Shown: positions 1 to 64,000 of the stretch, in pieces
How positions within the stretch are numbered: the stretch's first letter is position 1
Layout of the letters: each line of letters begins with the position of its first letter
Assembly: GCA_027013145.1 (NCBI GenBank)
Contig: JALUXX010000060.1
Location: forward strand, 1 to 64,000
Reading direction: 5' to 3'
Length of the DNA: 64,000 nt
Source of the DNA: Gammaproteobacteria bacterium
Lineage (GTDB): Bacteria; Pseudomonadota; Gammaproteobacteria; 21-64-14
Notes under the pieces: model-generated
Seen by the model: only the letters and a program-made list of their open reading frames with translations
What the model was told of the DNA's origin: nothing
Database searches by the model: none
Made by a program: the position numbers and the translations under genes

Positions 1-159
1 TCATCGTGGCCAGAGAACCCCTCGCGGGTCCTCACCAACAGGCCGAATATACGGACGCAACCTGTCCCTGCCATCGACCCGCTCACGGCCTTGCAAAATG
101 GGAGGAGACCATATACGGGCTACATCGTTCGGGCTGCGGGGGGGTACCCGTCGGCCGGT

Positions 160-717
160 TCAAGGGGGACAGCGCAGGGCGCGCCCGCCCGGCCCCCGGC
201 GCGCAAGACGCGGGCGGCCGGTATTGGAAAGGATCACGGCGCGGGTGGCCTTGGGGTGCCCCGACGCGCAGAGGGTCACGGTGACGTTGCTCCCCGCGGA
301 GTGGCCGAGGGGGCGATAGACGATGCGGCGGCGCGCGCGCGGGGAGACCGCGGACAGGCCGTGCGCCAGGGGGCCATGCGTTCGCAGCAGCGGCTCGGTG
401 GCCCGGCGCCGGCGGTCGCGGTCGGCGTCGACGAAGACGATCCAGCCGCGGTGCCAGTGCGGTGCCGCGAGGCAACGGGTGCCGTCGGCGCTTGGGCACA
501 GGACCACGGTGCGGGATCGGGTGACCGCGGCGCTTCGCGCCAGGGCGAGGTCATGCACCAGGGCGTTGACGGCGGTCGCCATGCGCGTCTCGACCGTCAG
601 CCATCGGAACGACGGTACCCCGATGGTCACGACGATCATGGCGATCGCCAGCGCCGCGAGCAGTTCGATGAGGGTCAGGCCCGCGCGCGCACGCGCGGGA
701 GTTGCGGGATCGTCCAT
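160..717 (-). CDS. GspH/FimT-family type IV pseudopilin
   Basis: A 185-residue minor pseudopilin of the type IV pilus/type II secretion class. The N-terminus shows a class III prepilin leader, with a short basic segment ending RARAG, a cleavage point before LTLIELL, and the usual hydrophobic helix with Glu at mature position +5. The remainder contains two cysteines in the GspH/FimT head region (VVLCPS and VTLCAS). The ATG at 717 is preferred to a GTG two codons upstream because GGGAGG lies five bases before it. No other pilus gene is visible, since the window begins just downstream, so whether it serves pili or secretion is undecided. Family assignment is firm from the prepilin motif and length. 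Confidence 0.85.
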   Translation of the reverse strand: MDDPATPARARAGLTLIELLAALAIAMIVVTIGVPSFRWLTVETRMATAVNALVHDLALARSAAVTRSRTVVLCPSADGTRCLAAPHWHRGWIVFVDADRDRRRRATEPLLRTHGPLAHGLSAVSPRARRRIVYRPLGHSAGSNVTVTLCASGHPKATRAVILSNTGRPRLARRGPGGRALRCPP

Positions 718-820
718 GCCCACCTCCCTGTAGGCGACGGGTGCGGTATCGGCACCCTACGTGATGAACCCCGGCAGCGGCCGCCGGATCGTTGCCGCCA
801 TGCGCCGGTCTGACGTCGGC

Positions 821-1182
821 GGTACCGTAGGGCCGGGCTTGCCCGGCCGACGCCGCCGGGTCGTTGCCGCGGTGCGCCGGTCCGGCGTGGTCGGCGGGGC
901 GAGCCCCGCCCTACGGATGCCCCCACCGACGCCGGCGGTGTCATAGGGCCGGGCTTGCCCGGCCGCTGTCGCCGGGTCGTTGCCGCGGTGCGCCGGTCCG
1001 GCGTGGTCGGCGGGGCGAGCCCCGCCCTACGGATGCCCCCACCGACGCTAGCGGTACCGTAGGGCCGGGCTTGCCCGGCCGAGGCCGCCGGATCGCTACC
1101 GCTGTGCGCCGGTTCGGCGTCGTCGGCGGGTCAAGGCCCGCCCCACGCCCGGACCGGTGTAGGGCCGGGCTTGCCCGGCCGA
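821..1182. repeat. GTAG-headed palindromic (REP/BIME-like) tandem array
   Basis: This fills the gap between the pseudopilin and the aminotransferase. GTAG followed by GGCCGGGC-TT-GCCCGGCC alternates with the opposite-facing form GGCGGGGC-GA-GCCCCGCC-CTAC. A pair plus spacer repeats with a period of 116 bases (TAG heads at 828, 944, 1060), then a last copy at 1160. A GTAG head attached to a palindrome is the known form of REP sequences mobilised by TnpA-REP (RAYT) transposases. No such transposase gene is in this window. Confidence 0.8.
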
Positions 1183-1211
1183 CGCCATCGACCGGTCCGC
1201 CGTCATTCGGC

Positions 1212-2426
<1,215 letters not shown>

Positions 2427-2508
2427 CGATCCTCGTCCAGTGTCGTGCTTCGCGCCGCGCGGGGCCCCGGGCGGCGCCCGACCGCGACCGCGGCCCGGGG
2501 CATACCGG

Positions 2509-2514
2509 TATAAT
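2509..2514 (+). promoter_or_regulatory. Candidate -10 box upstream of uvrB
   Basis: A perfect TATAAT lies 66 bases before the uvrB ATG in an otherwise very GC-rich intergenic. No good -35 hexamer is seen 16-18 bases upstream and there is no extended -10 TG, so this rests on the -10 alone. No LexA-type operator (CTG-N10-CAG) was recognised here. Confidence 0.35.
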
Positions 2515-2580
2515 ACTGAATCCGATCCGTCCCCAGAATCCCCCGTCCCACCGGGCGGGCGCAGCCCGGCCGAGCCGCCC

Positions 2581-4608
<2,028 letters not shown>

Positions 4609-4642
4609 TGCCCGGTCGTCGTGTGAACGGGGTCCGTGTGGG

Positions 4643-4955
4643 GGTAGGGCCGGGCAAGCCCGGCCGAGGCCCTTTTTGACCGTCCCGATGCCGTATGTAT
4701 CGGGCCTCGTCGGCGGGCCAAGGCCCGCCCTACCGGTGCCGGGAGCGGCGTGTGAGGTAGGGCCGGGCTTGCCCGGCCGAGGCCGTTTTGACCGTCCCGA
4801 TGCCGTACGTATCGGGCCTCGTCGGCGGGCCAAGGCCCGCCCTACCGGTGCCGGGAGCGGCGTGTGAGGTAGGGCCGGGCTTGCCCGGCCGACGTCATCG
4901 ATCGGACCGATGTCGTAGGGGTCGCGCATCGTCGGCGGGGCGAGCCCCGCCCTAC
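4643..4955. repeat. GTAG-headed palindromic (REP/BIME-like) tandem array
   Basis: This occupies the 430-base gap between uvrB and tRNA-Val. Three head-to-head pairs of GTAGGGCCGGGC-type and GGCGGGCC-AA-GGCCCGCC-CTAC-type palindromes recur every 112-113 bases (TAG heads at 4645, 4758, 4870). The spacers are nearly identical and include GACCGTCCCGATGCCGTA. The final pair carries a diverged spacer. The stems could also act as transcription terminators for uvrB. Confidence 0.8.
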
Positions 4956-5039
4956 GCCCGCCGATCGTTAGGCGTCCGGCGCCGCACGGCGCGGCTTGCA
5001 TCGCGGTTGCGCGCTCCTGTATCGTTTCGCCGTTACGTC

Positions 5040-5114
5040 AGGCGCGTAGCTCAGTGGTAGAGCACCACCTTGACATGGTGGTGGTCGGTGGTTCGATCCC
5101 ACTCGCGCCTACCA
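5040..5114 (+). tRNA. tRNA-Val (GAC)
   Basis: The cloverleaf is readable by eye. A 7-bp acceptor stem AGGCGCG/CGCGCCT, D arm GCTCAGTGGTAGAGC, and anticodon stem CCACC/GGTGG with loop TTGACAT give anticodon GAC (5072-5074). The T arm is GGTGGTTCGATCCCACT, followed by discriminator A and an encoded CCA (5112-5114). Confidence 0.97.
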
Positions 5115-5259
5115 TTGCCATGACTGAATCTCGGCCGCCACGGGTGTGGGGGTCGTCGTCCCAGGGCGCTCCGCGCCGGCCAGGGGCCGGTGAGGTCCGC
5201 CCTGGTTTGGTTCTGGGGTCGTTCCCGGTCGGGGCGGGTCCGGGCCGCGGGATCGGGAC

Positions 5260-7185
5260 ATGCCGGTAATCACACTTCCGGACGGCAGCGAGCGCCGTTT
5301 CGAGCAGCCGGTGACGGTGGCGGCGGTGGCCGAGTCCATCGGGCCCGGTCTGGCGCGCGCGGCGCTGGCCGGCCGGGTCGACGGGCGGCTGGTCGATACC
5401 TCCCACCTCATCGACCACGACGCGCGGGTCGCGATCGTGACCGACCGTGACCCCGAGGGGCTCGAGGTCATCCGTCACTCCACGGCCCACCTCCTCGCCC
5501 AGGCGGTCAAGGAGCTGTTCCCGGACGCGCAGGTGACCATCGGCCCGGTGATCGAGGACGGCTTCTACTACGACTTCGCCTACGAGCGGCCCTTCACGCC
5601 CGAGGACCTGGCGGCGATCGAGAAGCGAATGGGTGAGCTGGCGGCGGCGGATGTGCCGATCCGCCGCTCGGTGTTGCCGCGTGACGAGGCGGTGCGCTAC
5701 TTCCGCGGGCTCGGCGAGGAGTACAAGGCGCGCATCATCGAGGACATCCCCGCAGGGGAGGAGATCTCGCTCTACCGGCAGGGGGATTTCGTGGACCTGT
5801 GCCGCGGCCCCCACGTGCCGAGCACCGGCCGGCTCAAGGCCTTCAAGCTGACCAAGCTCGCCGGGGCCTACTGGCGCGGGGATCCACGCAACGAGATGTT
5901 GCAGCGCATCTACGGTACCGCCTGGCCGGACCGCAAATCGCTGCAGGCCTATCTCCACCGCATCGAGGAGGCCGCCAAGCGCGACCACCGGCGCATCGCG
6001 CGCCAGCTCGACCTCTTCCACCTCCAGGAGGAGGCGCCGGGGATGGTCTTCTGGCACGACCGCGGCTGGCAGATCTATCTGATCATCGAGCAGTACATCC
6101 GCGACAAGCTGCGCGCGCGCGGCTACCGCGAGGTCCACACCCCGGCGGTGTTGGACCGCTCCCTCTGGGAGAAGTCCGGGCACTGGGAGAAGTTCGCCGA
6201 GAACATGTTCACCACGCACTCGGAGAACCGCGACTACGCGATCAAGCCGATGAACTGCCCGGCGCATGTGCAGATCTTCAACCAGGGTCTTAAGAGTTAC
6301 AGAGAACTTCCTATAAGGCTTGCAGAATTTGGATCCTGCCACCGCAACGAGCCGTCCGGAACCCTGCACGGCCTGATGCGCCTGCGCAACTTCGTGCAGG
6401 ACGACGCCCACATCTTCTGTACGGAGGAGCAGATCCAGGGGGAGGTCTCGGCCTTCATCGACCTGCTCTTCGAGGTCTACCGGGATTTCGGCTTCGACGA
6501 GGTCCTGGTGCGGCTGTCGACGCGGCCCGAGCAGCGCGTCGGCGAGGACGCGCTGTGGGATCGGGCCGAGCAGGCGCTGGAGCAGGCGTTGGACGCGGCG
6601 GGGCTGGACTGGGAGCTGCAGCCGGGGGAGGGGGCCTTCTACGGGCCCAAGATCGAGTTCTCCCTGCGCGACTGTCTGGCCCGGGTCTGGCAGCTCGGGA
6701 CCATCCAGCTCGATTTCTCCATGCCCGAGCGCCTGGGGGCCCACTACATCGCCGAGGACGGCTCCCGGCAGGTCCCGGTGATGCTCCACCGGGCCATCCT
6801 CGGTTCCATGGAGCGCTTCGTCGGCATCCTGCTCGAGCACTACGCGGGCTCGCTGCCCGCTTGGCTCGCCCCGGTGCAGGCCGCGGTCCTGAGCATCACG
6901 GACCGCCACGCCCCGTATGCCCGCGAGGTGGAGCAAAGCCTGTCAAATCAGGGTCTCCGGGTAATTTCGGACTTGAGAAACGAGAAGATCGGCTTTAAAA
7001 TCCGCGAGCATACCTTGCAGCGAATTCCGTATTTGCTGATCGTAGGGGACCGGGAGCAGGAAACCGGTACGGTTGCCGTGCGCACGCGCAGCGGCGAGGA
7101 CCTGGGTGCGATGCCGGTGGCGGCGTTCGCAGGGCGCCTTGTCGCGGAGGTCGCGGGCCGCGGCGTCACTGTTTTGGAGGACTGA
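5260..7185 (+). CDS. thrS: Threonyl-tRNA synthetase
   Basis: ThrRS (641 residues) charges tRNA-Thr. An N-terminal TGS domain (about residues 1-60) is followed by the editing/SAD region with HSTAH. The class II catalytic core includes [10 protein letters not shown] and motif 2 around [11 protein letters not shown], and motif 3 lies near [16 protein letters not shown]-terminal anticodon-binding domain completes the protein. Oddly, two stretches (6286-6335 and about 6940-7045) use codons such as AGA, AGG, ATA, TTA and AAA that the rest of the gene avoids. The gene begins the translation block and its stop lies three bases before the infC start. Confidence 0.98.
7176..7180 (+). promoter_or_regulatory. 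Ribosome binding site deciding the infC AUC start
   Basis: GGAGG inside the last codons of thrS lies eight bases upstream of the ATC at 7189. No ATG, GTG or TTG in the infC frame occurs at a suitable distance, so this site fixes the unusual start. Confidence 0.7.
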
Positions 7186-7188
7186 AGC

Positions 7189-7707
7189 ATCGCTGCCGAT
7201 CGAGAACACCGCATCAACGAAGGGATTACGGCCCCGCAACTCCGCGTCGTCGGCGCGGACGGTGAACAGATAGGCGTCATCACGCGCGAAGAGGCGTTGC
7301 GGCTCGCGACCGAGGCGGAACTGGACCTCGTGGAGATCGCACCGCAGGCCGATCCCCCGGTGTGCCGGGTGATGGACTACGGCAAGTTCCGCTTCGAGCA
7401 GAGCAAGAAGGCCCACCAGGCCCGGCGCAAGCAGAAGCAGGTGCACCTCAAAGAGGTGAAGTTCCGTCCCGGAACGGACGAGGGCGACTACCAGATCAAG
7501 CTGCGCAATCTGGTGCGCTTCCTGAGCAACGGCGACAAGGCCAAGATCACGCTGCGCTTCCGCGGGCGCGAGATGGCCCATCAGGAACTGGGCCGACGGC
7601 TGCTCGAGCGGATCGAGTCGGATCTCAAGGAGTTCGGGGACGTGGAACAGTTCCCGCGCATGGAAGGGCGGCAGATGGTGATGCTGGTCTCGCCGAAACG
7701 GAATTGA
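7189..7707 (+). CDS. infC: Translation initiation factor IF-3 (AUC start)
   Basis: IF-3 (172 residues) binds the 30S subunit and polices start-codon choice. Family landmarks are [14 protein letters not shown] at the N-terminus, [18 protein letters not shown] in the linker region, [13 protein letters not shown], and [14 protein letters not shown] in the C-domain. The first in-frame ATG (7297) would delete the first 36 residues, including the conserved RIN segment. The reading frame is open back to just after the thrS stop, and ATC at 7189 follows GGAGG by eight bases. An AUC start parallels the AUU start of E. coli infC, which lets IF-3 repress its own translation. rpmI and rplT follow. Confidence 0.93.
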
Positions 7708-7780
7708 ACGGTCCCCGCGCACGGCGTACGCCGCCGTGGACGCCGGACGAAACGGATCACATTCAGGTGGAGTAGTAACG

Positions 7781-7978
7781 ATGCCGAAGCTCAAGACCAA
7801 CCGGGGTGCCGCGAAGCGGTTCCGGCGTACCGCGACCGGCGGCTACAAGTGCGCCCACTCGCACCACCGCCACATCCTCACCAAGAAGAACGCCAAGCGC
7901 AAGCGCAAGCTGTGCGCAACCACGACGCTGCATCCGTCGGATGTGCCGCTGGCGCGGCGCATGTTGCCGTACACCTGA
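7781..7978 (+). CDS. rpmI: Large ribosomal subunit protein bL35
   Basis: A small, very basic 65-residue ribosomal protein starting [20 protein letters not shown], with the [17 protein letters not shown] core of bL35. The ATG at 7781 follows GGTGGAG. It sits between infC and rplT, the order in which E. coli bL20 represses the operon translationally; whether that control exists here is not visible. Confidence 0.98.
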
Positions 7979-8005
7979 CGCCGCGGACCGGGAAGGGATC
8001 AGACC

Positions 8006-9896
<1,891 letters not shown>

Positions 9897-9919
9897 CGCC
9901 GCGGGGACCGCGTGCGGCG

Positions 9920-10300
9920 CCGGCCGGGCAAGCCCGGCCCTACGGGTGCCGGGGATCGGCGGTGGTGGACCCGGGGTAGGGCGGGCCTTGGCCCGCCGGC
10001 GACGCGGGATGAACGGCAGGGGCGGGCGCGTGCGCGGCATCTCGCCGGGGTGCGGGTGCGGTCGAGGGTGTCGGCGGGGCAAGCCCCGCCCTACGGCCGG
10101 GGATCGGCGGCGGTGCATGGATGCGGGGTAGGGCGCGCCTTGGCCCGCCGGCGACGCGGGATGAACCGCAGGGAGCGGGCGCGTGCGGCGTCTTCGAGGT
10201 TTGCGGGTGCGGTCCAAGGTGTCGACGGGGCGAACCCCGCCCTACGGCCGGGGATCGGCGGTGGGCAAGGATGCGGGGTAGGGCGGGCCTTGGCCCGCCG
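9920..10300. repeat. GTAG-headed palindromic (REP/BIME-like) cluster between pheS and pheT
   Basis: The whole 441-base pheS-pheT gap is made of the same palindrome pairs as elsewhere (GGCCGGGC-AA-GCCCGGCC-CTAC; GTAG-GGCGGGCC-TT-GGCCCGCC). The shared spacer GCCGGCGACGCGGGATGAAC occurs twice (about 9997 and 10147). The insertion sits inside what is usually one operon. Confidence 0.75.
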
Positions 10301-10337
10301 CTGATGCCGATGTTGCGGACCGATCACAAGGGCGGAT

Positions 10338-12719
10338 ATGCGTTTCAGTGAGACATGGCTGAGGGAATGGGTGGATCCGCCGGTTTCCACGCGGGAGCTG
10401 GCCGATCAGCTCACCATGGCCGGGTTGGAAGTCGACTCGGTGGTGCCCGCGGCGCCGGAGTTCACCGGGGTGGTGGTCGGTGAGGTCGTCGCGATCGAAC
10501 CCCATCCGGACGCCGACCGCTTGAAGGTGTGCCGCGTCGCGACCGGGTCGGGCGAGCCGGTGCAGGTGGTGTGCGGCGCCCCCAACGCGCGCCTCGGTCT
10601 GCGCGCGCCGTTCGCCGTCGAGGGCGCGCGGCTGCCGGGCGACGTACGCATCCGCCGCACGCGGCTGCGGGGCGTGGAGTCGCGCGGGATGCTGTGCTCG
10701 GCGCGCGAACTCGGGCTGAGCGAGGAGAGCGCCGGACTGATGGAGCTGCCGCCGGACGTCCCGACCGGCACGGACCTGCGCAGTTATCTCGACCTGGATG
10801 ACCACATCATCGACGTCGACCTGACTCCAAACCGCGGCGACTGCCTGGGACTGGCCGGTATCGCGCGCGAGGTGGGGGCGCTCAATCGCTGCCCGGTGCG
10901 CGCGCCGGCGGCCGATCCGGTCGCGCCCGCGGACGAGACCCGCGTGGCGGTGAGCGTGGAGGCCCCGGCGGACTGCCCGCGCTATCTCGGGCGGGTGATC
11001 CGCGGGATCGATGCGGGCGCGGTCACGCCCCTGTGGATGCAGGAGCGGTTGCGCCGCAGCGGTCTGCGCAGCCTCGGGCCGCTGATCGACGTCACCAACT
11101 ATCTGCTGCTCGAGTACGGCCAGCCGATGCATGCCTTCGATCTCGCGCGTTTGCACGGCGGCATCCGCGTACGCCGGGCGCGGGCGGACGAGCGCCTGAC
11201 GCTGCTCGACGGGCGCGAGGTCGGTCTGGATCCCGATACCCTGGTCATCGCCGACGAGCGCGAGGTACTGGCGCTCGCCGGGATCATGGGCGGTGCCGGT
11301 TCGGGTGTCGGTGCACAGACGCGCGACGTCTTTCTCGAATGCGCCTTCTTCGCGCCGGCGGCCGTCGCCGGGCGCGCGCGCCGCTACGGCCTGCATACCG
11401 AATCCTCGCACCGCTTCGAGCGCGGGGTCGATCCCGCGTTACAGCGCCCGGCGATCGAACGCGCGACCGCCCTGCTGCTGGAGATCGCCGGAGGCCGACC
11501 GGGTCCGATCACCGAGGTCGCGACAGCCGAGTGCCTCCCGCAGCCGCGGACCGTGACCCTGCGCGCGGCGCGCATCGAGCGCGTCCTCGGGGTGGCGCCA
11601 CAGGCGGGGGAGGTCGCGGAGGTGCTCGGGCGGCTCGGCATGACGGTGGAGGGGGGCGAGGACGGGGCCTGGCGGGTGCGCGTGCCCACGCACCGTTTCG
11701 ACGTCTCCACCGAGGTGGATCTCATCGAGGAGCTGGCGCGGATCCACGGCTACGACCGCATCCCCGGCACCCGGCCCGCCGGGACTTTCGCGATGATCCC
11801 GCAGCCCGAAGGGCGGGTGTCCGTCGAGCGCATCCGCGCGGCGCTCGTCGACCGCGGCTATCAGGAAGTCATCACTTACAGCTTCGTGGACGCGGACTTC
11901 CAGGCCCGTTTCGACCCCGACACGCGCCCGGCGGCGCTCGCGAACCCGCTGTCCGCCGAACTCGGGGTGTTGCGCACCAGCCTGTGGCCGGGTCTGATCA
12001 AGGTCCTGATCCATAACCGCAACCGCAGGCAGGAGCGCATTCGTATCTTCGAGATCGGCCTTAGATTTCGTTCACAAAACAATGAAATTAAACAGATTGA
12101 AACATTGTCTGGCGTGGCGGCCGGGACCGCGATGCCCGAACAATGGGGTGCGGCTTCCCAAGCCGTTGATTTCTACGATGTGAAATCGGACCTCGAGGCG
12201 CTCGCGGGTTTGACCGGGCAGGGGGAGGGGTTTATCTTTGGCTCGGCCGCTCACCCGGCATTGCATCCGGGGCAGTCGGCACGGATCGAGCGCACCGGCG
12301 GCGCGGTCGGGTGGGTGGGGACACTTCATCCGGAATTGCAAAAAGCGCTGGAACTACCGGATCCGGTGATCCTTTTTGAGCTGGATCTCGACCCGCTGCA
12401 GGATGCGCGCGTGCCGCGATTCCAGGAGTTGTTCCGCTTCCCGGCCAACCTACGGGACCTGGCGGTGGTCGTGGACGAGGCGGTGAGCGCGGCGACGGTG
12501 CAGGCCTGCATCACCCGCCACGCGTCCGAGGCCCTGCGGGAGGTGCGCCTGTTTGACGTCTACCGCGGGAAGGGCGTAGACTCCGGACGAAGAAGTCTGG
12601 CTTTTAGGTTGATTTTCCAAGATTCCTCGCGCACGCTTACGGATCAGGACATGGATGCCATCCTCGCGGGGGTGGTAGCGGGGCTCGAAAAAGAATTGGG
12701 TGCTACGTTAAGGGGATAG
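10338..12719 (+). CDS. pheT: Phenylalanyl-tRNA synthetase beta subunit
   Basis: The 793-residue beta chain binds tRNA-Phe and edits mischarged Tyr-tRNA. It has an N-terminal OB-fold/EMAP-like domain (VVVGEVVAIEPHPDADRLKVCRV), B3/B4 editing domains (DVTNYLLLEYGQPMHAFD) and the B5 segment. The catalytic-like domain and a C-terminal ferredoxin-like anticodon domain (RFPANLRDLAVVVDE) complete it. AT-richer codons (AGA, AAA, ATT, ACA) cluster at about 12055-12110 and 12590-12650, unlike the rest. It ends three bases before ihfA. Confidence 0.97.
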   Translation: MRFSETWLREWVDPPVSTRELADQLTMAGLEVDSVVPAAPEFTGVVVGEVVAIEPHPDADRLKVCRVATGSGEPVQVVCGAPNARLGLRAPFAVEGARLPGDVRIRRTRLRGVESRGMLCSARELGLSEESAGLMELPPDVPTGTDLRSYLDLDDHIIDVDLTPNRGDCLGLAGIAREVGALNRCPVRAPAADPVAPADETRVAVSVEAPADCPRYLGRVIRGIDAGAVTPLWMQERLRRSGLRSLGPLIDVTNYLLLEYGQPMHAFDLARLHGGIRVRRARADERLTLLDGREVGLDPDTLVIADEREVLALAGIMGGAGSGVGAQTRDVFLECAFFAPAAVAGRARRYGLHTESSHRFERGVDPALQRPAIERATALLLEIAGGRPGPITEVATAECLPQPRTVTLRAARIERVLGVAPQAGEVAEVLGRLGMTVEGGEDGAWRVRVPTHRFDVSTEVDLIEELARIHGYDRIPGTRPAGTFAMIPQPEGRVSVERIRAALVDRGYQEVITYSFVDADFQARFDPDTRPAALANPLSAELGVLRTSLWPGLIKVLIHNRNRRQERIRIFEIGLRFRSQNNEIKQIETLSGVAAGTAMPEQWGAASQAVDFYDVKSDLEALAGLTGQGEGFIFGSAAHPALHPGQSARIERTGGAVGWVGTLHPELQKALELPDPVILFELDLDPLQDARVPRFQELFRFPANLRDLAVVVDEAVSAATVQACITRHASEALREVRLFDVYRGKGVDSGRRSLAFRLIFQDSSRTLTDQDMDAILAGVVAGLEKELGATLRG

Positions 12720-12722
12720 GCG

Positions 12723-13025
12723 ATGGCACTGACCAAGGCGGAAATGGCGGAACGGCTCTTCGAGGAACTCGGGCTGAACAAGCGCGAGGCCAAGGAGTTG
12801 GTGGAGATGTTCTTCGAGGAGGTCCGCGCCGCGCTCGAAGGGGGGCAGGCGGTGAAGCTCTCGGGCTTCGGCAACTTCAGCCTGCGCGACAAGAACGAAC
12901 GACCCGGCCGCAACCCCAAGACCGGGGAGGAAATCCCGATCACGGCGCGGCGCGTGGTCACCTTCCGCCCCGGACAGAAACTCAAGGCCAGGGTGGAAGC
13001 CTATGCTGGAACCCAGCAACAATAA
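12723..13025 (+). CDS. ihfA: Integration host factor alpha subunit
   Basis: A 100-residue HU/IHF-family DNA-bending protein. The start [20 protein letters not shown] and the beta-arm region [20 protein letters not shown] with the intercalating proline identify the alpha chain. Placement directly after pheT is the standard gammaproteobacterial order. Its 3' end overlaps the following merR-type gene by 23 bases, so the two are co-translated. Confidence 0.97.
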
Positions 13026-13359
13026 CGAGCTGCCGCCGATCCCGGCGAAACGCTACTTCACCATCGGCGAGGTGAGCGAGCTGTGCGGCGTCAAGCCGCA
13101 CGTGTTGCGCTACTGGGAACAGGAGTTCCCCCAGCTCAAACCGGTGAAGCGGCGCGGCAACCGCCGTTACTACCAGCACCAGGACGTGCTGACCATCCGC
13201 CAGATCCGGCACCTGCTCTACGAGCAGGGCTTCACCATCAGCGGCGCGCGTCAGCAGCTCTCCGGCCAGCAGGCGCGCGAGGACGTGCAGCAGAGCCACC
13301 AGATCATTCGCCAGATCCGGATGGAACTGGAAGAACTCCTGCAGGACCTCAAGCGCTGA
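13003..13359 (+). CDS. MerR-family transcriptional regulator adjacent to ihfA
   Basis: A 118-residue protein with an N-terminal MerR winged helix-turn-helix ([20 protein letters not shown], then [20 protein letters not shown]) and a short helical C-terminus. There is no effector-binding domain and no cysteine metal site beyond the single Cys of the HTH. This small MerR is a conserved neighbour of ihfA in many gammaproteobacteria, with unknown targets. It overlaps ihfA by 23 bases in another frame. Confidence 0.93.
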
Positions 13360-13430
13360 GTGCTGCGTTTCGCCGCGTTCCCATCTCCCGGCGGCATGGG
13401 GTATGATGGCCGCCTGATTTGCGTCACTCT

Positions 13431-14452
<1,022 letters not shown>

Positions 14453-14749
14453 GTGGCTTCGAAGACGAACGGTCCGCGTGAAGATGTGGATGGGCGGGTC
14501 GAGTCCATCCTGGATGACGAGCGCGTGTGGGAGGTCCGCGACTGCTGGGAATACCTGCTGATCCGCTATGCCGGGCTGCGGCCGCTGTCGCTCACGGAGC
14601 TGCTGTCCGTGACGGCGGTGGTGGAGCGGGAGTTCTCGGTGATCACGGTCGCGCGTGCGCTGCGCCCGCGGCCGCAGCGCACCGCCGCGGCGCAGACGCG
14701 GGAGGGGCAAACGCGCCGGCGGCGGGTGTTGCGCCCGAAACGCGACTGA
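14453..14749 (+). CDS. Hypothetical protein (98 aa)
   Basis: I do not recognise this gene. The GTG at 14453 is preceded by GGGGAGGAG at good distance. The product is soluble, with an acidic/helical middle (VESILDDERVWEVRDCWEYL, then LIRYAGLRPLSLTELL) and a very basic tail rich in Arg (RRRRVLRPKRD) that suggests nucleic-acid contact. The frame is clean and helix-friendly, so I favour a real gene over noise, but the length gives limited certainty. It is followed after 124 bases by another small unknown gene. Confidence 0.5.
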   Translation: MASKTNGPREDVDGRVESILDDERVWEVRDCWEYLLIRYAGLRPLSLTELLSVTAVVEREFSVITVARALRPRPQRTAAAQTREGQTRRRRVLRPKRD

Positions 14750-14873
14750 CCGTTTGCCGGGCGTAGCGCGACGACGGATCCCGGTTCGCCGCTTGCGGCG
14801 GACTATACTTTTCGATGAGGAGCTGATCGGCCGATCTTCCGCACGGACCTCGGGGTCCGAAAGGAGGTGGGCG

Positions 14874-15260
14874 ATGGAAGTCGATCACCGCGACCTCGCG
14901 TGGTGCCGTCTGCATGTTGAGTTGTGCCGGCGACTGTCCCGGACGTTTCTTTGGACTCCCCTGTCGTTTTTCGTGGCGCGTGCGCGGCGCACCTTCGATC
15001 GCCGGCTGCCGCAGGAGGCCTATTGGGCGGCTGCGGAGGCCGAAGGGATCGGCGTGCGGGCGCACCCCGGGGCCCCGGAGTTGTATCTGGATCCGGATGC
15101 GGCTTGGGCGCTGCTTGCGGCGATGAATGAACGCCTCGGGCGGGCGCTGTTCTACGGGTTCCATCCCATGGGGCCCGCCGAGCACGCGCGTGTGTGGCAC
15201 CGGATCCGCGAGGCCGTCGAACTGCTGGCGAAGGAGCCCCTGCCGCAGGCCGCCGGCTGA
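14874..15260 (+). CDS. Hypothetical protein (128 aa)
   Basis: No family was recognised. A near-ideal Shine-Dalgarno AAGGAGGT sits seven bases before ATG 14874. A TATACT hexamer at 14804-14809 may be its -10, although no clear -35 was found. The protein has an N-terminal Trp/Cys-containing helix (DLAWCRLHVELCRRLSRTF), a short hydrophobic stretch LWTPLSFFVA, and an alpha-helical remainder rich in Ala and Glu. There is no signal peptide or transmembrane pattern. The good ribosome site and codon pattern support a real gene; function is unknown. Confidence 0.6.
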   Translation: MEVDHRDLAWCRLHVELCRRLSRTFLWTPLSFFVARARRTFDRRLPQEAYWAAAEAEGIGVRAHPGAPELYLDPDAAWALLAAMNERLGRALFYGFHPMGPAEHARVWHRIREAVELLAKEPLPQAAG

Positions 15261-15655
15261 TCCGCGGCGAGGTCGGTCGCTCGCGCACGGCGGGCGAGGC
15301 GCGCGTCGCTGTGCGGTTCGATCTCCGCGATGCGGCGTGCAGCGACGCCTTCGATCTCCACTCGAAGGGGGGTGGCGATGGCTACGGCGATGTGCCGGCC
15401 GGTTCCGCGTACCTGTGGATATCGAGTTATGCTGGCTCAGGGATTCGCGGCCGCCTCGGGGTAATCGGTGAAACAAACTGCACCCGCCGTGAATCCCGCG
15501 CTATAGATTGCATCGTGGTCGGAGCGCGGCGGTCCCTCGCGCGGGATGCGATCGGTCGCCGGCGCGCGCGGGTTCGCGCTGGGAATCCGGGCCGCCGCGA
15601 ATTCGCCGGTAGGGGAACCGGGCGGGGGCGCCCGGGTACGGGTGAAGGAGACGGG
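15261..15655. other. Intergenic region before the HDOD gene
   Basis: No gene is supported in these 395 bases. A possible promoter for the downstream gene is CTGCAC (about 15479) with TATAGA about 18 bases later (about 15502). Both hexamers are imperfect. Nothing else is seen. Confidence 0.3.
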
Positions 15656-16702
15656 ATGCTGCGCAGGCTGTGGAGGCGGATTCGCGCACACCCGGTTGCG
15701 TCGCAGCCGTCTCGTCCGGCGGACGGCCGCGCTTCGGCCGAGGATCTGCGGGCCGCGCGAACGGGGGATACGGGCGCCCCCGGTGTCGGCGGCGCCGAAC
15801 TCGAAGATCGTTTTGCGGGCCTCGTGCTCGGCGTCTCCTCGTCCATGGAGATCTCGCCCAACCGCTTCGAGACGCGCGTACTGGCCGGGCTCGAACGACT
15901 GTGCTCGACACCGACTCTGCCGGCCGATCTGGTCCCGCGCACCCCCGGAATCCTCCCGCGCCTGTGGTCGGCCCTGCGCCGCGATGGGGGTTCGTTCTCC
16001 GCGTTGGCGGACGTGTGCGCCCGGGACCCGGTGCTGGTCCGGGAGGTCCTGCGGCTTGCCAACAGCCCCTACTACCGCGGTCGGGCCGAGGTCACGGGCC
16101 TGGAGCAGGCACTGGTGCTACTCGGCGAGGCCGGCATCCGCCAGGTGATGGTGAACGCGGCGTTCCGGCCCTTGCTGCTGCTCGATTCGGGGCACTTCGC
16201 CCGGCTCGCCGCCCCCCTCCTGTGGACGCAGGGCGAATGGACGGCGCGGCTCGGCGACTGCCTGGCGCGGCGCGTGGGGATCGATCGCTTCGCCGCCTAC
16301 CTGAGCGGGATCGCGCAGAATATCGGCTTCACGGTCGCCCTGCGGGTCCTGGACCGTCACTTCACGGGCCGCGAGGCGCCGCGCTCACGGGCCTTCCGGG
16401 AGCGCTTCGTGCGCGATGCCCGGGCGCTCTCGGTCCGCATCGTGCAGGGGTGGGAGTTTCCGGCGGCCGTCGGCGTCGCGGTACGCGAACAGGGCGGCAA
16501 TCGCACCCGGGCGCGCTCGCCCTTGGGGGAGGTGCTCTATGCGGCGGACAAGCTCGCCAAGCTCCAGGCGTTGAAGACGCACGGCGCCGTTCCGCAGACG
16601 GCGGCCTGGGCGGACCCCGCGCCGTGCGCCGGTTGGGGTGATCTGTGCCGGGTATGTGCGCGGACGATCGATCCGGCCGTTGCAGGTGCATCTTCGGTCT
16701 GA
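15656..16702 (+). CDS. HDOD-domain signalling protein
   Basis: A 348-residue protein with an HDOD domain over residues about 85-290 (PADLVPRTPGILPRLWSALR, VCARDPVLVREVLRLANSPY, LEQALVLLGEAGIRQVMVNA, then the central GIAQNIGF helix). The HDOD fold resembles HD phosphohydrolases but lacks the catalytic metal ligands. Such proteins relay signals in c-di-GMP, motility and stress pathways. Here there is no attached receiver, GGDEF or EAL domain, only a roughly 80-residue unstructured N-terminus. The start at ATG 15656 is supported by GAAGGAG. Confidence 0.85.
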   Translation: MLRRLWRRIRAHPVASQPSRPADGRASAEDLRAARTGDTGAPGVGGAELEDRFAGLVLGVSSSMEISPNRFETRVLAGLERLCSTPTLPADLVPRTPGILPRLWSALRRDGGSFSALADVCARDPVLVREVLRLANSPYYRGRAEVTGLEQALVLLGEAGIRQVMVNAAFRPLLLLDSGHFARLAAPLLWTQGEWTARLGDCLARRVGIDRFAAYLSGIAQNIGFTVALRVLDRHFTGREAPRSRAFRERFVRDARALSVRIVQGWEFPAAVGVAVREQGGNRTRARSPLGEVLYAADKLAKLQALKTHGAVPQTAAWADPAPCAGWGDLCRVCARTIDPAVAGASSV

Positions 16703-17201
16703 GTCCCGGACGTGCAGTCGGGCGGCCGGCTACGGGGCCTATCCGCCGCCCGCCCAGGGCTATCCGCAGGGTTATCCCCAGGGTACGCAAGCCTATCCGG
16801 GTTACGGCCCGCCGCCCGGCTACCCGAACGCACCGGCCCCCGCCGGCCGCGCCGCCCCGCGCGGTGCCGCTGCGGTCGACTACCCGTTCAGCATGCTGCG
16901 GCTCGACGCCAAACAGCACGCGCGGGTGCTGGCCATCCAGCAAGGCGTGCGCAGCCGGATGGAGAAGCTCCTGGAGCGCGGCGCCTCGGTCGGTCGCAAG
17001 CTCAACGCGCTGTTCCTGTCGGGAGATCCGGTCGATCCGAAGGCGGCGCGGCACGAGTTCGACGCCATGAGCCGCATTCAGTACGATCTGCTCATGCTGC
17101 GCGTCGACTCGTGGAACCGGGCGCTCGCCGTTCTCACCAAGGAGCAGCGGACGCAACTGCGCGCACTGCTGCGTGAGCGTCGCCCGCCCGCGCGCCGCTG
17201 A
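16638..17201 (+). CDS. Spy/CpxP-like LTXXQ protein lacking a signal peptide
   Basis: The C-terminal half (about 17000-17201) is a helical Spy/CpxP-type periplasmic chaperone or metal-stress domain ending in the family motif LTKEQ (LTxxQ). Before it is a Tyr/Pro/Gly-rich segment with YPQGYPQGTQAYPGYG repeats. Members are normally exported, but no start codon followed by a signal sequence exists. The frame runs back into the HDOD gene, and the only GTG (16638) gives no hydrophobic leader. The 5' end has probably been lost by deletion, so the gene may be dead; the exact start is uncertain. Confidence 0.55.
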   Translation: MICAGYVRGRSIRPLQVHLRSESRTCSRAAGYGAYPPPAQGYPQGYPQGTQAYPGYGPPPGYPNAPAPAGRAAPRGAAAVDYPFSMLRLDAKQHARVLAIQQGVRSRMEKLLERGASVGRKLNALFLSGDPVDPKAARHEFDAMSRIQYDLLMLRVDSWNRALAVLTKEQRTQLRALLRERRPPARR

Positions 17202-17293
17202 GGGCGGACGGCGTGCGCCGGCACGACCGGCCGGAGGCGCCCGGGGCGGTCGTTGCGCCGACGGCCGTGCCCGGCACCCCAAGGGGGAGCGGG

Positions 17294-17662
17294 ATGAGAG
17301 GGATCCGAGCGGAAGGGAAGGCGGCCGGGGACCGGAGACCGCCGGCCATGGGAGGCATGGTTTCCCCGGCCGGGATCGTCTCGCTGCTGTTCGGCGTCAT
17401 CGAGCTGCTGCTCGGGGCCCGCATCGTCCTGCGCCTCCTGGATGCAAACCCCGCCAACCAGGTGGTCGCCCTCGTCAACGCCTGGTCGCAGCCGTTCCGC
17501 GCCCCGTTCGTCGGCATGTTTCCGGTGCCCGAGGCCTATATCGGCGGCGTCCACGCCGTGTTCGAGGTCAACACCTTCATCGCGCTGCTCGCCTACGCCA
17601 TCGTTGGCGGGATCCTCGTCGCGTTCCTGCCGGGCGGACGCGGCGGGGACGGGCGGGACTAA
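17294..17662 (+). CDS. YggT-family membrane protein
   Basis: A 122-residue inner-membrane protein with two strongly hydrophobic segments (GIVSLLFGVIELLLGARIVL and FIALLAYAIVGGILVAFL) separated by a loop with the YggT signature VNAWSQPFRAPFVGMFP. Only one YggT unit is present. ATG 17294 is preceded by GGGGGAG; another ATG at 17348 is possible. YggT proteins are linked to membrane/osmotic homeostasis and division in some bacteria, but the molecular role is unknown. It faces the tusA gene convergently. Confidence 0.7.
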   Translation: MRGIRAEGKAAGDRRPPAMGGMVSPAGIVSLLFGVIELLLGARIVLRLLDANPANQVVALVNAWSQPFRAPFVGMFPVPEAYIGGVHAVFEVNTFIALLAYAIVGGILVAFLPGGRGGDGRD

Positions 17663-17725
17663 GCGGGTGCCGCGGCGGCGCCGCGGCGAGTCCAAACAGT
17701 GCGTGCCGGGGCCTTCGGCGAACCG

Positions 17726-17962
17726 TCAGACGCGCTGCACGTAGTAACGCAGGACTCCGCTGTCTTCGGTCATCCCGAGCAGTCGGTTGCCGGTGCGGCT
17801 GCACCAGGACGGGATGTCGGTGCGGGTGCCGGGATCGGTCGCCACGATCTCGAGGACCTGTCCGGGTAAGAGGGCCTTGATGGCCCGGTTGGTCTCGACC
17901 ATCGGCATGGGGCAGCACTTCCCCGTGGTGTCCAGCGTCTCATTGACGTTCGGTCGGTTCAT
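17726..17962 (-). CDS. tusA: TusA-family sulfur carrier protein
   Basis: A 78-residue TusA/SirA fold protein. The motif LDTTGKCCPMPMVETNRAI carries the persulfide-accepting CPxP cysteine, here preceded by a second Cys. VLEIVATDPGTRTDIPSWC is the usual following strand-helix. TusA accepts sulfane sulfur from a cysteine desulfurase and passes it to tRNA thiolation, Moco sulfuration or dissimilatory sulfur oxidation. It lies 126 bases downstream of a DsrE-like gene, the typical tusA-dsrE pairing of sulfur oxidisers, and 5 kb from a gene containing a cysteine desulfurase domain. Confidence 0.92.
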   Translation of the reverse strand: MNRPNVNETLDTTGKCCPMPMVETNRAIKALLPGQVLEIVATDPGTRTDIPSWCSRTGNRLLGMTEDSGVLRYYVQRV

Positions 17963-18088
17963 GGCGCTTGTGTCTCCTCCTCACAGGTTGCCGGATGACC
18001 GGCGCACCGGAGCGTCCGGAGCCGAGGCGACCGGATGCCCCCGGGGGCGGCCGCGGTGTCACCGCGCGTGGACCATTCGGGCCGCGGG

Positions 18089-18505
18089 TCAAAAGTACTG
18101 ACAGTGGTCCGCGGTGGCGGCCTTCTCGTTCAGGAACCAGGCGGCCCCCACGATCCCTTCGGCCTCCGGCAGGATATTTCCGTCATCGACGCCGAAGATG
18201 TTGGCGGCCAGGCTGCAGGCGTAGCAGTGCACCTTGCCGGTCTCGTGCAGCGCCGCGAGCAGGGTACGCACGTCGTTGGGCAGCCCTGCGGCCGCCACCC
18301 GTTCGCGCACCCAGTGATCGGCATCGGCATGCGCGCCCTCGACGCGCAAGGCCCTCGCCCCGTCCTCGGTGAGCGCGCGCACCGCCCAGTTCACGAACAG
18401 CATGTCGACCTCGGTGCCTTCCGCGGCGCTCAGGTAGGCGAAGGCGAGCGGTGTGAGGATCTTGTCGTAGGCGTCCTCACGAACCACGATGGCCAGGCGC
18501 TTCAT
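18089..18505 (-). CDS. DsrE/DsrF-like sulfurtransferase family protein
   Basis: A 138-residue DsrE-fold protein: MKRLAIVVREDAYDKILTPL, a central AYLSAAEGTEVDMLFVNWAV, and VHCYACSLAANIFGVDD carrying a CxxC pair that is the likely persulfide site. Such proteins shuttle sulfur with TusA. The second of two consecutive ATGs (18505) sits six bases after AGGAGG and is preferred; the first (18508) is only three bases away. A perfect palindrome matching the one at the upstream tetR gene lies just ahead, so it is probably TetR-repressed. Confidence 0.88.
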   Translation of the reverse strand: MKRLAIVVREDAYDKILTPLAFAYLSAAEGTEVDMLFVNWAVRALTEDGARALRVEGAHADADHWVRERVAAAGLPNDVRTLLAALHETGKVHCYACSLAANIFGVDDGNILPEAEGIVGAAWFLNEKAATADHCQYF

Positions 18506-18517
18506 CATCCACCTCCT

Positions 18518-18539
18518 GTAGAACGAACATTCGTTCTAC
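18518..18539. promoter_or_regulatory. TetR-type operator ahead of dsrE
   Basis: A perfect inverted repeat GTAGAACGAA-CA-TTCGTTCTAC, with 10-bp arms and a two-base centre. It lies immediately upstream of the dsrE ribosome site. The left arm and most of the right arm recur at the tetR promoter (19191-19212), so one dimeric repressor should bind both. Confidence 0.8.
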
Positions 18540-18580
18540 TGCATGCCAAAAAAACCCGTGCCGGTGGGGACCAAGCCCCC

Positions 18581-19180
18581 TCAAACCGCCACGGCCCGCC
18601 AACTGCATTCCCACACCGCCTCGAGCTGTGCGGGCAGCGGCTCGCGCAGCACCCCGTCGAGGCGCGCCGTGATCAGGCGCATCGCCCCGCCGAAAAGGCA
18701 GGTCGATGCGATCATCGGATCCATCGATCGGATCTCCCCACGCTCCATCCCCTCGCGCACCATCTCGCGCATCATCGCGAACGGCTTCGACGAACACACG
18801 GGTGTTGCGGAGGGTAGAAACTCCCGGTGCTTGGCGTAGAGCATGAATTCCATCGCTTCCGGCTGCTCCTCGGTGATCCGGAAGAGCTGCACCATCAGGG
18901 TCCGGCAGCGGTCCCGGGCGGTCGTGTGGACCGCACGGATCTGCTCGATGCGCCCGACCATCCGCGCCAGCAGATCGGCATAGAGGGCGTGGGCGATGTC
19001 CTCCTTGTCCTGGAAGTGGTGGTAGATCGAGCCGATGCTCACGCCGGCGTGGCGGGCGATATCGTGCACGGAGGTATTGAAGTAGCCGTGCCGGGTAAAG
19101 AGGCGCAGCGCGCTCGCCAGCACGCGCTCGCGGGGAGCGGCGGCGTCCCGCTTGCGGCGGGTTGCTGGAGATCGGCCCAT
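18581..19180 (-). CDS. TetR/AcrR-family transcriptional repressor
   Basis: A 199-residue one-component regulator. The N-terminal DNA-binding domain ERVLASALRLFTRHGYFNTS, then VHDIARHAGVSIGSIYHHFQ, is the classic TetR helix-turn-helix. The C-terminal ligand-binding domain contains one Cys-Ser pair (VCSSKP) and another Cys (STCLFGG), which could sense thiols or reactive sulfur; that is inference. The start ATG 19180 has no Shine-Dalgarno and lies only eight bases past the predicted -10, implying a leaderless mRNA. It should repress itself and the downstream dsrE-tusA through the matching palindromes. Confidence 0.92.
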   Translation of the reverse strand: MGRSPATRRKRDAAAPRERVLASALRLFTRHGYFNTSVHDIARHAGVSIGSIYHHFQDKEDIAHALYADLLARMVGRIEQIRAVHTTARDRCRTLMVQLFRITEEQPEAMEFMLYAKHREFLPSATPVCSSKPFAMMREMVREGMERGEIRSMDPMIASTCLFGGAMRLITARLDGVLREPLPAQLEAVWECSWRAVAV

Positions 19181-19187
19181 AGAAAAA

Positions 19188-19216
19188 ATGGTAGAACGAA
19201 CGTTCGTTTTTGTCAA
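19188..19216 (-). promoter_or_regulatory. tetR promoter with overlapping operator
   Basis: On the minus strand, TTGACA (19216-19211) is followed after 17 bases by TACCAT (19193-19188). An inverted repeat GTAGAACGAA-CG-TTCGTTTTTG (19191-19212) fills the spacer. Its left arm is identical to the dsrE operator. This placement means repressor binding would block RNA polymerase. Confidence 0.75.
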
Positions 19217-19429
19217 CTGTGCACCCAGCCCGTGGGTGGCGTCGCGGGGCGACGCATCGGCGGGCGGAGGTGCGACCGATGCCTTTCCCTTGACGTGTGT
19301 GCAACAGACAGGTTGTAGCGTCATGTCGAACCCTTGCGGTCGAGGGGTACGGAAGGCGTCCCGGCTTCGGCATCCTGGGACTGTCTCGCCTGGACGCCGC
19401 GAATCGGGCCGAAAAAGGAGCGGGAGTCC

Positions 19430-19897
19430 ATGGCCATCCCCCGTGCGAGCGGTCATCGCCAGCGAATTGCGGATGCGCGTGCCAGGACTGCGGGAAAGGG
19501 ATTCGCGGAATGCCCGCGCCGGCCGGCGCGGGGTCATGTTGTGCGGGCCGGTCTGCCGGTTCTGTTGGCCGCCTTGTCGTGGACGTCGATCTTCTGGTCC
19601 GGCGGCGCGCAGGGCGGATCGACCGGCGACGGGGATTCGGGGGAGCGGCTCTATCTGCGCAACTGCGCGGTCTGCCATGGCCCGGAGGGTGAAGGCGCCA
19701 TGCCGGGGGTGCCGGACCTGACCGCGCGTCCGGGGCCCCTGGACCGGCCCGACGACACCCTGGTGCGGCGGGTAAGGGAAGGGATCCGGGCTCCGGATGG
19801 TTCGGTCCTGATGCCGGCGGGCGGCGGCAATGCGTCGCTCACTGCGGCCCAGGTGCGGGCGATTCTCGGTTTCATGCGGCGCAGCGTGCGCAAATGA
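19430..19897 (+). CDS. Monoheme cytochrome c
   Basis: A 155-residue c-type cytochrome. The heme-binding motif CAVCH follows GERLYLRN near residue 80, and the distal methionine is probably in VLMPAGGG. The N-terminus has about 35 basic residues before a hydrophobic stretch (AGLPVLLAALSWTSIFW), which would serve as a signal or membrane anchor. ATG 19430 follows AAAGGAG by about nine bases. It precedes a beta-propeller gene by 34 bases, suggesting a shared transcript and a periplasmic electron-transfer role with unknown partner. Confidence 0.85.
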   Translation: MAIPRASGHRQRIADARARTAGKGFAECPRRPARGHVVRAGLPVLLAALSWTSIFWSGGAQGGSTGDGDSGERLYLRNCAVCHGPEGEGAMPGVPDLTARPGPLDRPDDTLVRRVREGIRAPDGSVLMPAGGGNASLTAAQVRAILGFMRRSVRK

Positions 19898-19931
19898 TTC
19901 GTCAACTCCCACTACTTCGGAGGATGGGGAC

Positions 19932-20936
19932 ATGAACAGGACAGAAAATGGAGCGGCTTTCTTGCGGCTATTGGTGTCGGCGGCCCTGTTGGCGACTGCG
20001 ATGCTGCCCCTGCGGGTGGAGGCCGGGCCGACCGTCTATATCCCGCTCGGGAAGGCCAATGAGGTCATCGCGGTCGATGCCGCCACGAACAGGATCACCG
20101 CGCGCTACCCCGGGGTAAAGAATCCGCACGGCCTGGTGGCGACGCCGGATGGCGAGTACCTGATCGCGGGCAGCCTGGATGAGGTCAGGACCCAGGGCAA
20201 GGACCAGGGCAACAGCTACCTGTATCTGATCCATCCGGAACACGGCCATGTGATGTCCAGGATCAAGGTCAAGGGCTGGTCCCACCATGAGGCGATCACC
20301 CCGGACGGTCGTTACGTGCTGTCCACCCATCCGATGCGAGCGGCGGTCAGTGTCGTGGATCTGCGCACCGATCGCGTCGTGCACGTGATCCGGACCGGAC
20401 CGGTGCCGAACTACACGCTGATTACGCGCGACGGCAGGCGGGCGTATGTCAGCAACGCCGGAAACGGCACCATCAGCGAAATTTCCCTTGGGAACTGGCA
20501 GGTCGCGAGGACGCTCCAGGCGGGACCGGTTCCGGAGCATATGGAATTCTCCCCGGACGAGAAGCGGATCTACGTCGCCAATGTGCGGGCGGGGCGCGTC
20601 TCGGTGGTCGACGTCGCGCGAGGGGACGTCGTGCGGACCTTCGAGGTCGGGCCGGTACTGCACGGTCTGGACATTGGCGATGACGGCAGGACGCTGTTCG
20701 TGACCAGCAAGAAGGCGAACAAGCTGGTGGCCATCGACACGCAGACCGGCCGCCGGCGGGCATTGGACCTTTCCCCGTCGCCGTACCACCTCAACGTGAT
20801 ACACGGCACAGGGAAGCTCTACGTGTCGAGCAGCAAGAAGCCCGTGATCTGGGTGGTCGGACAGAAGACGCTCGAGGTCGAAGGGACGATCCGGCTCCCC
20901 GCGGGCGAAGGGCACCAGATGGCCATCGTGCCCTGA
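19932..20936 (+). CDS. Exported YVTN-type beta-propeller protein
   Basis: A 334-residue protein with a clear signal peptide (hydrophobic LLVSAALLATAMLPL ending near VEAG). It is built of repeated roughly 42-residue YVTN/YncE blades, including VYIPLGKANEVIAVDAATNR, AYVSNAGNGTISEI, IYVANVRAGRVSVVD and LFVTSKKANKLVAID. Seven blades fit the length. Related propellers accompany periplasmic redox proteins such as cytochromes and nitrite-reductase-like enzymes, but no heme or copper ligands are evident here. GGAGGATGGGG precedes ATG 19932. Probable partner: the cytochrome c just upstream. Confidence 0.88.
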   Translation: MNRTENGAAFLRLLVSAALLATAMLPLRVEAGPTVYIPLGKANEVIAVDAATNRITARYPGVKNPHGLVATPDGEYLIAGSLDEVRTQGKDQGNSYLYLIHPEHGHVMSRIKVKGWSHHEAITPDGRYVLSTHPMRAAVSVVDLRTDRVVHVIRTGPVPNYTLITRDGRRAYVSNAGNGTISEISLGNWQVARTLQAGPVPEHMEFSPDEKRIYVANVRAGRVSVVDVARGDVVRTFEVGPVLHGLDIGDDGRTLFVTSKKANKLVAIDTQTGRRRALDLSPSPYHLNVIHGTGKLYVSSSKKPVIWVVGQKTLEVEGTIRLPAGEGHQMAIVP

Positions 20937-21103
20937 GCCGGCCGGCGTTTCACGGAGCCGCGCACGAAGGGTGCGCACTTGCGGTCCAGCCGTCGATACC
21001 GGCGCGAGCGATGTCGGGTTGAGCCACGGAACGCGCGGAAAAGCCGGGCCCTTGTCCGTAGCCGTTTCCCCGACGCTGGCGGTCGGTAAGGGATATTGAC
21101 TGA

Positions 21104-21245
21104 AATGGCGCTTACTTAGTGCCCGCATGGTAAAAAAATGGCCACGGAACCCACCGGCAAAGACACAAGCTTTCCGTGCGTTTCGTGGGTTCCGTGGCTC
21201 AACTCCACGCGGTTTGGAGTGGCCGGAGCTTAAGTAAGTGCCATT
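21104..21245. mobile_element. Nested inverted-repeat (MITE-like) element, 142 bp
   Basis: The outer ends AATGGCGCTTACTTA (21104-21118) and TAAGTAAGTGCCATT (21231-21245) are inverted repeats with one mismatch. Inside, GCCACGGAACCCAC (21141-21154) and GTGGGTTCCGTGGC (21185-21198) form a perfect 14-bp stem. There is no coding capacity. The AT-rich ends and the lack of an open frame fit a non-autonomous transposable element. It fills most of the gap after the beta-propeller gene. Confidence 0.6.
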
Positions 21246-21312
21246 GATATTAGCTGCACACGTAGTTTGCGCCCGAGGGCAGGAGGCGAATGATGAAAAA
21301 CACGGTATATCG

Positions 21313-21558
21313 TTGGCGGCGGTCGGGCATGCGACCAGCCTGTTTCTGGCGGTCACGTTCGTGCTCTGCGTGGGTTTCGACCTGGCGTTTCCGGGGCATG
21401 CGATGTACCGCTCCTGGGCGCCGCTGCTGCCCGGATTCGAATGGCTCAGTTGGAAGGGTTTCTTCATCGGCCTGGTCGAGGCCTACGCGTACGGGTGGTA
21501 CTTCGCGTTGATCTGGGTGCCGCTGTACAAGCTCACGGGTGGTCGGGCACAGTCCTGA
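21313..21558 (+). CDS. DUF5676-type small membrane protein, possible 5' frameshift
   Basis: The 81-residue body starts AAVGHATSLFLAVTFVLCVG and contains PGFEWLSWKGFFIGLVEAYAYGWYFALI, read here in two adjoining parts. It has two TM helices and the WLSW...GLVE...YGWY pattern of DUF5676. A strong AGGAGG with ATGATG (21290/21293) precedes it but is in a different frame. Either translation begins at the TTG at 21313 without a ribosome site, or a one- or two-base indel near 21310 broke the gene. DUF5676 genes often sit by copper or heavy-metal loci. A MITE-like element ends 45 bases upstream of the ATGs. Confidence 0.6.
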   Translation: MAAVGHATSLFLAVTFVLCVGFDLAFPGHAMYRSWAPLLPGFEWLSWKGFFIGLVEAYAYGWYFALIWVPLYKLTGGRAQS

Positions 21559-21612
21559 CGTCGCACGTGGACGTGCGCGCGGTGGGGCATTGAGACTTCC
21601 GGGGCGAAAGCG

Positions 21613-21831
21613 GTGACGGCGACGATCGAGATCTCGGGTGCGGGACCGGCGGGACTCGCCGCCGCGCTTGCGGCGAGACGGGGGGAATGGTTGCGGCGTG
21701 TCTACCGGCCGCGGCTGCGGAAGCGGGTTTGGTATTCCGTGATCGCGGCGCGGGCGCGCAAGGGCCTGCTGCAGCTGTCCGCGGGTTGCGACTGTACGTG
21801 GTGCCGGTGCCGGCGGCAGGAAGGAGCTTGA
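21613..21831 (+). pseudogene. N-terminal remnant of an FAD-dependent oxidoreductase
   Basis: From GTG 21613 the reading is MTATIEISGAGPAGLAAALA, a textbook Rossmann dinucleotide-binding start (GxGxxG) of geranylgeranyl-reductase-like FAD enzymes. After about 25 codons the similarity stops and the frame continues as low-complexity Arg/Cys sequence to 21831. The remaining several hundred residues of such an enzyme are missing, so this is a deletion remnant. Confidence 0.45.
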
Positions 21832-21935
21832 CATTGCACGATGCTGCAAGGTGTAGAGTGGAATCGAATGGAGCGGGAAAGGGTTTCGAGCGGGACGATC
21901 GTTCGCCCGCCGCACGGCGGGATAGGGGGTGGATC

Positions 21936-22298
21936 ATGGAGACGCAAGGGCGATGACAGGACTGGTTGAACCTGGCGCTCGGCGCGTGGCTGTTCTTCAC
22001 GCCGTTCTTCTACGGGTTGAATACCCTCGACGCGGCCGCGTGGAACGCATACGTGCTCGGTACGGCCGTGGTGGTATTCGCCGCGTGGGCGCTGAGCCAG
22101 CCGTCCCGGTGGCCGGAAGGGATCAATCTGGTCCTCGGTGCGTGGCTGTTCTTCGCGCCGTGGCTGCTCGGGTTCACGGCCGTAGCCGCGGCTGCATGGA
22201 ACAGCTGGATCATCGGCTTGGTGGTCGGCGTCGATGCGCTCTGGGCGCTGGCGGCGAAGCGGATCGGGCCGCCGGCAATGCCGGGGCATTCCCACTGA
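21936..22298 (+). pseudogene. SPW-repeat membrane protein with in-frame TGA at codon 7
   Basis: From ATG 21936 the frame reads METQGR-stop-QDWLNLALGAWLFF and continues open to 22298. The body has two SPW-type repeats (LNLALGAWLFFTPFFYG; INLVLGAWLFFAPWLLG), giving a four-helix membrane protein. SPW proteins commonly start with a WQDW-type motif, so the TGA (21954-21956) probably replaces TGG. Translation could restart at the TTG at 21966, but no ribosome site supports that. Either a recent nonsense mutation or readthrough is possible. Confidence 0.6.
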
Positions 22299-22390
22299 CA
22301 GGGAAACGATAAGATCCGGCGGTCGGCCGCACCGTCCCGCGGTCGACCGCTTTTACGTTGATCGTGGTAGACGACCTGCAGGGAGGTGCT

Positions 22391-22876
22391 ATGAATGGGC
22401 TCGGGAGATTTTCCGGCACGCTGGGACTGGTACTGGGACTGACATTGCCACTGGCCCCACTGCATCGGGCCGTAGCCGCGGATGCACCGGCGGGCGCGGC
22501 GAAGCCGCCGCCGGCGGTGGTCTACAAGGATGCGGCCTGCGGCTGCTGCCGGGGCTACGTGAGCTACCTGCGGCGACACGGCTTCCAGGTCAAGACGGTG
22601 AATCTTCCGTACAAACGGCTTAGGCTCTACAAGCGTGAAAACGGCGTTTCGCCCGCGCTGGCGTCGTGCCACACGATGAAGATCGGCGATTACGTCGTCG
22701 AAGGCCACGTACCGGTCGCGGCCGTGCGCAAGCTGCTGGCGGAGCACCCGCTGGTGTGCGGCATCGCACTTCCGGGCATGTGGGCGGGTTCCCCGGGCAT
22801 GGACGGGAGGAAAGCGGCGCCGTTCAAGATCTACTCGTTCGGGTGGGGACCGCCGCGGATATTCATGACGGAGTGA
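22391..22876 (+). CDS. DUF411 putative copper/metal-binding periplasmic protein
   Basis: A 161-residue exported protein: signal peptide to about residue 30 (GLVLGLTLPLAPLHRAVAA), then VVYKDAACGCCRGYVSYLRR with C50, C52 and C53, and LASCHTMKIGDYVVEGHVPV. These are the DUF411 landmarks. DUF411 proteins accompany copper resistance genes and are thought to bind Cu(I). ATG 22391 follows GGGAGG. It lies 62 bases upstream of the molybdoenzyme fusion gene and shares the metal theme of the operon beyond. Confidence 0.88.
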   Translation: MNGLGRFSGTLGLVLGLTLPLAPLHRAVAADAPAGAAKPPPAVVYKDAACGCCRGYVSYLRRHGFQVKTVNLPYKRLRLYKRENGVSPALASCHTMKIGDYVVEGHVPVAAVRKLLAEHPLVCGIALPGMWAGSPGMDGRKAAPFKIYSFGWGPPRIFMTE

Positions 22877-22938
22877 CCGTGTAAGGGAGGCGCGACCGCG
22901 ACGGGCGGCGCGCGGGCACGAGGCGACGGAGATCTGCG

Positions 22939-25900
22939 GTGGCAGCGAGCGGCGGCGCGACGGATGGGGCGTGGAGAAAGGGAGTTTGCGGAGTATGCCC
23001 CGCGGGTTGCTGGGTGGAGGTTCGCATCGAGGGCGGCAGGCTCACGGACATCCGGGCGGATCCGGACCATCCCCTGGGGGCGCTGTGCCGGCGCGGGCGG
23101 CACGCCCCCGAGATCGTCTACGCGGAGCATCGCCTGCGCCATCCGTTGCGACGCGCCGCTGGTCCGAAAGGCGCGTTCGACTTCCAGACCACCACCTGGG
23201 ACGCCGCCTACGACGAGATCGCGCAGCGCCTGGAGCGGATCAAAGCGGAGTCGGGCCCGGAGGCGGTGGCCGTCTACACCGGGCGGGGGGCGTTCGAACT
23301 GTCCCTCTGTGATCTGTTCCAGCCTCGTGGCGTGGCGGTATCGTCGGCGTCGAACGTCCTCTTTCCATTCGGTTCCCCCAACACGATGGGGGTTGGTGCG
23401 CTGTGCTACGTCTCGTTCGCGATGATCGCCCCGCACGTCACGATGGGCAGGATGCTCGTCGACATGTACGCGGACATGGAGAATGCGGAGCTGCTGGTCG
23501 TGTGGGGCGCCAATCCGGCGACGGACTCACCACCGATCGACATGCGCCGCCTGGAGGCGGCGGCGGGGCGAGGGGCGCAGGTGGTCGTCATCGATCCCCG
23601 CAGAACCGAAACTGTGGAGCGATGCGGGGCCGAGTGGATTCCGATCCGGCCCGGCACCGACGGTGCGTTGGCGCTGTCGATGATCGGAGTGTTGATCGAC
23701 GAAGGGATTCTGGACGAGGAGTTCGCGGAGAACTGGTGCCGGGGCTTCGACGAACTGGCGCAGTATGTGCAGCACTTTCCGCCCGAGGCCGCGGAACGGA
23801 TCACCGGGGTACCGGCGCGGACGGTGCGCACCCTGGCGCGACGCATCGGCACGGCGCGCGGCGCCTGCCCCGTCATGTACACGGGTCTCGAGTATTCCGA
23901 CAGCGGTGTTCAGGCGATCCGCGCGGTGCTGACGCTGTTCGCGCTGGCCGGCCAACTCGACGTCCCCGGCGGCATCGGGTTGGCCATGCGCGGGTCGCAC
24001 TTCCCCATCAACCGATCGTGCAATCAGCCGAACCCGGATCTGGCGCGGGCGGCGGGGCGCGGACGCTTTCCGCTCTACAGCCATTACCGCGGCGAGTCGC
24101 ACGCCACGGCGCTGGTCGATGCGGTGCTGAAGGGGCGCCCGTATCCGATCCGGGCGCTGATCATTCACGGGGCATCGCTGCTGACATCGTGGCCGCAGCC
24201 CGCCGTTTGGCGCCGGGTGCTGGAGAAGCTCGACTTCGTGGTCTGCATCGATCGGCAGCGGACCGCGGATGCCGCATTCGCCGATCTCGTGCTCCCCGCT
24301 ACCACGATGTTCGAGATCGATTCGTACATGACGTACGGGCCGATCTTCCGGCTGCGGGAGAAGCTGATCGAGCCGCTGGGCGAGGCGCGCAACGACTATC
24401 GCATCATGGCGCAACTCGCCGCCCGGCTCGGCTACGGGGATCTCTACCCGCAGACGGAGGAGGAGATGCTCCGGTTCGTGCTGCAGGGATCCGGATTCAC
24501 CCTCGAGGAGGTACGTGCGGCGGGTGGAATCGTGCGCATACCGGCGCCGTTCACGGAGTATCGTAAGTGGCAGAAGGGCGGGCTGCGGGCCGACGGCAGA
24601 GCGGGATTCGAGACGCCCAGCGGAAAGTTCGAAATCCGCTCGTCGCTGCTCGAAGAATACGGCTACGAGCCGCTGCCCCGGTACACGGAGCCCCGCGAGG
24701 GGCCGCTGGCCGATCCCGCGCTCGCCCGTGAATTCTCCTTGGTCTTCAATTCCGGCGCGCGGCCGGACACGGATTTCCGCTCCCAGCATCACGGTATTCC
24801 CGGGCTGGTCCGGGATCGGCCCGAGCCGATGGTCGAGATCAATGAACGGGACGCGGCCGCGCGTGGGATCCGCGACGGTGACCTCGTGGAGGTGCGCACC
24901 CCCAGAGGGGCGGTGCCGTTCAGGGCGCGGGTGTCCAGCGCTATCGTAGCGGGTGCGGTCGATTGCGACATGGGCGGCGGAACCCCCGTGGGGCCGGCGG
25001 CGTGGCGGGACTGGAACGTGAATGCCCTCACCGACCTGGACCACTACGATCCGGTTTCCGGGTTTCCGGTGTACAAGGCGCTGCTGTGCGAGGTCGCGAG
25101 GCTCGCCGGGGGTGTCCCGTCCGGGGCGGAGCCGCGGCGCGGGGTGCTGCGTGAGCGGCGGCGGAGGCACGCCGCCGCGGGGGCGACCGGGGCTCGGCGG
25201 CGCCGCACCGTGTACCTGGACAACAACGCGACCACGCCGGTCGATCCGCTCGTACGCGAGGCGATGCTCCCCTGGCTGGAAGCGGGCTTCGGGAATCCCT
25301 CGAGCCTCCACCGCCGGGGCCGGGAGGCCTACGCGGCGGTGGAGGCGGCGCGGCGCAGCGTGGCGCGCCTGATCAACGCGCACCCGCGGCGGGTGATCTT
25401 TACCAGCGGCGGCTCCGAGTCGAACAACTTGGCGATCAAGGGCGCGGTCTTCGCGCGGTCGGGGCGCGGCGGACACTTGGTGACGACGCATGTCGAGCAC
25501 CCCTCGGTGCTCGGTGCCTTCGCCTTCCTGGAGGGGCTCGGCTATACGGTTACCCGCCTGCCGGTCGACCGTCTGGGGCGGGTCGACCCCGGGGACCTGG
25601 AGGCGGTGCTGCGCGACGATACGATCCTCGTGTCGATCATGACCGCCAACAACGAGGTCGGTACGATTCAGCCCGTTCGCGAGTGCTGCCGGGTGGTGCA
25701 TCGCAAGGGAATCCTGTTCCACACCGACGCGGTCCAGGCGGTCGGCAAGATCCCGGTGGATGTGGCGGATCTCGAGGTCGACCTGTTCAGCCTCTCGGCG
25801 CACAAATTCCACGGCCCCAAGGGAATCGGCGCCCTTTACGTACGCAAGGGGGTCGCTCTGTCTCCGCTGGTGCACGGCGGGGGCCAGGAAGGCGGTCTGC

Positions 25901-26361
25901 GCGGCGGTACGCAGAACGTCGCCGGCATCGCCGGCCTCGGAGCCGCCGCCGAACAGGCCGCCGTGACGCTGGGGGAGTTCGAACGGGTGCGCGGGCTGCG
26001 GGACCGACTCGAGGTGCAGATCCGCGGGCTCGTGCGCGGTGCGGTCCTGAACGGACATCCCGGGGAGCGCCTGCCCAACACCGTGAACATGATCCTGCCG
26101 GGCCTGCGGGGGGAGTCGCTGGTGGTCGCGCTCGATCAGAACGGTGTGGCGGTCTCGTCGGGTTCGGCCTGCAAATCGGGATCGCCGGATCCGACCCATG
26201 TGCTGCTCGCCATGGGGGTGGGGGTGCAGGATGCGCACTGCTCCCTGCGTTTTTCGTTGTCCCGGGAGACGACGGAGCAGGACGTCGAGGCGGCGGTGGC
26301 GGCGTTGCGCAGGGTGCTGGCGCAGGCGCAGGCCACGGTGAGGTTCCTGCCGTGCAAGTGA
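22939..26361 (+). CDS. Molybdopterin oxidoreductase-cysteine desulfurase fusion protein
   Basis: A single 1140-residue frame encodes two enzymes. Residues about 14-740 form a DMSO-reductase-superfamily subunit. An N-terminal [4Fe-4S] site is C17-x2-C20-x3-C24-x25-C50. LLVVWGANPATDSPP lies in the cofactor domain, and C156 in VGALCYVSF is a candidate Mo ligand. The C-terminal MGD-binding domain contains ARGIRDGDLVEVRTPRG. There is no Tat signal, so it is cytoplasmic. After a basic linker, residues about 758-1140 form a complete group I cysteine desulfurase (NifS/IscS type): VYLDNNATTPVD, PLP lysine K956 in SAHKFHGPKG, catalytic C1078 in SSGSACKSGS. GTG 22939 follows GGAG. IscS-derived sulfur is known to activate formate-dehydrogenase Mo via FdhD, which makes a self-sulfurating enzyme plausible. 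Substrate is unknown. Confidence 0.9.
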   Translation: MAASGGATDGAWRKGVCGVCPAGCWVEVRIEGGRLTDIRADPDHPLGALCRRGRHAPEIVYAEHRLRHPLRRAAGPKGAFDFQTTTWDAAYDEIAQRLERIKAESGPEAVAVYTGRGAFELSLCDLFQPRGVAVSSASNVLFPFGSPNTMGVGALCYVSFAMIAPHVTMGRMLVDMYADMENAELLVVWGANPATDSPPIDMRRLEAAAGRGAQVVVIDPRRTETVERCGAEWIPIRPGTDGALALSMIGVLIDEGILDEEFAENWCRGFDELAQYVQHFPPEAAERITGVPARTVRTLARRIGTARGACPVMYTGLEYSDSGVQAIRAVLTLFALAGQLDVPGGIGLAMRGSHFPINRSCNQPNPDLARAAGRGRFPLYSHYRGESHATALVDAVLKGRPYPIRALIIHGASLLTSWPQPAVWRRVLEKLDFVVCIDRQRTADAAFADLVLPATTMFEIDSYMTYGPIFRLREKLIEPLGEARNDYRIMAQLAARLGYGDLYPQTEEEMLRFVLQGSGFTLEEVRAAGGIVRIPAPFTEYRKWQKGGLRADGRAGFETPSGKFEIRSSLLEEYGYEPLPRYTEPREGPLADPALAREFSLVFNSGARPDTDFRSQHHGIPGLVRDRPEPMVEINERDAAARGIRDGDLVEVRTPRGAVPFRARVSSAIVAGAVDCDMGGGTPVGPAAWRDWNVNALTDLDHYDPVSGFPVYKALLCEVARLAGGVPSGAEPRRGVLRERRRRHAAAGATGARRRRTVYLDNNATTPVDPLVREAMLPWLEAGFGNPSSLHRRGREAYAAVEAARRSVARLINAHPRRVIFTSGGSESNNLAIKGAVFARSGRGGHLVTTHVEHPSVLGAFAFLEGLGYTVTRLPVDRLGRVDPGDLEAVLRDDTILVSIMTANNEVGTIQPVRECCRVVHRKGILFHTDAVQAVGKIPVDVADLEVDLFSLSAHKFHGPKGIGALYVRKGVALSPLVHGGGQEGGLRGGTQNVAGIAGLGAAAEQAAVTLGEFERVRGLRDRLEVQIRGLVRGAVLNGHPGERLPNTVNMILPGLRGESLVVALDQNGVAVSSGSACKSGSPDPTHVLLAMGVGVQDAHCSLRFSLSRETTEQDVEAAVAALRRVLAQAQATVRFLPCK

Positions 26362-26461
26362 CGCGACGCCACGGGATTCGCGCCCGCCGGCTCCCGCCGA
26401 GGGGAGGGTGCCGGGATCCGGGGGCGCTCCTCAAGTCAAGCCCCCGACCACGGATCGGCTG

Positions 26462-27775
26462 ATGAGCACGGTGCTCGTCCTCTGTCCCTCGCATCGGGAC
26501 TATCGGGAGCTCGCGGCGCTGGAGGCGGCGCGGCGTCACCGCATCCTGTTTCACGAGTACGCCAGTATCGAACTCGAGCGCATGGTGGCGCCGTCGCCGG
26601 AGCTGGAACCGGTGCGAGATGCGCTCGAGGAGGTCGATTGCATACTTGCCCGGTTTTCCGCAGGCGGACTCGATGCGGTGGTGAGCACCGACGACTACCC
26701 GGGCAGCACGCTCGCGAGTATCGTGGCCGAACGTCTCGGGCTTCCCGGGGTCCCGGCGCGGGCCAACCTGCTGTGCCAGCACAAGTACCGCGCGCGGCTG
26801 CTGCAACGGGCGATCGTGCCCGAGGCGGTCCCGGAGTTTGCGCTTGCGGACGGGGATGCCCCCGTGGTACCGGGGTTTCCGCTGTTCCTCAAGCCGGTCA
26901 AGTCGTTCTTCTCCGTCGGCGCGTGTCGCGTCGAGGAGGCCTGCGCGTATGCCGGCGCCCTGGCCCGCGCGCGCCTGCCGGAGGTCTTCTTCGATCCCCT
27001 GCGGCGGCTGTTCGAACACTGCACGGGGGAGGCGTTCGGCCCCGGCCGCGTGCTGGCGGAGGAACTGCTCGAGGGGGTGCAGGTGACCGTGGAGGGGTAT
27101 GTCTTCGGCGGCCATGCGCACGTGTTCGGAATCGTCGACTCGGTCCTGTTCCCGGGCAGCCTGGCGTTCGAGCGCTTCGAGTATCCCTCGAGCCTTCCAC
27201 CGGCGGTACAGGCGCGGATGACGGACATCGCCGCGCGCGTGATGACGGGCATCGGCTTCGACGGCGGGCTGTTCAACATCGAGATGATGTATGATCCAAA
27301 GCACGACCGGATTCACATCATCGAGATCAATCCGCGCATGGCCTCGCAATTCGCCGACCTCTACGAAAAGGTGGACGGCTTCAATCCCTACGAGCTGCTG
27401 ATCGACCTCGCGCTCGGAAGGGCACCGCGCCCGCGCCGCGGGCGGGGGCGTCACCGGCACGCGGCGAGCTGCGTGCTGCGGACCTTCGAGGATTGCCGGG
27501 TCGCGCGCGTGCCCTCGGAGGAAGACGTGGCCGCCGTCCTCGAACGGCACCCGGACGCACGCGTCGAGATCCTGGCGGAACCGGGGCGGCGGCTGTCCGA
27601 GGAGATGCAGGACGGTGAGAGTTACCGCTACGGGCTGGTGAGTCTTGGCGGCGCGGACCGGGAGGACATCCTGCGCGCGTTTGCGGCCTGCGAGCGGCGT
27701 CTCGGGTTCGTGCTGGAACCGGCGGGAGTTCGCGCCGACGGGCCGAGCGCGGGACTCGGAGGCGTGGCGGTTTGA
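26462..27775 (+). CDS. ATP-grasp ligase-like enzyme
   Basis: A 437-residue ATP-grasp protein of the carboxylate-amine/thiol ligase superfamily. An N-terminal Rossmann-like domain is followed by the lysine-containing strand FPLFLKPVKSFFSVGACR and LAEELLEGVQVTVEGYVFGG. The metal-binding signature HIIEINPRMASQFADLY (E-x-N-P-R) follows. The C-terminal 100 residues are less conserved. Substrates cannot be predicted. Its stop overlaps the nuoA-like start by four bases, so it is translationally coupled to the complex-I-like operon; no characterised complex I has such a partner to my knowledge. It may modify a peptide or small molecule used by the complex. Confidence 0.82.
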   Translation: MSTVLVLCPSHRDYRELAALEAARRHRILFHEYASIELERMVAPSPELEPVRDALEEVDCILARFSAGGLDAVVSTDDYPGSTLASIVAERLGLPGVPARANLLCQHKYRARLLQRAIVPEAVPEFALADGDAPVVPGFPLFLKPVKSFFSVGACRVEEACAYAGALARARLPEVFFDPLRRLFEHCTGEAFGPGRVLAEELLEGVQVTVEGYVFGGHAHVFGIVDSVLFPGSLAFERFEYPSSLPPAVQARMTDIAARVMTGIGFDGGLFNIEMMYDPKHDRIHIIEINPRMASQFADLYEKVDGFNPYELLIDLALGRAPRPRRGRGRHRHAASCVLRTFEDCRVARVPSEEDVAAVLERHPDARVEILAEPGRRLSEEMQDGESYRYGLVSLGGADREDILRAFAACERRLGFVLEPAGVRADGPSAGLGGVAV

Positions 27776-28134
27776 GTACATTGGCGCAATACGCGCTGCT
27801 TCTGGGCCTGGCGGTGGGGTCGGCCGGGGCGGCGCTCGCGCTGTACGGCCTGGCGCGGGCCGTCGGGCGTGAGCGGCGGGAACCCGGAAAGGACGTGCCG
27901 GCGACCGCCGGGCGGCTGTCGCCGAAGCCGGTCTGGGTGCGCTATCACGCACGTTACTACGGCTACGCCCTGCTGTTTCTCGCCTTCGACATGGAGATGG
28001 CCTTCATGTATCCGTGGGCGGTGGTCTACCGGCACGAAGGGCTGGTGGCGTTGCTGGACATGGGGGTGTTCCTCGCCATTCTGTTTCTCGGTCTGCTCTA
28101 TGGCTGGAGCCGCGGCGCGTTACGGAGGCAGTGA
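27772..28134 (+). CDS. nuoA: NADH dehydrogenase-like subunit A
   Basis: A 120-residue NuoA homologue with three TM helices. The third-quarter motif YYGYALLFLAFDMEMAFMYP keeps the conserved FDxE acidic pair of complex I subunit A (E. coli FDVEALF). TTG 27772 overlaps the preceding ATP-grasp stop, with GGAGG eight to nine bases upstream. In complex I this subunit, with H, J and K, forms the base where the quinone module meets the membrane arm. It is the first of eight nuo-type genes here. Confidence 0.88.
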   Translation: MSTLAQYALLLGLAVGSAGAALALYGLARAVGRERREPGKDVPATAGRLSPKPVWVRYHARYYGYALLFLAFDMEMAFMYPWAVVYRHEGLVALLDMGVFLAILFLGLLYGWSRGALRRQ

Positions 28135-30192
28135 GTGATCCACGGTGCACGCCGGGGCGCGTGGTCCGGCCTGCGTCGGCTGACCGCGCGCGCCCAGGCA
28201 CAGATGCTCGCGGCGATCGTGGTGCCCGGGCCCGAGGTCGCGGCGGCCCTGGGTCTCGACCTGGCCGGCGCCGGCCTGTTGCCCGCCGCCTCCCCGCGGC
28301 ATGCGAGCGTGCTGGTCGTCGCAGGCGCGCTGCCGGCGCAGCTGCGGGAGGCGGCCGCGGTTCTGTATGCGCAGATGATGCGACCGCGGGCGGTGATGGC
28401 CCTCGGGGCGGGCACGCTCGCGCCGCTGCCGGGGGCGGACGTCGTGGCGGAGTTGTCGCAGCCGGCACTGCTCGACGCCGTTCGGCGCCTGCGCCGGGCG
28501 ATCGCCGGGGGAGCCTTCCGCCGTGACGCGGCCGGCTTCGACGCGCCGGTGCTGCGCAGCCGGACCGAGTATGTCTGCCCGATGCACCCGGAGGTCGTGC
28601 GCGACGAACCGGGCTCCTGCCCCAAGTGCGGCATGACGCTGGTCCCACGCGAGGCGCAGGACGAGGGCGGGCATGCGCCGGACGCGGTCGATGCCTCGAC
28701 GGGCATGGAGATGGAAGCGGGGCGCGGCGGGGGGGAGAGCGCCTATACCTGCCCGATGCACCCCGAAGTGGTGCGCGACGAACCGGGCTCCTGCCCCAAG
28801 TGCGGCATGACGCTGGTCCCACGCGAGGCGCAGGACGAGGGCGGGCATGCGCCGGACGCGGTCGATGCCTCGACGGGCATGGAGATGGAAGCGGGGCGCG
28901 GCGGGGGGGAGAGCGCCTATACCTGCCCGATGCACCCCGAAGTGGTGCGCGACGAACCGGGCTCCTGCCCCAAGTGCGGCATGACGCTGGTCCCGCGTGC
29001 CGCCGCCGCGAAGGACGCACCTGAAGCGGGGCACGCCGCAGACGCAGCATCGGAGGCGGCGGGCGGGCGACACGCGCCGATGGATCCCTCCGGGGCGGAG
29101 CATTCGGCGGCGGCGCATACCGGAATGGACCATGGGGCGATGGATCACGTTGCGGGGCATTCCACCTTCATGTCGATGGTGGCGGTGACGCGCGACCTGC
29201 CGCGCAGCCCCGACGGCCTGCCCATGGACTGGATCGAGGTGCCGTTCGGGCCGCTCTTCCCCGGCCTGCCCGGGGGCCTGTCGCTCGTGCTCACGCTCGA
29301 CGGCGACACCGTGGCGGGCGCGGCGGCGCAGGCCCCGGTGGCGGCCGCCGCCGCGGCGGTCGCGGATGCCGGCGGCCGCGGGCTGCCCGCCGCCGAATTC
29401 GCCCGCCGGCTCGGCGCCATGGATCCGCTGGCCCCGGTCGCGTATCGGCTGCTCGCGCGCCGCGCACTGGAGTGCGCCGCAGGGGTCGAACCCGATTCGC
29501 GCGGTGCCCGCGCCCGCGCGGGCGCGGCGGAGCGGGAGCGCCTGGCGAGTCACCTCGCGTGGCTGGCTGTGTTCCTGGGCCGCCTCGGCCTGGAGGTCCA
29601 CGCGCGGCGGAGTTGGGGTCTGGCGGCGTCGATGCGGGGCGCGGATGCGGCGCGCATCGCGGGGCTGGCGGCGGCGGTGCGTGTACTGGTGCGGGGCGTC
29701 AGGCGCACCCCGCTGCTGGAAACGCGGTTGGCCGGCATCGGCCGGCTGGCGGCGGACGGGCGCCTGCGCGGACCGGTCGCGCGCGCCGCGGGGGTTGCGG
29801 CGGACGGGCGCGTCGGGGACCCGGTGTACGGTGCGCTCGGATTCGAGCCGGTCACGCGGCCGGACGGCGACGCCCGCGCGCGTCTGGCCGTGCGTCTCGA
29901 TGAGATCGAGCAGAGCCTGCGGTTGGTCCGGGCGGCGGGCGTGCTGGACGACTCCGGCGTGCCCGGCATCGGCGCCGCGTCGGGTACCGGCGAAGCGCTG
30001 GTCGAGACGCCGCGCGGCGGTGCGCGCCTGGCGGTGAGCGTGGAACGCGGCCGGGTGACGGCGGCGCGGCTCGACACCCCCTCGACCGTTCTCCTGGAAC
30101 GCATCGGGTCCCTGGTCGCGCAGTGCGAGCTGGGCGACGCGCTGACGGCGGTCGCCTCGCTGGACCTCTCGCCGTGGGAGGTCGTGGCGTGA
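28135..30192 (+). CDS. Fused NuoB-like / triple heavy-metal-binding / NuoD-like subunit
   Basis: This 685-residue protein stands where nuoB, nuoC and nuoD would be. Residues 1-130 match NuoB after its cysteine pair (AASPRHASVLVVAG; LYAQMMRPRAVMALGAG) but contain no cysteine, so no N2 cluster. Three CPMHPEVVRDEPGSCPKCGM domains begin at C148, C206 and C264, as in copper efflux proteins. A Met/His linker (HTGMDHGAMDHVAGHSTFM) follows. Residues about 365-685 follow NuoD: GPLFPGLPGGLSLVLTLDGD against GPQHPATHGALRLVLQLDGE, with both His of HPxxHG lost; then LASHLAWLAVFLGRLG, a VETPRGG stretch, and SLDLSPWEVV in place of the SIDxxxxDxDR end. GTG 28135 follows GGAGG. It is probably a structural, metal-responsive replacement of the redox module. 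Confidence 0.88.
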   Translation: MIHGARRGAWSGLRRLTARAQAQMLAAIVVPGPEVAAALGLDLAGAGLLPAASPRHASVLVVAGALPAQLREAAAVLYAQMMRPRAVMALGAGTLAPLPGADVVAELSQPALLDAVRRLRRAIAGGAFRRDAAGFDAPVLRSRTEYVCPMHPEVVRDEPGSCPKCGMTLVPREAQDEGGHAPDAVDASTGMEMEAGRGGGESAYTCPMHPEVVRDEPGSCPKCGMTLVPREAQDEGGHAPDAVDASTGMEMEAGRGGGESAYTCPMHPEVVRDEPGSCPKCGMTLVPRAAAAKDAPEAGHAADAASEAAGGRHAPMDPSGAEHSAAAHTGMDHGAMDHVAGHSTFMSMVAVTRDLPRSPDGLPMDWIEVPFGPLFPGLPGGLSLVLTLDGDTVAGAAAQAPVAAAAAAVADAGGRGLPAAEFARRLGAMDPLAPVAYRLLARRALECAAGVEPDSRGARARAGAAERERLASHLAWLAVFLGRLGLEVHARRSWGLAASMRGADAARIAGLAAAVRVLVRGVRRTPLLETRLAGIGRLAADGRLRGPVARAAGVAADGRVGDPVYGALGFEPVTRPDGDARARLAVRLDEIEQSLRLVRAAGVLDDSGVPGIGAASGTGEALVETPRGGARLAVSVERGRVTAARLDTPSTVLLERIGSLVAQCELGDALTAVASLDLSPWEVVA
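28576..28994 (+). repeat. 174-bp in-frame tandem repeat of metal-binding domains
   Basis: Three copies of a 58-codon unit (CPMH...CPKCGM plus linker) start at 28576, 28750 and 28924. Copies are almost identical at DNA level, including the linker GGCATGGAGATGGAAGCGGG, which indicates recent duplication or ongoing gene conversion. The first copy differs at a few bases near its start and the third diverges after its last CGGCATGACGCTGGTCCC. Confidence 0.9.
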
Positions 30193-31085
30193 CCACGGTC
30201 GCCGTCCTCGCGGCGCTCCTGGCCGGCGCCTATGCCGTCGCCGTGCTCGAGGCGTGGGCACGGACCGGGCGCATGCGCCCGGGCGGGCCGCTGTTTGCGG
30301 CCGCGGCCCTGATCGGGCGCGAGTCGTTCGTGCCGCGCAAGCCCGATCGTCTGTTCTTCGAGGCCGCACCGGTGCTGCTGCTGGTCGCAGCGGTCCTCGC
30401 CGCGGCGGTGCTGCCGTGGGCGCCGGGGCTGGTGATCGTCGATCTCGCCACCGGTGCCCTGTTCGTCAACGCCGCCTTCGCCTACGTGCTGGTGGCGCTG
30501 ATCATGGCCGGCTGGGGACCGGACGGGGCGTACGCGATGGTCGGCGGCTGGCGCTTCCTTGGACAGCTCATCGGCTATTCCATGCTTATCGTCATGCCCA
30601 TCACCGCCGTCGCCATGCGCGCGGAGTCGCTGGTCACCACCGTCATCGTGGATTCGCAGGCCGGGGTCTGGAACATCGTCTACCAACCCCTGGGATTCGT
30701 CCTGTTCTTCATCGCCGCGATGGCGCTCGCATTCCTGCCGCCCTTCGATCTGCCGACGGCCCCGGGCGAGCTGGCCGGGGGCGTGGAGGCGGAGTACGCG
30801 GGCCGGCGGCTGGCGGTCCTGCGGCTGGCGCGCGCGTTGCTGGTCGTGGCGGTGGCGCTCGCGACGACCGTGTTCTACCTCGGGGGATGGCGCGGGCCGT
30901 GGCTCCCGCCCTGGGCGTGGACGGGGCTCAAGACGCTGGCGGTGGCGGCGGCGATGTTCGCGCTCGGCGGCCGCCTGCCGCGGGTGCGCGAGGCGCACTT
31001 CCTGGCGTGGTGCTGGAAGCTCGGCATCCCCCTGGCGCTGCTGAACATCTTCGTCGTCGGCCTCCTCGTCCTGGCGGTGCCGTGA
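30189..31085 (+). CDS. nuoH: NADH dehydrogenase-like subunit H
   Basis: A 298-residue, multi-helix NuoH homologue, somewhat shorter than typical (about 325). VLIMAGWGPDGAYAMVGGWR-like and PPFDLPTAPGELAGGVEAEY segments correspond to GWaSnsKYallGalR and PFDLPEAEsELVaGyn.EY. Two hallmark pieces have changed. The SYE motif after GxxR is GYS, losing its Glu, and the AETxRxPFDLPEAE loop is ALAFLPPFDLPTAPGE, losing AE, R and the second acid. These line the quinone cavity in complex I, so quinone chemistry is doubtful. GTG 30189 overlaps the upstream stop (GTGA). Confidence 0.85.
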   Translation: MTTVAVLAALLAGAYAVAVLEAWARTGRMRPGGPLFAAAALIGRESFVPRKPDRLFFEAAPVLLLVAAVLAAAVLPWAPGLVIVDLATGALFVNAAFAYVLVALIMAGWGPDGAYAMVGGWRFLGQLIGYSMLIVMPITAVAMRAESLVTTVIVDSQAGVWNIVYQPLGFVLFFIAAMALAFLPPFDLPTAPGELAGGVEAEYAGRRLAVLRLARALLVVAVALATTVFYLGGWRGPWLPPWAWTGLKTLAVAAAMFALGGRLPRVREAHFLAWCWKLGIPLALLNIFVVGLLVLAVP

Positions 31086-31603
31086 TGCACGCGCAGACCT
31101 TCTTCATCGCCTTCTTCGGCCTCGCCGCAGTGTGGTTCGGCGTCGCGGTGTTCCGCACCTCGTCGATGGTGCGCTCGGCGCTGGCGCTGCTGTTCTCGCA
31201 GACGGCGATCGGCGCCATGTTCCTCGCCATGCAGACGGAGTTCCTCGGCGTCCTGCAGATCATGATGATGGCCACGGAGATGAGCATCATGGCGATCTTC
31301 ATGGTGATGTACATGATGGATCCCGGTGGGCTGGGTGCGATGGAGATGACGCACCAGAAGCGGTTTTCGATCGCCGCCGGCGCGATCGGCGGCGGCGCGG
31401 CGCTGGCGGTGGCGGTGCTGACCCCTTGGGGTCCGGTGGTCGCGCAGGCGCCCGCGGCGGCGCAGCAGACGCGCGCGCTCGGGCTCGAACTGCTGGGGCG
31501 TTCGATGCTGGTGTTCGAGACCGCCGGGGTGACGATCCTCACGGCGATGATCGCGGCGACGGCGGTCGCGGTACGCCGGCGCGAAGGCAAGGCGGCACGA
31601 TGA
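31085..31603 (+). CDS. nuoJ: NADH dehydrogenase-like subunit J
   Basis: A 172-residue NuoJ homologue with five predicted TM helices. The third helix region TEFLGVLQIMMMATEMSIMA, followed by IFMVMYMM, aligns with the NuoJ segment around the pi-bulge (E. coli ADFIAAVQVIVYAGAIMVLF), although the YAG is replaced by ATE. The start ATG 31085 overlaps the nuoH stop by one base and the end overlaps nuoK by four. In complex I the J helix transmits conformational change to the antiporter subunits. Confidence 0.83.
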   Translation: MHAQTFFIAFFGLAAVWFGVAVFRTSSMVRSALALLFSQTAIGAMFLAMQTEFLGVLQIMMMATEMSIMAIFMVMYMMDPGGLGAMEMTHQKRFSIAAGAIGGGAALAVAVLTPWGPVVAQAPAAAQQTRALGLELLGRSMLVFETAGVTILTAMIAATAVAVRRREGKAAR

Positions 31604-31911
31604 CGGCGGCACTGATCGCAGCACTCGTCACCGGGGCGGCCCTGTTCGGCGTTGGCCTCTACGGGGCGCTGTCGCAGACCAATCTGGTCATGATCATGAT
31701 GGGCGTGGAGCTGATCCTGGCGGGGGCACTCGTCAATCTGGCGGCGTTCTGGCGCTTCCTCCACCCGGGTGCGTACGCCGGACAGATGTTCGTGCTGATC
31801 GTGATGACGGTGATGGCGCTGGAGATGGCGGTGGGCTTCGGCGTGGCGACTGCGCGCTTTCGGGCGAAGGGCTCGGTGGAGATGGAAGAGGCCGGGGAGC
31901 TGAAGGGGTGA
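31600..31911 (+). CDS. nuoK: NADH dehydrogenase-like subunit K
   Basis: A 103-residue, three-helix NuoK homologue. Both intramembrane glutamates needed for proton transfer in E. coli NuoK (E36 and E72) have counterparts, one in LVMIMMGVELILAGALVNL and one in VMTVMALEMAVGFGVA. The start overlaps nuoJ (ATGA). Retention of these residues argues for a working ion path. Confidence 0.9.
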   Translation: MTAALIAALVTGAALFGVGLYGALSQTNLVMIMMGVELILAGALVNLAAFWRFLHPGAYAGQMFVLIVMTVMALEMAVGFGVATARFRAKGSVEMEEAGELKG

Positions 31912-33725
31912 ATCCGATCGTCCCCGCCGTCCTCGGCCCGCTCGCCGCGGCCGTCGCAATCCCGCTGCTGCGCCGGGCGCCCGCCGCACCGGCCCTGCTC
32001 GGGGCGATCGTCGCCCTCGCCGCGGGCGGCGCGCTGGCGGTCGGGATCGCGCACGGGACACGCGCCGAGCTGCTGCTGCCGGGTTTGCCGGGATTGCCGT
32101 TGCGCCTGATCGCCACGCCGCTGACCGCACTGCTCTCGCTGGTGGTCGCCGGCGTCGGCACCCTGGTGCTCATCTACGCCGTGGGTTACATGAAGGGGGA
32201 TCCCGAGCGGGTACGCTTTTTCGCCACGATGTCCTTTTTCATCGCGGCGATGCAGGCCTTGGTGCTGGCGGGCGACTGGATCTCGCTGCTCGCCGCCTGG
32301 GAACTCATCGGGCTGAGCAGCTATCTGCTCATCGGTTTCTGGCATGCGCGCCCCGGGGTCGGGGCCGCGGCGCTGCGCGCCTTCCTCTACACGCGCAGCG
32401 CCGACCTGGGCCTGTACACGGCGGCCTTTCTGTTCATCGCGCATACCGGCACCGGTGTCCTCCCCTCCGCGCCGCTGAGCGGGCCGGCGGCGACCTTGGC
32501 GGGGCTGCTCCTGCTGCTGGCGGCGATGGGCAAGTCGGCGCAGACGCCGCTGCAGGATTGGCTGCAGCGCGCGATGGCGGGGCCGACGCCGGTCTCGGCG
32601 CTCCTGCACTCGGCGACCCTGGTGGCCGCCGGGGCGATCCTGCTGATCCGGGCGGAGCCGCTCCTCACCCCGGGCGCGCGGCTCGCGGTCGGGGTGGTCG
32701 GCGGCGTCACCACGGTGGTCGCGGGACTCATCGCCCTGGGCGAGCGCGACCTCAAGCGGCTGCTCGCCGCCTCGACCTCCAGCCAGTACGGTCTGATGCT
32801 GGTGGCGGTCGGTGCGGGCGCCCCGCTGGCGGCGCTCCTGCATCTGATCGCGCACGCGGCGATCAAGAGTTCGCTCTTCCTCGGCGCCGGGGTGTTCCAG
32901 CACGCGCGCGGCGGGACCGGCTTCGCACGGCTGCGCGGTGCAGGGCGCGCACATCCGCGGGTGTTTCTCGGCTTCACGGTGGCGGGGCTCGCGCTCGCCG
33001 GGGTCCCGCCCTTGAGCGGGTTCTTCACCAAGGACGCGGTGATCGCCGCGGCCCTTGCCGGCCGGCACGCCCCGCTGCTCGCCCCGCTCGCGCTCGCGGG
33101 GACGCTGCTCACGGGCGCGTACGTCGCGCGCGCCCTCCGTCTGCTGTGGCGCGGCGCGGGCGAGGAGCACCGCGTCCCCGGGCTCGGCTGGATGGGGGCG
33201 GGCTTCGCCGGACTGGCGGTCGCGGCGGCGGGGCTGGGGGCGGCCGTCGGGCCGATCGCCGCGTGGGCGGGCGGGCCGTTGCCGGTTGCTTCCGGCGCGG
33301 GGGTGTTCGGCCTTGCCGCGGCATTCGCGGGACTCGCGCTGGGCTGGTTCGTCCCCGGGGCGCGCCTGCTCGGGCCGCTGCGCCGCGCCGCGGAGGGCGG
33401 GTTCGCGCTCGCCGGCGGGCTCGACTTCTGGGTCGCGCGCCCGGCGCTGGCGCTCGCCCGCGGCTGCGACCGGCTCGAACAGGCACTGTATGCGGGGGTC
33501 CTCGGGATCGGCCGTCTCGGTCTGACGCTGGCGCGCTCGGTGCGCCGCGGCGACGAGCGCGGCATCGACGGGTTGATCTTCGCCCTGGCGCGGGGGGCCC
33601 GCACGCTGGGCTCGCGCGCCCGCGCGCTGCAGACGGGATTGGTCCATCGCGAGCTGGCGCTCGCCGCGGCGGGGGCGGCCGTCCTCCTCGCGGCCCTGGC
33701 CGTTGGGCTGGCGGGCTTTCGATAG
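31908..33725 (+). CDS. nuoL: NADH dehydrogenase-like antiporter subunit L
   Basis: A 605-residue Mrp-antiporter-type subunit. LLAAWELIGLSSYLLIGFWH holds the key TM5 glutamate. GKSAQTPLQDWLQRAMAGPT, continuing PVSALLHSAT, holds the TM7 lysine, and HAAIKSSLFLGAG and SGFFTKDAVI hold later ones. The C-terminal part includes a long amphipathic stretch and a final TM helix, matching the NuoL lateral helix arrangement. GTG 31908 overlaps the nuoK stop. It is not the two-component DabB type, because all the other membrane-arm subunits are adjacent. Confidence 0.9.
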   Translation: MNPIVPAVLGPLAAAVAIPLLRRAPAAPALLGAIVALAAGGALAVGIAHGTRAELLLPGLPGLPLRLIATPLTALLSLVVAGVGTLVLIYAVGYMKGDPERVRFFATMSFFIAAMQALVLAGDWISLLAAWELIGLSSYLLIGFWHARPGVGAAALRAFLYTRSADLGLYTAAFLFIAHTGTGVLPSAPLSGPAATLAGLLLLLAAMGKSAQTPLQDWLQRAMAGPTPVSALLHSATLVAAGAILLIRAEPLLTPGARLAVGVVGGVTTVVAGLIALGERDLKRLLAASTSSQYGLMLVAVGAGAPLAALLHLIAHAAIKSSLFLGAGVFQHARGGTGFARLRGAGRAHPRVFLGFTVAGLALAGVPPLSGFFTKDAVIAAALAGRHAPLLAPLALAGTLLTGAYVARALRLLWRGAGEEHRVPGLGWMGAGFAGLAVAAAGLGAAVGPIAAWAGGPLPVASGAGVFGLAAAFAGLALGWFVPGARLLGPLRRAAEGGFALAGGLDFWVARPALALARGCDRLEQALYAGVLGIGRLGLTLARSVRRGDERGIDGLIFALARGARTLGSRARALQTGLVHRELALAAAGAAVLLAALAVGLAGFR

Positions 33726-33734
33726 GAGGGAAGG

Positions 33735-35201
33735 GTGCCGATCGTCACCGTTACGCTGTTCACTCCGCTCCTCGGCGCCCTCCTGGTGCTGTCCGGGGGA
33801 CTGCATTCCGCACGCCGTGCGCACGGGATCGGTATCGCGACCACGGCGGTCACGTTGCTGGGCGCCTTGGCGATGTGGGCGCGGGGTGTGGGTCCGTCGG
33901 GGTTCTCGCAGGTCGAGCAATTCGCCTGGATCCCGTCGATCGGTGCCGCCTACCGCGTCGGGGTGGACGGGATCAGTCTGCCGCTGGTGCTGCTCACCGC
34001 ACTGCTGTTTCTGCTCGCCGCGGTCTACTCGGCGCGAATCCGCGAGCGCGCGCCCGCCTACGTGATCCTGATGCTGCTCCTGGAGACCGCCTCCATCGGG
34101 ACCTTCACGGCCCTCGACGGCCTGCTGTTCTACGTATTCTTCGAGGTGTCGCTCGTCTCGATGTATTTCATGATCGCCGGCTGGGGTCACGAGGACCGGC
34201 AGCGGGCGGCGCTGATGTTCTTCCTCTACACCTTGCTGGGGAGTCTTCCGCTGCTGCTGGCGATCCTGGGGCTGTATCTGGGGAGCAGCCCGCATACCTT
34301 CGATATGCGGGTCTGGATTGCCCACCCGCCGCTCTCGGGGACCGCTGCCACCCTTGCCTTGATCGCGATGCTGGTGACGTTCGCTGTGAAGATCCCGATC
34401 TTCCCGGTGCATACCTGGTTGCCGGCGGCGCACGTGGAGGCGCCGACCGCCGGGAGCGTGATTCTGGCCGGGGTGATGCTGAAGTTCGGCACCTACGGGC
34501 TCGTGCGGTTCGCGCTGCAGATGACTCCCGAGGCGTTCCGTGCGGCGGGGGTCGTGATCCTGATCCTCGGTGTGGTGAGCGCCCTGTACGGGGCCTTCGC
34601 GGCCCTCGCGCAGACCGACCTGAAGCGGCTCGTCGCCTACACATCGGTCAATCACATGGGCTACGTCGTCGTCGCAGTGGCCGTGGCCGCGCTCGCGAGC
34701 GGTCCGGCGGTCCGTGCCCTGGCGCTCGACGGGGCGGTGTTGCAGATGGTCAGCCACGGGCTTGTGACGGGCGCGCTGTTCCTGCTCGTCGGGATGATCC
34801 AGGATCGGGCGCACACGCGCGAGACGGCGGCCTTCGGGGGGCTGCTGCAGGTGGTTCCGGGGCTAGGCTGGGCCTTCGTGCTCGCCGCCTTCGCCTCCCT
34901 GGGCCTGCCGGGGTTGGCGCATTTCCCGGCCGAGTTCCAGATCTTTCTCGCGACCCTGCGGGTCTCGCCGCCGGCGGTCGTGGTCGTGATCGGCATCGTC
35001 GTCACCGCCGCGCTGTACCTGCGGGCGATCGGGCGTACCTTCTTCGGTGAACTGCCGGCGCGCTGGGCGGCGATGGCCGACCTGAACCTGCGCGAGTGGC
35101 TGGCGGTCGCGCCGCTGCTGGTGCTCACGGTCGTCGTCGGGGTCGCCCCGTTCTGGGTCCTGGACGTGATTCACACGACCACCGCCTGGTTGCACCTGTA
35201 G
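33735..35201 (+). CDS. nuoM: NADH dehydrogenase-like antiporter subunit M
   Basis: A 488-residue antiporter-like subunit. FFEVSLVSMYFMIAGWGHED contains the conserved TM5 Glu. VKIPIFPVHTWLPAAHVEAP holds the TM7 Lys and the discontinuous helix, followed by LAGVMLKFGTYGLVRF. KRLVAYTSVNHMGYVV is the usual TM11-12 region. GTG 33735 is preceded by AGGAGG. Length and motif order match NuoM rather than L or N. Confidence 0.92.
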   Translation: MPIVTVTLFTPLLGALLVLSGGLHSARRAHGIGIATTAVTLLGALAMWARGVGPSGFSQVEQFAWIPSIGAAYRVGVDGISLPLVLLTALLFLLAAVYSARIRERAPAYVILMLLLETASIGTFTALDGLLFYVFFEVSLVSMYFMIAGWGHEDRQRAALMFFLYTLLGSLPLLLAILGLYLGSSPHTFDMRVWIAHPPLSGTAATLALIAMLVTFAVKIPIFPVHTWLPAAHVEAPTAGSVILAGVMLKFGTYGLVRFALQMTPEAFRAAGVVILILGVVSALYGAFAALAQTDLKRLVAYTSVNHMGYVVVAVAVAALASGPAVRALALDGAVLQMVSHGLVTGALFLLVGMIQDRAHTRETAAFGGLLQVVPGLGWAFVLAAFASLGLPGLAHFPAEFQIFLATLRVSPPAVVVVIGIVVTAALYLRAIGRTFFGELPARWAAMADLNLREWLAVAPLLVLTVVVGVAPFWVLDVIHTTTAWLHL

Positions 35202-35215
35202 GGGCGCGCGACGGG

Positions 35216-36592
35216 ATGGTATCGATGGCGCACGACCTGCTGTTGCTGGTCCCGGAGATTGCGGTCCTGCTGACGGCGGTCGTCGTCCTGGTGTGCGAGA
35301 TGCTGCGACGGCCGCGCGCCGCGCTGTCGGTGACGGTGGCGGGTCTGGCGCTGGCGGCACTCTCCGCAATCCCGCTTCTCGGCGTCGAGTCGACGGCGTT
35401 CTCTGGGACCTTCCGCGTCGATGCCCTGAGCACCTGGGCCTGCCTGATCCTCCTCCCGGCGACGGCCCTGTCGGCCCTGCTCGCGCGCGCCGAACTCGCC
35501 GGGGAGGAGGGCGAAGGGACCGTCTACAGCCTGCTGTGCTTCACCGCCCTCGGGGCGCTGATCCTGGCAGGGTCCGGCGATCTGATGCTGCTGGTGCTGG
35601 GCGTACTGCTCTCCAGCCTCGGTTCCTTCGCGCTCGTCGCCCACCGCGACGACGATCGCGCCACCGAGGCGGCCATGAAGTATTTCGTATTCGGCTCGGT
35701 CAGCGGCGGGGTCATGATTTTCGGGGTCAGCTACTGGGTCGGGGCGACGGGTTCGACGCTGCTCGCCGCGCTCGGGGGCGTGACCGGGGCGCCGCCCGCC
35801 GCGGCCCTCGGGTTGGTTGCGGTAGTCGTCGGTCTCGGCTACAAGGCCGCCGTGGTGCCGTTTCATTTCTGGGCGCCGGACGCCTACGATGGCGCGCCGG
35901 TCTCAGTGGCCGGATTCCTGTCGGTGGTCCCGAAGATCGGCGCCATCCTCGCGCTGGCGCAGGTGGTGCGCGATCTCCCGGTGGGACTCGGGTGGCCGCT
36001 CGTGATCGCCGCGATCTCGGTCCTGACCATGACCTACGGGAATCTCGCGGCACTCGTGCAGCGCAACGTCGTGCGCCTCCTCGCATACTCCTCGGTGGCG
36101 CAATCGGGATACTTTCTCCTGGGTGTGGCGGCGACCGGCGGGCCGCTCGCGCGGCCTTCGCTGGTGGTGTTCGCGACCGCCTACGCGGCAATGAATCTCG
36201 GTGCGTTCGCGGTCGTGCTGCGTACCGGGCGGGATCTCGACGCATTCACCGGCCTGGGCCGAAGCCGTCCTGCAACGGGCGCGGCGATGGTGATCTTCCT
36301 GCTCTCGCTGGTGGGGATCCCCCCACTGGCGGGGTTTGCGGGGAAGTTCCTGCTCTTCGGGGCGGCGCTCGCGTCCCACCTCCTGTGGCTCGCGATCGCG
36401 GCCATCCTCAACAGCGTACTCTCCCTCGCCGTGTATCTGCGCATCGTCGTGCCGATGTACCGGACGCCGGACTCGGCGCCCACCGGGCGCGCGCCGAATC
36501 CGCTCGCGTCGGGGGTCTGGGGGATCGCCCTCGCCGTCACGGTCGGGCTCGGCGCCGCGGTGCAACTGATCCTCGGCCGGGTGGGGCCGTAG
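35216..36592 (+). CDS. nuoN: NADH dehydrogenase-like antiporter subunit N
   Basis: A 458-residue NuoN homologue. GLGYKAAVVPFHFWAPDAYD holds the conserved Lys, followed by GAPVSVAGFLSVVPKIGA. FALVAHRDDDRATEAAMKYF corresponds to the region after the TM5 acid, and RLLAYSSVAQSGYFLLG is also typical. ATG 35216 is used, with a second ATG at 35225 also possible. It ends the operon; a gene on the other strand ends 47 bases beyond. No NuoE, F, G or I gene is found anywhere in the window. Confidence 0.92.
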   Translation: MVSMAHDLLLLVPEIAVLLTAVVVLVCEMLRRPRAALSVTVAGLALAALSAIPLLGVESTAFSGTFRVDALSTWACLILLPATALSALLARAELAGEEGEGTVYSLLCFTALGALILAGSGDLMLLVLGVLLSSLGSFALVAHRDDDRATEAAMKYFVFGSVSGGVMIFGVSYWVGATGSTLLAALGGVTGAPPAAALGLVAVVVGLGYKAAVVPFHFWAPDAYDGAPVSVAGFLSVVPKIGAILALAQVVRDLPVGLGWPLVIAAISVLTMTYGNLAALVQRNVVRLLAYSSVAQSGYFLLGVAATGGPLARPSLVVFATAYAAMNLGAFAVVLRTGRDLDAFTGLGRSRPATGAAMVIFLLSLVGIPPLAGFAGKFLLFGAALASHLLWLAIAAILNSVLSLAVYLRIVVPMYRTPDSAPTGRAPNPLASGVWGIALAVTVGLGAAVQLILGRVGP

Positions 36593-36639
36593 CCGACGCC
36601 CGCAGCTTGGCCGGGCGTGCGGGGAGCCGGCCCGGGCGA

Positions 36640-37587
36640 TCATGACGTCGGGGCGGCGAAGCGCCGCTTGGCGAATTCGATGCGGGCGTCGAGGTCGGCG
36701 AGGTGCGCGCGGTGTTCCTCGACCGCGCGCAGCCGCGGGAGCAGGCCGGCCCGGTTGGCGATCTGGATGTTGAGTCCGGGGCGGGCGTTGAGCTCCAGGA
36801 TCATCGGCCCGTGTTCGCGATCGAGGACGAAGTCCACGCCGACGTAGCCCAGCCCCGTGAGGTCGCAGGCGCGCGCGGCGAGGTGCAGCAGCCGGTCCCA
36901 CTGCGGAATCCGCACCCCGGTCACCGCGTTGCCGGTGTCGGGGTGTTCGTCGAGCACGGTGTTGCGCCACACGGCCGACAGGGTGCGCCCGGTGGCCATG
37001 TCGACGCCGGTGCCGATGGCGCCCTGGTGCAGGTTCGCCTTGCCGTCGGAGGCGCGGGTGGGCAGTCGCACCATCGCCATGACGGGGACGCCGAGCAGGA
37101 CCACGATGCGGATGTCGGGGACGCCCTGGAAGCTGATCTCGCCGAACACCGGGTCCGACTTCACCCGGTACTCGATCAGGGCGTGATCCCGGTACCCGCC
37201 GAGGCTGAACATACCGTTCAAGATGTTGAGCAGGTGGTAGTCCAGTTCCTCGCGGGTGAGGATGGCGCCGCTCGCCTTGCGGTAGTGGTCCTTCATTCGC
37301 CCGGTGATCACCACGATGCCGTCACCGCCGCTGCCGCCCGCCGGTTTGACCACGAAATCCGGGTAGCGCGCGAGCCGCTCGTGGATCCCCTTGATCTGAT
37401 GCTCGATCTCGACCACTTCGTAGAGTTCGGGAACGCAGAGCCCCGCCTGCTCGGCGAGCCGCTTGGTCTTCAGCTTGTCGTCGACGAGGGGGTAGCGGTC
37501 GCGCCGGTTGTAGCGCAGCGTGAATTCGGCGTTGCGGCGGTTGATCCCCATGACCCCCGCCCGCGCCAGGCGCGCCGCGATGTGCAC
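36640..37587 (-). CDS. Alpha-L-glutamate ligase-like ATP-grasp protein (RimK-related)
   Basis: A 315-residue member of the RimK-related glutamate-ligase-like family. VMGINRRNAEFTLRYN and YPLVDDKLKTKRLAEQAGL open the protein. FVVKPAGGSGGDGIVVI is the ATP-binding strand-loop, and VDFVLDREHGPMILELNARP ends in the ExNxRP metal-binding motif. GTG 37587, two bases after the upstream stop, keeps the family-typical N-terminus; ATG 37551 would truncate it. It forms an operon with the two following leftward-transcribed genes, a set described in comparative genomics as a probable peptide-modification system. Confidence 0.88.
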   Translation of the reverse strand: MHIAARLARAGVMGINRRNAEFTLRYNRRDRYPLVDDKLKTKRLAEQAGLCVPELYEVVEIEHQIKGIHERLARYPDFVVKPAGGSGGDGIVVITGRMKDHYRKASGAILTREELDYHLLNILNGMFSLGGYRDHALIEYRVKSDPVFGEISFQGVPDIRIVVLLGVPVMAMVRLPTRASDGKANLHQGAIGTGVDMATGRTLSAVWRNTVLDEHPDTGNAVTGVRIPQWDRLLHLAARACDLTGLGYVGVDFVLDREHGPMILELNARPGLNIQIANRAGLLPRLRAVEEHRAHLADLDARIEFAKRRFAAPTS

Positions 37588-37589
37588 GC

Positions 37590-39125
37590 TCAGGGCCCTT
37601 CCTTGGCGAGGGCGCGGAAACGGCGCAGCTCCGTGAGGCGGTAGCCGGAATAGCGCCCGAAGAGCAGGGTCGCGGCGAGGACGAGCAGCAGCAGCTCCGG
37701 AAAGACGAAGGCGAGGTGCTCCAGCTCGGGCCTGAACATCACCAGATAGGCGATCGCCGCGGCCAGGAAACTCCCGGCGCTCTGCATCAGGGCATCCTTG
37801 GGGCCGCGTTCGTCCCAGACGATCGACATGCGCTCGATCGTCATCGTCATGATGACCATCGGGAACAGGGCGACGGACAGCCCGCGTTCGATACCGAGCT
37901 TGTGGCTGACGACGCTGATGACGGCCATGAGCAGGACGACGACGATCAGGACCGAGGCCAGGCGCGGGACCAGCAGCAGATGGAGGCGTTCGAGGTAGAA
38001 GCGCACCGACAGGCCCAGGGCGACGACGATGGCGAACAGCAGCAGGCCCCACAGGAGCTGCGTCTCGCGGAAGGCGAGCGCGATGAGCACCGGCATGAAG
38101 GTGCCGAAGGTCCTGATCCCCACGAGGTTGCGCAGGACCACCAGGACGAAGGCCCCCAACGGGATCATCAGCGCGACGCGGTACACCGTCTGGGTCTCGA
38201 TGGGGAGGCTGAACAGGGAAAAGTCGAGGAGGCGGGAATACGACGCGGCGCCGGGTGTGGTGGCGACGCGGATGCCGGCCTCGACGTCACGGGCGACCGA
38301 GAGCGTCACGCGCAGGCGGGCGGCGCCGGTGAGCTGCGCGAGCGGTGCGGAACCGTATGCCCAGGGGAAATAGGCGGCGGGGATGACCGGCCGCCCGGAC
38401 CCGGGATCGAAGGAGCGCCAGCGTTTGCCGTCGTAGGCGCTCAACCAGTGGATCAATCCGGTGTCGCGGCGTTGGCCTTCGAGGCGGATTCCCTGAACGA
38501 TGCGTGCCGGCACCCCCGCCAACGCGAGTACGTCGACCGCCCGCTCCCACTTGGCGAGCGCCGACGGGTGCGGTCCGAGCAGCAGGGCGGTGTTGTGGTC
38601 CGGCCGCGTCTGGTTGAGGCGCACGATCAGCGCGCTGACCAGGGTATCGACGTCGGCGCTGTGGGCGCGGGCGGCCGCGACCAGAGCGCGGGCGGCCTCG
38701 AGCTCCGGCCCGTGCAGCCGGACCTCGGCGGGCGCCGGCGGCGGCGTGGTGCGTGCCGCCCGTTGTGCGGCGGGCCGGCGCGCGATCAGGGCGCGATAAT
38801 AGAGGACCTGTCGGCCCTTGGCGGAGCGGATCGACCACGTGGCCTCGCGGTTTCCGTCCTCGCGCGGACCGGTGGTCAGGCCGTATCCGCGGGTGAGGAA
38901 GTTCTCGTCGAGGATACGGAAGCGGTCCGAGGACTGCGGGAGCAGGAGGTTGAGCTTGACCGGGCTGCCGGTTCCGTCGAAGACGAGGCGCGCCTCGATG
39001 TTCCAGACCTCGGAGCGAGTGGTTGGCGTGAGGGGGAACCCGAGGACCAGATATTTGTACAGGAACAGGCCGAGTCCGATCGCCGCGAGCAGGCCCGCGA
39101 CGAGATACACCTGGCGCGGGTTCAT
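37590..39125 (-). CDS. Inactive transglutaminase-like protein with C-terminal 7TM domain
   Basis: A 511-residue membrane protein. One N-terminal TM helix is followed by an extracytoplasmic transglutaminase-like fold (residues about 40-300). WERAVDVLALAGVPARIVQG occupies the place where active enzymes carry a catalytic Cys, here without one. GLIHWLSAYDGKRWRSFDP holds the His/Asp-like region, and then seven TM helices follow (LMIPLGAFVLVVLRNLVGIR onward). The start ATG 39125 overlaps the upstream protease stop (ATGA). The family is known as inactive transglutaminase fused to 7 TM helices and is consistently linked to the two flanking genes; its role is unestablished. Confidence 0.88.
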   Translation of the reverse strand: MNPRQVYLVAGLLAAIGLGLFLYKYLVLGFPLTPTTRSEVWNIEARLVFDGTGSPVKLNLLLPQSSDRFRILDENFLTRGYGLTTGPREDGNREATWSIRSAKGRQVLYYRALIARRPAAQRAARTTPPPAPAEVRLHGPELEAARALVAAARAHSADVDTLVSALIVRLNQTRPDHNTALLLGPHPSALAKWERAVDVLALAGVPARIVQGIRLEGQRRDTGLIHWLSAYDGKRWRSFDPGSGRPVIPAAYFPWAYGSAPLAQLTGAARLRVTLSVARDVEAGIRVATTPGAASYSRLLDFSLFSLPIETQTVYRVALMIPLGAFVLVVLRNLVGIRTFGTFMPVLIALAFRETQLLWGLLLFAIVVALGLSVRFYLERLHLLLVPRLASVLIVVVLLMAVISVVSHKLGIERGLSVALFPMVIMTMTIERMSIVWDERGPKDALMQSAGSFLAAAIAYLVMFRPELEHLAFVFPELLLLVLAATLLFGRYSGYRLTELRRFRALAKEGP

Positions 39126-39661
39126 CGCGGTCCGATTCCCTTGCATTCCGGGGGATGCAGGAATTTCCGCGCCGGATCGACGATGACGCGGTGCTCCATG
39201 AATCGGCGGCCGATCAGGAGTCGGTAGCGGAAGCGGGCGCGGTCCACGAGATTGACTTCGGTCTCGCGGTAGACGTCGCCGATGCAGATTCCGAGCCGGA
39301 CGACGGGTCGCCGCTGCGAGGCATGCGAGTGGCGCTTGATCCGGGCCATGCGCACGACCGGGCGCTCGAGGGTCACGGTGCGCCCCCGATTGCTGGTGAC
39401 CGTGAAGCGAATCCAGCGTTCGCCGTCGCGGCGGAAAAATACCGCATCGCGCGCATCAAGGGAGGAGACGTCGGCGCCGGTGTCGAGCTTGGCCTCGAGG
39501 AGGAAGGCGCCCGGGTAGATCCGGGCCTCCTCGATCCAACCGGCCTCGAGCCTCGCGTCCCCGGTGTCCGCCGCCGGAGTCGCCCGGGCTGCGGGCGACG
39601 CGAATGCGATGAGCAGACCGGCGATCGCCGCCGCCGGAACGCCCGTCCTTTGTCTGTGCAT
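39122..39661 (-). CDS. Retropepsin-like aspartic protease (RimB/zinc-protease-annotated family)
   Basis: A 179-residue exported protein: signal peptide (AAAIAGLLIAFASPAARA), then LLEAKLDTGADVSSLDARDA with the retropepsin-type catalytic DTGA, and RYRLLIGRRFM near the C-terminus. Databases often call it ATP-dependent zinc protease, but no zinc motif is present. ATG 39661 follows GGGAGGGG. As first gene of the trio with the 7TM transglutaminase and the glutamate-ligase-like protein, it probably trims a peptide in the periplasm. Confidence 0.85.
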   Translation of the reverse strand: MHRQRTGVPAAAIAGLLIAFASPAARATPAADTGDARLEAGWIEEARIYPGAFLLEAKLDTGADVSSLDARDAVFFRRDGERWIRFTVTSNRGRTVTLERPVVRMARIKRHSHASQRRPVVRLGICIGDVYRETEVNLVDRARFRYRLLIGRRFMEHRVIVDPARKFLHPPECKGIGPR

Positions 39662-39830
39662 ATGGCCCCTCCCGCCCCCCCTGGCCGGCGTGGCAAGTAT
39701 ACTTTCGGTATCGGTCGCCGACCACACGGCGCGGATCCGGGCGGGCCGCGGCTAAGGATTACGGCGCGGCGGCCGCTCAGGGAGGGAGGTGGCGGGGTGT
39801 CCCGCCGCAGGGAGCGACCGGAAGGTGGGA

Positions 39831-41291
39831 ATGAGTCCCGCGGGTGGCGAGCAGTCGGGCGGCGGAGGGGCCGGTTCGGAACCGCCGGCGGCGAACGTCT
39901 CGGGTACGGCGCACAAGGCGCTGCGCATCAATCTCGATACCGAGACCTACGGGACGATCGCCGAGATCGGCGCCGGGCAGGAGACGGCGCGCTGGTTCTT
40001 CCGGGTCGGCGGGGCGGCCGGGACGTTGGCCAAGGCCATGTCCGCCTACGACATGGTGTTCAGCGACTCGATCTATGGGTCAGCCCAGCGCTATGTCAGC
40101 CGTGAGCGCCTCGAGACCATGCTCGACCACGAGTACGGGCTGCTGGTCGAACGCCTGAACGCACGCCGCGGGGAAGGTACCCGCTTCTTCGCATTCGCCG
40201 ACACGGTCGCGGCGCACAGTTTCAAGCACCGCCTGGACGGCCACGGCTGGCTGGGTGTGCGCTTCCAGACCCACCCCCGGCAGCCCCCCTCCCAGATCGT
40301 CCTGCACGTTCGCATGTGGGACAAGGAGAACGTGCAGCAGCAGGAGGCGTTGGGGATCCTCGGCGTCAACCTGATCCACGGGGCGCTGTACACCTGGGAG
40401 ACCCCGGCCGTGCTGCTCGACGCGCTGGTGGAGGACGTGACCGCGGCGCGCGTCGAGGTCGACATGATCGAGTTCCAGGGGCCGGCGTTCGAGGGGATCG
40501 ACAACCGCCTCATGGCGCTGCGCCTGGTTCAGGACGGACTCACCAACGCGGCGATGTTCACGGCGGACGGGCGCGTGATCCAGCCCGCCGATGCCCTGTA
40601 CAAGAAGGCGGTCCTGGTGGAGCGCGGAAAGTTCCACCCGGTCACGCGCGCGGATATGGACATGCTGCACTCGGCCCATGAGCGCTTCGTGCAGGAGGCG
40701 CAGGTCCAGGGGGAGAGCGTGATCACGCTGCTCGAGATGACCCTCAACAGCCTGACCAACGGCGACGGAAAGAGCATCGACCCCCACGATTTTCTGGAGC
40801 GCGTCGATACGCTGGGCACGCTTGGGCAGACGGTCCTCATCTCGAACTATGGGGAATACCACCGGCTTGCCGCCTACCTCTTCCGCTATACCCACAAAAT
40901 GGTCGGTCTGGCGATGCGCGCGGCCTCGCTCAAGGCCGTGTTCGACGAAAAGTACTATGCCGATCTTGCGGGCGGCATTCTGGAGTCGTTCGGGCGCCTG
41001 TTCAAGAACGACCTCAAGATCTACGTCTATCCGCTGCAGGATCCCGAGAGCGGCGAGCGGATCGGCGCCGAGACCCTCCAGGTCGCCCCGAACCTGAAGC
41101 ACCTGTACGCCTATCTCCTGGAGAACGACTATATAGAAGGCCTGGAGGACGTGGATCCCGACTGTCTGTCGATCTCCGGGCGCGCGGTGCTCGAGTGCAT
41201 CCGCGACGGCAATCCGAACTGGGAGCGGATGGTGCCCGAGCCCGCGGCGGCGCTGATCAAGGCGCGCGGGCTGTTCGGATATCGGGGCTAG
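39831..41291 (+). CDS. Conserved protein of unknown function (486 aa)
   Basis: I recognise no characterised domain. The N-terminal 25 residues are Gly/Ser/Ala-rich. The remainder is a well-behaved soluble protein with an ordered mixture of helices and strands, for example INLDTETYGTIAEIGAGQET, ARWFFRVGGAAGTLAKAMSA and MWDKENVQQQEALGILGVNL. The high internal regularity and clean codon pattern indicate an old conserved gene. Homologues have, as far as I recall, been given unreliable enzyme names, so none is adopted. ATG 39831 follows GAAGGTGGG. It diverges from the protease trio and its 3' end overlaps the serine-hydrolase homologue by 35 bases, tail to tail. Confidence 0.75.
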   Translation: MSPAGGEQSGGGGAGSEPPAANVSGTAHKALRINLDTETYGTIAEIGAGQETARWFFRVGGAAGTLAKAMSAYDMVFSDSIYGSAQRYVSRERLETMLDHEYGLLVERLNARRGEGTRFFAFADTVAAHSFKHRLDGHGWLGVRFQTHPRQPPSQIVLHVRMWDKENVQQQEALGILGVNLIHGALYTWETPAVLLDALVEDVTAARVEVDMIEFQGPAFEGIDNRLMALRLVQDGLTNAAMFTADGRVIQPADALYKKAVLVERGKFHPVTRADMDMLHSAHERFVQEAQVQGESVITLLEMTLNSLTNGDGKSIDPHDFLERVDTLGTLGQTVLISNYGEYHRLAAYLFRYTHKMVGLAMRAASLKAVFDEKYYADLAGGILESFGRLFKNDLKIYVYPLQDPESGERIGAETLQVAPNLKHLYAYLLENDYIEGLEDVDPDCLSISGRAVLECIRDGNPNWERMVPEPAAALIKARGLFGYRG

Positions 41292-42540
41292 AGGGTGCGC
41301 GCGCGGGGCCCGTGATGGAGGCCATGAGCGGCGCGAAGATCCATTTCGAGGCGAGTCCCCAGTAGCGCCGCGCATCGGCGTCTGCGGCGCCGAGCGCACG
41401 CCCCTGGCGCACGAACACCAGATCGAGGCTCGGGACCACCAGGAGGATCTGGTGTCCCGCACCCTCGGCGGCGATCGCATCGCGCGGGAGCGACGGCCAG
41501 GCGCCGTCGGTGTTCAGCCACCACCCGCCGCTGGGAACCGGGCGGCCCCGCGGATCCGGATCCGGCCGGTAGGGCGGCGCTCGGGTTCCCGCCAACATCT
41601 GTCGCAGCCAATAGGGGCTCACGACCGTGCGCCCGTTCCAGCGGCCGTTCCGGAGGATCATCTCACCGATGCGGGCTTCGGCGCGGGCGGTGAGGTCCGC
41701 GCCGCTGCCCATGGCATACAGGGTCAGGCCGTCGGCGCGATAGGACTTCCCGTAACTGATCTGCCAGTCCCGTTGCGGGATCCCGAGCGGGCGCATGATG
41801 CGGTCCCGCAACAGCGAACGGATATCGGGATCGGCTGTTCCCTGGAGCGCGACCGTCAAGGCATACGCGAGCGCGTAGTATCCGATCCCACTGTACCGGT
41901 AGTGCGTTCCGGGGGTGAACAGGAGTGGGACGCGGTCGATGGCGAGGCGGAAGCGCTCGGCGGGATGGCGGTAATAGGTCTTGCGCCAGCCGCGCAGCAT
42001 GCCGGTCTGACCGCGGAAGAAGTCGACGTCGGCGAGTCCCGAGGTGTGGAAGGCGAGATCGCGGATGCGGATTCGGGAGCGCAACGGATCGTGCCGCCAC
42101 TGCGGGAGGAATTTCCAGGCCGGCTCGTCCAGGCGCAACCGGCCCTCGGTCAGCGCGGCGAGCAACGCCATGCTGCCGATCGCCCCCTTGGCGAGGGCGG
42201 CGGTGTAGTGCGGCTGGTCCGGTCCCGCCCGCAGTGCATACCATTCATAGACGAGTCGCCCGCCGCGCACTACCAGCAGCGCCGTGGTACCGTGCGCGGC
42301 GAGCCCCTGCCGTATGGTCGCGAGCGCGGCCGGATCGATTCCCTCATCCCCGGGGGCGGCCGTCGGGTAGGTGATGTCGGGAGGCTCGAAGTGATGCGCA
42401 AGGTCGAGCACGAAGGATTCGATCGGCCAGGCGCGGTGAGTGAGTTTGAGGGCGGCGAGGGCGAGAGCTAGGGCGAACAGGAGTACGCTCAGGCGCAGGC
42501 GCCGCCGGTGACGGTCGGAAGACCTTTCCGGTGCGCTCAT
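41257..42540 (-). CDS. Serine-hydrolase (beta-lactamase/PBP-like) homologue lacking the catalytic Ser
   Basis: A 427-residue protein with an N-terminal TM anchor (LSVLLFALALALAALKL) and the penicillin-binding/class C beta-lactamase-like fold: LLVVRGGRLVYEWYAL, RIRDLAFHTSGLADVD, GGWWLNTDG. The SxxK motif is replaced by A115-L-A-K118 (HYTAALAKGAIGS), and the YxN motif reads YSG. The DNA codon is GCC, so no Ser is possible there. It is probably a non-catalytic, periplasm-facing protein. It is last in the hopanoid operon, six bases after the ferritin-like gene, so a role with surface lipids is inferred. Confidence 0.8.
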   Translation of the reverse strand: MSAPERSSDRHRRRLRLSVLLFALALALAALKLTHRAWPIESFVLDLAHHFEPPDITYPTAAPGDEGIDPAALATIRQGLAAHGTTALLVVRGGRLVYEWYALRAGPDQPHYTAALAKGAIGSMALLAALTEGRLRLDEPAWKFLPQWRHDPLRSRIRIRDLAFHTSGLADVDFFRGQTGMLRGWRKTYYRHPAERFRLAIDRVPLLFTPGTHYRYSGIGYYALAYALTVALQGTADPDIRSLLRDRIMRPLGIPQRDWQISYGKSYRADGLTLYAMGSGADLTARAEARIGEMILRNGRWNGRTVVSPYWLRQMLAGTRAPPYRPDPDPRGRPVPSGGWWLNTDGAWPSLPRDAIAAEGAGHQILLVVPSLDLVFVRQGRALGAADADARRYWGLASKWIFAPLMASITGPARAPSSPDIRTARAP

Positions 42541-42546
42541 GGGGCC

Positions 42547-43380
42547 CTACGCCCGTGCGCCGCGCGGCAGTATCCGCAGCGCCAGGCGCGCGATACCGGG
42601 CGCGAAACGCGGGCGGAGCAGGCGCCGGTCGTAGCGGTCGAAGCGGCGCTCGTTCTCCTCCAGGCACAACTCCATGAAGCGACGCGGCGTGACGTCGGCG
42701 TCGATCTCCTCGTGCCCTTTCATGGTGAAGTTTTCGCCCTCGTTCATGCCGCGAGCGGTCTTGATCCGGCTCCAGACCTGGCGCGCCATGACCCATGCGC
42801 AACGCAGCCGAAACAGCGGCCGGTGCCACCACGGGAGTTGCGCGCGCCGGTAGGCCACCCAGTTGACGAAGAACAGGATATGCCGCGCCTCCTCCTGCAT
42901 GATCGGCTCGAAGATGTCGATCAGCTCGCGGGAGAAAAAGCCGGAGTCGCGGGCGATGCGGAACAGTCCGAAGGCGAAGAAGGAGTCGAAACATTCCCCG
43001 AATCCCGCGTGCAGGAATGCGCGCTCGACATCTCCGTCCTCCGGCTCCTCCTTGAGGGGCGGCAGTCGGATGTCGTAGAAGTGTACGAGGGCGCTGAGCA
43101 GGCGTGAGTGACGGCCTTCCTCCTCGCCCTGCAGGGCGAGCGCCTCCCGGACCACCGGGTCGGGCTCGCGTTCGGCGGCCCGCTGGACGGTGCGCGCGGT
43201 GACGTGTTCGGTCGAGACCGCCTCGCCCCAGAACGGAAGCGTCGTCAGGCGGTCGCGGGCGCTGCCTTCGAGCTGCGGCCAGGGCATGGCCTCGGGATCG
43301 AAACGCAGATGCGATTCGACGAAGAAGCGGCAGAAAAGGTCGCGATGTTCGGCGGAGCCGACGCGCAAGGCAGCCACCAT
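42547..43380 (-). CDS. Ferritin-like diiron-type protein in hopanoid operon
   Basis: A 277-residue helical protein with two ExxRH motifs ([20 protein letters not shown] and [20 protein letters not shown]) and further Glu between them ([11 protein letters not shown]), the pattern of ferritin-like or fatty-acid-desaturase-like diiron enzymes. Neither motif is in a membrane helix. ATG 43380 follows GGGGAGGG. It lies 91 bases downstream of hpnL and six bases upstream of the serine-hydrolase homologue. A diiron hydroxylase or desaturase acting on hopanoids or fatty acids is conceivable; no substrate is indicated. Confidence 0.72.
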
Positions 43381-43471
43381 CCGTATCCCTCCCCAGGGTT
43401 GTGGCACGACCCGGGATTCTAACGGCAGAACGCGGACGCGGTCCATGCCCGGTCTGCGGTACGGAGCGCAC

Positions 43472-44509
43472 CTACTCCGTGGTGCGCGCCTGCCGGCGCA
43501 GGCGCAGGCCTTCCATCCATTGCCAGGACAGCAGCATGGGAACACCGTAGCCGACCTGTCGCAGGCGACGGGTCAGCGAAAGCGCCAGTGCGAGGTCGGG
43601 CGTCAGTCCGGTGGCCGCACCGAACAGGACGAAGGCCCCCTCCTGGACGCCGAGTCCGGCCGGCACGATGAACGACGCGCTCTGTACCGCCTGCGCCAGG
43701 CTCTCCAGGAGAACGGCCTCAAGCAGGCTGGGCGGGTGGCCGAGCAGATAGAGGGAGAACCACAGCTCGGCGGCGCCGGCCATGAGCCCCGCAAACTGCC
43801 ACCAGGCACAGACCAGGACGCGGGTGCGGTCGCGGTACAGGCTTTGGATGGCGCCGTCGAGGTGTGCCGGGTCGCCGATCAGTGCGAGCACCTCGCGTCC
43901 GGTGATCGCCTGCAGTATGCGCTCGAGGATCTGAAAGAGTCCCCAGCGATGCTGAAGAAGGAAGAACACGATCAGGATCGGCAGCGTCGCGAGCAGTCCG
44001 ATGATGAGCATCCGGGCCGCGGTGTTGTCGCGCAAGTAATAGAGCAGGAGGATCAGCCCCGCCAGCGTGAACAGAAACTGCATCGCCAGCGTTACGGTGA
44101 TCTCGACGATGACACTGGCGCCGGCGCGGCCGCCCGCAATCCCGCGCAGCATCAGCAGGCGCACGCCGACCATCTCGCCGCCGATCCTCGCAACCGGAAG
44201 CAGGGTGTTGATCGAGTCGCGTACGGACGCCGCCCAGGTCAGAAAGACCATGCCGACGCGCCGTTCCCCCCTTAGCAGCGTGTGCCAGCCGGCGGCGTCG
44301 AGCGCCAGCGGGACGATGTGCACGGGTACGACCCACAGCAGGGTCCAACCGGCGAGGTCGAGAATGTGCAGGATGTCGCCCAGGCCGCTGTGCACGAGCA
44401 GCGCAATGCCCAGGCCCAGGCCCGCAATACCCGAGAGCACGATCGCGGTCCGCAGCCCGCGCGAAATGCGAGGTCCAGGAACGGGAGGCGGGGGCGCGGC
44501 CGCGGTCAC
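43472..44509 (-). CDS. hpnL: HpnL-family membrane protein
   Basis: A 345-residue integral membrane protein of the lysylphosphatidylglycerol-synthase-TM-like superfamily that includes the hopanoid-associated HpnL. About eight TM helices are present. [20 protein letters not shown] and [20 protein letters not shown] are family signatures. GTG 44509 overlaps the hpnN stop (GTGA), so translation is coupled. HpnL co-occurs with hopanoid genes; its transport or flipping role is inferred. Confidence 0.85.
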
Positions 44510-47199
44510 CGGTCCGAGCCCTTGCCGGGGGCGCCCTTGTGCGGTCGGGGTGGACCGCGCAGCACGAGCAGCGCGGGCAGCAGGGTCAGGATGCACAACA
44601 GGACGGCGGCGAGAGAGATCGAAAGGGTCTGTCCGAGGATCGACATGCCGGGATCGGTGGCCACGGCGAGGCTGCCGAAGGAGCTCATCGTGGTCAGGGC
44701 GCTGAACAGGACCGCGGCGGGCGTGCTGCTGCGCAGGAGATTGGGAACCGCGACCCCGCCGCGCCAGCGGGTCACGAGATAGATTCCGAAGGCCACCCCG
44801 AGCCCGATCAGCAGCGGCAGCACGATGATGTTCGCCAGATTGAAGGAGATTCCGATCAGGTGCATGACCGCCACCGTCAGCAGCGCGGCGAGGCCGAGCG
44901 GGGCGAGGGCGGTGAGGGTGTCGCGGATGCTGCGCAGCGCGAGCAGGAGCAAGGCCGTGATCCCCAGAAGCGAGAGCGACGTGGCCTTGCGGAAGGCGTG
45001 CACCACCGCCTCCCCGCCTTCGACCAGCATGACCGGTGCACCGGAGGCATCCGGTGCCACCGTCTGCACCGACTTCACGAAACGGCGCATGTTGCGGTTG
45101 CTGCTGAGATCGAGAGTCGACAGGACCTCGACCCGCGCCGCGCCGTCGGGGGCCAGGTAACGGGCGCGCAGCGACGCGGGCAGCGTGGTCAACGAGACCC
45201 GACGCGCATTCAGCGCCAAGCCGAGGTCGCGTACCTGATCGAGGAGGCCGGCGAGCACGCGTTCCTGGAGGATCGCGAGCGCCTTGGGGTGATCTCCGAA
45301 CCGCTTGAGATAACGGCGTGTCTCCCGGGCCAGGGCTTCGGCCTCACGGCGGAGTTGCGCGCGGTCGGCGGGGGCATGGAACGCCGCGAGCCGGTTCGCG
45401 AAGTCTTCCAGAGACCGGCGGATGGCCGCCGGGCTCGGTGTCGGCACCTGGGTCGGAATCAGCGCGAACGGGGGCAGCAGCAGCGCCATCTGCTGGATGA
45501 TGGCGAGTTTCTTGGATTGGTCGTCCGGGACGTAGCTCGCGAGCGTCAGCGCATGGGCGACGGTCTTGAGCTTCTCCAGGCGTGCGGCCACCCGCTGCGC
45601 CTGGGCCAGGGTGGGCTCGAGGATGTCGATCGTGTAGGGGGAGGTCTTGCTGTGCTTGAGCAGATAATGAAAGGTCGCAACCGCTTCGCTGCGGGGGTCC
45701 TGGAGGTGCAGCGGATTGAAGTCGAAACGCGCCTGCAGGACCAGGGGCATGCTGGCCACGGCCAGGGCGGCGGCGGTGATGACGATGCCGCGGGCGTGGC
45801 GTTCGACGGGCGGGCGGGCGGTCGCGGACGCCTTCCGCGCCCGCGGCGCGCGGCGTCGAGGGGGGAACAGGGTCAGCAGGGCCGGAAGCACGGTGAGATT
45901 CGCCACCAGGGCGATGAACATGCTGGTACCGGAGATGATGCCGAGGTCGACGATGCCGGCGTACTCGGTGGGCACGAAGGAATAGAAGCTCACGGCCGCA
46001 GACGTGGCCGCCAGGCACAGCGCCCCGCCGATGCCCCACCCGGTCAGGCGCAGGGCGTGGTCATGCGGGGCGCCGCCGTCGTACTCCTCGCGGTAGCGCA
46101 TGCTGAACTGGATCCCGAAGTCCACCCCGAGACCGACGAAGAGCACTGCAAATGCCACCGACATCAGATTCAGGGGACCGATCGCGAACAGGGCGAAGGC
46201 CGCGGTCCAGGCGAGCCCCATGAACAGCGTCAGCAGCGCCGCCGCCACCATGCGCGCCGAGCGCAGGGCGAGCACCAGCAGCAACAGGACGAGGGCGATC
46301 GAGAGGACCGTCGCGATGCCGGCGCCCTGCGAGACGGTCTTGAGCTGGGCGTTGTCGAGCGCCGCCGACCCGGTCAGGCGCACCCGCAGGCCGTGCGCGG
46401 GATCCAGGTGCAGACTGCGGGCCGCGGCGCGGATCGCGTCCAGAGCCCCCAGCGCCGGCTGCATCCGGCTGTAGTCGAAGCGCGGTTTCACGATCACGAA
46501 GGCGCGGCGATCCTCTTCGCTCTGCCGGGTTCCCCCGATAAGCTCGCCCCAGGGAATCTGATAGAACCGGCCGCGCTCCTGCGCCTGCATGGCCGCGCGC
46601 AGTTGCGCGAGGACGGTGGCGAGGTCCGAGAGTTGCGGACCCGTTCCGCCGGCCCGCTCCAGACCCTGTTCGAGCAGCGAGAGCAGACCCGGAAGCGTCG
46701 GATCCCGGGCCAGTTGCGAGAGGAGGGGTTGGGCCTCGGAGAGGCGGTTCGAGAGCGCCCAGAGCTGTTTCTCGCTGAGGTAGAGCAGCCCGTTGCGGCG
46801 GAAGAACGCCCCGCCCCCGGGGATGTAGACCTCCTGGATCCACCGCTGCCGGCCGCGCAGGTATCGGGCGAGCCGTCGGGCGGCACTCCGCGCCAGATCG
46901 GCGGTCTGCCCGTCGATCACCACCAGGACGGTGTCGCTGAGCTGCGGAAACTCGCGGTCTAGGCGCTCCTGCACCTGCTGAAACGGGAGATCGCGCGAGA
47001 GCGCGTCGCGCATATCCGTGTTGATGCCGAAGTGGGTCAGGGTGTAGTAGATCGCCGCAGCCGTCAGGGCCAGCGCCAGCAGTACGACCGCACCGGCCGC
47101 GCGCCGCGAACCGTCTACCAGCGTCACCAGGACGCGGACGACCATTCGTCCCAACCGCTCGAGGAGCGAGTCACTCGGATCGGGTTCAGACCAGTTCAC
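44506..47199 (-). CDS. hpnN: Hopanoid transporter HpnN (RND/MMPL superfamily)
   Basis: An 897-residue RND-type transporter with the expected 2 x (1+5) TM topology and two large periplasmic loops. Visible marks are HFGINTDMRDALSRDLPFQQ at the first loop, SVAFAVLFVGLGVDFGIQFS in the first TM bundle and IIVLPLLIGLGVAFGIYLVT in the second. In Rhodopseudomonas HpnN is needed to deliver hopanoids to the outer membrane. GTG 47199 overlaps hpnK by 14 bases. Its place between hpnK and hpnL supports the call. Confidence 0.93.
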   Translation of the reverse strand: MNWSEPDPSDSLLERLGRMVVRVLVTLVDGSRRAAGAVVLLALALTAAAIYYTLTHFGINTDMRDALSRDLPFQQVQERLDREFPQLSDTVLVVIDGQTADLARSAARRLARYLRGRQRWIQEVYIPGGGAFFRRNGLLYLSEKQLWALSNRLSEAQPLLSQLARDPTLPGLLSLLEQGLERAGGTGPQLSDLATVLAQLRAAMQAQERGRFYQIPWGELIGGTRQSEEDRRAFVIVKPRFDYSRMQPALGALDAIRAAARSLHLDPAHGLRVRLTGSAALDNAQLKTVSQGAGIATVLSIALVLLLLVLALRSARMVAAALLTLFMGLAWTAAFALFAIGPLNLMSVAFAVLFVGLGVDFGIQFSMRYREEYDGGAPHDHALRLTGWGIGGALCLAATSAAVSFYSFVPTEYAGIVDLGIISGTSMFIALVANLTVLPALLTLFPPRRRAPRARKASATARPPVERHARGIVITAAALAVASMPLVLQARFDFNPLHLQDPRSEAVATFHYLLKHSKTSPYTIDILEPTLAQAQRVAARLEKLKTVAHALTLASYVPDDQSKKLAIIQQMALLLPPFALIPTQVPTPSPAAIRRSLEDFANRLAAFHAPADRAQLRREAEALARETRRYLKRFGDHPKALAILQERVLAGLLDQVRDLGLALNARRVSLTTLPASLRARYLAPDGAARVEVLSTLDLSSNRNMRRFVKSVQTVAPDASGAPVMLVEGGEAVVHAFRKATSLSLLGITALLLLALRSIRDTLTALAPLGLAALLTVAVMHLIGISFNLANIIVLPLLIGLGVAFGIYLVTRWRGGVAVPNLLRSSTPAAVLFSALTTMSSFGSLAVATDPGMSILGQTLSISLAAVLLCILTLLPALLVLRGPPRPHKGAPGKGSDR

Positions 47200-48058
47200 C
47201 GAAACCTACCGGGTCGATCTCCGCATGAAGGATGGCCGCGCGCACGCGCGGGCTGACGAGGGCGCGATACTCGGCCTCATGGCGCGCGACCGGCATGGGC
47301 AGGGGGGCGCGCCCCGGTGTCGCCGGCGCTTGCGATTTCGCCGGATGGAAGTACATCTCCGACACGCCTTCGGGCAGGCAGTCGAGGATGCGCAGCACGG
47401 TCTCCTCGGTCATGTGGCCGGTGGTGCTCAGCCCGAACAGAAAGCGATTGAACTTCACGCCCGCGCGCCGCAGACGTCGGCGCATCAGCGCCGTCCAGGG
47501 CGCCAGGAACAGGCTCCATGCGACGCGGGAGGCGAGGCGCCCCGGATCGATGCAGCGGGCGCTTTGCAGGGGTTCGTACGGCAGACGTACCGCCGGGATG
47601 CCGTAATCGCGGCCGATGCGCAGGATGAGCCCGAGCACGGTGGGATGGAGATGCATGTGCTTGTGGGCGTTCACATGGTCCAGTTCCAGGCCGGTGGCGC
47701 GGAAGGCCTCGAACTGGGCGCGGATCTCGGCCGCGAGCTGCCGGCGGACGCGGGGCAGGAAAAAGAAGCGTGTGCCGTTGCGGAACATCCCGGCGCGGAA
47801 ACGGCCCGCGCCGTCGACGAGATCGGGGATGCGATCGGGCGCGAGTGCGGGCCGGGCGTCGACCAGGGCCACATGCAGACCCACGCGCAGGTCGGGCAGA
47901 CGCCGCGCACGCTCGACCGCGTCCGCTGCTGCGGGTGCGGCGACCATCAGGCTGGCGCAGGCGAGAACGCCGTCGCGGTGGGCGGCCTCGACGGCCACGT
48001 TGACCGGGACCGCGAGCCCGAAGTCGTCCGCGGTGACGATGAGCCGCCGTCGTCCCAC
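47186..48058 (-). CDS. hpnK: HpnK, YdjC/ChbG-like deacetylase-fold protein
   Basis: A 290-residue protein of the YdjC (carbohydrate deacetylase) family. RLIVTADDFGLAVPVNVAVE contains the metal-binding DD. HVNAHKHMHLHPTVL supplies the His ligands, and VSEMYFHPA the third site. HpnK acts in side-chain modification of composite hopanoids, probably deacetylating the N-acetylglucosaminyl group added by HpnI. GTG 48058 is used; no better start exists. Confidence 0.92.
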   Translation of the reverse strand: MGRRRLIVTADDFGLAVPVNVAVEAAHRDGVLACASLMVAAPAAADAVERARRLPDLRVGLHVALVDARPALAPDRIPDLVDGAGRFRAGMFRNGTRFFFLPRVRRQLAAEIRAQFEAFRATGLELDHVNAHKHMHLHPTVLGLILRIGRDYGIPAVRLPYEPLQSARCIDPGRLASRVAWSLFLAPWTALMRRRLRRAGVKFNRFLFGLSTTGHMTEETVLRILDCLPEGVSEMYFHPAKSQAPATPGRAPLPMPVARHEAEYRALVSPRVRAAILHAEIDPVGFGELV

Positions 48059-48076
48059 GGCTGTCTTCCGGACCGG

Positions 48077-49495
48077 TCAGCGCTGGCGGAAGAACCGCAT
48101 GAACTCCACACCCTCCCGAAGGCGGCGGCGCATCATCTGGGGGCTGCGCAACATCTCGCCGGTCATCTCGGCGATCTTTCCCGCCCGGAAGTAGAACCGT
48201 TTGTAGAAGGTCTCCACGGAGTCGAAGATCTCGGTGTGGTTGAGGTGCGGATAGCTCAGCGGGCTGAGTTGGACGCCGCGCTCGTTGACCAGATGTTCCT
48301 GATCCTCCTCGTGCAGCCATCCGTTCTCGATCGCCTGCTTGTACAAGAACGTCCCCGGGTAGGGCGCGGCGAGCGAGACCTGGATCGTGTGCGGGTTGAT
48401 CTCCTGGGCGTAACGGATGGTCTCCTCGATCGTCTCGCGCGTCTCACCCGGCAGGCCGAGGATGAAGGTGCCGTGGATGACGATCCCGAGCCGACGGCAG
48501 TCGCGCGTAAAGCGCCGCGCGATGTCCAGGCGCAGCCCCTTCTTGATGTTGTTGAGGATCTGCTGGTTGCCGGATTCGTAGCCGACGAGGAGCAGGCGCA
48601 GGCCGTTGTCCTTCAGGACCTTGAGGGTCTCGTAGGGCACGTTGGCCTTGGCGTTGCAGGACCAGGTGATCCCCAGCTTTCCGAGCTCGCGCGCGATCGC
48701 CTCGGCGCGGACGGTGTCGTCGGTGAAGGTGTCGTCGTCGAAGAAGACCTCTTCGACCTGGGAGAAGTAGCGCTGGATCAGCTTCACTTCCTCGACGACA
48801 TGGGCCGGACTGCGGGTGCGGTAGCGGTGCCCGCCCACGGTCTGCGGCCAGAGGCAGAAGGTGCAATGGGACTTGCATCCGCGTCCGGTGTAGAACGACA
48901 CGTAGGGGTGCTTGAGATAACCGATGAAATAGTCCTCGACCCGCAGGTCGCGCTTGTAGACCTCCGTGACGAACGGCAGCTCGTCCATGTTCTCGAGGAT
49001 CGCGCGGTCCGGGTTGTGGACTACCGTGCCGCGGGCGTCCTTATAGGTGAGGCCGTCGACTTCGCTGAGGGGCCGCCCTTCGGCGACTTCCTTGATGGTG
49101 AAATCGAACTCCTCGCGGCCGACGAAGTCGATCGCCGGCGACGCCTGGACCGATCCGGCCGGATCGACGGCCACTTTGGCGCCGACCAGCCCGATGAGCA
49201 GGTTCGGGTTGGACTGCTTGAGCGCCTCGGCCACCTTGACGTCGGAGGCGAACGAGGGCGAGCTGGTGTGGAGGATGGCGAGTTCGTGCTCGCGCGCCAG
49301 CGGCAGCACCTCGTCGAGGCCGAGCCCGGCGGCCGGTGCATCGACCAGCTTGCTCCCTGGGATCAGGGCGGCGGGCTGCGCCAGCCAGGTCGGGTACCAG
49401 AACGAGCGGACCTCGCGCTTGGCCTGGTAACGGGAGCCGGCCCCGCCGTCGAAACCGTCGAAGGACGGCGGGTGCAGGAAGAGGGTCTTCATCAT
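48077..49495 (-). CDS. hpnJ: HpnJ, hopanoid radical SAM enzyme
   Basis: A 472-residue B12-binding/radical SAM protein. The N-terminal cobalamin-binding-like domain (about 1-190) is followed by the cluster motif GRGCKSHCTFC (CxxxCxxC) near residue 205, then LLVGYESGNQQILNNIKKGL. HpnJ is proposed to rearrange the ring of bacteriohopanetetrol cyclitol ether. ATG 49495 overlaps the hpnI stop (ATGA); a second ATG follows directly. Confidence 0.93.
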   Translation of the reverse strand: MMKTLFLHPPSFDGFDGGAGSRYQAKREVRSFWYPTWLAQPAALIPGSKLVDAPAAGLGLDEVLPLAREHELAILHTSSPSFASDVKVAEALKQSNPNLLIGLVGAKVAVDPAGSVQASPAIDFVGREEFDFTIKEVAEGRPLSEVDGLTYKDARGTVVHNPDRAILENMDELPFVTEVYKRDLRVEDYFIGYLKHPYVSFYTGRGCKSHCTFCLWPQTVGGHRYRTRSPAHVVEEVKLIQRYFSQVEEVFFDDDTFTDDTVRAEAIARELGKLGITWSCNAKANVPYETLKVLKDNGLRLLLVGYESGNQQILNNIKKGLRLDIARRFTRDCRRLGIVIHGTFILGLPGETRETIEETIRYAQEINPHTIQVSLAAPYPGTFLYKQAIENGWLHEEDQEHLVNERGVQLSPLSYPHLNHTEIFDSVETFYKRFYFRAGKIAEMTGEMLRSPQMMRRRLREGVEFMRFFRQR

Positions 49496-50649
49496 TGGAC
49501 GGACTCCTTGTTGGCCCGCATGCGCCCGTCGGAGGCGACCGCGAAGTCGCTGCGCCGCCACCGCACGTTGCGCCCGAGGAAGCTGGCGGCCCACACCGCG
49601 AAGGACAGAAGGTCCCGCAAGGGCACGAGCAACACATCGCCCCGGGCCCCCGGGCCCAGGCTCGCACCAGCCGCGTAATGTAGCATAAGGCGCCCGCCGA
49701 GGGCCAGGAGCGGGAGGACGAGCGACCACGGGGCGGCGCCGGCCAGGGCGACGCCGAACAGCGACACCGGAAGCGCCTGGGTGATCACCGAGAAGGCGTG
49801 CCCCCAGGGGCGCAGCGCCCGGATCGTACGCGACCAGCGCAGTTCATGATGGAAGAGGCTCGTGCCGTCGGGTTCGTGCGTCACGGTCTCGACGAGGTAG
49901 GGCGAGAGGACGGTGCGCAGGCCGCGGCGGCGGGTCAGCTCCCCGAGCATGTAGTCGTCGGCCAGATGCTCGGCGAGGGCGCCGAAGCCGCCGACCCGCT
50001 CGAGGCTCTCGCGGCGCACCGCGAGCGTGGATCCGAACCCGAAGGCCTCCGAGCCCAGGGCCCGGGCCACCAGGACGGAGGGCAGAAAGGACTCGTTGAC
50101 CGCCATCGCCCCGAGCCGCGACCACAGCGAACGGTCCGGGCGCGCGCGGTACGGACACGTGACCAGACCCACACCGGGATCGAGCAGTGGGCCCACGATC
50201 GCCCGCAGGTAATCCGGCCCGACCCGGATGTCGCTGTCGGCGATGACGACGAGGTCGTGTTTCGCCTGCGGCAGCATATTGGCGAGGTTGCTGACCTTGC
50301 GGTTGCTGCCGATCAGTCGCCGGTCGACCACCACCCGGATGTCGAGGTGCGGCCACTCGTGCTGCAGGCGCCGGACGGCGGCGAGCGCGGGATCGTCGGG
50401 GTCCTGTACCCCGAAGACGATCTGGAAGGTCGGATACTCCTGTTCGCAGAAGCTTCTCAGGTTCTCGTAGAGTTCGGGCTCCGATCCGCACAGCGGTTTG
50501 AGGATCGTGACCGGGGGGCGGACGGCGGCCGCCGGGACCGCGCGGCGCGCCCAGCGGCGCAACTGGACGATCGCGCCGGCGAGGTAGACGAGCGACGCCG
50601 CGCTCGCGCCGACGCCGATCGCTGCGGTCACGAAGGCCGCGTCAACCAC
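49492..50649 (-). CDS. hpnI: HpnI, hopanoid glycosyltransferase
   Basis: A 385-residue membrane glycosyltransferase of family 2, like ceramide glucosyltransferase. It has an N-terminal TM helix, VTILKPLCGSEPELYENLRS, VVIADSDIRVGPDYL (DxD), EHLADDYMLGELTRR, and the closing HHELRWSRTIR. Two C-terminal TM helices are also seen. HpnI transfers N-acetylglucosamine to bacteriohopanetetrol. GTG 50649 overlaps hpnA by eight bases. Confidence 0.93.
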   Translation of the reverse strand: MVDAAFVTAAIGVGASAASLVYLAGAIVQLRRWARRAVPAAAVRPPVTILKPLCGSEPELYENLRSFCEQEYPTFQIVFGVQDPDDPALAAVRRLQHEWPHLDIRVVVDRRLIGSNRKVSNLANMLPQAKHDLVVIADSDIRVGPDYLRAIVGPLLDPGVGLVTCPYRARPDRSLWSRLGAMAVNESFLPSVLVARALGSEAFGFGSTLAVRRESLERVGGFGALAEHLADDYMLGELTRRRGLRTVLSPYLVETVTHEPDGTSLFHHELRWSRTIRALRPWGHAFSVITQALPVSLFGVALAGAAPWSLVLPLLALGGRLMLHYAAGASLGPGARGDVLLVPLRDLLSFAVWAASFLGRNVRWRRSDFAVASDGRMRANKESVQ

Positions 50650-51673
50650 CGGCGGAACCCGAGGATCGCGCCGTCGTGTCGCGCTCGAGGTAGCCGTGTT
50701 CGCGGAACCACCGCAGGGCGTCCCGCAGGGCGTCCTGGGCGGGACGGGGTTCGTAGCCGAGTTCCCGGCGCGCCTTTTCCGAGGAGAAGAACATCCACTT
50801 CTTCGACATGCGCAATTCGTCGACCGTCACCAGCGGCCGGCCGCGCCCGCGCACGCGGACCCAGCCTTCCGCGGCGCGGGCGATTGGATACAGCGCCGCG
50901 TGCGGCAGGCGGATGCGCGGCGGCGCATGGCCCGACAGCGCGGCGATGCGGCTGAAGATCTCCTTCAGCGAGAGGTTCTCCCCGCCGAGCACGTAGCGCT
51001 CGCCCGGGCGCCCCCGTTGGAAAGCCAGCCAGTGGCCCTCGGCGACGTCGTCCACATGCACGATGTTCAGTCCCGTGTCCACGTAGGCCGGCGTACGCCC
51101 GCGGGCGGCGTCCAGAATCATGCGCCCCGTAGGCGTGGGCTTCACGTCGCGCGGCCCGACCGGAGTGGAAGGGTTGACGATCACCGCCGGCAGTCCTTCC
51201 TCGCGCACCAGTGTGCGCACCGCCTGTTCGGCGAGGAACTTGGATCGCTTGTAATGGCCGATCATCTCCTCCAGGCTGACCGGGGTGTCCTCGTCCGCCG
51301 GACGCCGGTCGGGATGCAGGCCCAGGGTGGCCACGCTGCTCGTGTAGACGATCCGTTCGACGCCGACGTCGAGTGCCGCACGCATCAGCGCCGCGGTTCC
51401 GTCCACGTTCACCGCGTACATGGGCCGCGGATCCGGTACCCAGAGACGGTAGTCGGCGGCCACGTGAAACAGCGCGCGGCAGCCCGTGAGCGCCGAACGC
51501 AGGCTTGCGGGGTCGGCGAGGTCCCCGGTGACGGGTGTGACCGCGAGCCCTTCGAGATTCCGGCGGTCGCTGCCGGGCCTGACCAGCACCCGCACGTCGT
51601 GGCCGGCGGCGAGCAGCCGGCGCAGCACGGCGGAGCCGACGAAGCCCGAGGCCCCGGTCAGCAGCGTCGTCAT
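50642..51673 (-). CDS. hpnA: HpnA, hopanoid-associated sugar epimerase-like dehydratase
   Basis: A 343-residue extended short-chain dehydrogenase. LLTGASGFVGSAVLRRLLAA is the NAD(P)-binding GxxGxxG, VYTSSVATLGL holds the active Ser, and HYKRSK gives the YxxxK pair. NPSTPVGPRDVKPTPTGRMI is typical of hopanoid-cluster members. ATG 51673 heads the operon hpnA-I-J-K-N-L plus two further genes. About 250 bases separate it from the divergent ispG. Confidence 0.93.
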   Translation of the reverse strand: MTTLLTGASGFVGSAVLRRLLAAGHDVRVLVRPGSDRRNLEGLAVTPVTGDLADPASLRSALTGCRALFHVAADYRLWVPDPRPMYAVNVDGTAALMRAALDVGVERIVYTSSVATLGLHPDRRPADEDTPVSLEEMIGHYKRSKFLAEQAVRTLVREEGLPAVIVNPSTPVGPRDVKPTPTGRMILDAARGRTPAYVDTGLNIVHVDDVAEGHWLAFQRGRPGERYVLGGENLSLKEIFSRIAALSGHAPPRIRLPHAALYPIARAAEGWVRVRGRGRPLVTVDELRMSKKWMFFSSEKARRELGYEPRPAQDALRDALRWFREHGYLERDTTARSSGSAGG

Positions 51674-51923
51674 CGGTCCCTCCGCAGCGTGGTCCCGGCG
51701 GGGTCGGTCGGTCGGCGGAAGGTCCGGTTGCGATGGATCATGGGCGCGGCGGCCAAAGGGGGCGAAGCGGCCATTGTAGAGCGAGCGGGCGCGACTGTCC
51801 CGGCCCGGGGCGCCTGTCCGTCGACCGGAAATCGGCTATCATGGGCCCCGGCGCGCGCGGGCGGCGGGCTCCTTCCCCGCAGCGTATATAAGGTTATCCG
51901 ACCCGAGGGGTTTGCGGAAGGCG

Positions 51924-53159
51924 ATGAGCGCGAATGCGGCGGGAGTGAAACGCCGGTCCACGGTGGCCGTACGGGTGGGCGGCGTGACCATCGGGGGTGG
52001 CGCCCCGATTGCGGTCCAGTCCATGACCAATACGGATACGGCCGATGTCGCGGGCACCGTCGAGCAGGTGGCTGCACTGGCGCGTGCCGGCTCCGAGCTG
52101 GTTCGCGTCACGGTCAATACGGTGGAGGCCGCGGCGGCGGTTCCGCGCATCCGGGACGAACTCGACGCGCGGGGGATCTCCGTCCCGCTGATCGGGGACT
52201 TCCACTTCAACGGGCACAAACTCCTTGCGGGCGATCCGGGCTGCGCCGAGGCGTTGGCCAAGTACCGCATCAACCCCGGCAACGTCGGGCGCGGGAGCAA
52301 ACGGGACGCGCAGTTCGCGCAGATGATCGAGCTGGCCTGCCGTTACGGGCGCCCCGTGCGTATCGGCGTGAACTGGGGCAGCCTGGACCCGGCGTTGGCC
52401 GCGCGCATGATGGACGAGAATGCGCGCCGCGCCGAACCGCTCGAGGCAGTCGAGGTGCTGCGCGAGGCGATGGTGGTATCGGCCCTGGAAAATGCCGCGC
52501 GCGCCCGGGAACTGGGGCTGGGTGCGGACCGGATCGTGCTCTCGTGCAAGATGAGCGGGGTGCAGGATCTGATCGCCGTGTACCGGGCCCTCGCGGCGCG
52601 CTGCGACTACCCGCTGCACCTGGGGCTGACCGAGGCGGGGATGGGGAGCAAGGGGATCGTCGCCTCGACGGCGGCGCTGGCGGTCCTGCTTCAGGAGGGG
52701 ATCGGCGATACGATCCGCATTTCCCTGACGCCGGAACCGGGCGGCGACCGCACGCGTGAGGTCGTGGTGGCCCAGGAGATCCTGCAGACCATGGGACTGC
52801 GGGCGTTCGCCCCGATGGTCGTCGCCTGCCCCGGCTGCGGGCGTACGACCAGCACCTACTTTCAGGAACTCGCGCAGAAGATCCAGCACTACCTGCGCGA
52901 GCAGATGCCGGAGTGGCGCAGCCGCTACGCCGGGGTCGAGTCCATGAGCGTGGCGGTGATGGGGTGCGTGGTGAACGGTCCGGGGGAGAGCAAGCATGCC
53001 AATATCGGCATCAGCCTCCCCGGCACCGGTGAAAACCCCGTCGCGCCGGTCTACATCGACGGGGAGAAGGACGTGACGCTGAAAGGCGAGCGCATCGCCG
53101 AGGAGTTCCAGCAGATCGTCGAGCGCTACGTGCGCGAACACTACGGCGCCGGCGCGTAG
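51924..53159 (+). CDS. ispG: 4-hydroxy-3-methylbut-2-en-1-yl diphosphate synthase
   Basis: IspG/GcpE (411 residues) catalyses the penultimate MEP-pathway step, making HMBPP from MEcPP with a [4Fe-4S] cluster. [20 protein letters not shown] lies at the N-terminus. The cluster ligands are CPGCGR plus [18 protein letters not shown] near the C-terminus. ATG 51924 is taken rather than TTG 51912. TATATAAG at 51885-51892 may belong to its promoter. The TAG stop lies inside the GTAG head of a palindromic repeat, showing how tightly the repeat abuts the gene. Confidence 0.97.
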
Positions 53160-53492
53160 GGCGGGGCGTGCCCCGCCGACGCGGTCTGATCCCGACCGCA
53201 TCGTTCCATTCGCGTCGTCGGCCGGGCAAGCCCGGCCCTACGGCCGGTTCGGAAGGGCCCCCTCGGGCGGGCCTTGGTCCGCCGGCGAGGTTTGATCCCG
53301 ACCGCATCGTTCCATTCGCGTCCCCGGCCGGGCAAGCCCGGCCCTACCCCGGTTCGGGCGGGCACCCGTGCCCCGCCGATGACATTTGATCTCAACCGCA
53401 TGGTCGGATTCGCGTCGTCGGCCGGGCAGGCCCGCCCCTACGGCATCCGATGTCGCGGGGGGCGCCTGTAGGGCGGGCCTTGGCCCGCCGAC
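53156..53492. repeat. GTAG-headed palindromic (REP/BIME-like) cluster after ispG
   Basis: Six to seven palindromes (GGCGGGGC-GT-GCCCCGCC, GGCCGGGC-AA-GCCCGGCC-CTAC, GTAG-GGCGGGCC-TT-GGCCCGCC) occupy the gap between the convergent ispG and mlaA. Spacers repeat TTTGATCCCGACCGCATC and CGTTCCATTCGCGTC. Remaining sequence to 53550 shows nothing else. Confidence 0.78.
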
Positions 53493-53550
53493 AACGCCGG
53501 GCGTAACGCCCCGGCTTCTGCGAACCGCGGGATCCCACCCACAATACGCG

Positions 53551-54372
53551 TCAATGCGCTCCGGAACCGGCGGGTTTCGGCTTCGCGCGCTTTGCGGGCG
53601 CCGGGGCCGGGGCCAGCCCTCCGGGGCCGAAGTCGTTGAACAGTTGCACCGGCGGATGCCCGTTGTAGATCAGGAAGCGGCGGTGCTGCAGGTAGGCCTC
53701 ACGCATGAAGACGTAGGGATCCAGGGCCTGGCGGACCATTTCGATCTGGGCTGCGGCATTGGCGCGCTTGTTGATCAGCGCGACGGCGCCCAGTGGCATC
53801 GTGATCTTGGCGGTGTTGACGTAGAAAAACGGGTTGGTCAGCGCGCTGGCGACGAGGTTGGGGAGGTTGCGCAGCGTGTCGGGCCCGATGAACGGCAGCA
53901 CCAGATACGGTCCCTGTCCCACGCCCCAGACCGCGAGCGTCTGCCCCAGGTCCTTGTCGTGGCGCGGCAGACCGAAGCGCGTGGCCGGGTCGAACAACCC
54001 CCCGACCCCGACTACGATGTTGACCACAAAACGGCCGGTATCCTGGAAGCCCTCCCGGAACCGGCCCTCCAGGAATTGATTGAGTATCGTATTGGGGTAT
54101 TCGACGTTATCGAAGAAGTTGGTGACCGAGGCGCGCACCAGTTTGGGCGTGAACCGCACATAGGTCCTCGCGACCGGCTGCAAAATCCAGCGATCGAGGT
54201 GATCGTTGAATACGAACATCTTGCGGTTGAACGGTTCGAGCGGGTCGCCGCGATCATGGTAGGCGGTCGACGCGCAGCCGCCGACGAGCGCCAGCAGCGG
54301 AAGCAGCAGGAGCAGGGCGGACAGGGCCCGCACACGCCGGTATCGCGGCGATTCAGGACGCAGCGGCCGCAT
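53551..54372 (-). CDS. mlaA: MlaA/VacJ-family outer-membrane lipoprotein
   Basis: A 273-residue lipoprotein with lipobox LVGGC (Cys33), then GDPLEPFNRKMFVFNDHLDR, FFDNVEYPNTILNQFLEGRF and LGQTLAVWGVGQGPYLVLPF, all characteristic of MlaA. MlaA removes phospholipids from the outer leaflet of the outer membrane and hands them to MlaC. Here it directly follows an MlaC-like hpnM, overlapping it by 20 bases. An Ala/Pro/Lys-rich tail ends the protein. ATG 54372 is chosen because it gives a short signal peptide before the lipobox. Confidence 0.93.
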   Translation of the reverse strand: MRPLRPESPRYRRVRALSALLLLLPLLALVGGCASTAYHDRGDPLEPFNRKMFVFNDHLDRWILQPVARTYVRFTPKLVRASVTNFFDNVEYPNTILNQFLEGRFREGFQDTGRFVVNIVVGVGGLFDPATRFGLPRHDKDLGQTLAVWGVGQGPYLVLPFIGPDTLRNLPNLVASALTNPFFYVNTAKITMPLGAVALINKRANAAAQIEMVRQALDPYVFMREAYLQHRRFLIYNGHPPVQLFNDFGPGGLAPAPAPAKRAKPKPAGSGAH

Positions 54373-55012
54373 TCGCGCCCTTGCGGGAATATTCGGCGAT
54401 CTTGTCCTTGAGTTTCGCCACAAGTGCCTTGAATCCGTGGCTGCGGATCACGCTGGTGTATTCCGCGCGTTTCAGGGCGAGGTCGCTCACCCCGTTGGCG
54501 ATGATGTTGATGATGCGCCAGTGTCCGTCGATCCTGCGCAGTTGATAATCGAACTGGACCTTGCTCCCGTCGGGGCTGCGGAGCTGGGATTCGACCAAGA
54601 CGTCGCCGCCCCCGAGCTTGCGCTCGGTGGGTTTCGTGAAGGTCTCGCCGCCGTAGGCGTCGAATCGCGCGGCGTAGGTGGCGATGCTCAGGCGCGTGAA
54701 GGTCTTGACGAATTCCGAGCGCTGGGTCGCCGTGAGCCGGCCCCAGTACTGTCCGAGGGCGATCTGCGCGATGATCGGCAGGTCGTGCGTCGCGGTCACC
54801 ACGGGTGCGAGTTGGGCGTAGCGCCCGCGGTAGCCGAGGGTCTTGGCCTTCTTCATCACGGCGATCAGAGTGTCCTGAAATCGGGTGATGACGCCGACCG
54901 GCCCCGCAACGACGTGGTTGCCGGTCGCGGTGACGGCATCGGCGGCGAGGACGGGGGTCGCGAGGAACCCGGGAGCGATCAGGATCAGAATCAACAGCGT
55001 TCGTTGCAGCAT
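54353..55012 (-). CDS. hpnM: HpnM, MlaC-like lipid-binding periplasmic protein
   Basis: A 219-residue exported protein (signal TLLILILIAPGFLATPVLAA) of the MlaC/Ttg2D family in its hopanoid-cluster form HpnM. It has LAPVVTATHDLPIIAQIALG, QRSEFVKTFTRLSIATYAAR and HWRIINIIANGVSDLALKRA. MlaC-type proteins ferry lipids across the periplasm. Its pairing with mlaA inside a hopanoid operon suggests hopanoid or phospholipid trafficking between membranes. It begins 77 bases after hpnB. Confidence 0.92.
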   Translation of the reverse strand: MLQRTLLILILIAPGFLATPVLAADAVTATGNHVVAGPVGVITRFQDTLIAVMKKAKTLGYRGRYAQLAPVVTATHDLPIIAQIALGQYWGRLTATQRSEFVKTFTRLSIATYAARFDAYGGETFTKPTERKLGGGDVLVESQLRSPDGSKVQFDYQLRRIDGHWRIINIIANGVSDLALKRAEYTSVIRSHGFKALVAKLKDKIAEYSRKGANAAAAS

Positions 55013-55088
55013 ATCGGGTCCCGCACAGGTGCAAGTGGAGTCCTAGTATAAGCAACGCCGTCCGTGGATGGAAAACCGGCGGCGGCGA

Positions 55089-56240
55089 TCAGCGGCGGGT
55101 GTGCGGGCCGCCGCCGGCGGGCACCCGGAGATAGGTCCGGTCCTTCCACCGCGAGCGATCGCCGCGCCAGTAGCGCAGTGCCGAGGTCCAAGTCATCGCC
55201 AGATACAACACGCCGACGACGGGCAGCGCCAAACCCCACAGCGGGGAACGCCCGTAGAAGCGCAGCGTCGGGAGATAGCTCAGCCACATCCCGAGGATGG
55301 CGGCGGCCGCCAACGCGCGCGCGCTTCCCGCGGACGCGGCGAGCGCAGCCGGCGGGACTGCGAAGGCCAGGATCAGGGCGGCCGAGCACAGCAGCAGCAG
55401 GACGGTCGAATAGCGCAACTGCGTGAACGCGGTTCGTGCGACCATGTTCCAGATGGTGCGGAAGTCGTGTTCCCGCACCATGCGCGCGGCGTGGGTGAGA
55501 CCGATCCAGGTGCGCCCGCCGTGGGACTTGATCGCGGCGGCCAGGGCGCAGTCGTCGATGATGCGCCCGCGAATCGTCGCGAACCCGCCGATGCGTTGCA
55601 GCCACGCCGTCTCCAGCAGGACGCAGCCGCCGGCGGCCGCGGCGACGAACCGCGACGGGGAATTGGCGAGGCGGAAAGGGTAGAGGAGTTTGAAGAAGTA
55701 GATGAACGCGGGCATCAGGAGCCTTTCCCAGAGACCCTGCAGCCCGGGCGCGGCCATCAGCGATACCATCTGCAGCCCGTCCGCCCGCAGGCGGTTGCGC
55801 AGGGCGCCGAGCGTGCCGGGCGCCAGGGCGATGTCCGCGTCGAGCAGCAGCACGAGGGGCGTGTCGACCCCGCGACGACCCTGCTCCAGCGCCCAGAGTT
55901 TCCCGGTCCAGCCCGGCGGCAGCGGGGCCCCGTGCAGGACGGTCAGGTTCGGCAGGCCGCTTGCGCGCGCGGCCGCAGCGGTGCCGTCGGTCGAATCGTC
56001 GTCGATGACGACGGTGCGCAGACCGCTCCCCTGGCCGGACAGCCCCGCCAGGGTCCGGCCGATGGTCGCCGCCTCGTTGCGCGCGGGAATCAGGACCGTG
56101 ATGTCGTCGAGGCTGCACCCAGCGACCTCTTCCGGGTCGAGGCGCTCGCGCGTGCCCCAGGGAAGCCAGGGGAGCGCCAGCAGCAGCCACCAAAGGGAGG
56201 CGGCGGCCGCGGCGGCGACCGTCCACAGGGAGGCGGTCAC
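55089..56240 (-). CDS. hpnB: HpnB, hopanoid-associated glycosyltransferase
   Basis: A 383-residue family 2 glycosyltransferase with an N-terminal TM helix and three to four C-terminal helices. Catalytic marks are ITVLIPARNEAATIGRTLAG, VVIDDDSTDGTAAAARA, LVLLLDADIALAPGTLG (DAD) and GRIIDDCALAAAIKSHGG. HpnB occurs in hopanoid loci, with its exact acceptor unproven. GTG 56240 follows the hpnH stop by about 35 bases. Confidence 0.9.
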   Translation of the reverse strand: MTASLWTVAAAAAASLWWLLLALPWLPWGTRERLDPEEVAGCSLDDITVLIPARNEAATIGRTLAGLSGQGSGLRTVVIDDDSTDGTAAAARASGLPNLTVLHGAPLPPGWTGKLWALEQGRRGVDTPLVLLLDADIALAPGTLGALRNRLRADGLQMVSLMAAPGLQGLWERLLMPAFIYFFKLLYPFRLANSPSRFVAAAAGGCVLLETAWLQRIGGFATIRGRIIDDCALAAAIKSHGGRTWIGLTHAARMVREHDFRTIWNMVARTAFTQLRYSTVLLLLCSAALILAFAVPPAALAASAGSARALAAAAILGMWLSYLPTLRFYGRSPLWGLALPVVGVLYLAMTWTSALRYWRGDRSRWKDRTYLRVPAGGGPHTRR

Positions 56241-56274
56241 GGGGCGGGATCTGCGGCGGGTGGGCCGGGCGGCC

Positions 56275-57396
56275 TCAGCCGGCGCCTTCGCGCTTGGCCA
56301 GATCGCCGACCTCGACCCGGTGCGCGGCATCCGGACCGGACACGTAGCGGGTCGGAAGCTCCGGCGCCATGGGACCCTCGGTACGCGGGCCGCGGAGGAA
56401 CACCTTGAGCGCCTTCAGGGGATGGGCGACGGTGTCGTCGACCGCCGTCCCTTCGTAGCCGCAGTGAGCCATGCAGTTGTCGCACTTGCGATTGCGCCCG
56501 GTGCCGAAACCGTCCCAGTCGGTCTCCTCCATGAGGGCGCGGAAGCTCGGCGCGTAACCCTCGTCCACCAGCAGGTAGCAGGGGCGCTGCCAGCCGAACA
56601 CGTTGCGCGTCGGGTTGCTCCACGGGGTGCACTGGTAGGTCTGATTCCCGGCGAGGAAATCCAGGAACAGACTCGACTGGTTGAAGCGCCACTTGCGCCG
56701 GCGCTCGCGCCCGATCCGGAATATGTTGCGGAACAGCTCCTTGCTCTGCGTACGCTTGAGAAACACGTCCTTGCGCGGGGCGTGCTCGTAGCTGTAGCCG
56801 GGGGAGATGGTGATGCCCTCGACCCCGAGATTGGTCACGAAATCGAAGAAATCGGCGACCTCGACCGGGTCCTCCCCCTGGAACAGCGTGCAGTTGACCG
56901 TCACCCGGAAGCCGCGATCGCGCGCCAGGCGTATGGCCTCCACCGCCTTGTCGAACACCCCGCTGCGACAGACCGAGGCGTCGTGGCGCTCGCGGTTTCC
57001 GTCCAGGTGTACGGAGAAGGTGAAGTAGGGCGACGGCGAGTAGTCGCCGATGCGCTTGGTGAGCAGCAGGGCGTTGGTGCACAGGTAGACGAACTTCTTG
57101 CGTGCCACCAGCGCGGCGACGATCTGCGGCATCTCCTTGTGGATCAGCGGCTCACCGCCGGGTATCGACACGATCGGCGCCCCGCACTCGTCCACGGCCG
57201 CAATGCACTCCTCGAGGCTCAGGCGTCGGTTCAGTATCTCCTCAGGGTAGTCGATCTTGCCGCACCCCGCGCACTCGAGATTGCAGCGGAACAGCGGCTC
57301 GAGCATCAGTACCAGCGGATAGCGCCGGCGCCCGCTCAACTTCTGGCGCAGGATGTAGGAACCGACGCGGATCTGCTGGTGCAGCGGTACGCTCAT
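56275..57396 (-). CDS. hpnH: HpnH, adenosylhopane synthase (radical SAM)
   Basis: A 373-residue radical SAM enzyme adding 5'-deoxyadenosine to diploptene, the first side-chain step of extended hopanoids. [20 protein letters not shown] holds CxxxCxxC, and [20 protein letters not shown] follows. A C-terminal Cys cluster ([24 protein letters not shown]) is typical of HpnH. ATG 57396 overlaps the ispH stop (ATGA). HpnG, the next enzyme, is not in this window. Confidence 0.95.
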
Positions 57397-58376
57397 GAGC
57401 GACTCCTGGCGGGCTGGCGATCCTTCCCGGATGTGCGGGCGGTCTGCGCGGCCTTTTTGAGCAGGGCCGCGGGGAGGCGGAACGTGGTGGTCTCCCGCGC
57501 CGAATCCATCTCCCGGACCTGATCGACCCCGTAGCTGCGCAGGCGCTCGAGCACGGCCTGCACCAGGACTTCGGGAGCGGAGGCCCCGGCGGTGAGCCCG
57601 ACGCGGATGCCGGGGGTGAACCAGGCCGCTTCCAGTTCCGCCGCATCCTGAACCAGGTGCGCGCGCACGCCCGCCTGCTCGCCGACCTCGCGCAGCCGGT
57701 TCGAGTTGGAACTGTTGCGTGCCCCCACGACCAGCAGCAGGTCGACCTCGGCGGCGAGGCTCCGCACGGCGTTCTGGCGGTTCTGCGTGGCATAGCAGAT
57801 TCCATCGAGGTCGGGGCCCTGGATGGTCGGGAAGCGCGCCTTTAGGGCGGCGATCACGTCCCGCGTGTCGTCCACGCTCAGGGTCGTCTGGGTGACGTAG
57901 GCGAGGCGCTCTGGATCCTTGACCTGCAGGCGCGGAATGTCGTCGCAGTCGGAGACGACATGTACCGGGCCGGTGACGCGTCCGCGGGTGCCCTCGACTT
58001 CGGGGTGGCCGGGATGTCCGATGATCACCACTTCGAAGCCGCGCAGGCTGTAGCGCTGTGCCTGGAGGTGGACCTTGGTCACCAGCGGGCAGGTCGCATC
58101 GATGACCTCGAGGCTGCGCGCGGCCGCCTGTTCCACCATCGCCGTGGCGACCCCGTGCGCGCTGAAGATCGTGACCGCCCCTTCCGGAACCTCCGCGAGA
58201 TTCTCCACGAAGATCGCCCCGCGGGTGCGCAGGTCGTCGACGACGTGGTGGTTGTGCACGATCTCGTGCAGGACGTAGACGGGGGGACCGTAGACCTCGA
58301 GGGCGCGCTCCACGATCTCGATCGCACGAACGACACCGGCGCAGAAGCCCCGCGGTTGTGCCAGTATGACGTCCAT
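57393..58376 (-). CDS. ispH: 4-hydroxy-3-methylbut-2-enyl diphosphate reductase
   Basis: IspH (327 residues) is the last MEP enzyme, yielding IPP and DMAPP. The three cluster cysteines are in [31 protein letters not shown] and [27 protein letters not shown] and the NSSNSNRL substrate motif are present. ATG 58376 matches the family start [10 protein letters not shown]. It leads the leftward operon with hpnH, hpnB, hpnM and mlaA, linking precursor supply to hopanoid tailoring. Confidence 0.97.
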
Positions 58377-59017
58377 CACGCCCGCTCCTCGCTTCGTCTG
58401 TATGAGTTGGGAAGGGCGGAGATGCGAGCCCTTCGGCCGACCGTTCGCCTTTTGAACGACAGTGCCGCCCCAAGTTCCCGGCGCGGCCTTGGGAGGACGC
58501 CCGGTATCCGCGCAATTAAAACATACACGCGCCACGGCCTCCAACTCGCGCGACCGGGCGAATGAACGGTCCGCCCGCCCGCGGGTCTTTGAAGAGACCC
58601 GTGGGAAGACCTCCGGCCGGGACCCCGGGGTGCTGTGGCCGCGGTCACGTGTCCCGCGGCCGCGTCGGGTGGGGCTGTCGCCGGTGGGCGACGACGGCGG
58701 GAGCCCATGCTGACAAGCCGGATGGGGTGGGCTATATTCGATGACGACTTTCAAGGCCCCGGGGGTCGTCGGGTCGACGACGGACCAGCCGGGCGGGGGG
58801 GCGTAGCAGGGGGGGGGCGCCAAAAACAAGGCGGGCAGGCGGGGGTTGCGGAGTGGCCCGACGGCCGCCCCGGGAGACCGGAGGCTCCGAAGACCGGTAC
58901 CGGGAGCGCGGTCGGAGGGGTGGCGCCGGGACCTTGCGGGGCCGCAGGGTCCGTAGTTCGGTGGGAACCGGTTGCGCTTGGGCGCAGTCACAGAGTCGGA
59001 GCATCGAACAGCGACCA
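58377..59017. other. Divergent intergenic between ispH and dxs
   Basis: These 641 bases hold no supported gene. They must contain the promoters for ispH (leftward) and dxs (rightward). TATATTC at about 58731 is a possible -10 for dxs, and an AT-rich island AATTAAAACATACAC at about 58513-58528 may serve ispH. Runs of seven to nine G at about 58793-58818 are unusual. Confidence 0.4.
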
Positions 59018-60925
59018 ATGGACGCCAAGACCCCCTATCCGCTGTTGAGCCGGATCGATTCCCCCGCCGAGCTGCGCCGGCTCCCCGCCTCGCTGCTCGA
59101 GCCGGTCGCCGCGCAGTTGCGTGATTACCTGATCGCGACCGTTTCGCGGTGCGGCGGTCACTTCGCCGCCGGTCTGGGCGCGGTCGAACTCACGGTGGCG
59201 CTGCACTACGTCTTCGACACCCCTGCCGACCGGCTGGTGTGGGACGTCGGCCACCAGGCCTATCCCCACAAGGTTCTGACCGGGCGGCGCGCCCAGCTGG
59301 CCGGTATCCGCAAGAAGGGCGGCCTGTCCGGGTTCCCCAGGCGCGGCGAGAGCCCGTACGACACCTTCGGAGTCGGACACGCCGGCACCTCGGTCGGGGC
59401 GGCGCTGGGGATGGCCCTCGCGGCGCGGGCCCGCGGGGAGGAACGCCGCATCGTCGCGATCATCGGGGACGGCGCGTTGACGGCCGGAATGGCGTTCGAG
59501 GCACTGGACCACGCCGGCGAGTTGGGTGCCGATCTGCTGGTCGTGCTCAACGACAATCGCATGTCGATCTCTCCGAACGTGGGTGCGCTCTCGAACTACC
59601 TGACCCGGATCCTCTCCAATCGCCTGCTCGGGGACGTAAAGGACGGCGGCAAGCGGATCCTGGAGCACGTGCCCCCGATGCGCGAGTTCGCGCATCGGGC
59701 CGAGGAGCATGTCAAGGGAATGATGGGCCCGGGCACGCTTTTCGAAGAGCTTGGATTCAACTATTACGGACCCATCGACGGACACGACATCGGGACGCTC
59801 GTGGCCACCTTGCGCAATCTCGCGCAGCGCCGCGGGCCGCGTCTCCTGCACGTGGTCACGCGCAAGGGCAAGGGATATGCCCCGGCGGAAGAGGACCCCG
59901 TGCGCTATCACGGCGTGGGGCCGTTCGATCCGGCCGCCGGGCTTCCGGCCGGCGGGAAGAAGTCGGCGCCGACCTACACCGAGGTCTTCGGTGAGTGGCT
60001 TTGCGATATGGCCGCGCGCGACGCGCGCCTGATCGGGATCACGCCGGCGATGCGCGAGGGCTCTGGCCTGGTCGAGTTCGCCGCCCGGTTCCCGGAGCGT
60101 TATTTCGACGTGGGTATCGCCGAGCAGCATGCGGTGACCCTGGCGGCCGGATTCGCCTGCGAGGGGCTGAAGCCCGTCGTGGCGATCTATTCGACCTTCC
60201 TGCAGCGCGCGTACGATCAGCTCATCCACGACGTGGCCATCCAGAATCTTCCCGTCCTGTTCGCGATCGATCGGGCCGGGGTGGTGGGCCCCGACGGGGC
60301 GACCCACGCGGGCAGCTTCGACCTCAGCTACCTGCGCTGCGTACCCAACCTGGTGGTGATGGCGCCCGCGGACGAGGATGAATGCCGGCAGATGCTCTAT
60401 ACCGGATTCCGGCACGACGGCCCGGCCGCGGTCCGCTATCCGCGCGGGCGCGGTCCCGGCACGCCGGTGCGTGCCGAGATGAGCGCCCTGGAGTTGGGTC
60501 GGGGCGAGATACGGTGCCGGGGCGCGGGAACGGCGATCCTCGCGTTCGGCAGCCCGTTGGCCGCCGCCCTTGAGGCCGGCGAGGCGCTCGGGGCGACGGT
60601 CGCCAACATGCGTTTCGTCAAACCCCTCGACGAGGCGCTGGTGGCGGAACTGGCCGCGAGTCACGAGTTGCTGGTCACGGTCGAGGACAACGTCGTCGCC
60701 GGCGGGGCCGGAAGCGCGGTGAACGAGTGTCTCGCGGCTCGCGGACTGCGGGCGCCGGTCCTGAATCTCGGCCTTCCGGACCGGTTCCTCGAACACGACA
60801 GCCGCGAGGGATTGCTGGCCGCCTGCGGGCTTGACCGGGATGGTATACTTGCCGCGGTCCGGGGCCGGTATAGGGAGGTCTCCGCCGCGCACCCGGCGCC
60901 GGTCCACCGCCTCCAGGCGCGCTGA
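59018..60925 (+). CDS. dxs: 1-deoxy-D-xylulose-5-phosphate synthase
   Basis: DXS (635 residues, usual length) joins pyruvate and glyceraldehyde 3-phosphate with thiamine diphosphate, the entry to the MEP pathway. [36 protein letters not shown] (ThDP/Mg site), YYGPIDGHD and [20 protein letters not shown] are family motifs. ATG 59018 gives the standard start region; there is only a weak ribosome site. It is followed after 70 bases by squalene synthase. Confidence 0.97.
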
Positions 60926-60995
60926 GGCCGCGGGCGGCGGTGGTTGGGCGGCGTGCGCCGCCACGGGATCCATTCGGGACGGCCAAGCATACGGG

Positions 60996-62105
60996 ATGTC
61001 GAGTCTTCCAGCCGCCAGCGCCGGCCGGACGCGGGTCGCCGCGAGCGATCGCGCGACCGCCTCCGATGACGCCGTTCAGGACCACCTGCTCCAGGGGGTC
61101 TCGCGCACCTTTGCGCTGACCATCCCGCAGTTGCCCCCGACGCTCGCGCGCACGGTGGGCAATGCCTATCTGCTCTGCCGTATCGTCGATACCATCGAAG
61201 ACGAGCCGGCGCTGGATGCGCCCACCAAGCGCCGCTACTGCGAGCGGTTCACGGCGGTGGTCGAGGGCGATGCCGACGCCGACGCGTTCGCCGCCGACCT
61301 GCACCCGCTCCTGTCCGCCGCAACGCTGCCCGCAGAGCGCGAACTGATCGAGCGCACGCCGCTGGTGATGCGCATCTTCCGCAGCTTCAGCGGGCCCCAG
61401 CGCGGGGCCCTGGAGACCTGCGTGCGGATCATGGCCGCGGGCATGGCCGACTTCCAGGAGAACCGCAGCGCGCGCGGGCTGCAGGCGCTGGCCGACCTCG
61501 ACCGTTACTGCTATTACGTGGCCGGCGTGGTGGGCGAGATGCTCACGCGTCTGTTCTGCGACTATTCCCCGGCGATCGCCCGCAACGGCGACCGGCTGAT
61601 GGAGCTGGCCGTCTCTTTCGGTCAGGGGCTGCAGATGACCAACATCCTCAAGGACGTCTGGGACGACTACGCGCGCGGGGCATGCTGGCTGCCGCGCGAG
61701 GTCTTCGAGCCGCTCGGCTTCGACCTCGCCGAGCTGCATCCGGACCGCTATCGCCCCGCGTTGGGCGCGGGTCTCGGTGAACTGATCGCGATCGCCCACG
61801 GGCACTTGCGCAACGCGCTCGCCTATACGCTGCTCATCCCCCGCGAGGAGACCGGCATCCGCAACTTCTGCCTGTGGGCGCTGGGGATGGCGGTGCTGAC
61901 CCTGCGCAAGCTCAACCGGCATCGCGACTTTCGCAACGGCACGGAGGTCAAGATTTCCCGTCGCAGCGTAAAGGCCACGATCCTGGCGACGCGGTTCACC
62001 GTGCGCCACGATCGCGCGCTGCGTTCGCTGTTCTACCTGGCCGGGCGCGGTCTGCCGGACGGGACCGCATCGGTCGCGCCGGCTCCGGGCGTGGGGAGGG
62101 GCTGA
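60996..62105 (+). CDS. Squalene synthase (phytoene/squalene synthase family)
   Basis: A 369-residue head-to-head prenyl synthase. LLCRIVDTIEDEPALD carries the first Asp-rich motif (DTIED) and MTNILKDVWDDYARGACWLP the second. DLDRYCYYVAGVVGEMLTRL is typical of squalene synthases. It condenses two farnesyl diphosphates to squalene for the cyclase encoded directly downstream. No HpnC/HpnE partners are seen here, so a single-enzyme NADPH-dependent squalene synthase is the likelier type than the HpnCDE route. Confidence 0.9.
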   Translation: MSSLPAASAGRTRVAASDRATASDDAVQDHLLQGVSRTFALTIPQLPPTLARTVGNAYLLCRIVDTIEDEPALDAPTKRRYCERFTAVVEGDADADAFAADLHPLLSAATLPAERELIERTPLVMRIFRSFSGPQRGALETCVRIMAAGMADFQENRSARGLQALADLDRYCYYVAGVVGEMLTRLFCDYSPAIARNGDRLMELAVSFGQGLQMTNILKDVWDDYARGACWLPREVFEPLGFDLAELHPDRYRPALGAGLGELIAIAHGHLRNALAYTLLIPREETGIRNFCLWALGMAVLTLRKLNRHRDFRNGTEVKISRRSVKATILATRFTVRHDRALRSLFYLAGRGLPDGTASVAPAPGVGRG

Positions 62106-62106
62106 G

Positions 62107-64000
62107 ATGGCCGCGCGATCTCCGGGTCCGGGCGAGGTCCTGCAGTGGCCGGCGGGTAGCGGCGCCGACGCGGTCGGCGCCGCGGTCGCGCGCGCGCGCC
62201 AGGGACTCGTGGCGGCGCAGCAGGCCGACGGCTACTGGTGCTACGAGCTCGAGGCCGACTGCACCATTCCCGCCGAATACATTCTGATGATGCACTACAT
62301 GGACGAGATCGACTGCGAGCTCGAGTCCCGGCTCGCCGTTTATCTGCGCGCGCATCAGCAGGAAGACGGCGGCTGGCCGCTCTACTATGGCGGCGATTTC
62401 GATATCAGTTGTTCGGTCAAGGCCTATTACGCGCTCAAGCTCGCGGGCGATTCGCCCGACGCCGAGCACATGGTGCGGGCGCGCGAACGGATCCTGGCTT
62501 ACGGCGGGGCCGCGCGCGCCAACGTGTTTACACGTATCGCACTCGCCATGTTCGGGCAGATCCCGTGGCGCGGCGTGCCGTTCATGCCGGTGGAACTGGT
62601 GCTGTTGCCGAAATGGTTCCCGTTCCATCTGAGCAAAGTCTCCTATTGGTCGCGCACGGTGATGGTGCCGTTGTTGATCCTGTGCACGCTCAAGCGCCCG
62701 GCCCGCAATCCGCGCGGTATCGGTGTGCGCGAGTTGTTCACCGTCGATCCGCAGCACGAACGGCACTATTTTCCCGTCCGCTCGCGCCTCAACCGGCTGG
62801 TGCTCATGCTGGAGCGCTTCGGGCGGATCCTCGAGCCGCTGATCCCTGGGTTCGTGCGCCGGCGGGCGATGCGTGCGGCGGAGGCGTGGTTCGTGGAGCG
62901 CCTCAACGGCTCGGGCGGCCTCGGCGCGATTTTCCCCGCCATGGTCAATGCCTACGAGGCCCTGGCGCATCTGGGCTACCCCCCGGACCATCCCTATCGC
63001 GTGACGGCGATGGATGCGATCCGTAGGCTCCTGGTCGTGGGACAGGATTCCGCGTACTGTCAGCCGTGCGTGTCGCCGGTCTGGGATACCGGGCTCGCGT
63101 GCCTGGCTCTCGAGGAGGCCGACGGCGCCGTGACCCGCGACGAGACGCGCCGGGGACTGGACTGGCTCCTTCCGCTGCAGCTCTGCGAAGCGCCCGGTGA
63201 CTGGCGCGAGTACCGCCCGCAACTGCCGGGCGGCGGCTGGCCGTTCCAGTTCCAGAACGGGCACTATCCGGATCTCGACGATACGGCGGTCGTCGCCTGG
63301 GCCATGCATCGGACGGGGGACGAGCGCTATGCCGGGGCGGTGCGGCGCGCGGCCGACTGGCTCTGCGGGATGCAGTCCGAGAACGGCGGCTTCGCCGCCT
63401 TCGACGCGGACAACACCCGTTATTACCTCAACGAGATCCCCTTCGCCGACCACGGGGCGTTGCTCGACCCGCCGACCAGCGACGTAACGGCCCGGGTCGT
63501 CACCTTGCTCTCGCGGCTGCTCCCGGAGCATCCGCAGTATGGCCCGGCGCTGCAGCGCGCCCTGGGCTTCCTACGCTCCGAGCAGGAGGCGAGCGGGGCT
63601 TGGTTCGGACGCTGGGGCACGAACTACATCTACGGGACGTGGTCGGTACTGGTCGCCTTCGAGGCGGCGGGGGTGGCGCGGGACGACCCCGCCGTGCGCC
63701 GCGCCGCGGCCTGGCTGCGCTCGGTGCAGCGTGAGGACGGCGGCTGGGGCGAGAGCAACGACACCTACGCCGATCCCGCCGGCGCGGGTCGCGGGCCCGT
63801 CGCCACCGCCTGCCAGACCGCCTGGGCGATGCTCGGCCTGATGGCGGCCGGAGAGGAGGGCGACTCCGAGGCGCTGCGCCGGGGCGCGGACTATCTCATC
63901 CGTACGCAGGAGGCGGACGGGCTGTGGCGCGACGAGTGGTTCAACGCGCCCGGCTTCCCGCGCGTCTTCTATTTGAAGTACCACGGCTACTCAGCCTACT
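62107..64000 (+). CDS. shc: Squalene-hopene cyclase (3' end beyond window)
   Basis: The first 631 codons of an SHC (normally about 650-680 residues) are present. The enzyme cyclises squalene to hopene. The protonating DxDD motif is D389-L-D391-D392 in HYPDLDDTAVVAWAM. QW repeats are visible (QQEDGGWPLYYGG, QREDGGWGES, QSENGGFAAFDAD). The frame opens at ATG 62107, one base after the squalene-synthase stop, and is uninterrupted to the window edge. The stop codon is not in the window. Confidence 0.96.
   Translation, partial: MAARSPGPGEVLQWPAGSGADAVGAAVARARQGLVAAQQADGYWCYELEADCTIPAEYILMMHYMDEIDCELESRLAVYLRAHQQEDGGWPLYYGGDFDISCSVKAYYALKLAGDSPDAEHMVRARERILAYGGAARANVFTRIALAMFGQIPWRGVPFMPVELVLLPKWFPFHLSKVSYWSRTVMVPLLILCTLKRPARNPRGIGVRELFTVDPQHERHYFPVRSRLNRLVLMLERFGRILEPLIPGFVRRRAMRAAEAWFVERLNGSGGLGAIFPAMVNAYEALAHLGYPPDHPYRVTAMDAIRRLLVVGQDSAYCQPCVSPVWDTGLACLALEEADGAVTRDETRRGLDWLLPLQLCEAPGDWREYRPQLPGGGWPFQFQNGHYPDLDDTAVVAWAMHRTGDERYAGAVRRAADWLCGMQSENGGFAAFDADNTRYYLNEIPFADHGALLDPPTSDVTARVVTLLSRLLPEHPQYGPALQRALGFLRSEQEASGAWFGRWGTNYIYGTWSVLVAFEAAGVARDDPAVRRAAAWLRSVQREDGGWGESNDTYADPAGAGRGPVATACQTAWAMLGLMAAGEEGDSEALRRGADYLIRTQEADGLWRDEWFNAPGFPRVFYLKYHGYSAY

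Follow-up and report, generated by a model that had tools for sequence, protein, structure and literature searches.

The locus analysed here lies in a 64,000-nucleotide stretch of DNA, referred to as the window, from a gammaproteobacterial genome of 3.28 Mb (67 contigs, 99.88% complete). Read along the minus strand, it contains the following features, the operators being putative:

19188 to 19216, minus strand: predicted tetR promoter, TTGACA-17-TACCAT, with 7 bases from the −10 element to the ATG.
19191 to 19212: operator O1, with its symmetric core inside the −35/−10 spacer and at the same position in relatives.
18581 to 19180, minus strand: tetR, encoding a 199-aa TetR-family repressor, with the ATG of the open reading frame at 19180.
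18556 to 18594, minus strand: terminator-like hairpin (−26.0 kcal/mol) overlapping the 3' end of tetR; its coordinates were counted by hand from the folded segment.
18548 to 18554, minus strand: T-run (7 T), with a gap of 9 bases to the TAGAAC of O2.
18518 to 18539: operator O2, abutting the Shine-Dalgarno sequence of dsrE and with a counterpart in 16 other loci.
18089 to 18508, minus strand: dsrE, encoding a 139-aa DsrE-family protein.
17726 to 17962, minus strand: tusA, encoding a 78-aa protein.

Based on its Pfam helix-turn-helix domain (TetR_N, 62.1 bits with a cut-off of 24; TetR_C_10, 32.8 bits, also over cut-off) and the predicted fold of an AF2 model (pLDDT 85.5) that matches TetR structures, the window TetR is a TetR-family repressor. 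It is not AcuR, BetI, FadR, or another named NCBIfam equivalog, given that none of the 24 families with a match at E ≤ 0.001 reached its cut-off. The DsrE-family protein matches PF13686 and PF02635 over cut-off (DsrE, 26.8 bits; DrsE_2, 38.8 bits) and PDB entry 2qs7 (E 3.9e-7), while TusA matches PF01206 (80.2 bits, over cut-off). The two proteins score below more specific models, with TusA at 57.5 bits compared with the cut-off of 78 for the TusA equivalog NF001423 and DsrE at 21.5 bits compared with the cut-off of 210 for DsrE2 (NF047629). In the part of PMC4175335 covered here, DsrE3A proteins are defined by Cys-X7-Cys starting at the active-site Cys; the corresponding stretch in the window, ACSLAANIFGV, has Gly at the second place (the active-site Cys was placed by eye from the 2qs7 alignment). 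An Rfam search of the window at the gathering threshold yielded two tRNAs only. Genes for cytochrome c and beta-propeller proteins lie upstream and are not linked to the circuit described below. Elsewhere in the window (22939-26361, plus strand), a single frame of 1140 codons fuses a molybdopterin oxidoreductase (residues 12-714) to a NifS-like cysteine desulfurase (758-1118), and this fused frame had no match within the 14-kb stretch of locus L040.

O2 has the sequence GTAGAACGAACATTCGTTCTAC (18518-18539), i.e., GTAGAACGAA-CA-TTCGTTCTAC. The preliminary description of this DNA had called it a perfect 22-bp palindrome; both 10-base arms are indeed perfect inverted repeats, but the central CA is not self-complementary, leaving 20 of 22 positions symmetric. 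The near copy reported at the tetR promoter is present as O1 (19191-19212), which has 3 mismatches in the 20 specified positions and whose symmetric core fills the spacer between TTGACA and TACCAT. Two matches to the palindrome were observed in the window, compared with 0.00 expected from 100 shuffles. A genome scan, as the preliminary description had proposed, located TAGAAYGAANNTTCRTTCTA within 2 mismatches only at O1 and O2 in the 3.28-Mb genome; likewise, with at most 1 mismatch, the 16-base core has no other occurrence in the genome, and one further copy with 2 mismatches lies on contig C4. Among 369 genomes of the class, TAGAAYGAANNTTCRTTCTA with at most 1 mismatch was found in 23, comprising 20 of the 35 genomes with a relative of the TetR versus 3 of the 334 without one (G056, G118, and G216; Fisher p about 1e-20, uncorrected for relatedness). 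Site and TetR counts were taken as one sample because the genome handles agree. The reversed pattern, used as a control, was found in 2 of the 369 genomes. Altogether, the shuffles, the genome scan, and the 369-genome scan rule out a chance origin of the palindromes. The 15 TetR genomes without a site at this threshold include the close relative G035, whose site has 2 mismatches, and in 3 of the 20 genomes with both, the site is not beside tetR (another contig in G155, about 5 kb away in G228, and about 1 kb away in G075). The two G155 sites (G155:C8:68-87 and 4224-4243) are A/T-rich operator variants of identical sequence, separated by 4.2 kb. When 2 mismatches were allowed, G000, G001, G020, and G125 had exactly two sites each, both at the tetR locus, and the reversed control matched in 1 of 14 near genomes. 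Thus, in this closest group, the regulon looks local.

At E ≤ 1e-25, 14 of 142 near genomes, including that of the window, encode a relative of the TetR. At E ≤ 1e-45, this holds for 35 of the 369 genomes that sample the class and, at E ≤ 1e-60, for 7/40, 3/20, 2/31, and 2/3 genomes of four orders. Close relatives are encoded by Bacterium BMS3Bbin13 (82% identity), Betaproteobacteria bacterium SCN1 (62%), and Thiobacillus thioparus DSM 505 (59%); that search returned 22 loci, and the remaining 19 are distant. T. thioparus has a form of the arrangement with one operator. In total, 38 loci were oriented by script and 30 TetRs were compared, leaving out eight distant ones (L047-L052, L113, and L115). 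The genes that follow more distant relatives encode metallo-beta-lactamase-fold proteins (L049 and L051) or, in L045, a thioredoxin-like protein, a hint that the regulators may form a larger group.

The pair TTGACA (19216-19211) and TACCAT (19193-19188), separated by 17 bases on the minus strand, is the only promoter-like pair between 17600 and 19500, with 0.1 expected, and lies where it had been placed originally. There are 7 bases between TACCAT and the ATG at 19180, such that the A is the eighth base after the −10 element, as previously noted. Of the 30 loci, 19, the window included, have O1 (≤2 core mismatches) immediately ahead of the tetR start; this count excludes L046, L105, and other variant O1 sites. 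In 15 of these 19 loci, TTGAC is present 17 bases ahead of the −10 element (absent in L102, L019, L020, and L114), and an in-frame tetR start follows the −10 element after 6-7 bases in 18 and after 5 bases in L114. The start-codon script prints the first ATG or GTG, and the in-frame starts of L042, L128, L129, and L019 (6 bases) were read by eye. Across the 19 loci, the best Shine-Dalgarno match before tetR is 4/6. The remaining 11 of the 30 loci lack O1 within 2 core mismatches; by eye, seven of them have a shorter or variant palindrome (L043, L046, L105, L109, L112, L132, and L133), and the other four have no trustworthy palindrome before tetR. We also scanned for sigma-70 promoters using a matrix of base frequencies (background 90% point, 6.1; 99% point, 9.2). 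On the tetR side of 18 O1 loci, the pair around O1 scored 8.3 to 12.7 in 15, the −10 element being directly behind O1 in 12 and shifted by 2 in 3, while the best pair is elsewhere in L102, L019, and L020. This conserved geometry, together with the mapped acuR precedent discussed below, backs the earlier suggestion of a leaderless tetR mRNA, which we now regard as a strong prediction.

Because the same arrangement is present in distantly related bacteria, it looks like a real control circuit, and we consider a two-operator TetR repressor circuit likely (probability about 0.8). The conservation of both sites together with the regulator supports the prediction that the same TetR exerts autorepression and controls dsrE-tusA, as the preliminary description had anticipated. 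We infer binding, repression, and signal as follows. TetR would bind as a dimer to its two sites, each a copy of TAGAACGAANNTTCGTTCTA. When bound to O1, in the −35/−10 spacer, it would shut off its own leaderless mRNA; when bound to O2, it would prevent transcription from entering dsrE-tusA. Release of TetR from the DNA would follow a signal connected with sulfur oxidation, for which the Cys129/His118 loop is the probable sensor.

A gene for a DsrE-family protein or TusA is beside tetR in 21 of 38 loci, eight of them distant, and a small Cys-rich gene alone in 3 more. Behind O2, dsrE followed by tusA is found in 13 of 17 loci; the small Cys-rich gene comes first in L043, L046, and L105, while L108 has another small gene followed by a gene for a secreted DsrE-like protein. 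In L041 (G020), dsrE has an in-frame stop after 82 codons, and the remaining protein is still conserved. The Cys-rich family (members at L043:7128-7373, L044:6653-6853, L019:4573-4803, and L020:4575-4793, among others) has five invariant Cys residues in seven sequences, and the members scanned had no Pfam or NCBIfam match. It was found in 9 of 338 genomes, in 7 of them beside the TetR gene (not in G236 and G250), and was absent from the window's genome at the threshold used. Among 19 genomes with the module that were tested, SoxB exceeded the cut-off in 18 and dsrA in 15; among six hand-picked genomes without the TetR, each was found in 1, in both cases G002. In the genome of the window itself, SoxB and two dsrA genes (G000:C53:18645-19856 and G000:C9:49656-50861) exceed their cut-offs, and the host is a sulfur-oxidizing bacterium.

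As to the signal, the preliminary description had suggested reactive sulfur. Across 30 TetRs, H118 and C129 are present in 30/30, E120 in 29/30, C92 in 24/30, and C192 in 20/30; thus, one Cys and one His are invariant in the ligand domain. In a set of 16 TetRs including six distant ones, C129 was seen by eye in 15, L052 being the exception. In the AF2 model, this part of the protein lies in the loop before the helix 132-146, with pLDDT block means of 71 and 66 over residues 111-130. The conservation of C129 and H118 is suggestive and compatible with a sulfur or thiol signal, and a thiol or metal signal for TetR is plausible. Alternatively, the circuit may operate as described with an inducer other than sulfane sulfur, e.g., a sulfur oxyanion, a metal held by H118, E120, and C129, or an unrelated hydrophobic ligand. 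We rate this as a serious possibility, albeit below even odds. It is favored by the nearest folds of the model, which are 2gen, 4me9, and 3pas and then Bacillus FadR, with one entry complexed with stearoyl-CoA, and by the single invariant Cys, given that a sulfur bridge forms between two conserved Cys residues in the Hyphomicrobium SoxR according to the part of PMC12423496 covered. However, the DsrE-family or TusA genes adjoining tetR in 21 of 38 loci speak against it, as do C92 and C192, which make a second Cys often available.

O2 with at most 1 core mismatch is present behind tetR in 17 loci, and in all 17 a hairpin and a T-run of 5-8 bases come before it. The T-run ends 9-13 bases before TAGAAC (mean 10.8), while the distance to the tetR stop ranges between 7 and 40; a Levene comparison of spacings leaves shared ancestry uncorrected. 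By comparison, 4.0% of random windows contained a T-run, and one of the 19 O1 sites had a T-run in the 45 bases preceding it. Of the 13 loci among the 30 that lack O2 at this threshold, 11 also have no T-run close to the tetR stop, and in the other two, L132 and L133, a T-run follows tetR. L112 has an O2 with 2 mismatches and no T-run. In a check of co-transcription, the next gene lies directly behind tetR in L044, L019, L020, and L107, while the hairpin and T-run intervene in the 17 loci. Some of the hairpins are weak (−5.9, −7.8, and −8.2 kcal/mol in L108, L131, and L043, respectively), and a strict consensus terminator scan of the 17600-19500 region returned 0 terminators at the hairpin at the tetR 3' end. 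Between the T-run and O2, a C is kept 7 bases before TAGAAC in 14 of the 17 loci.

On the dsrE side, the sigma-70 scan upstream of the Shine-Dalgarno sequence found no pair scoring more than 6.1, the background 90% point, in any of the 17 O2 loci, and an ordinary sigma-70 promoter at this position is rejected. In L046 and L105, a promoter-like pair (ATGACT-17-TATAAC and TATAGC) brackets O2 as in the tetR promoter; with the position left free, L108 and L104 also exceed 6.1. The reading of O2 as a control site of dsrE is supported by the conservation of O2 with TetR. The preliminary description overlooked the hairpin and T-run in 17/17 loci and the lack of a recognizable conventional dsrE promoter in most loci. 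These features suggest that O2 may not be a usual promoter operator and that it may stop read-through polymerases instead of covering a promoter.

Specifically, polymerases from the tetR promoter would read past the terminator into dsrE-tusA, and TetR on O2, 9-13 bases beyond the T-run, would block them. We lean toward this mechanism tentatively, giving it slightly less than an even chance, over a dedicated, unconventional dsrE promoter. Arguing against it are the tetR-like promoters around O2 in L046 and L105 and the scores above 6.1 in L108 and L104 with the position free; moreover, the window hairpin looks strong and would leave little read-through. Conversely, O2 could be the operator of a dedicated, unusual dsrE promoter, with the hairpin merely ending the tetR message, a reading that we consider quite possible although not probable. 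An example would be the pair formed by TTGGCA, where the T-run ends, and TTCGTT, which lies within O2; it implies a very short leader. The G after the T-run in 12 of 17 loci makes a TTG-like −35 element common. Such a promoter would also fit the C that 14 of 17 loci have at −7 relative to TAGAAC and the promoter-like pairs at or beyond O2 in L046, L105, L108, and L104 (4/17, position free). However, with a start upstream of the Shine-Dalgarno sequence, the best sigma-70 score is below 6.1 in 17/17 loci, and the TTG-based pair would put the start inside the Shine-Dalgarno sequence and has a −10 element without A at position 2.

A further reading is that O2, the hairpin, and the T-run form one regulated element, in which TetR would hold the polymerase at the T-run such that the message ends, and a reactive-sulfur signal would free TetR to allow read-on into the sulfur-carrier genes. 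We regard such a repressor-gated terminator as rather unlikely; intrinsic termination could also be impeded by a roadblock instead of being promoted. If true, one repressor would control initiation and elongation of one transcript via two copies of one site. Finally, it is very improbable that the O2 palindrome is an RNA hairpin in the dsrE leader instead of a protein site: its arms could pair directly before the Shine-Dalgarno sequence, but the same sequence is present at O1, which is untranscribed if tetR is leaderless, and a differing arm breaks a pair without compensation in 6 of 17 loci, and this candidate is rejected.

Judged from these comparisons, the arrangement is real and conserved; the predicted circuit is of a known kind (a self-repressing, leaderless TetR circuit) and unpublished within the open-access literature searched. 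There, we found no report of the regulator, no occurrence of the exact operator string, and no TetR-family repressor linked to persulfide or sulfane sulfur. In the parts of the open-access papers covered in which TetR occurs together with DsrE and TusA, it is a tetracycline-resistance marker, and the whole word TetR is absent from PMC12423496 and from the sulfur-oxidizer genome literature checked. The circuit would represent a compact regulon tied to DsrE/TusA genes in Sox/Dsr-bearing bacteria, whose targets can be listed by sequence because the operator consensus is strict, and would show that a leaderless repressor arrangement is also conserved in regulators other than AcuR. It also makes TetR a candidate for sensing of sulfur species through a conserved Cys and exposes a small Cys-rich protein family without a matching Pfam or NCBIfam model here. 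What interests us most is the part that the hairpin, T-run, and O2 play; because the spacing between T-run and operator is narrow, roadblock-coupled termination is testable.

Several known systems share parts of this arrangement. LacI, as well as CcpA and CodY, acts as a roadblock, i.e., the DNA-bound repressor downstream of a promoter halts the elongating polymerase, and read-through is low for weak promoters (PMC4132739, PMC10310618); the parts of these papers covered describe no coupling to an intrinsic terminator, and the roadblock at O2 is a hypothesis. The dsrE3A-dsrE2B-tusA cluster of Metallosphaera cuprina likewise encodes a DsrE-family protein together with TusA; however, it is archaeal, adjoins Hdr genes, and encodes a DsrE3A with the Cys-X7-Cys that is missing from the window DsrE (PMC4175335, in the part covered). 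The sulfane-sulfur repressors SoxR and sHdrR of Hyphomicrobium denitrificans repress sulfur-oxidation genes, as predicted for the window TetR, but they are of the ArsR and not the TetR type, and SoxR uses two cysteines versus the one invariant Cys in the window TetR family (PMC12423496, in the part covered). Leaderless repressor messages are also described for Tn1721 tetR and lambda cI, which control other genes (PMC3017554, in the part covered).

The arrangement also resembles the acuR-acuI-dddL operon of Rhodobacter sphaeroides as described in the part of PMC3017554 covered. The acuR message begins at the A of the ATG, as determined by RACE; acuR is a promoter-proximal, self-repressing TetR gene, as predicted for the window tetR; its inverted repeat overlaps its promoter (TTGATT/TATTAT) in a similar layout; and it has no convincing Shine-Dalgarno sequence and is translated less than the genes downstream. 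AcuR differs in its operator (TAATAGAC-N6-GTCTATTA) and its inducer, acrylate; in addition, no second operator is described in the text covered, and the intergenic fragments of the operon are without promoter activity. The window TetR scores 34.9 bits with the AcuR model NF051457, compared with a cut-off of 247. While not a member of the AcuR family, the window TetR would work like AcuR.

Follow-up and report, generated by a model that had tools for sequence, protein, structure and literature searches.

Metallopterin-dependent ergothioneine synthase and related systems

The metallopterin-dependent ergothioneine synthase (MES) was first characterised in 2022 from Caldithrix abyssi (Beliaeva and Seebeck, 2022; PMC9516567). 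The C. abyssi enzyme (CaMES) comprises an acetylene-hydratase-like metallopterin module and a functional cysteine desulfurase in one protein and produces the antioxidant ergothioneine from trimethylhistidine and cysteine without oxygen; four MES of different organisms made ergothioneine in E. coli (PMC9516567). When the desulfurase, the relay cysteine or the Mo ligand of CaMES is inactivated by mutation, synthesis falls approximately 2000-fold or almost to nothing: K952A, C1074S and C1135S each abolish it and C153S is inactive, while C1097 has a two-fold effect only (PMC9516567). Co-expression of desulfurase-dead and Mo-site-dead variants yielded no activity, so that sulfur transfer must be intramolecular (PMC9516567). 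Furthermore, the Mo module of desulfurase-dead CaMES still exchanges sulfur between ergothioneine and trimethylhistidine, which means that the role of the desulfurase is to provide sulfur as a substrate, beyond any activation of the Mo site; how the metal reacts was put forward as a proposal only (PMC9516567). The nearest solved Mo/W relative of CaMES is acetylene hydratase, and similar heterocycle chemistry may be wider according to the authors, who described anaerobes as the only species to encode MES (PMC9516567). MES was found in genomes without other enzymes that sulfurise N-alpha-trimethylhistidine (TMH) (PMC9516567); this absence is a criterion of its discovery, not a property of the enzyme.

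EanB and EgtB share the substrate TMH and the final product with MES, but they are unrelated to it, EanB being a rhodanese-like protein that uses polysulfide and EgtB an O2-dependent non-heme iron sulfoxide synthase. Acetylene hydratase (2e7z) and the bis-MGD enzymes of the DMSO-reductase superfamily share the Mo/W module, with its [4Fe-4S] cluster, bis-MGD and Cys ligand; unlike MES, however, they have no desulfurase and form no C-S bond. When IscS/NifS and FdhD act on formate dehydrogenase, cysteine-derived sulfur reaches a Mo centre, as in MES, but this is a one-off maturation via a separate carrier, whereas an MES homologue consumes sulfur in every turnover along one chain (PMC9516567).

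Architecture of the fused gene

The window analysed here is a stretch of 64,000 nucleotides from a gammaproteobacterial genome, in which a first-pass annotation had noticed a molybdoenzyme fused in one frame to a cysteine desulfurase. This reading was borne out: positions 22939-26361 on the + strand form a single open frame of 1140 codons with no internal stop and a GTG start codon, the latter not being certain. The [4Fe-4S] domain is followed by the bis-MGD oxidoreductase, a linker of approximately 30 residues and a complete NifS-type cysteine desulfurase, and all four Pfam domains of the 1140-aa protein (Molybdop_Fe4S4, Molybdopterin, Molydop_binding, and Aminotran_5) exceed their curated cut-offs. 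The features are as follows.

22939..26361, + strand: putative MES, 1140 aa; 60.6% identity to the Caldithrix abyssi MAG homologue over 1129 aligned residues
22972..23121, + strand: [4Fe-4S] domain, residues 12-61, ligands C17, C20, C24, and C50 (Pfam PF04879 Molybdop_Fe4S4)
23131..24423, + strand: bis-MGD oxidoreductase core, residues 65-495 (Pfam PF00384 Molybdopterin, 131 bits)
23404..23406, + strand: C156, predicted Mo/W ligand, followed by Y157; both invariant in 80 aligned sequences
24760..25080, + strand: molybdopterin dinucleotide-binding domain, residues 608-714 (Pfam PF01568 Molydop_binding)
25111..25203, + strand: interdomain linker, residues 725-755, sequence unconserved (26% identity to congener G001)
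25210..26334, + strand: group I (NifS/IscS-type) cysteine desulfurase, residues 758-1132 (PF00266, 264 bits; Aminotran_5 at 758-1118)
25804..25806, + strand: K956, PLP lysine, in all sequences that are neither truncated nor masked at this point
26170..26172, + strand: C1078, persulfide cysteine (alignment of 80; mapped to CaMES C1074)
26239..26241, + strand: C1101 (alignment of 80; mapped to CaMES C1097)
26335..26358, + strand: C-terminal tail TVRFLPCK with relay cysteine C1139, found in 70 of the 70 sequences reaching that point

The PLP lysine, within SAHKFHGPKG, and the catalytic cysteine, within SSGSACKSGS, are present where they had been claimed, and both active sites are intact. Among solved structures, the Mo/W module matches acetylene hydratase (2e7z) best and thiosulfate reductase next, and the C-terminal part matches IscS/NifS cysteine desulfurases; on the NifS model TIGR03402, the desulfurase part scores 486.5 bits, below the cut-off of 530.75. 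A tail cysteine of the C1139 type is absent from the other NifS-like protein of the same genome (contig C16).

Conservation of the fusion and its unfused relatives

The host genome (3.28 Mb, 99.88% complete) has a same-genus relative, "Bacterium BMS3Bbin13" (G001, contig BDTW01000056), which encodes the full-length fusion at 77% identity and without a stop. A suspected indel in the linker, at 25100-25210, was thus not found. The two proteins are 80% identical over the Mo module and 74% over the desulfurase, and identity falls to the 26% listed above in the linker. Nucleotide differences favour third codon positions in both modules and not in the linker, a pattern that two domains under selection with an unconstrained linker between them should produce. 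The fusion also occurs at 69% identity in a genome from another family of the same class (G149).

The Mo-module alignment served to scan 84,980 species genomes for homologues, and the best 80 loci were kept, some of whose frames are interrupted by contig ends. In 79 of these 80 loci the desulfurase follows the Mo module in the same frame and at the same spacing, so the possibility that homologues would always be encoded by two separate genes did not hold; in the one remaining locus (L066), the frame is broken within the Mo module. In another locus (L138) there is a frameshift inside the desulfurase. The 80 loci span Calditrichota, KSB1, Gemmatimonadota, Chloroflexota, Acidobacteriota, Planctomycetota, Bdellovibrionota, Actinomycetota, Pseudomonadota, and others, and MES-like fusions in so many phyla widen the known range of MES. 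The Fe-S cysteines and the Mo-ligand cysteine are invariant across the 80 aligned sequences, and K956, C1078, and C1139 are kept wherever the aligned sequence is complete. The fusion protein is therefore genuine and well conserved, and an assembly chimera is ruled out because the fusion recurs in independent genomes. One fusion (L120) lies on a contig labelled as a Thaumarchaeota archaeon MAG, and either an archaeal origin or a binning error is possible.

Unfused molybdopterin oxidoreductases of the same class are 31-36% identical to the Mo module of MES (L052-L057), and in a quick tree a branch with SH-aLRT 99 separates these six relatives from the MES sequences. No desulfurase or EgtD gene was found near them in the six loci fetched, and for this reason they do not look like two-gene versions of MES. 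In the gammaproteobacterial genome G127, an MES Mo module with 74% identity (L051, G127:C48, 1-1690), cut by the contig start, turns into unrelated sequence after about residue 717, and no matching desulfurase domain was found in the assembly; this gene could be a misassembly or a broken gene and was left out of the counts. A search of viral contigs gave no match.

Assignment to the MES family and a proposed mechanism

A homologue from a C. abyssi MAG (L130) is exactly 1136 aa long, the published length of CaMES, and has C14, C17, C21, C48, C153, K952, C1074, C1097, and C1135 all at the published numbers. Pairwise alignment places the Fe-S ligands C14/C17/C21/C48 of CaMES at C17/C20/C24/C50 of the window protein and the Mo/W ligand C153 at C156; the desulfurase sites K952, C1074, C1097, and C1135 correspond to K956, C1078, C1101, and C1139. 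These nine residues are invariant or nearly so across the 79 other loci. The window protein thus resembles CaMES in its near-identical length (1136 versus 1140 aa), in the nine published residues and in the order of its two modules, with the [4Fe-4S]/bis-MGD module at the N-terminus and the cysteine desulfurase at the C-terminus of one chain. It has the four Fe-S cysteines, the Mo/W cysteine ligand, the PLP lysine, and the persulfide cysteine, together with a C-terminal relay cysteine (C1139), which is peculiar to the desulfurases of MES. Acetylene hydratase is likewise the nearest solved Mo/W relative, and EgtD is encoded in the genome, as with CaMES. The gene adds a gammaproteobacterial member to the MES family. 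The statement in the first-pass annotation that no characterised example was known is out of date, since MES was characterised in 2022 (PMC9516567), and a seemingly unprecedented enzyme thereby gains a characterised family and leaves the list of the unexplained.

Judged from sequence, the window protein is very probably an MES that acts in the following manner, its sharing the function of CaMES being inferred from identity and residue conservation. EgtD (contig C11) would trimethylate histidine to give TMH. The C-terminal PLP desulfurase (K956) would draw sulfur from L-cysteine to form a persulfide on C1078, and the tail cysteine C1139 of the same chain would pass this sulfur on to the bis-MGD Mo/W centre, which has C156 as its ligand. 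A sulfido group on the metal would then insert sulfur at the imidazole C2 of TMH, yielding ergothioneine with no O2. In such a scheme sulfur would serve as a substrate for TMH, consumed with each catalytic cycle and passed on inside a single chain. The earlier suggestion that the Mo centre is sulfurated in cis matches in essence the mechanism of CaMES (PMC9516567), but the sulfur is destined for TMH as a substrate and not for a one-off activation.

Linkage to EgtD

An all-against-all comparison of the genes around the loci revealed a single recurrent neighbour of the fusion, identified as the histidine N-alpha-methyltransferase EgtD, an enzyme of the ergothioneine pathway; on TIGR03438 (cut-off 290.9), one member reached 373.6 bits. 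The egtD gene lies near the fusion in 33 of the 80 loci, mostly at a distance of no more than approximately 100 bp, and either before or after it. Of 50 fusion-bearing genomes tested, 45 encode EgtD, and incompleteness is a possible reason for its not being seen in the other five. All four gammaproteobacterial MES genomes (that of the window, G001, G149, and G127) contain it. In the genome of the window, EgtD is encoded at C11:150251-151159, scores 348 bits on TIGR03438 against the same cut-off of 290.9, and matches solved EgtD structures along its length. Unlike the CaMES gene, the window gene is not adjacent to egtD; thus, the link between MES and EgtD in this genome rests on genome content and homology. 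An egtB-like gene beside egtD offers an alternative possible reason for the presence of EgtD in this genome.

Alternative functions

An MES homologue might sulfurate, or selenate, a heterocycle other than TMH. The authors of the CaMES study themselves suggested a wider heterocycle chemistry (PMC9516567), the window gene stands apart from egtD, and the EgtB/SenA-like protein of the same genome could serve the ergothioneine branch. On the other hand, the overall identity to the Caldithrix protein is approximately 61% with a strongly conserved Mo module, EgtD accompanies MES in 4 of 4 gammaproteobacterial genomes, and the congener G001 has lost egtB while retaining egtD and MES. We consider a substrate other than TMH very improbable.

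In a second alternative, which builds on the first-pass annotation, the protein would be a formate dehydrogenase-like molybdoenzyme whose own desulfurase takes over the part of FdhD by sulfurating, and so activating, the Mo cofactor in cis, or else mends the Fe-S cluster. The protein does belong to the DMSO-reductase superfamily and gives weak matches to models of the formate dehydrogenase alpha subunit. FdhD (PF02634) had no match in the 99.9%-complete genome of the window (G000), a control search giving matches in 8 of 14 genomes, and searches of G001, G149, and G127, the other three gammaproteobacterial genomes with a family member, likewise did not find it. However, FdhD is also absent from several genomes that contain only unfused relatives, and its absence is therefore not tied to the fusion. 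Moreover, formate dehydrogenases have His after the Cys or Sec of the metal site, whereas C156 is followed by Y157, with Tyr at this position in 80 of the 80 aligned sequences; the score on TIGR01591 (Fdh-alpha) is 272.8 bits, less than half of the cut-off of 666.25; and the recurrent neighbour is EgtD. Replacement of FdhD by the fused desulfurase was rejected. The activity of the Mo module in desulfurase-dead CaMES excludes a purely activating role there (PMC9516567), and the sulfuration is not a repair of the Fe-S cluster either. The formate dehydrogenase-like reading is scarcely conceivable.

Oxygen, EgtB and the range of MES

The description of MES as an enzyme of anaerobes only (PMC9516567) stands against the heme-copper oxidase genes found here and counts against the assignment to MES. 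In contrast to the CaMES host, the bacterium that carries the window gene is gammaproteobacterial and encodes several heme-copper oxidases as well as a cluster of egtB-like, egtC, and egtD genes. Its genome gives eight matches to the COX1 family, four of them above 390 bits, although this family includes NO reductases too and a match does not prove aerobic growth. Genes of the heme-copper oxidase family are present in 36 of the 50 MES genomes, most of which are MAGs.

The egtB-like and egtC genes are both next to egtD (L155, G000:C11, 7243-10271). The best curated matches of the egtB-like protein are SenA (288 bits) and EgtB (263 bits), both under the cut-offs, and its solved relatives are EgtB and SenA; as far as such similarity can tell, the product of the cluster could be ergothioneine or a related sulfur or selenium compound. 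An EgtB/SenA-like gene adjoining egtD departs from the setting in which MES was discovered, whereas G001 is without such a gene. A full EgtB (561 bits) adjoins egtD in G149, and EgtB exceeds the curated cut-off in 6 of the 50 MES genomes, including Thiorhodococcus minor, a Thiodiazotropha, and a Bdellovibrionales.

At the egtB position of G001, only a 36-residue remnant is left (L156, G001:C52, 5646-5750), 69% identical to residues 347-382 of the copy in the window's genome. Around it, egtC and egtD are intact and the far flank is conserved; MES is kept, and no other EgtB match was found in the G001 genome. This arrangement looks like a recent loss of egtB alongside a retained MES, and suggests that MES in facultative bacteria is an O2-independent partner of, or replacement for, EgtB. 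The broader proposal, to which we give an even chance, is that MES is not restricted to strict anaerobes but acts in facultative bacteria as an oxygen-independent twin of EgtB, feeding the product of EgtD into ergothioneine under anoxic conditions, and that it can replace EgtB altogether, as in G001. The occurrence of MES beside oxygen-using respiration and oxygen-dependent ergothioneine genes is a modest surprise and a modest ecological extension. A cultured strain with genes for both MES and EgtB, Thiorhodococcus minor DSM 11518, makes it possible to test what ergothioneine does as oxygen changes.

Genes flanking the fusion

Upstream of the fusion, at 19830-22876 on the + strand, the window encodes a YncE-like beta-propeller, a DUF5676 two-helix membrane protein, an SPW repeat protein, and a DUF411 protein. 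An ATP-grasp gene (26408-27775) lies directly downstream of the MES gene and is followed, up to 36592 on the + strand, by a complex I-like membrane cluster (NuoA-, H-, J-, K-, L-, M-, and N-like). An operonic link between the MES gene and the complex I-like genes was rejected as a functional clue because the two are on opposite strands in G001 and the arrangement occurs in no other locus. The gene at 28135-30192 encodes three heavy-metal-binding HMBD repeats and a partial NuoD-like (Complex1_49kDa) domain, and its product has a homologue in G001 (52%). The cluster at 26408-36592 may constitute an unusual complex I-related machine.
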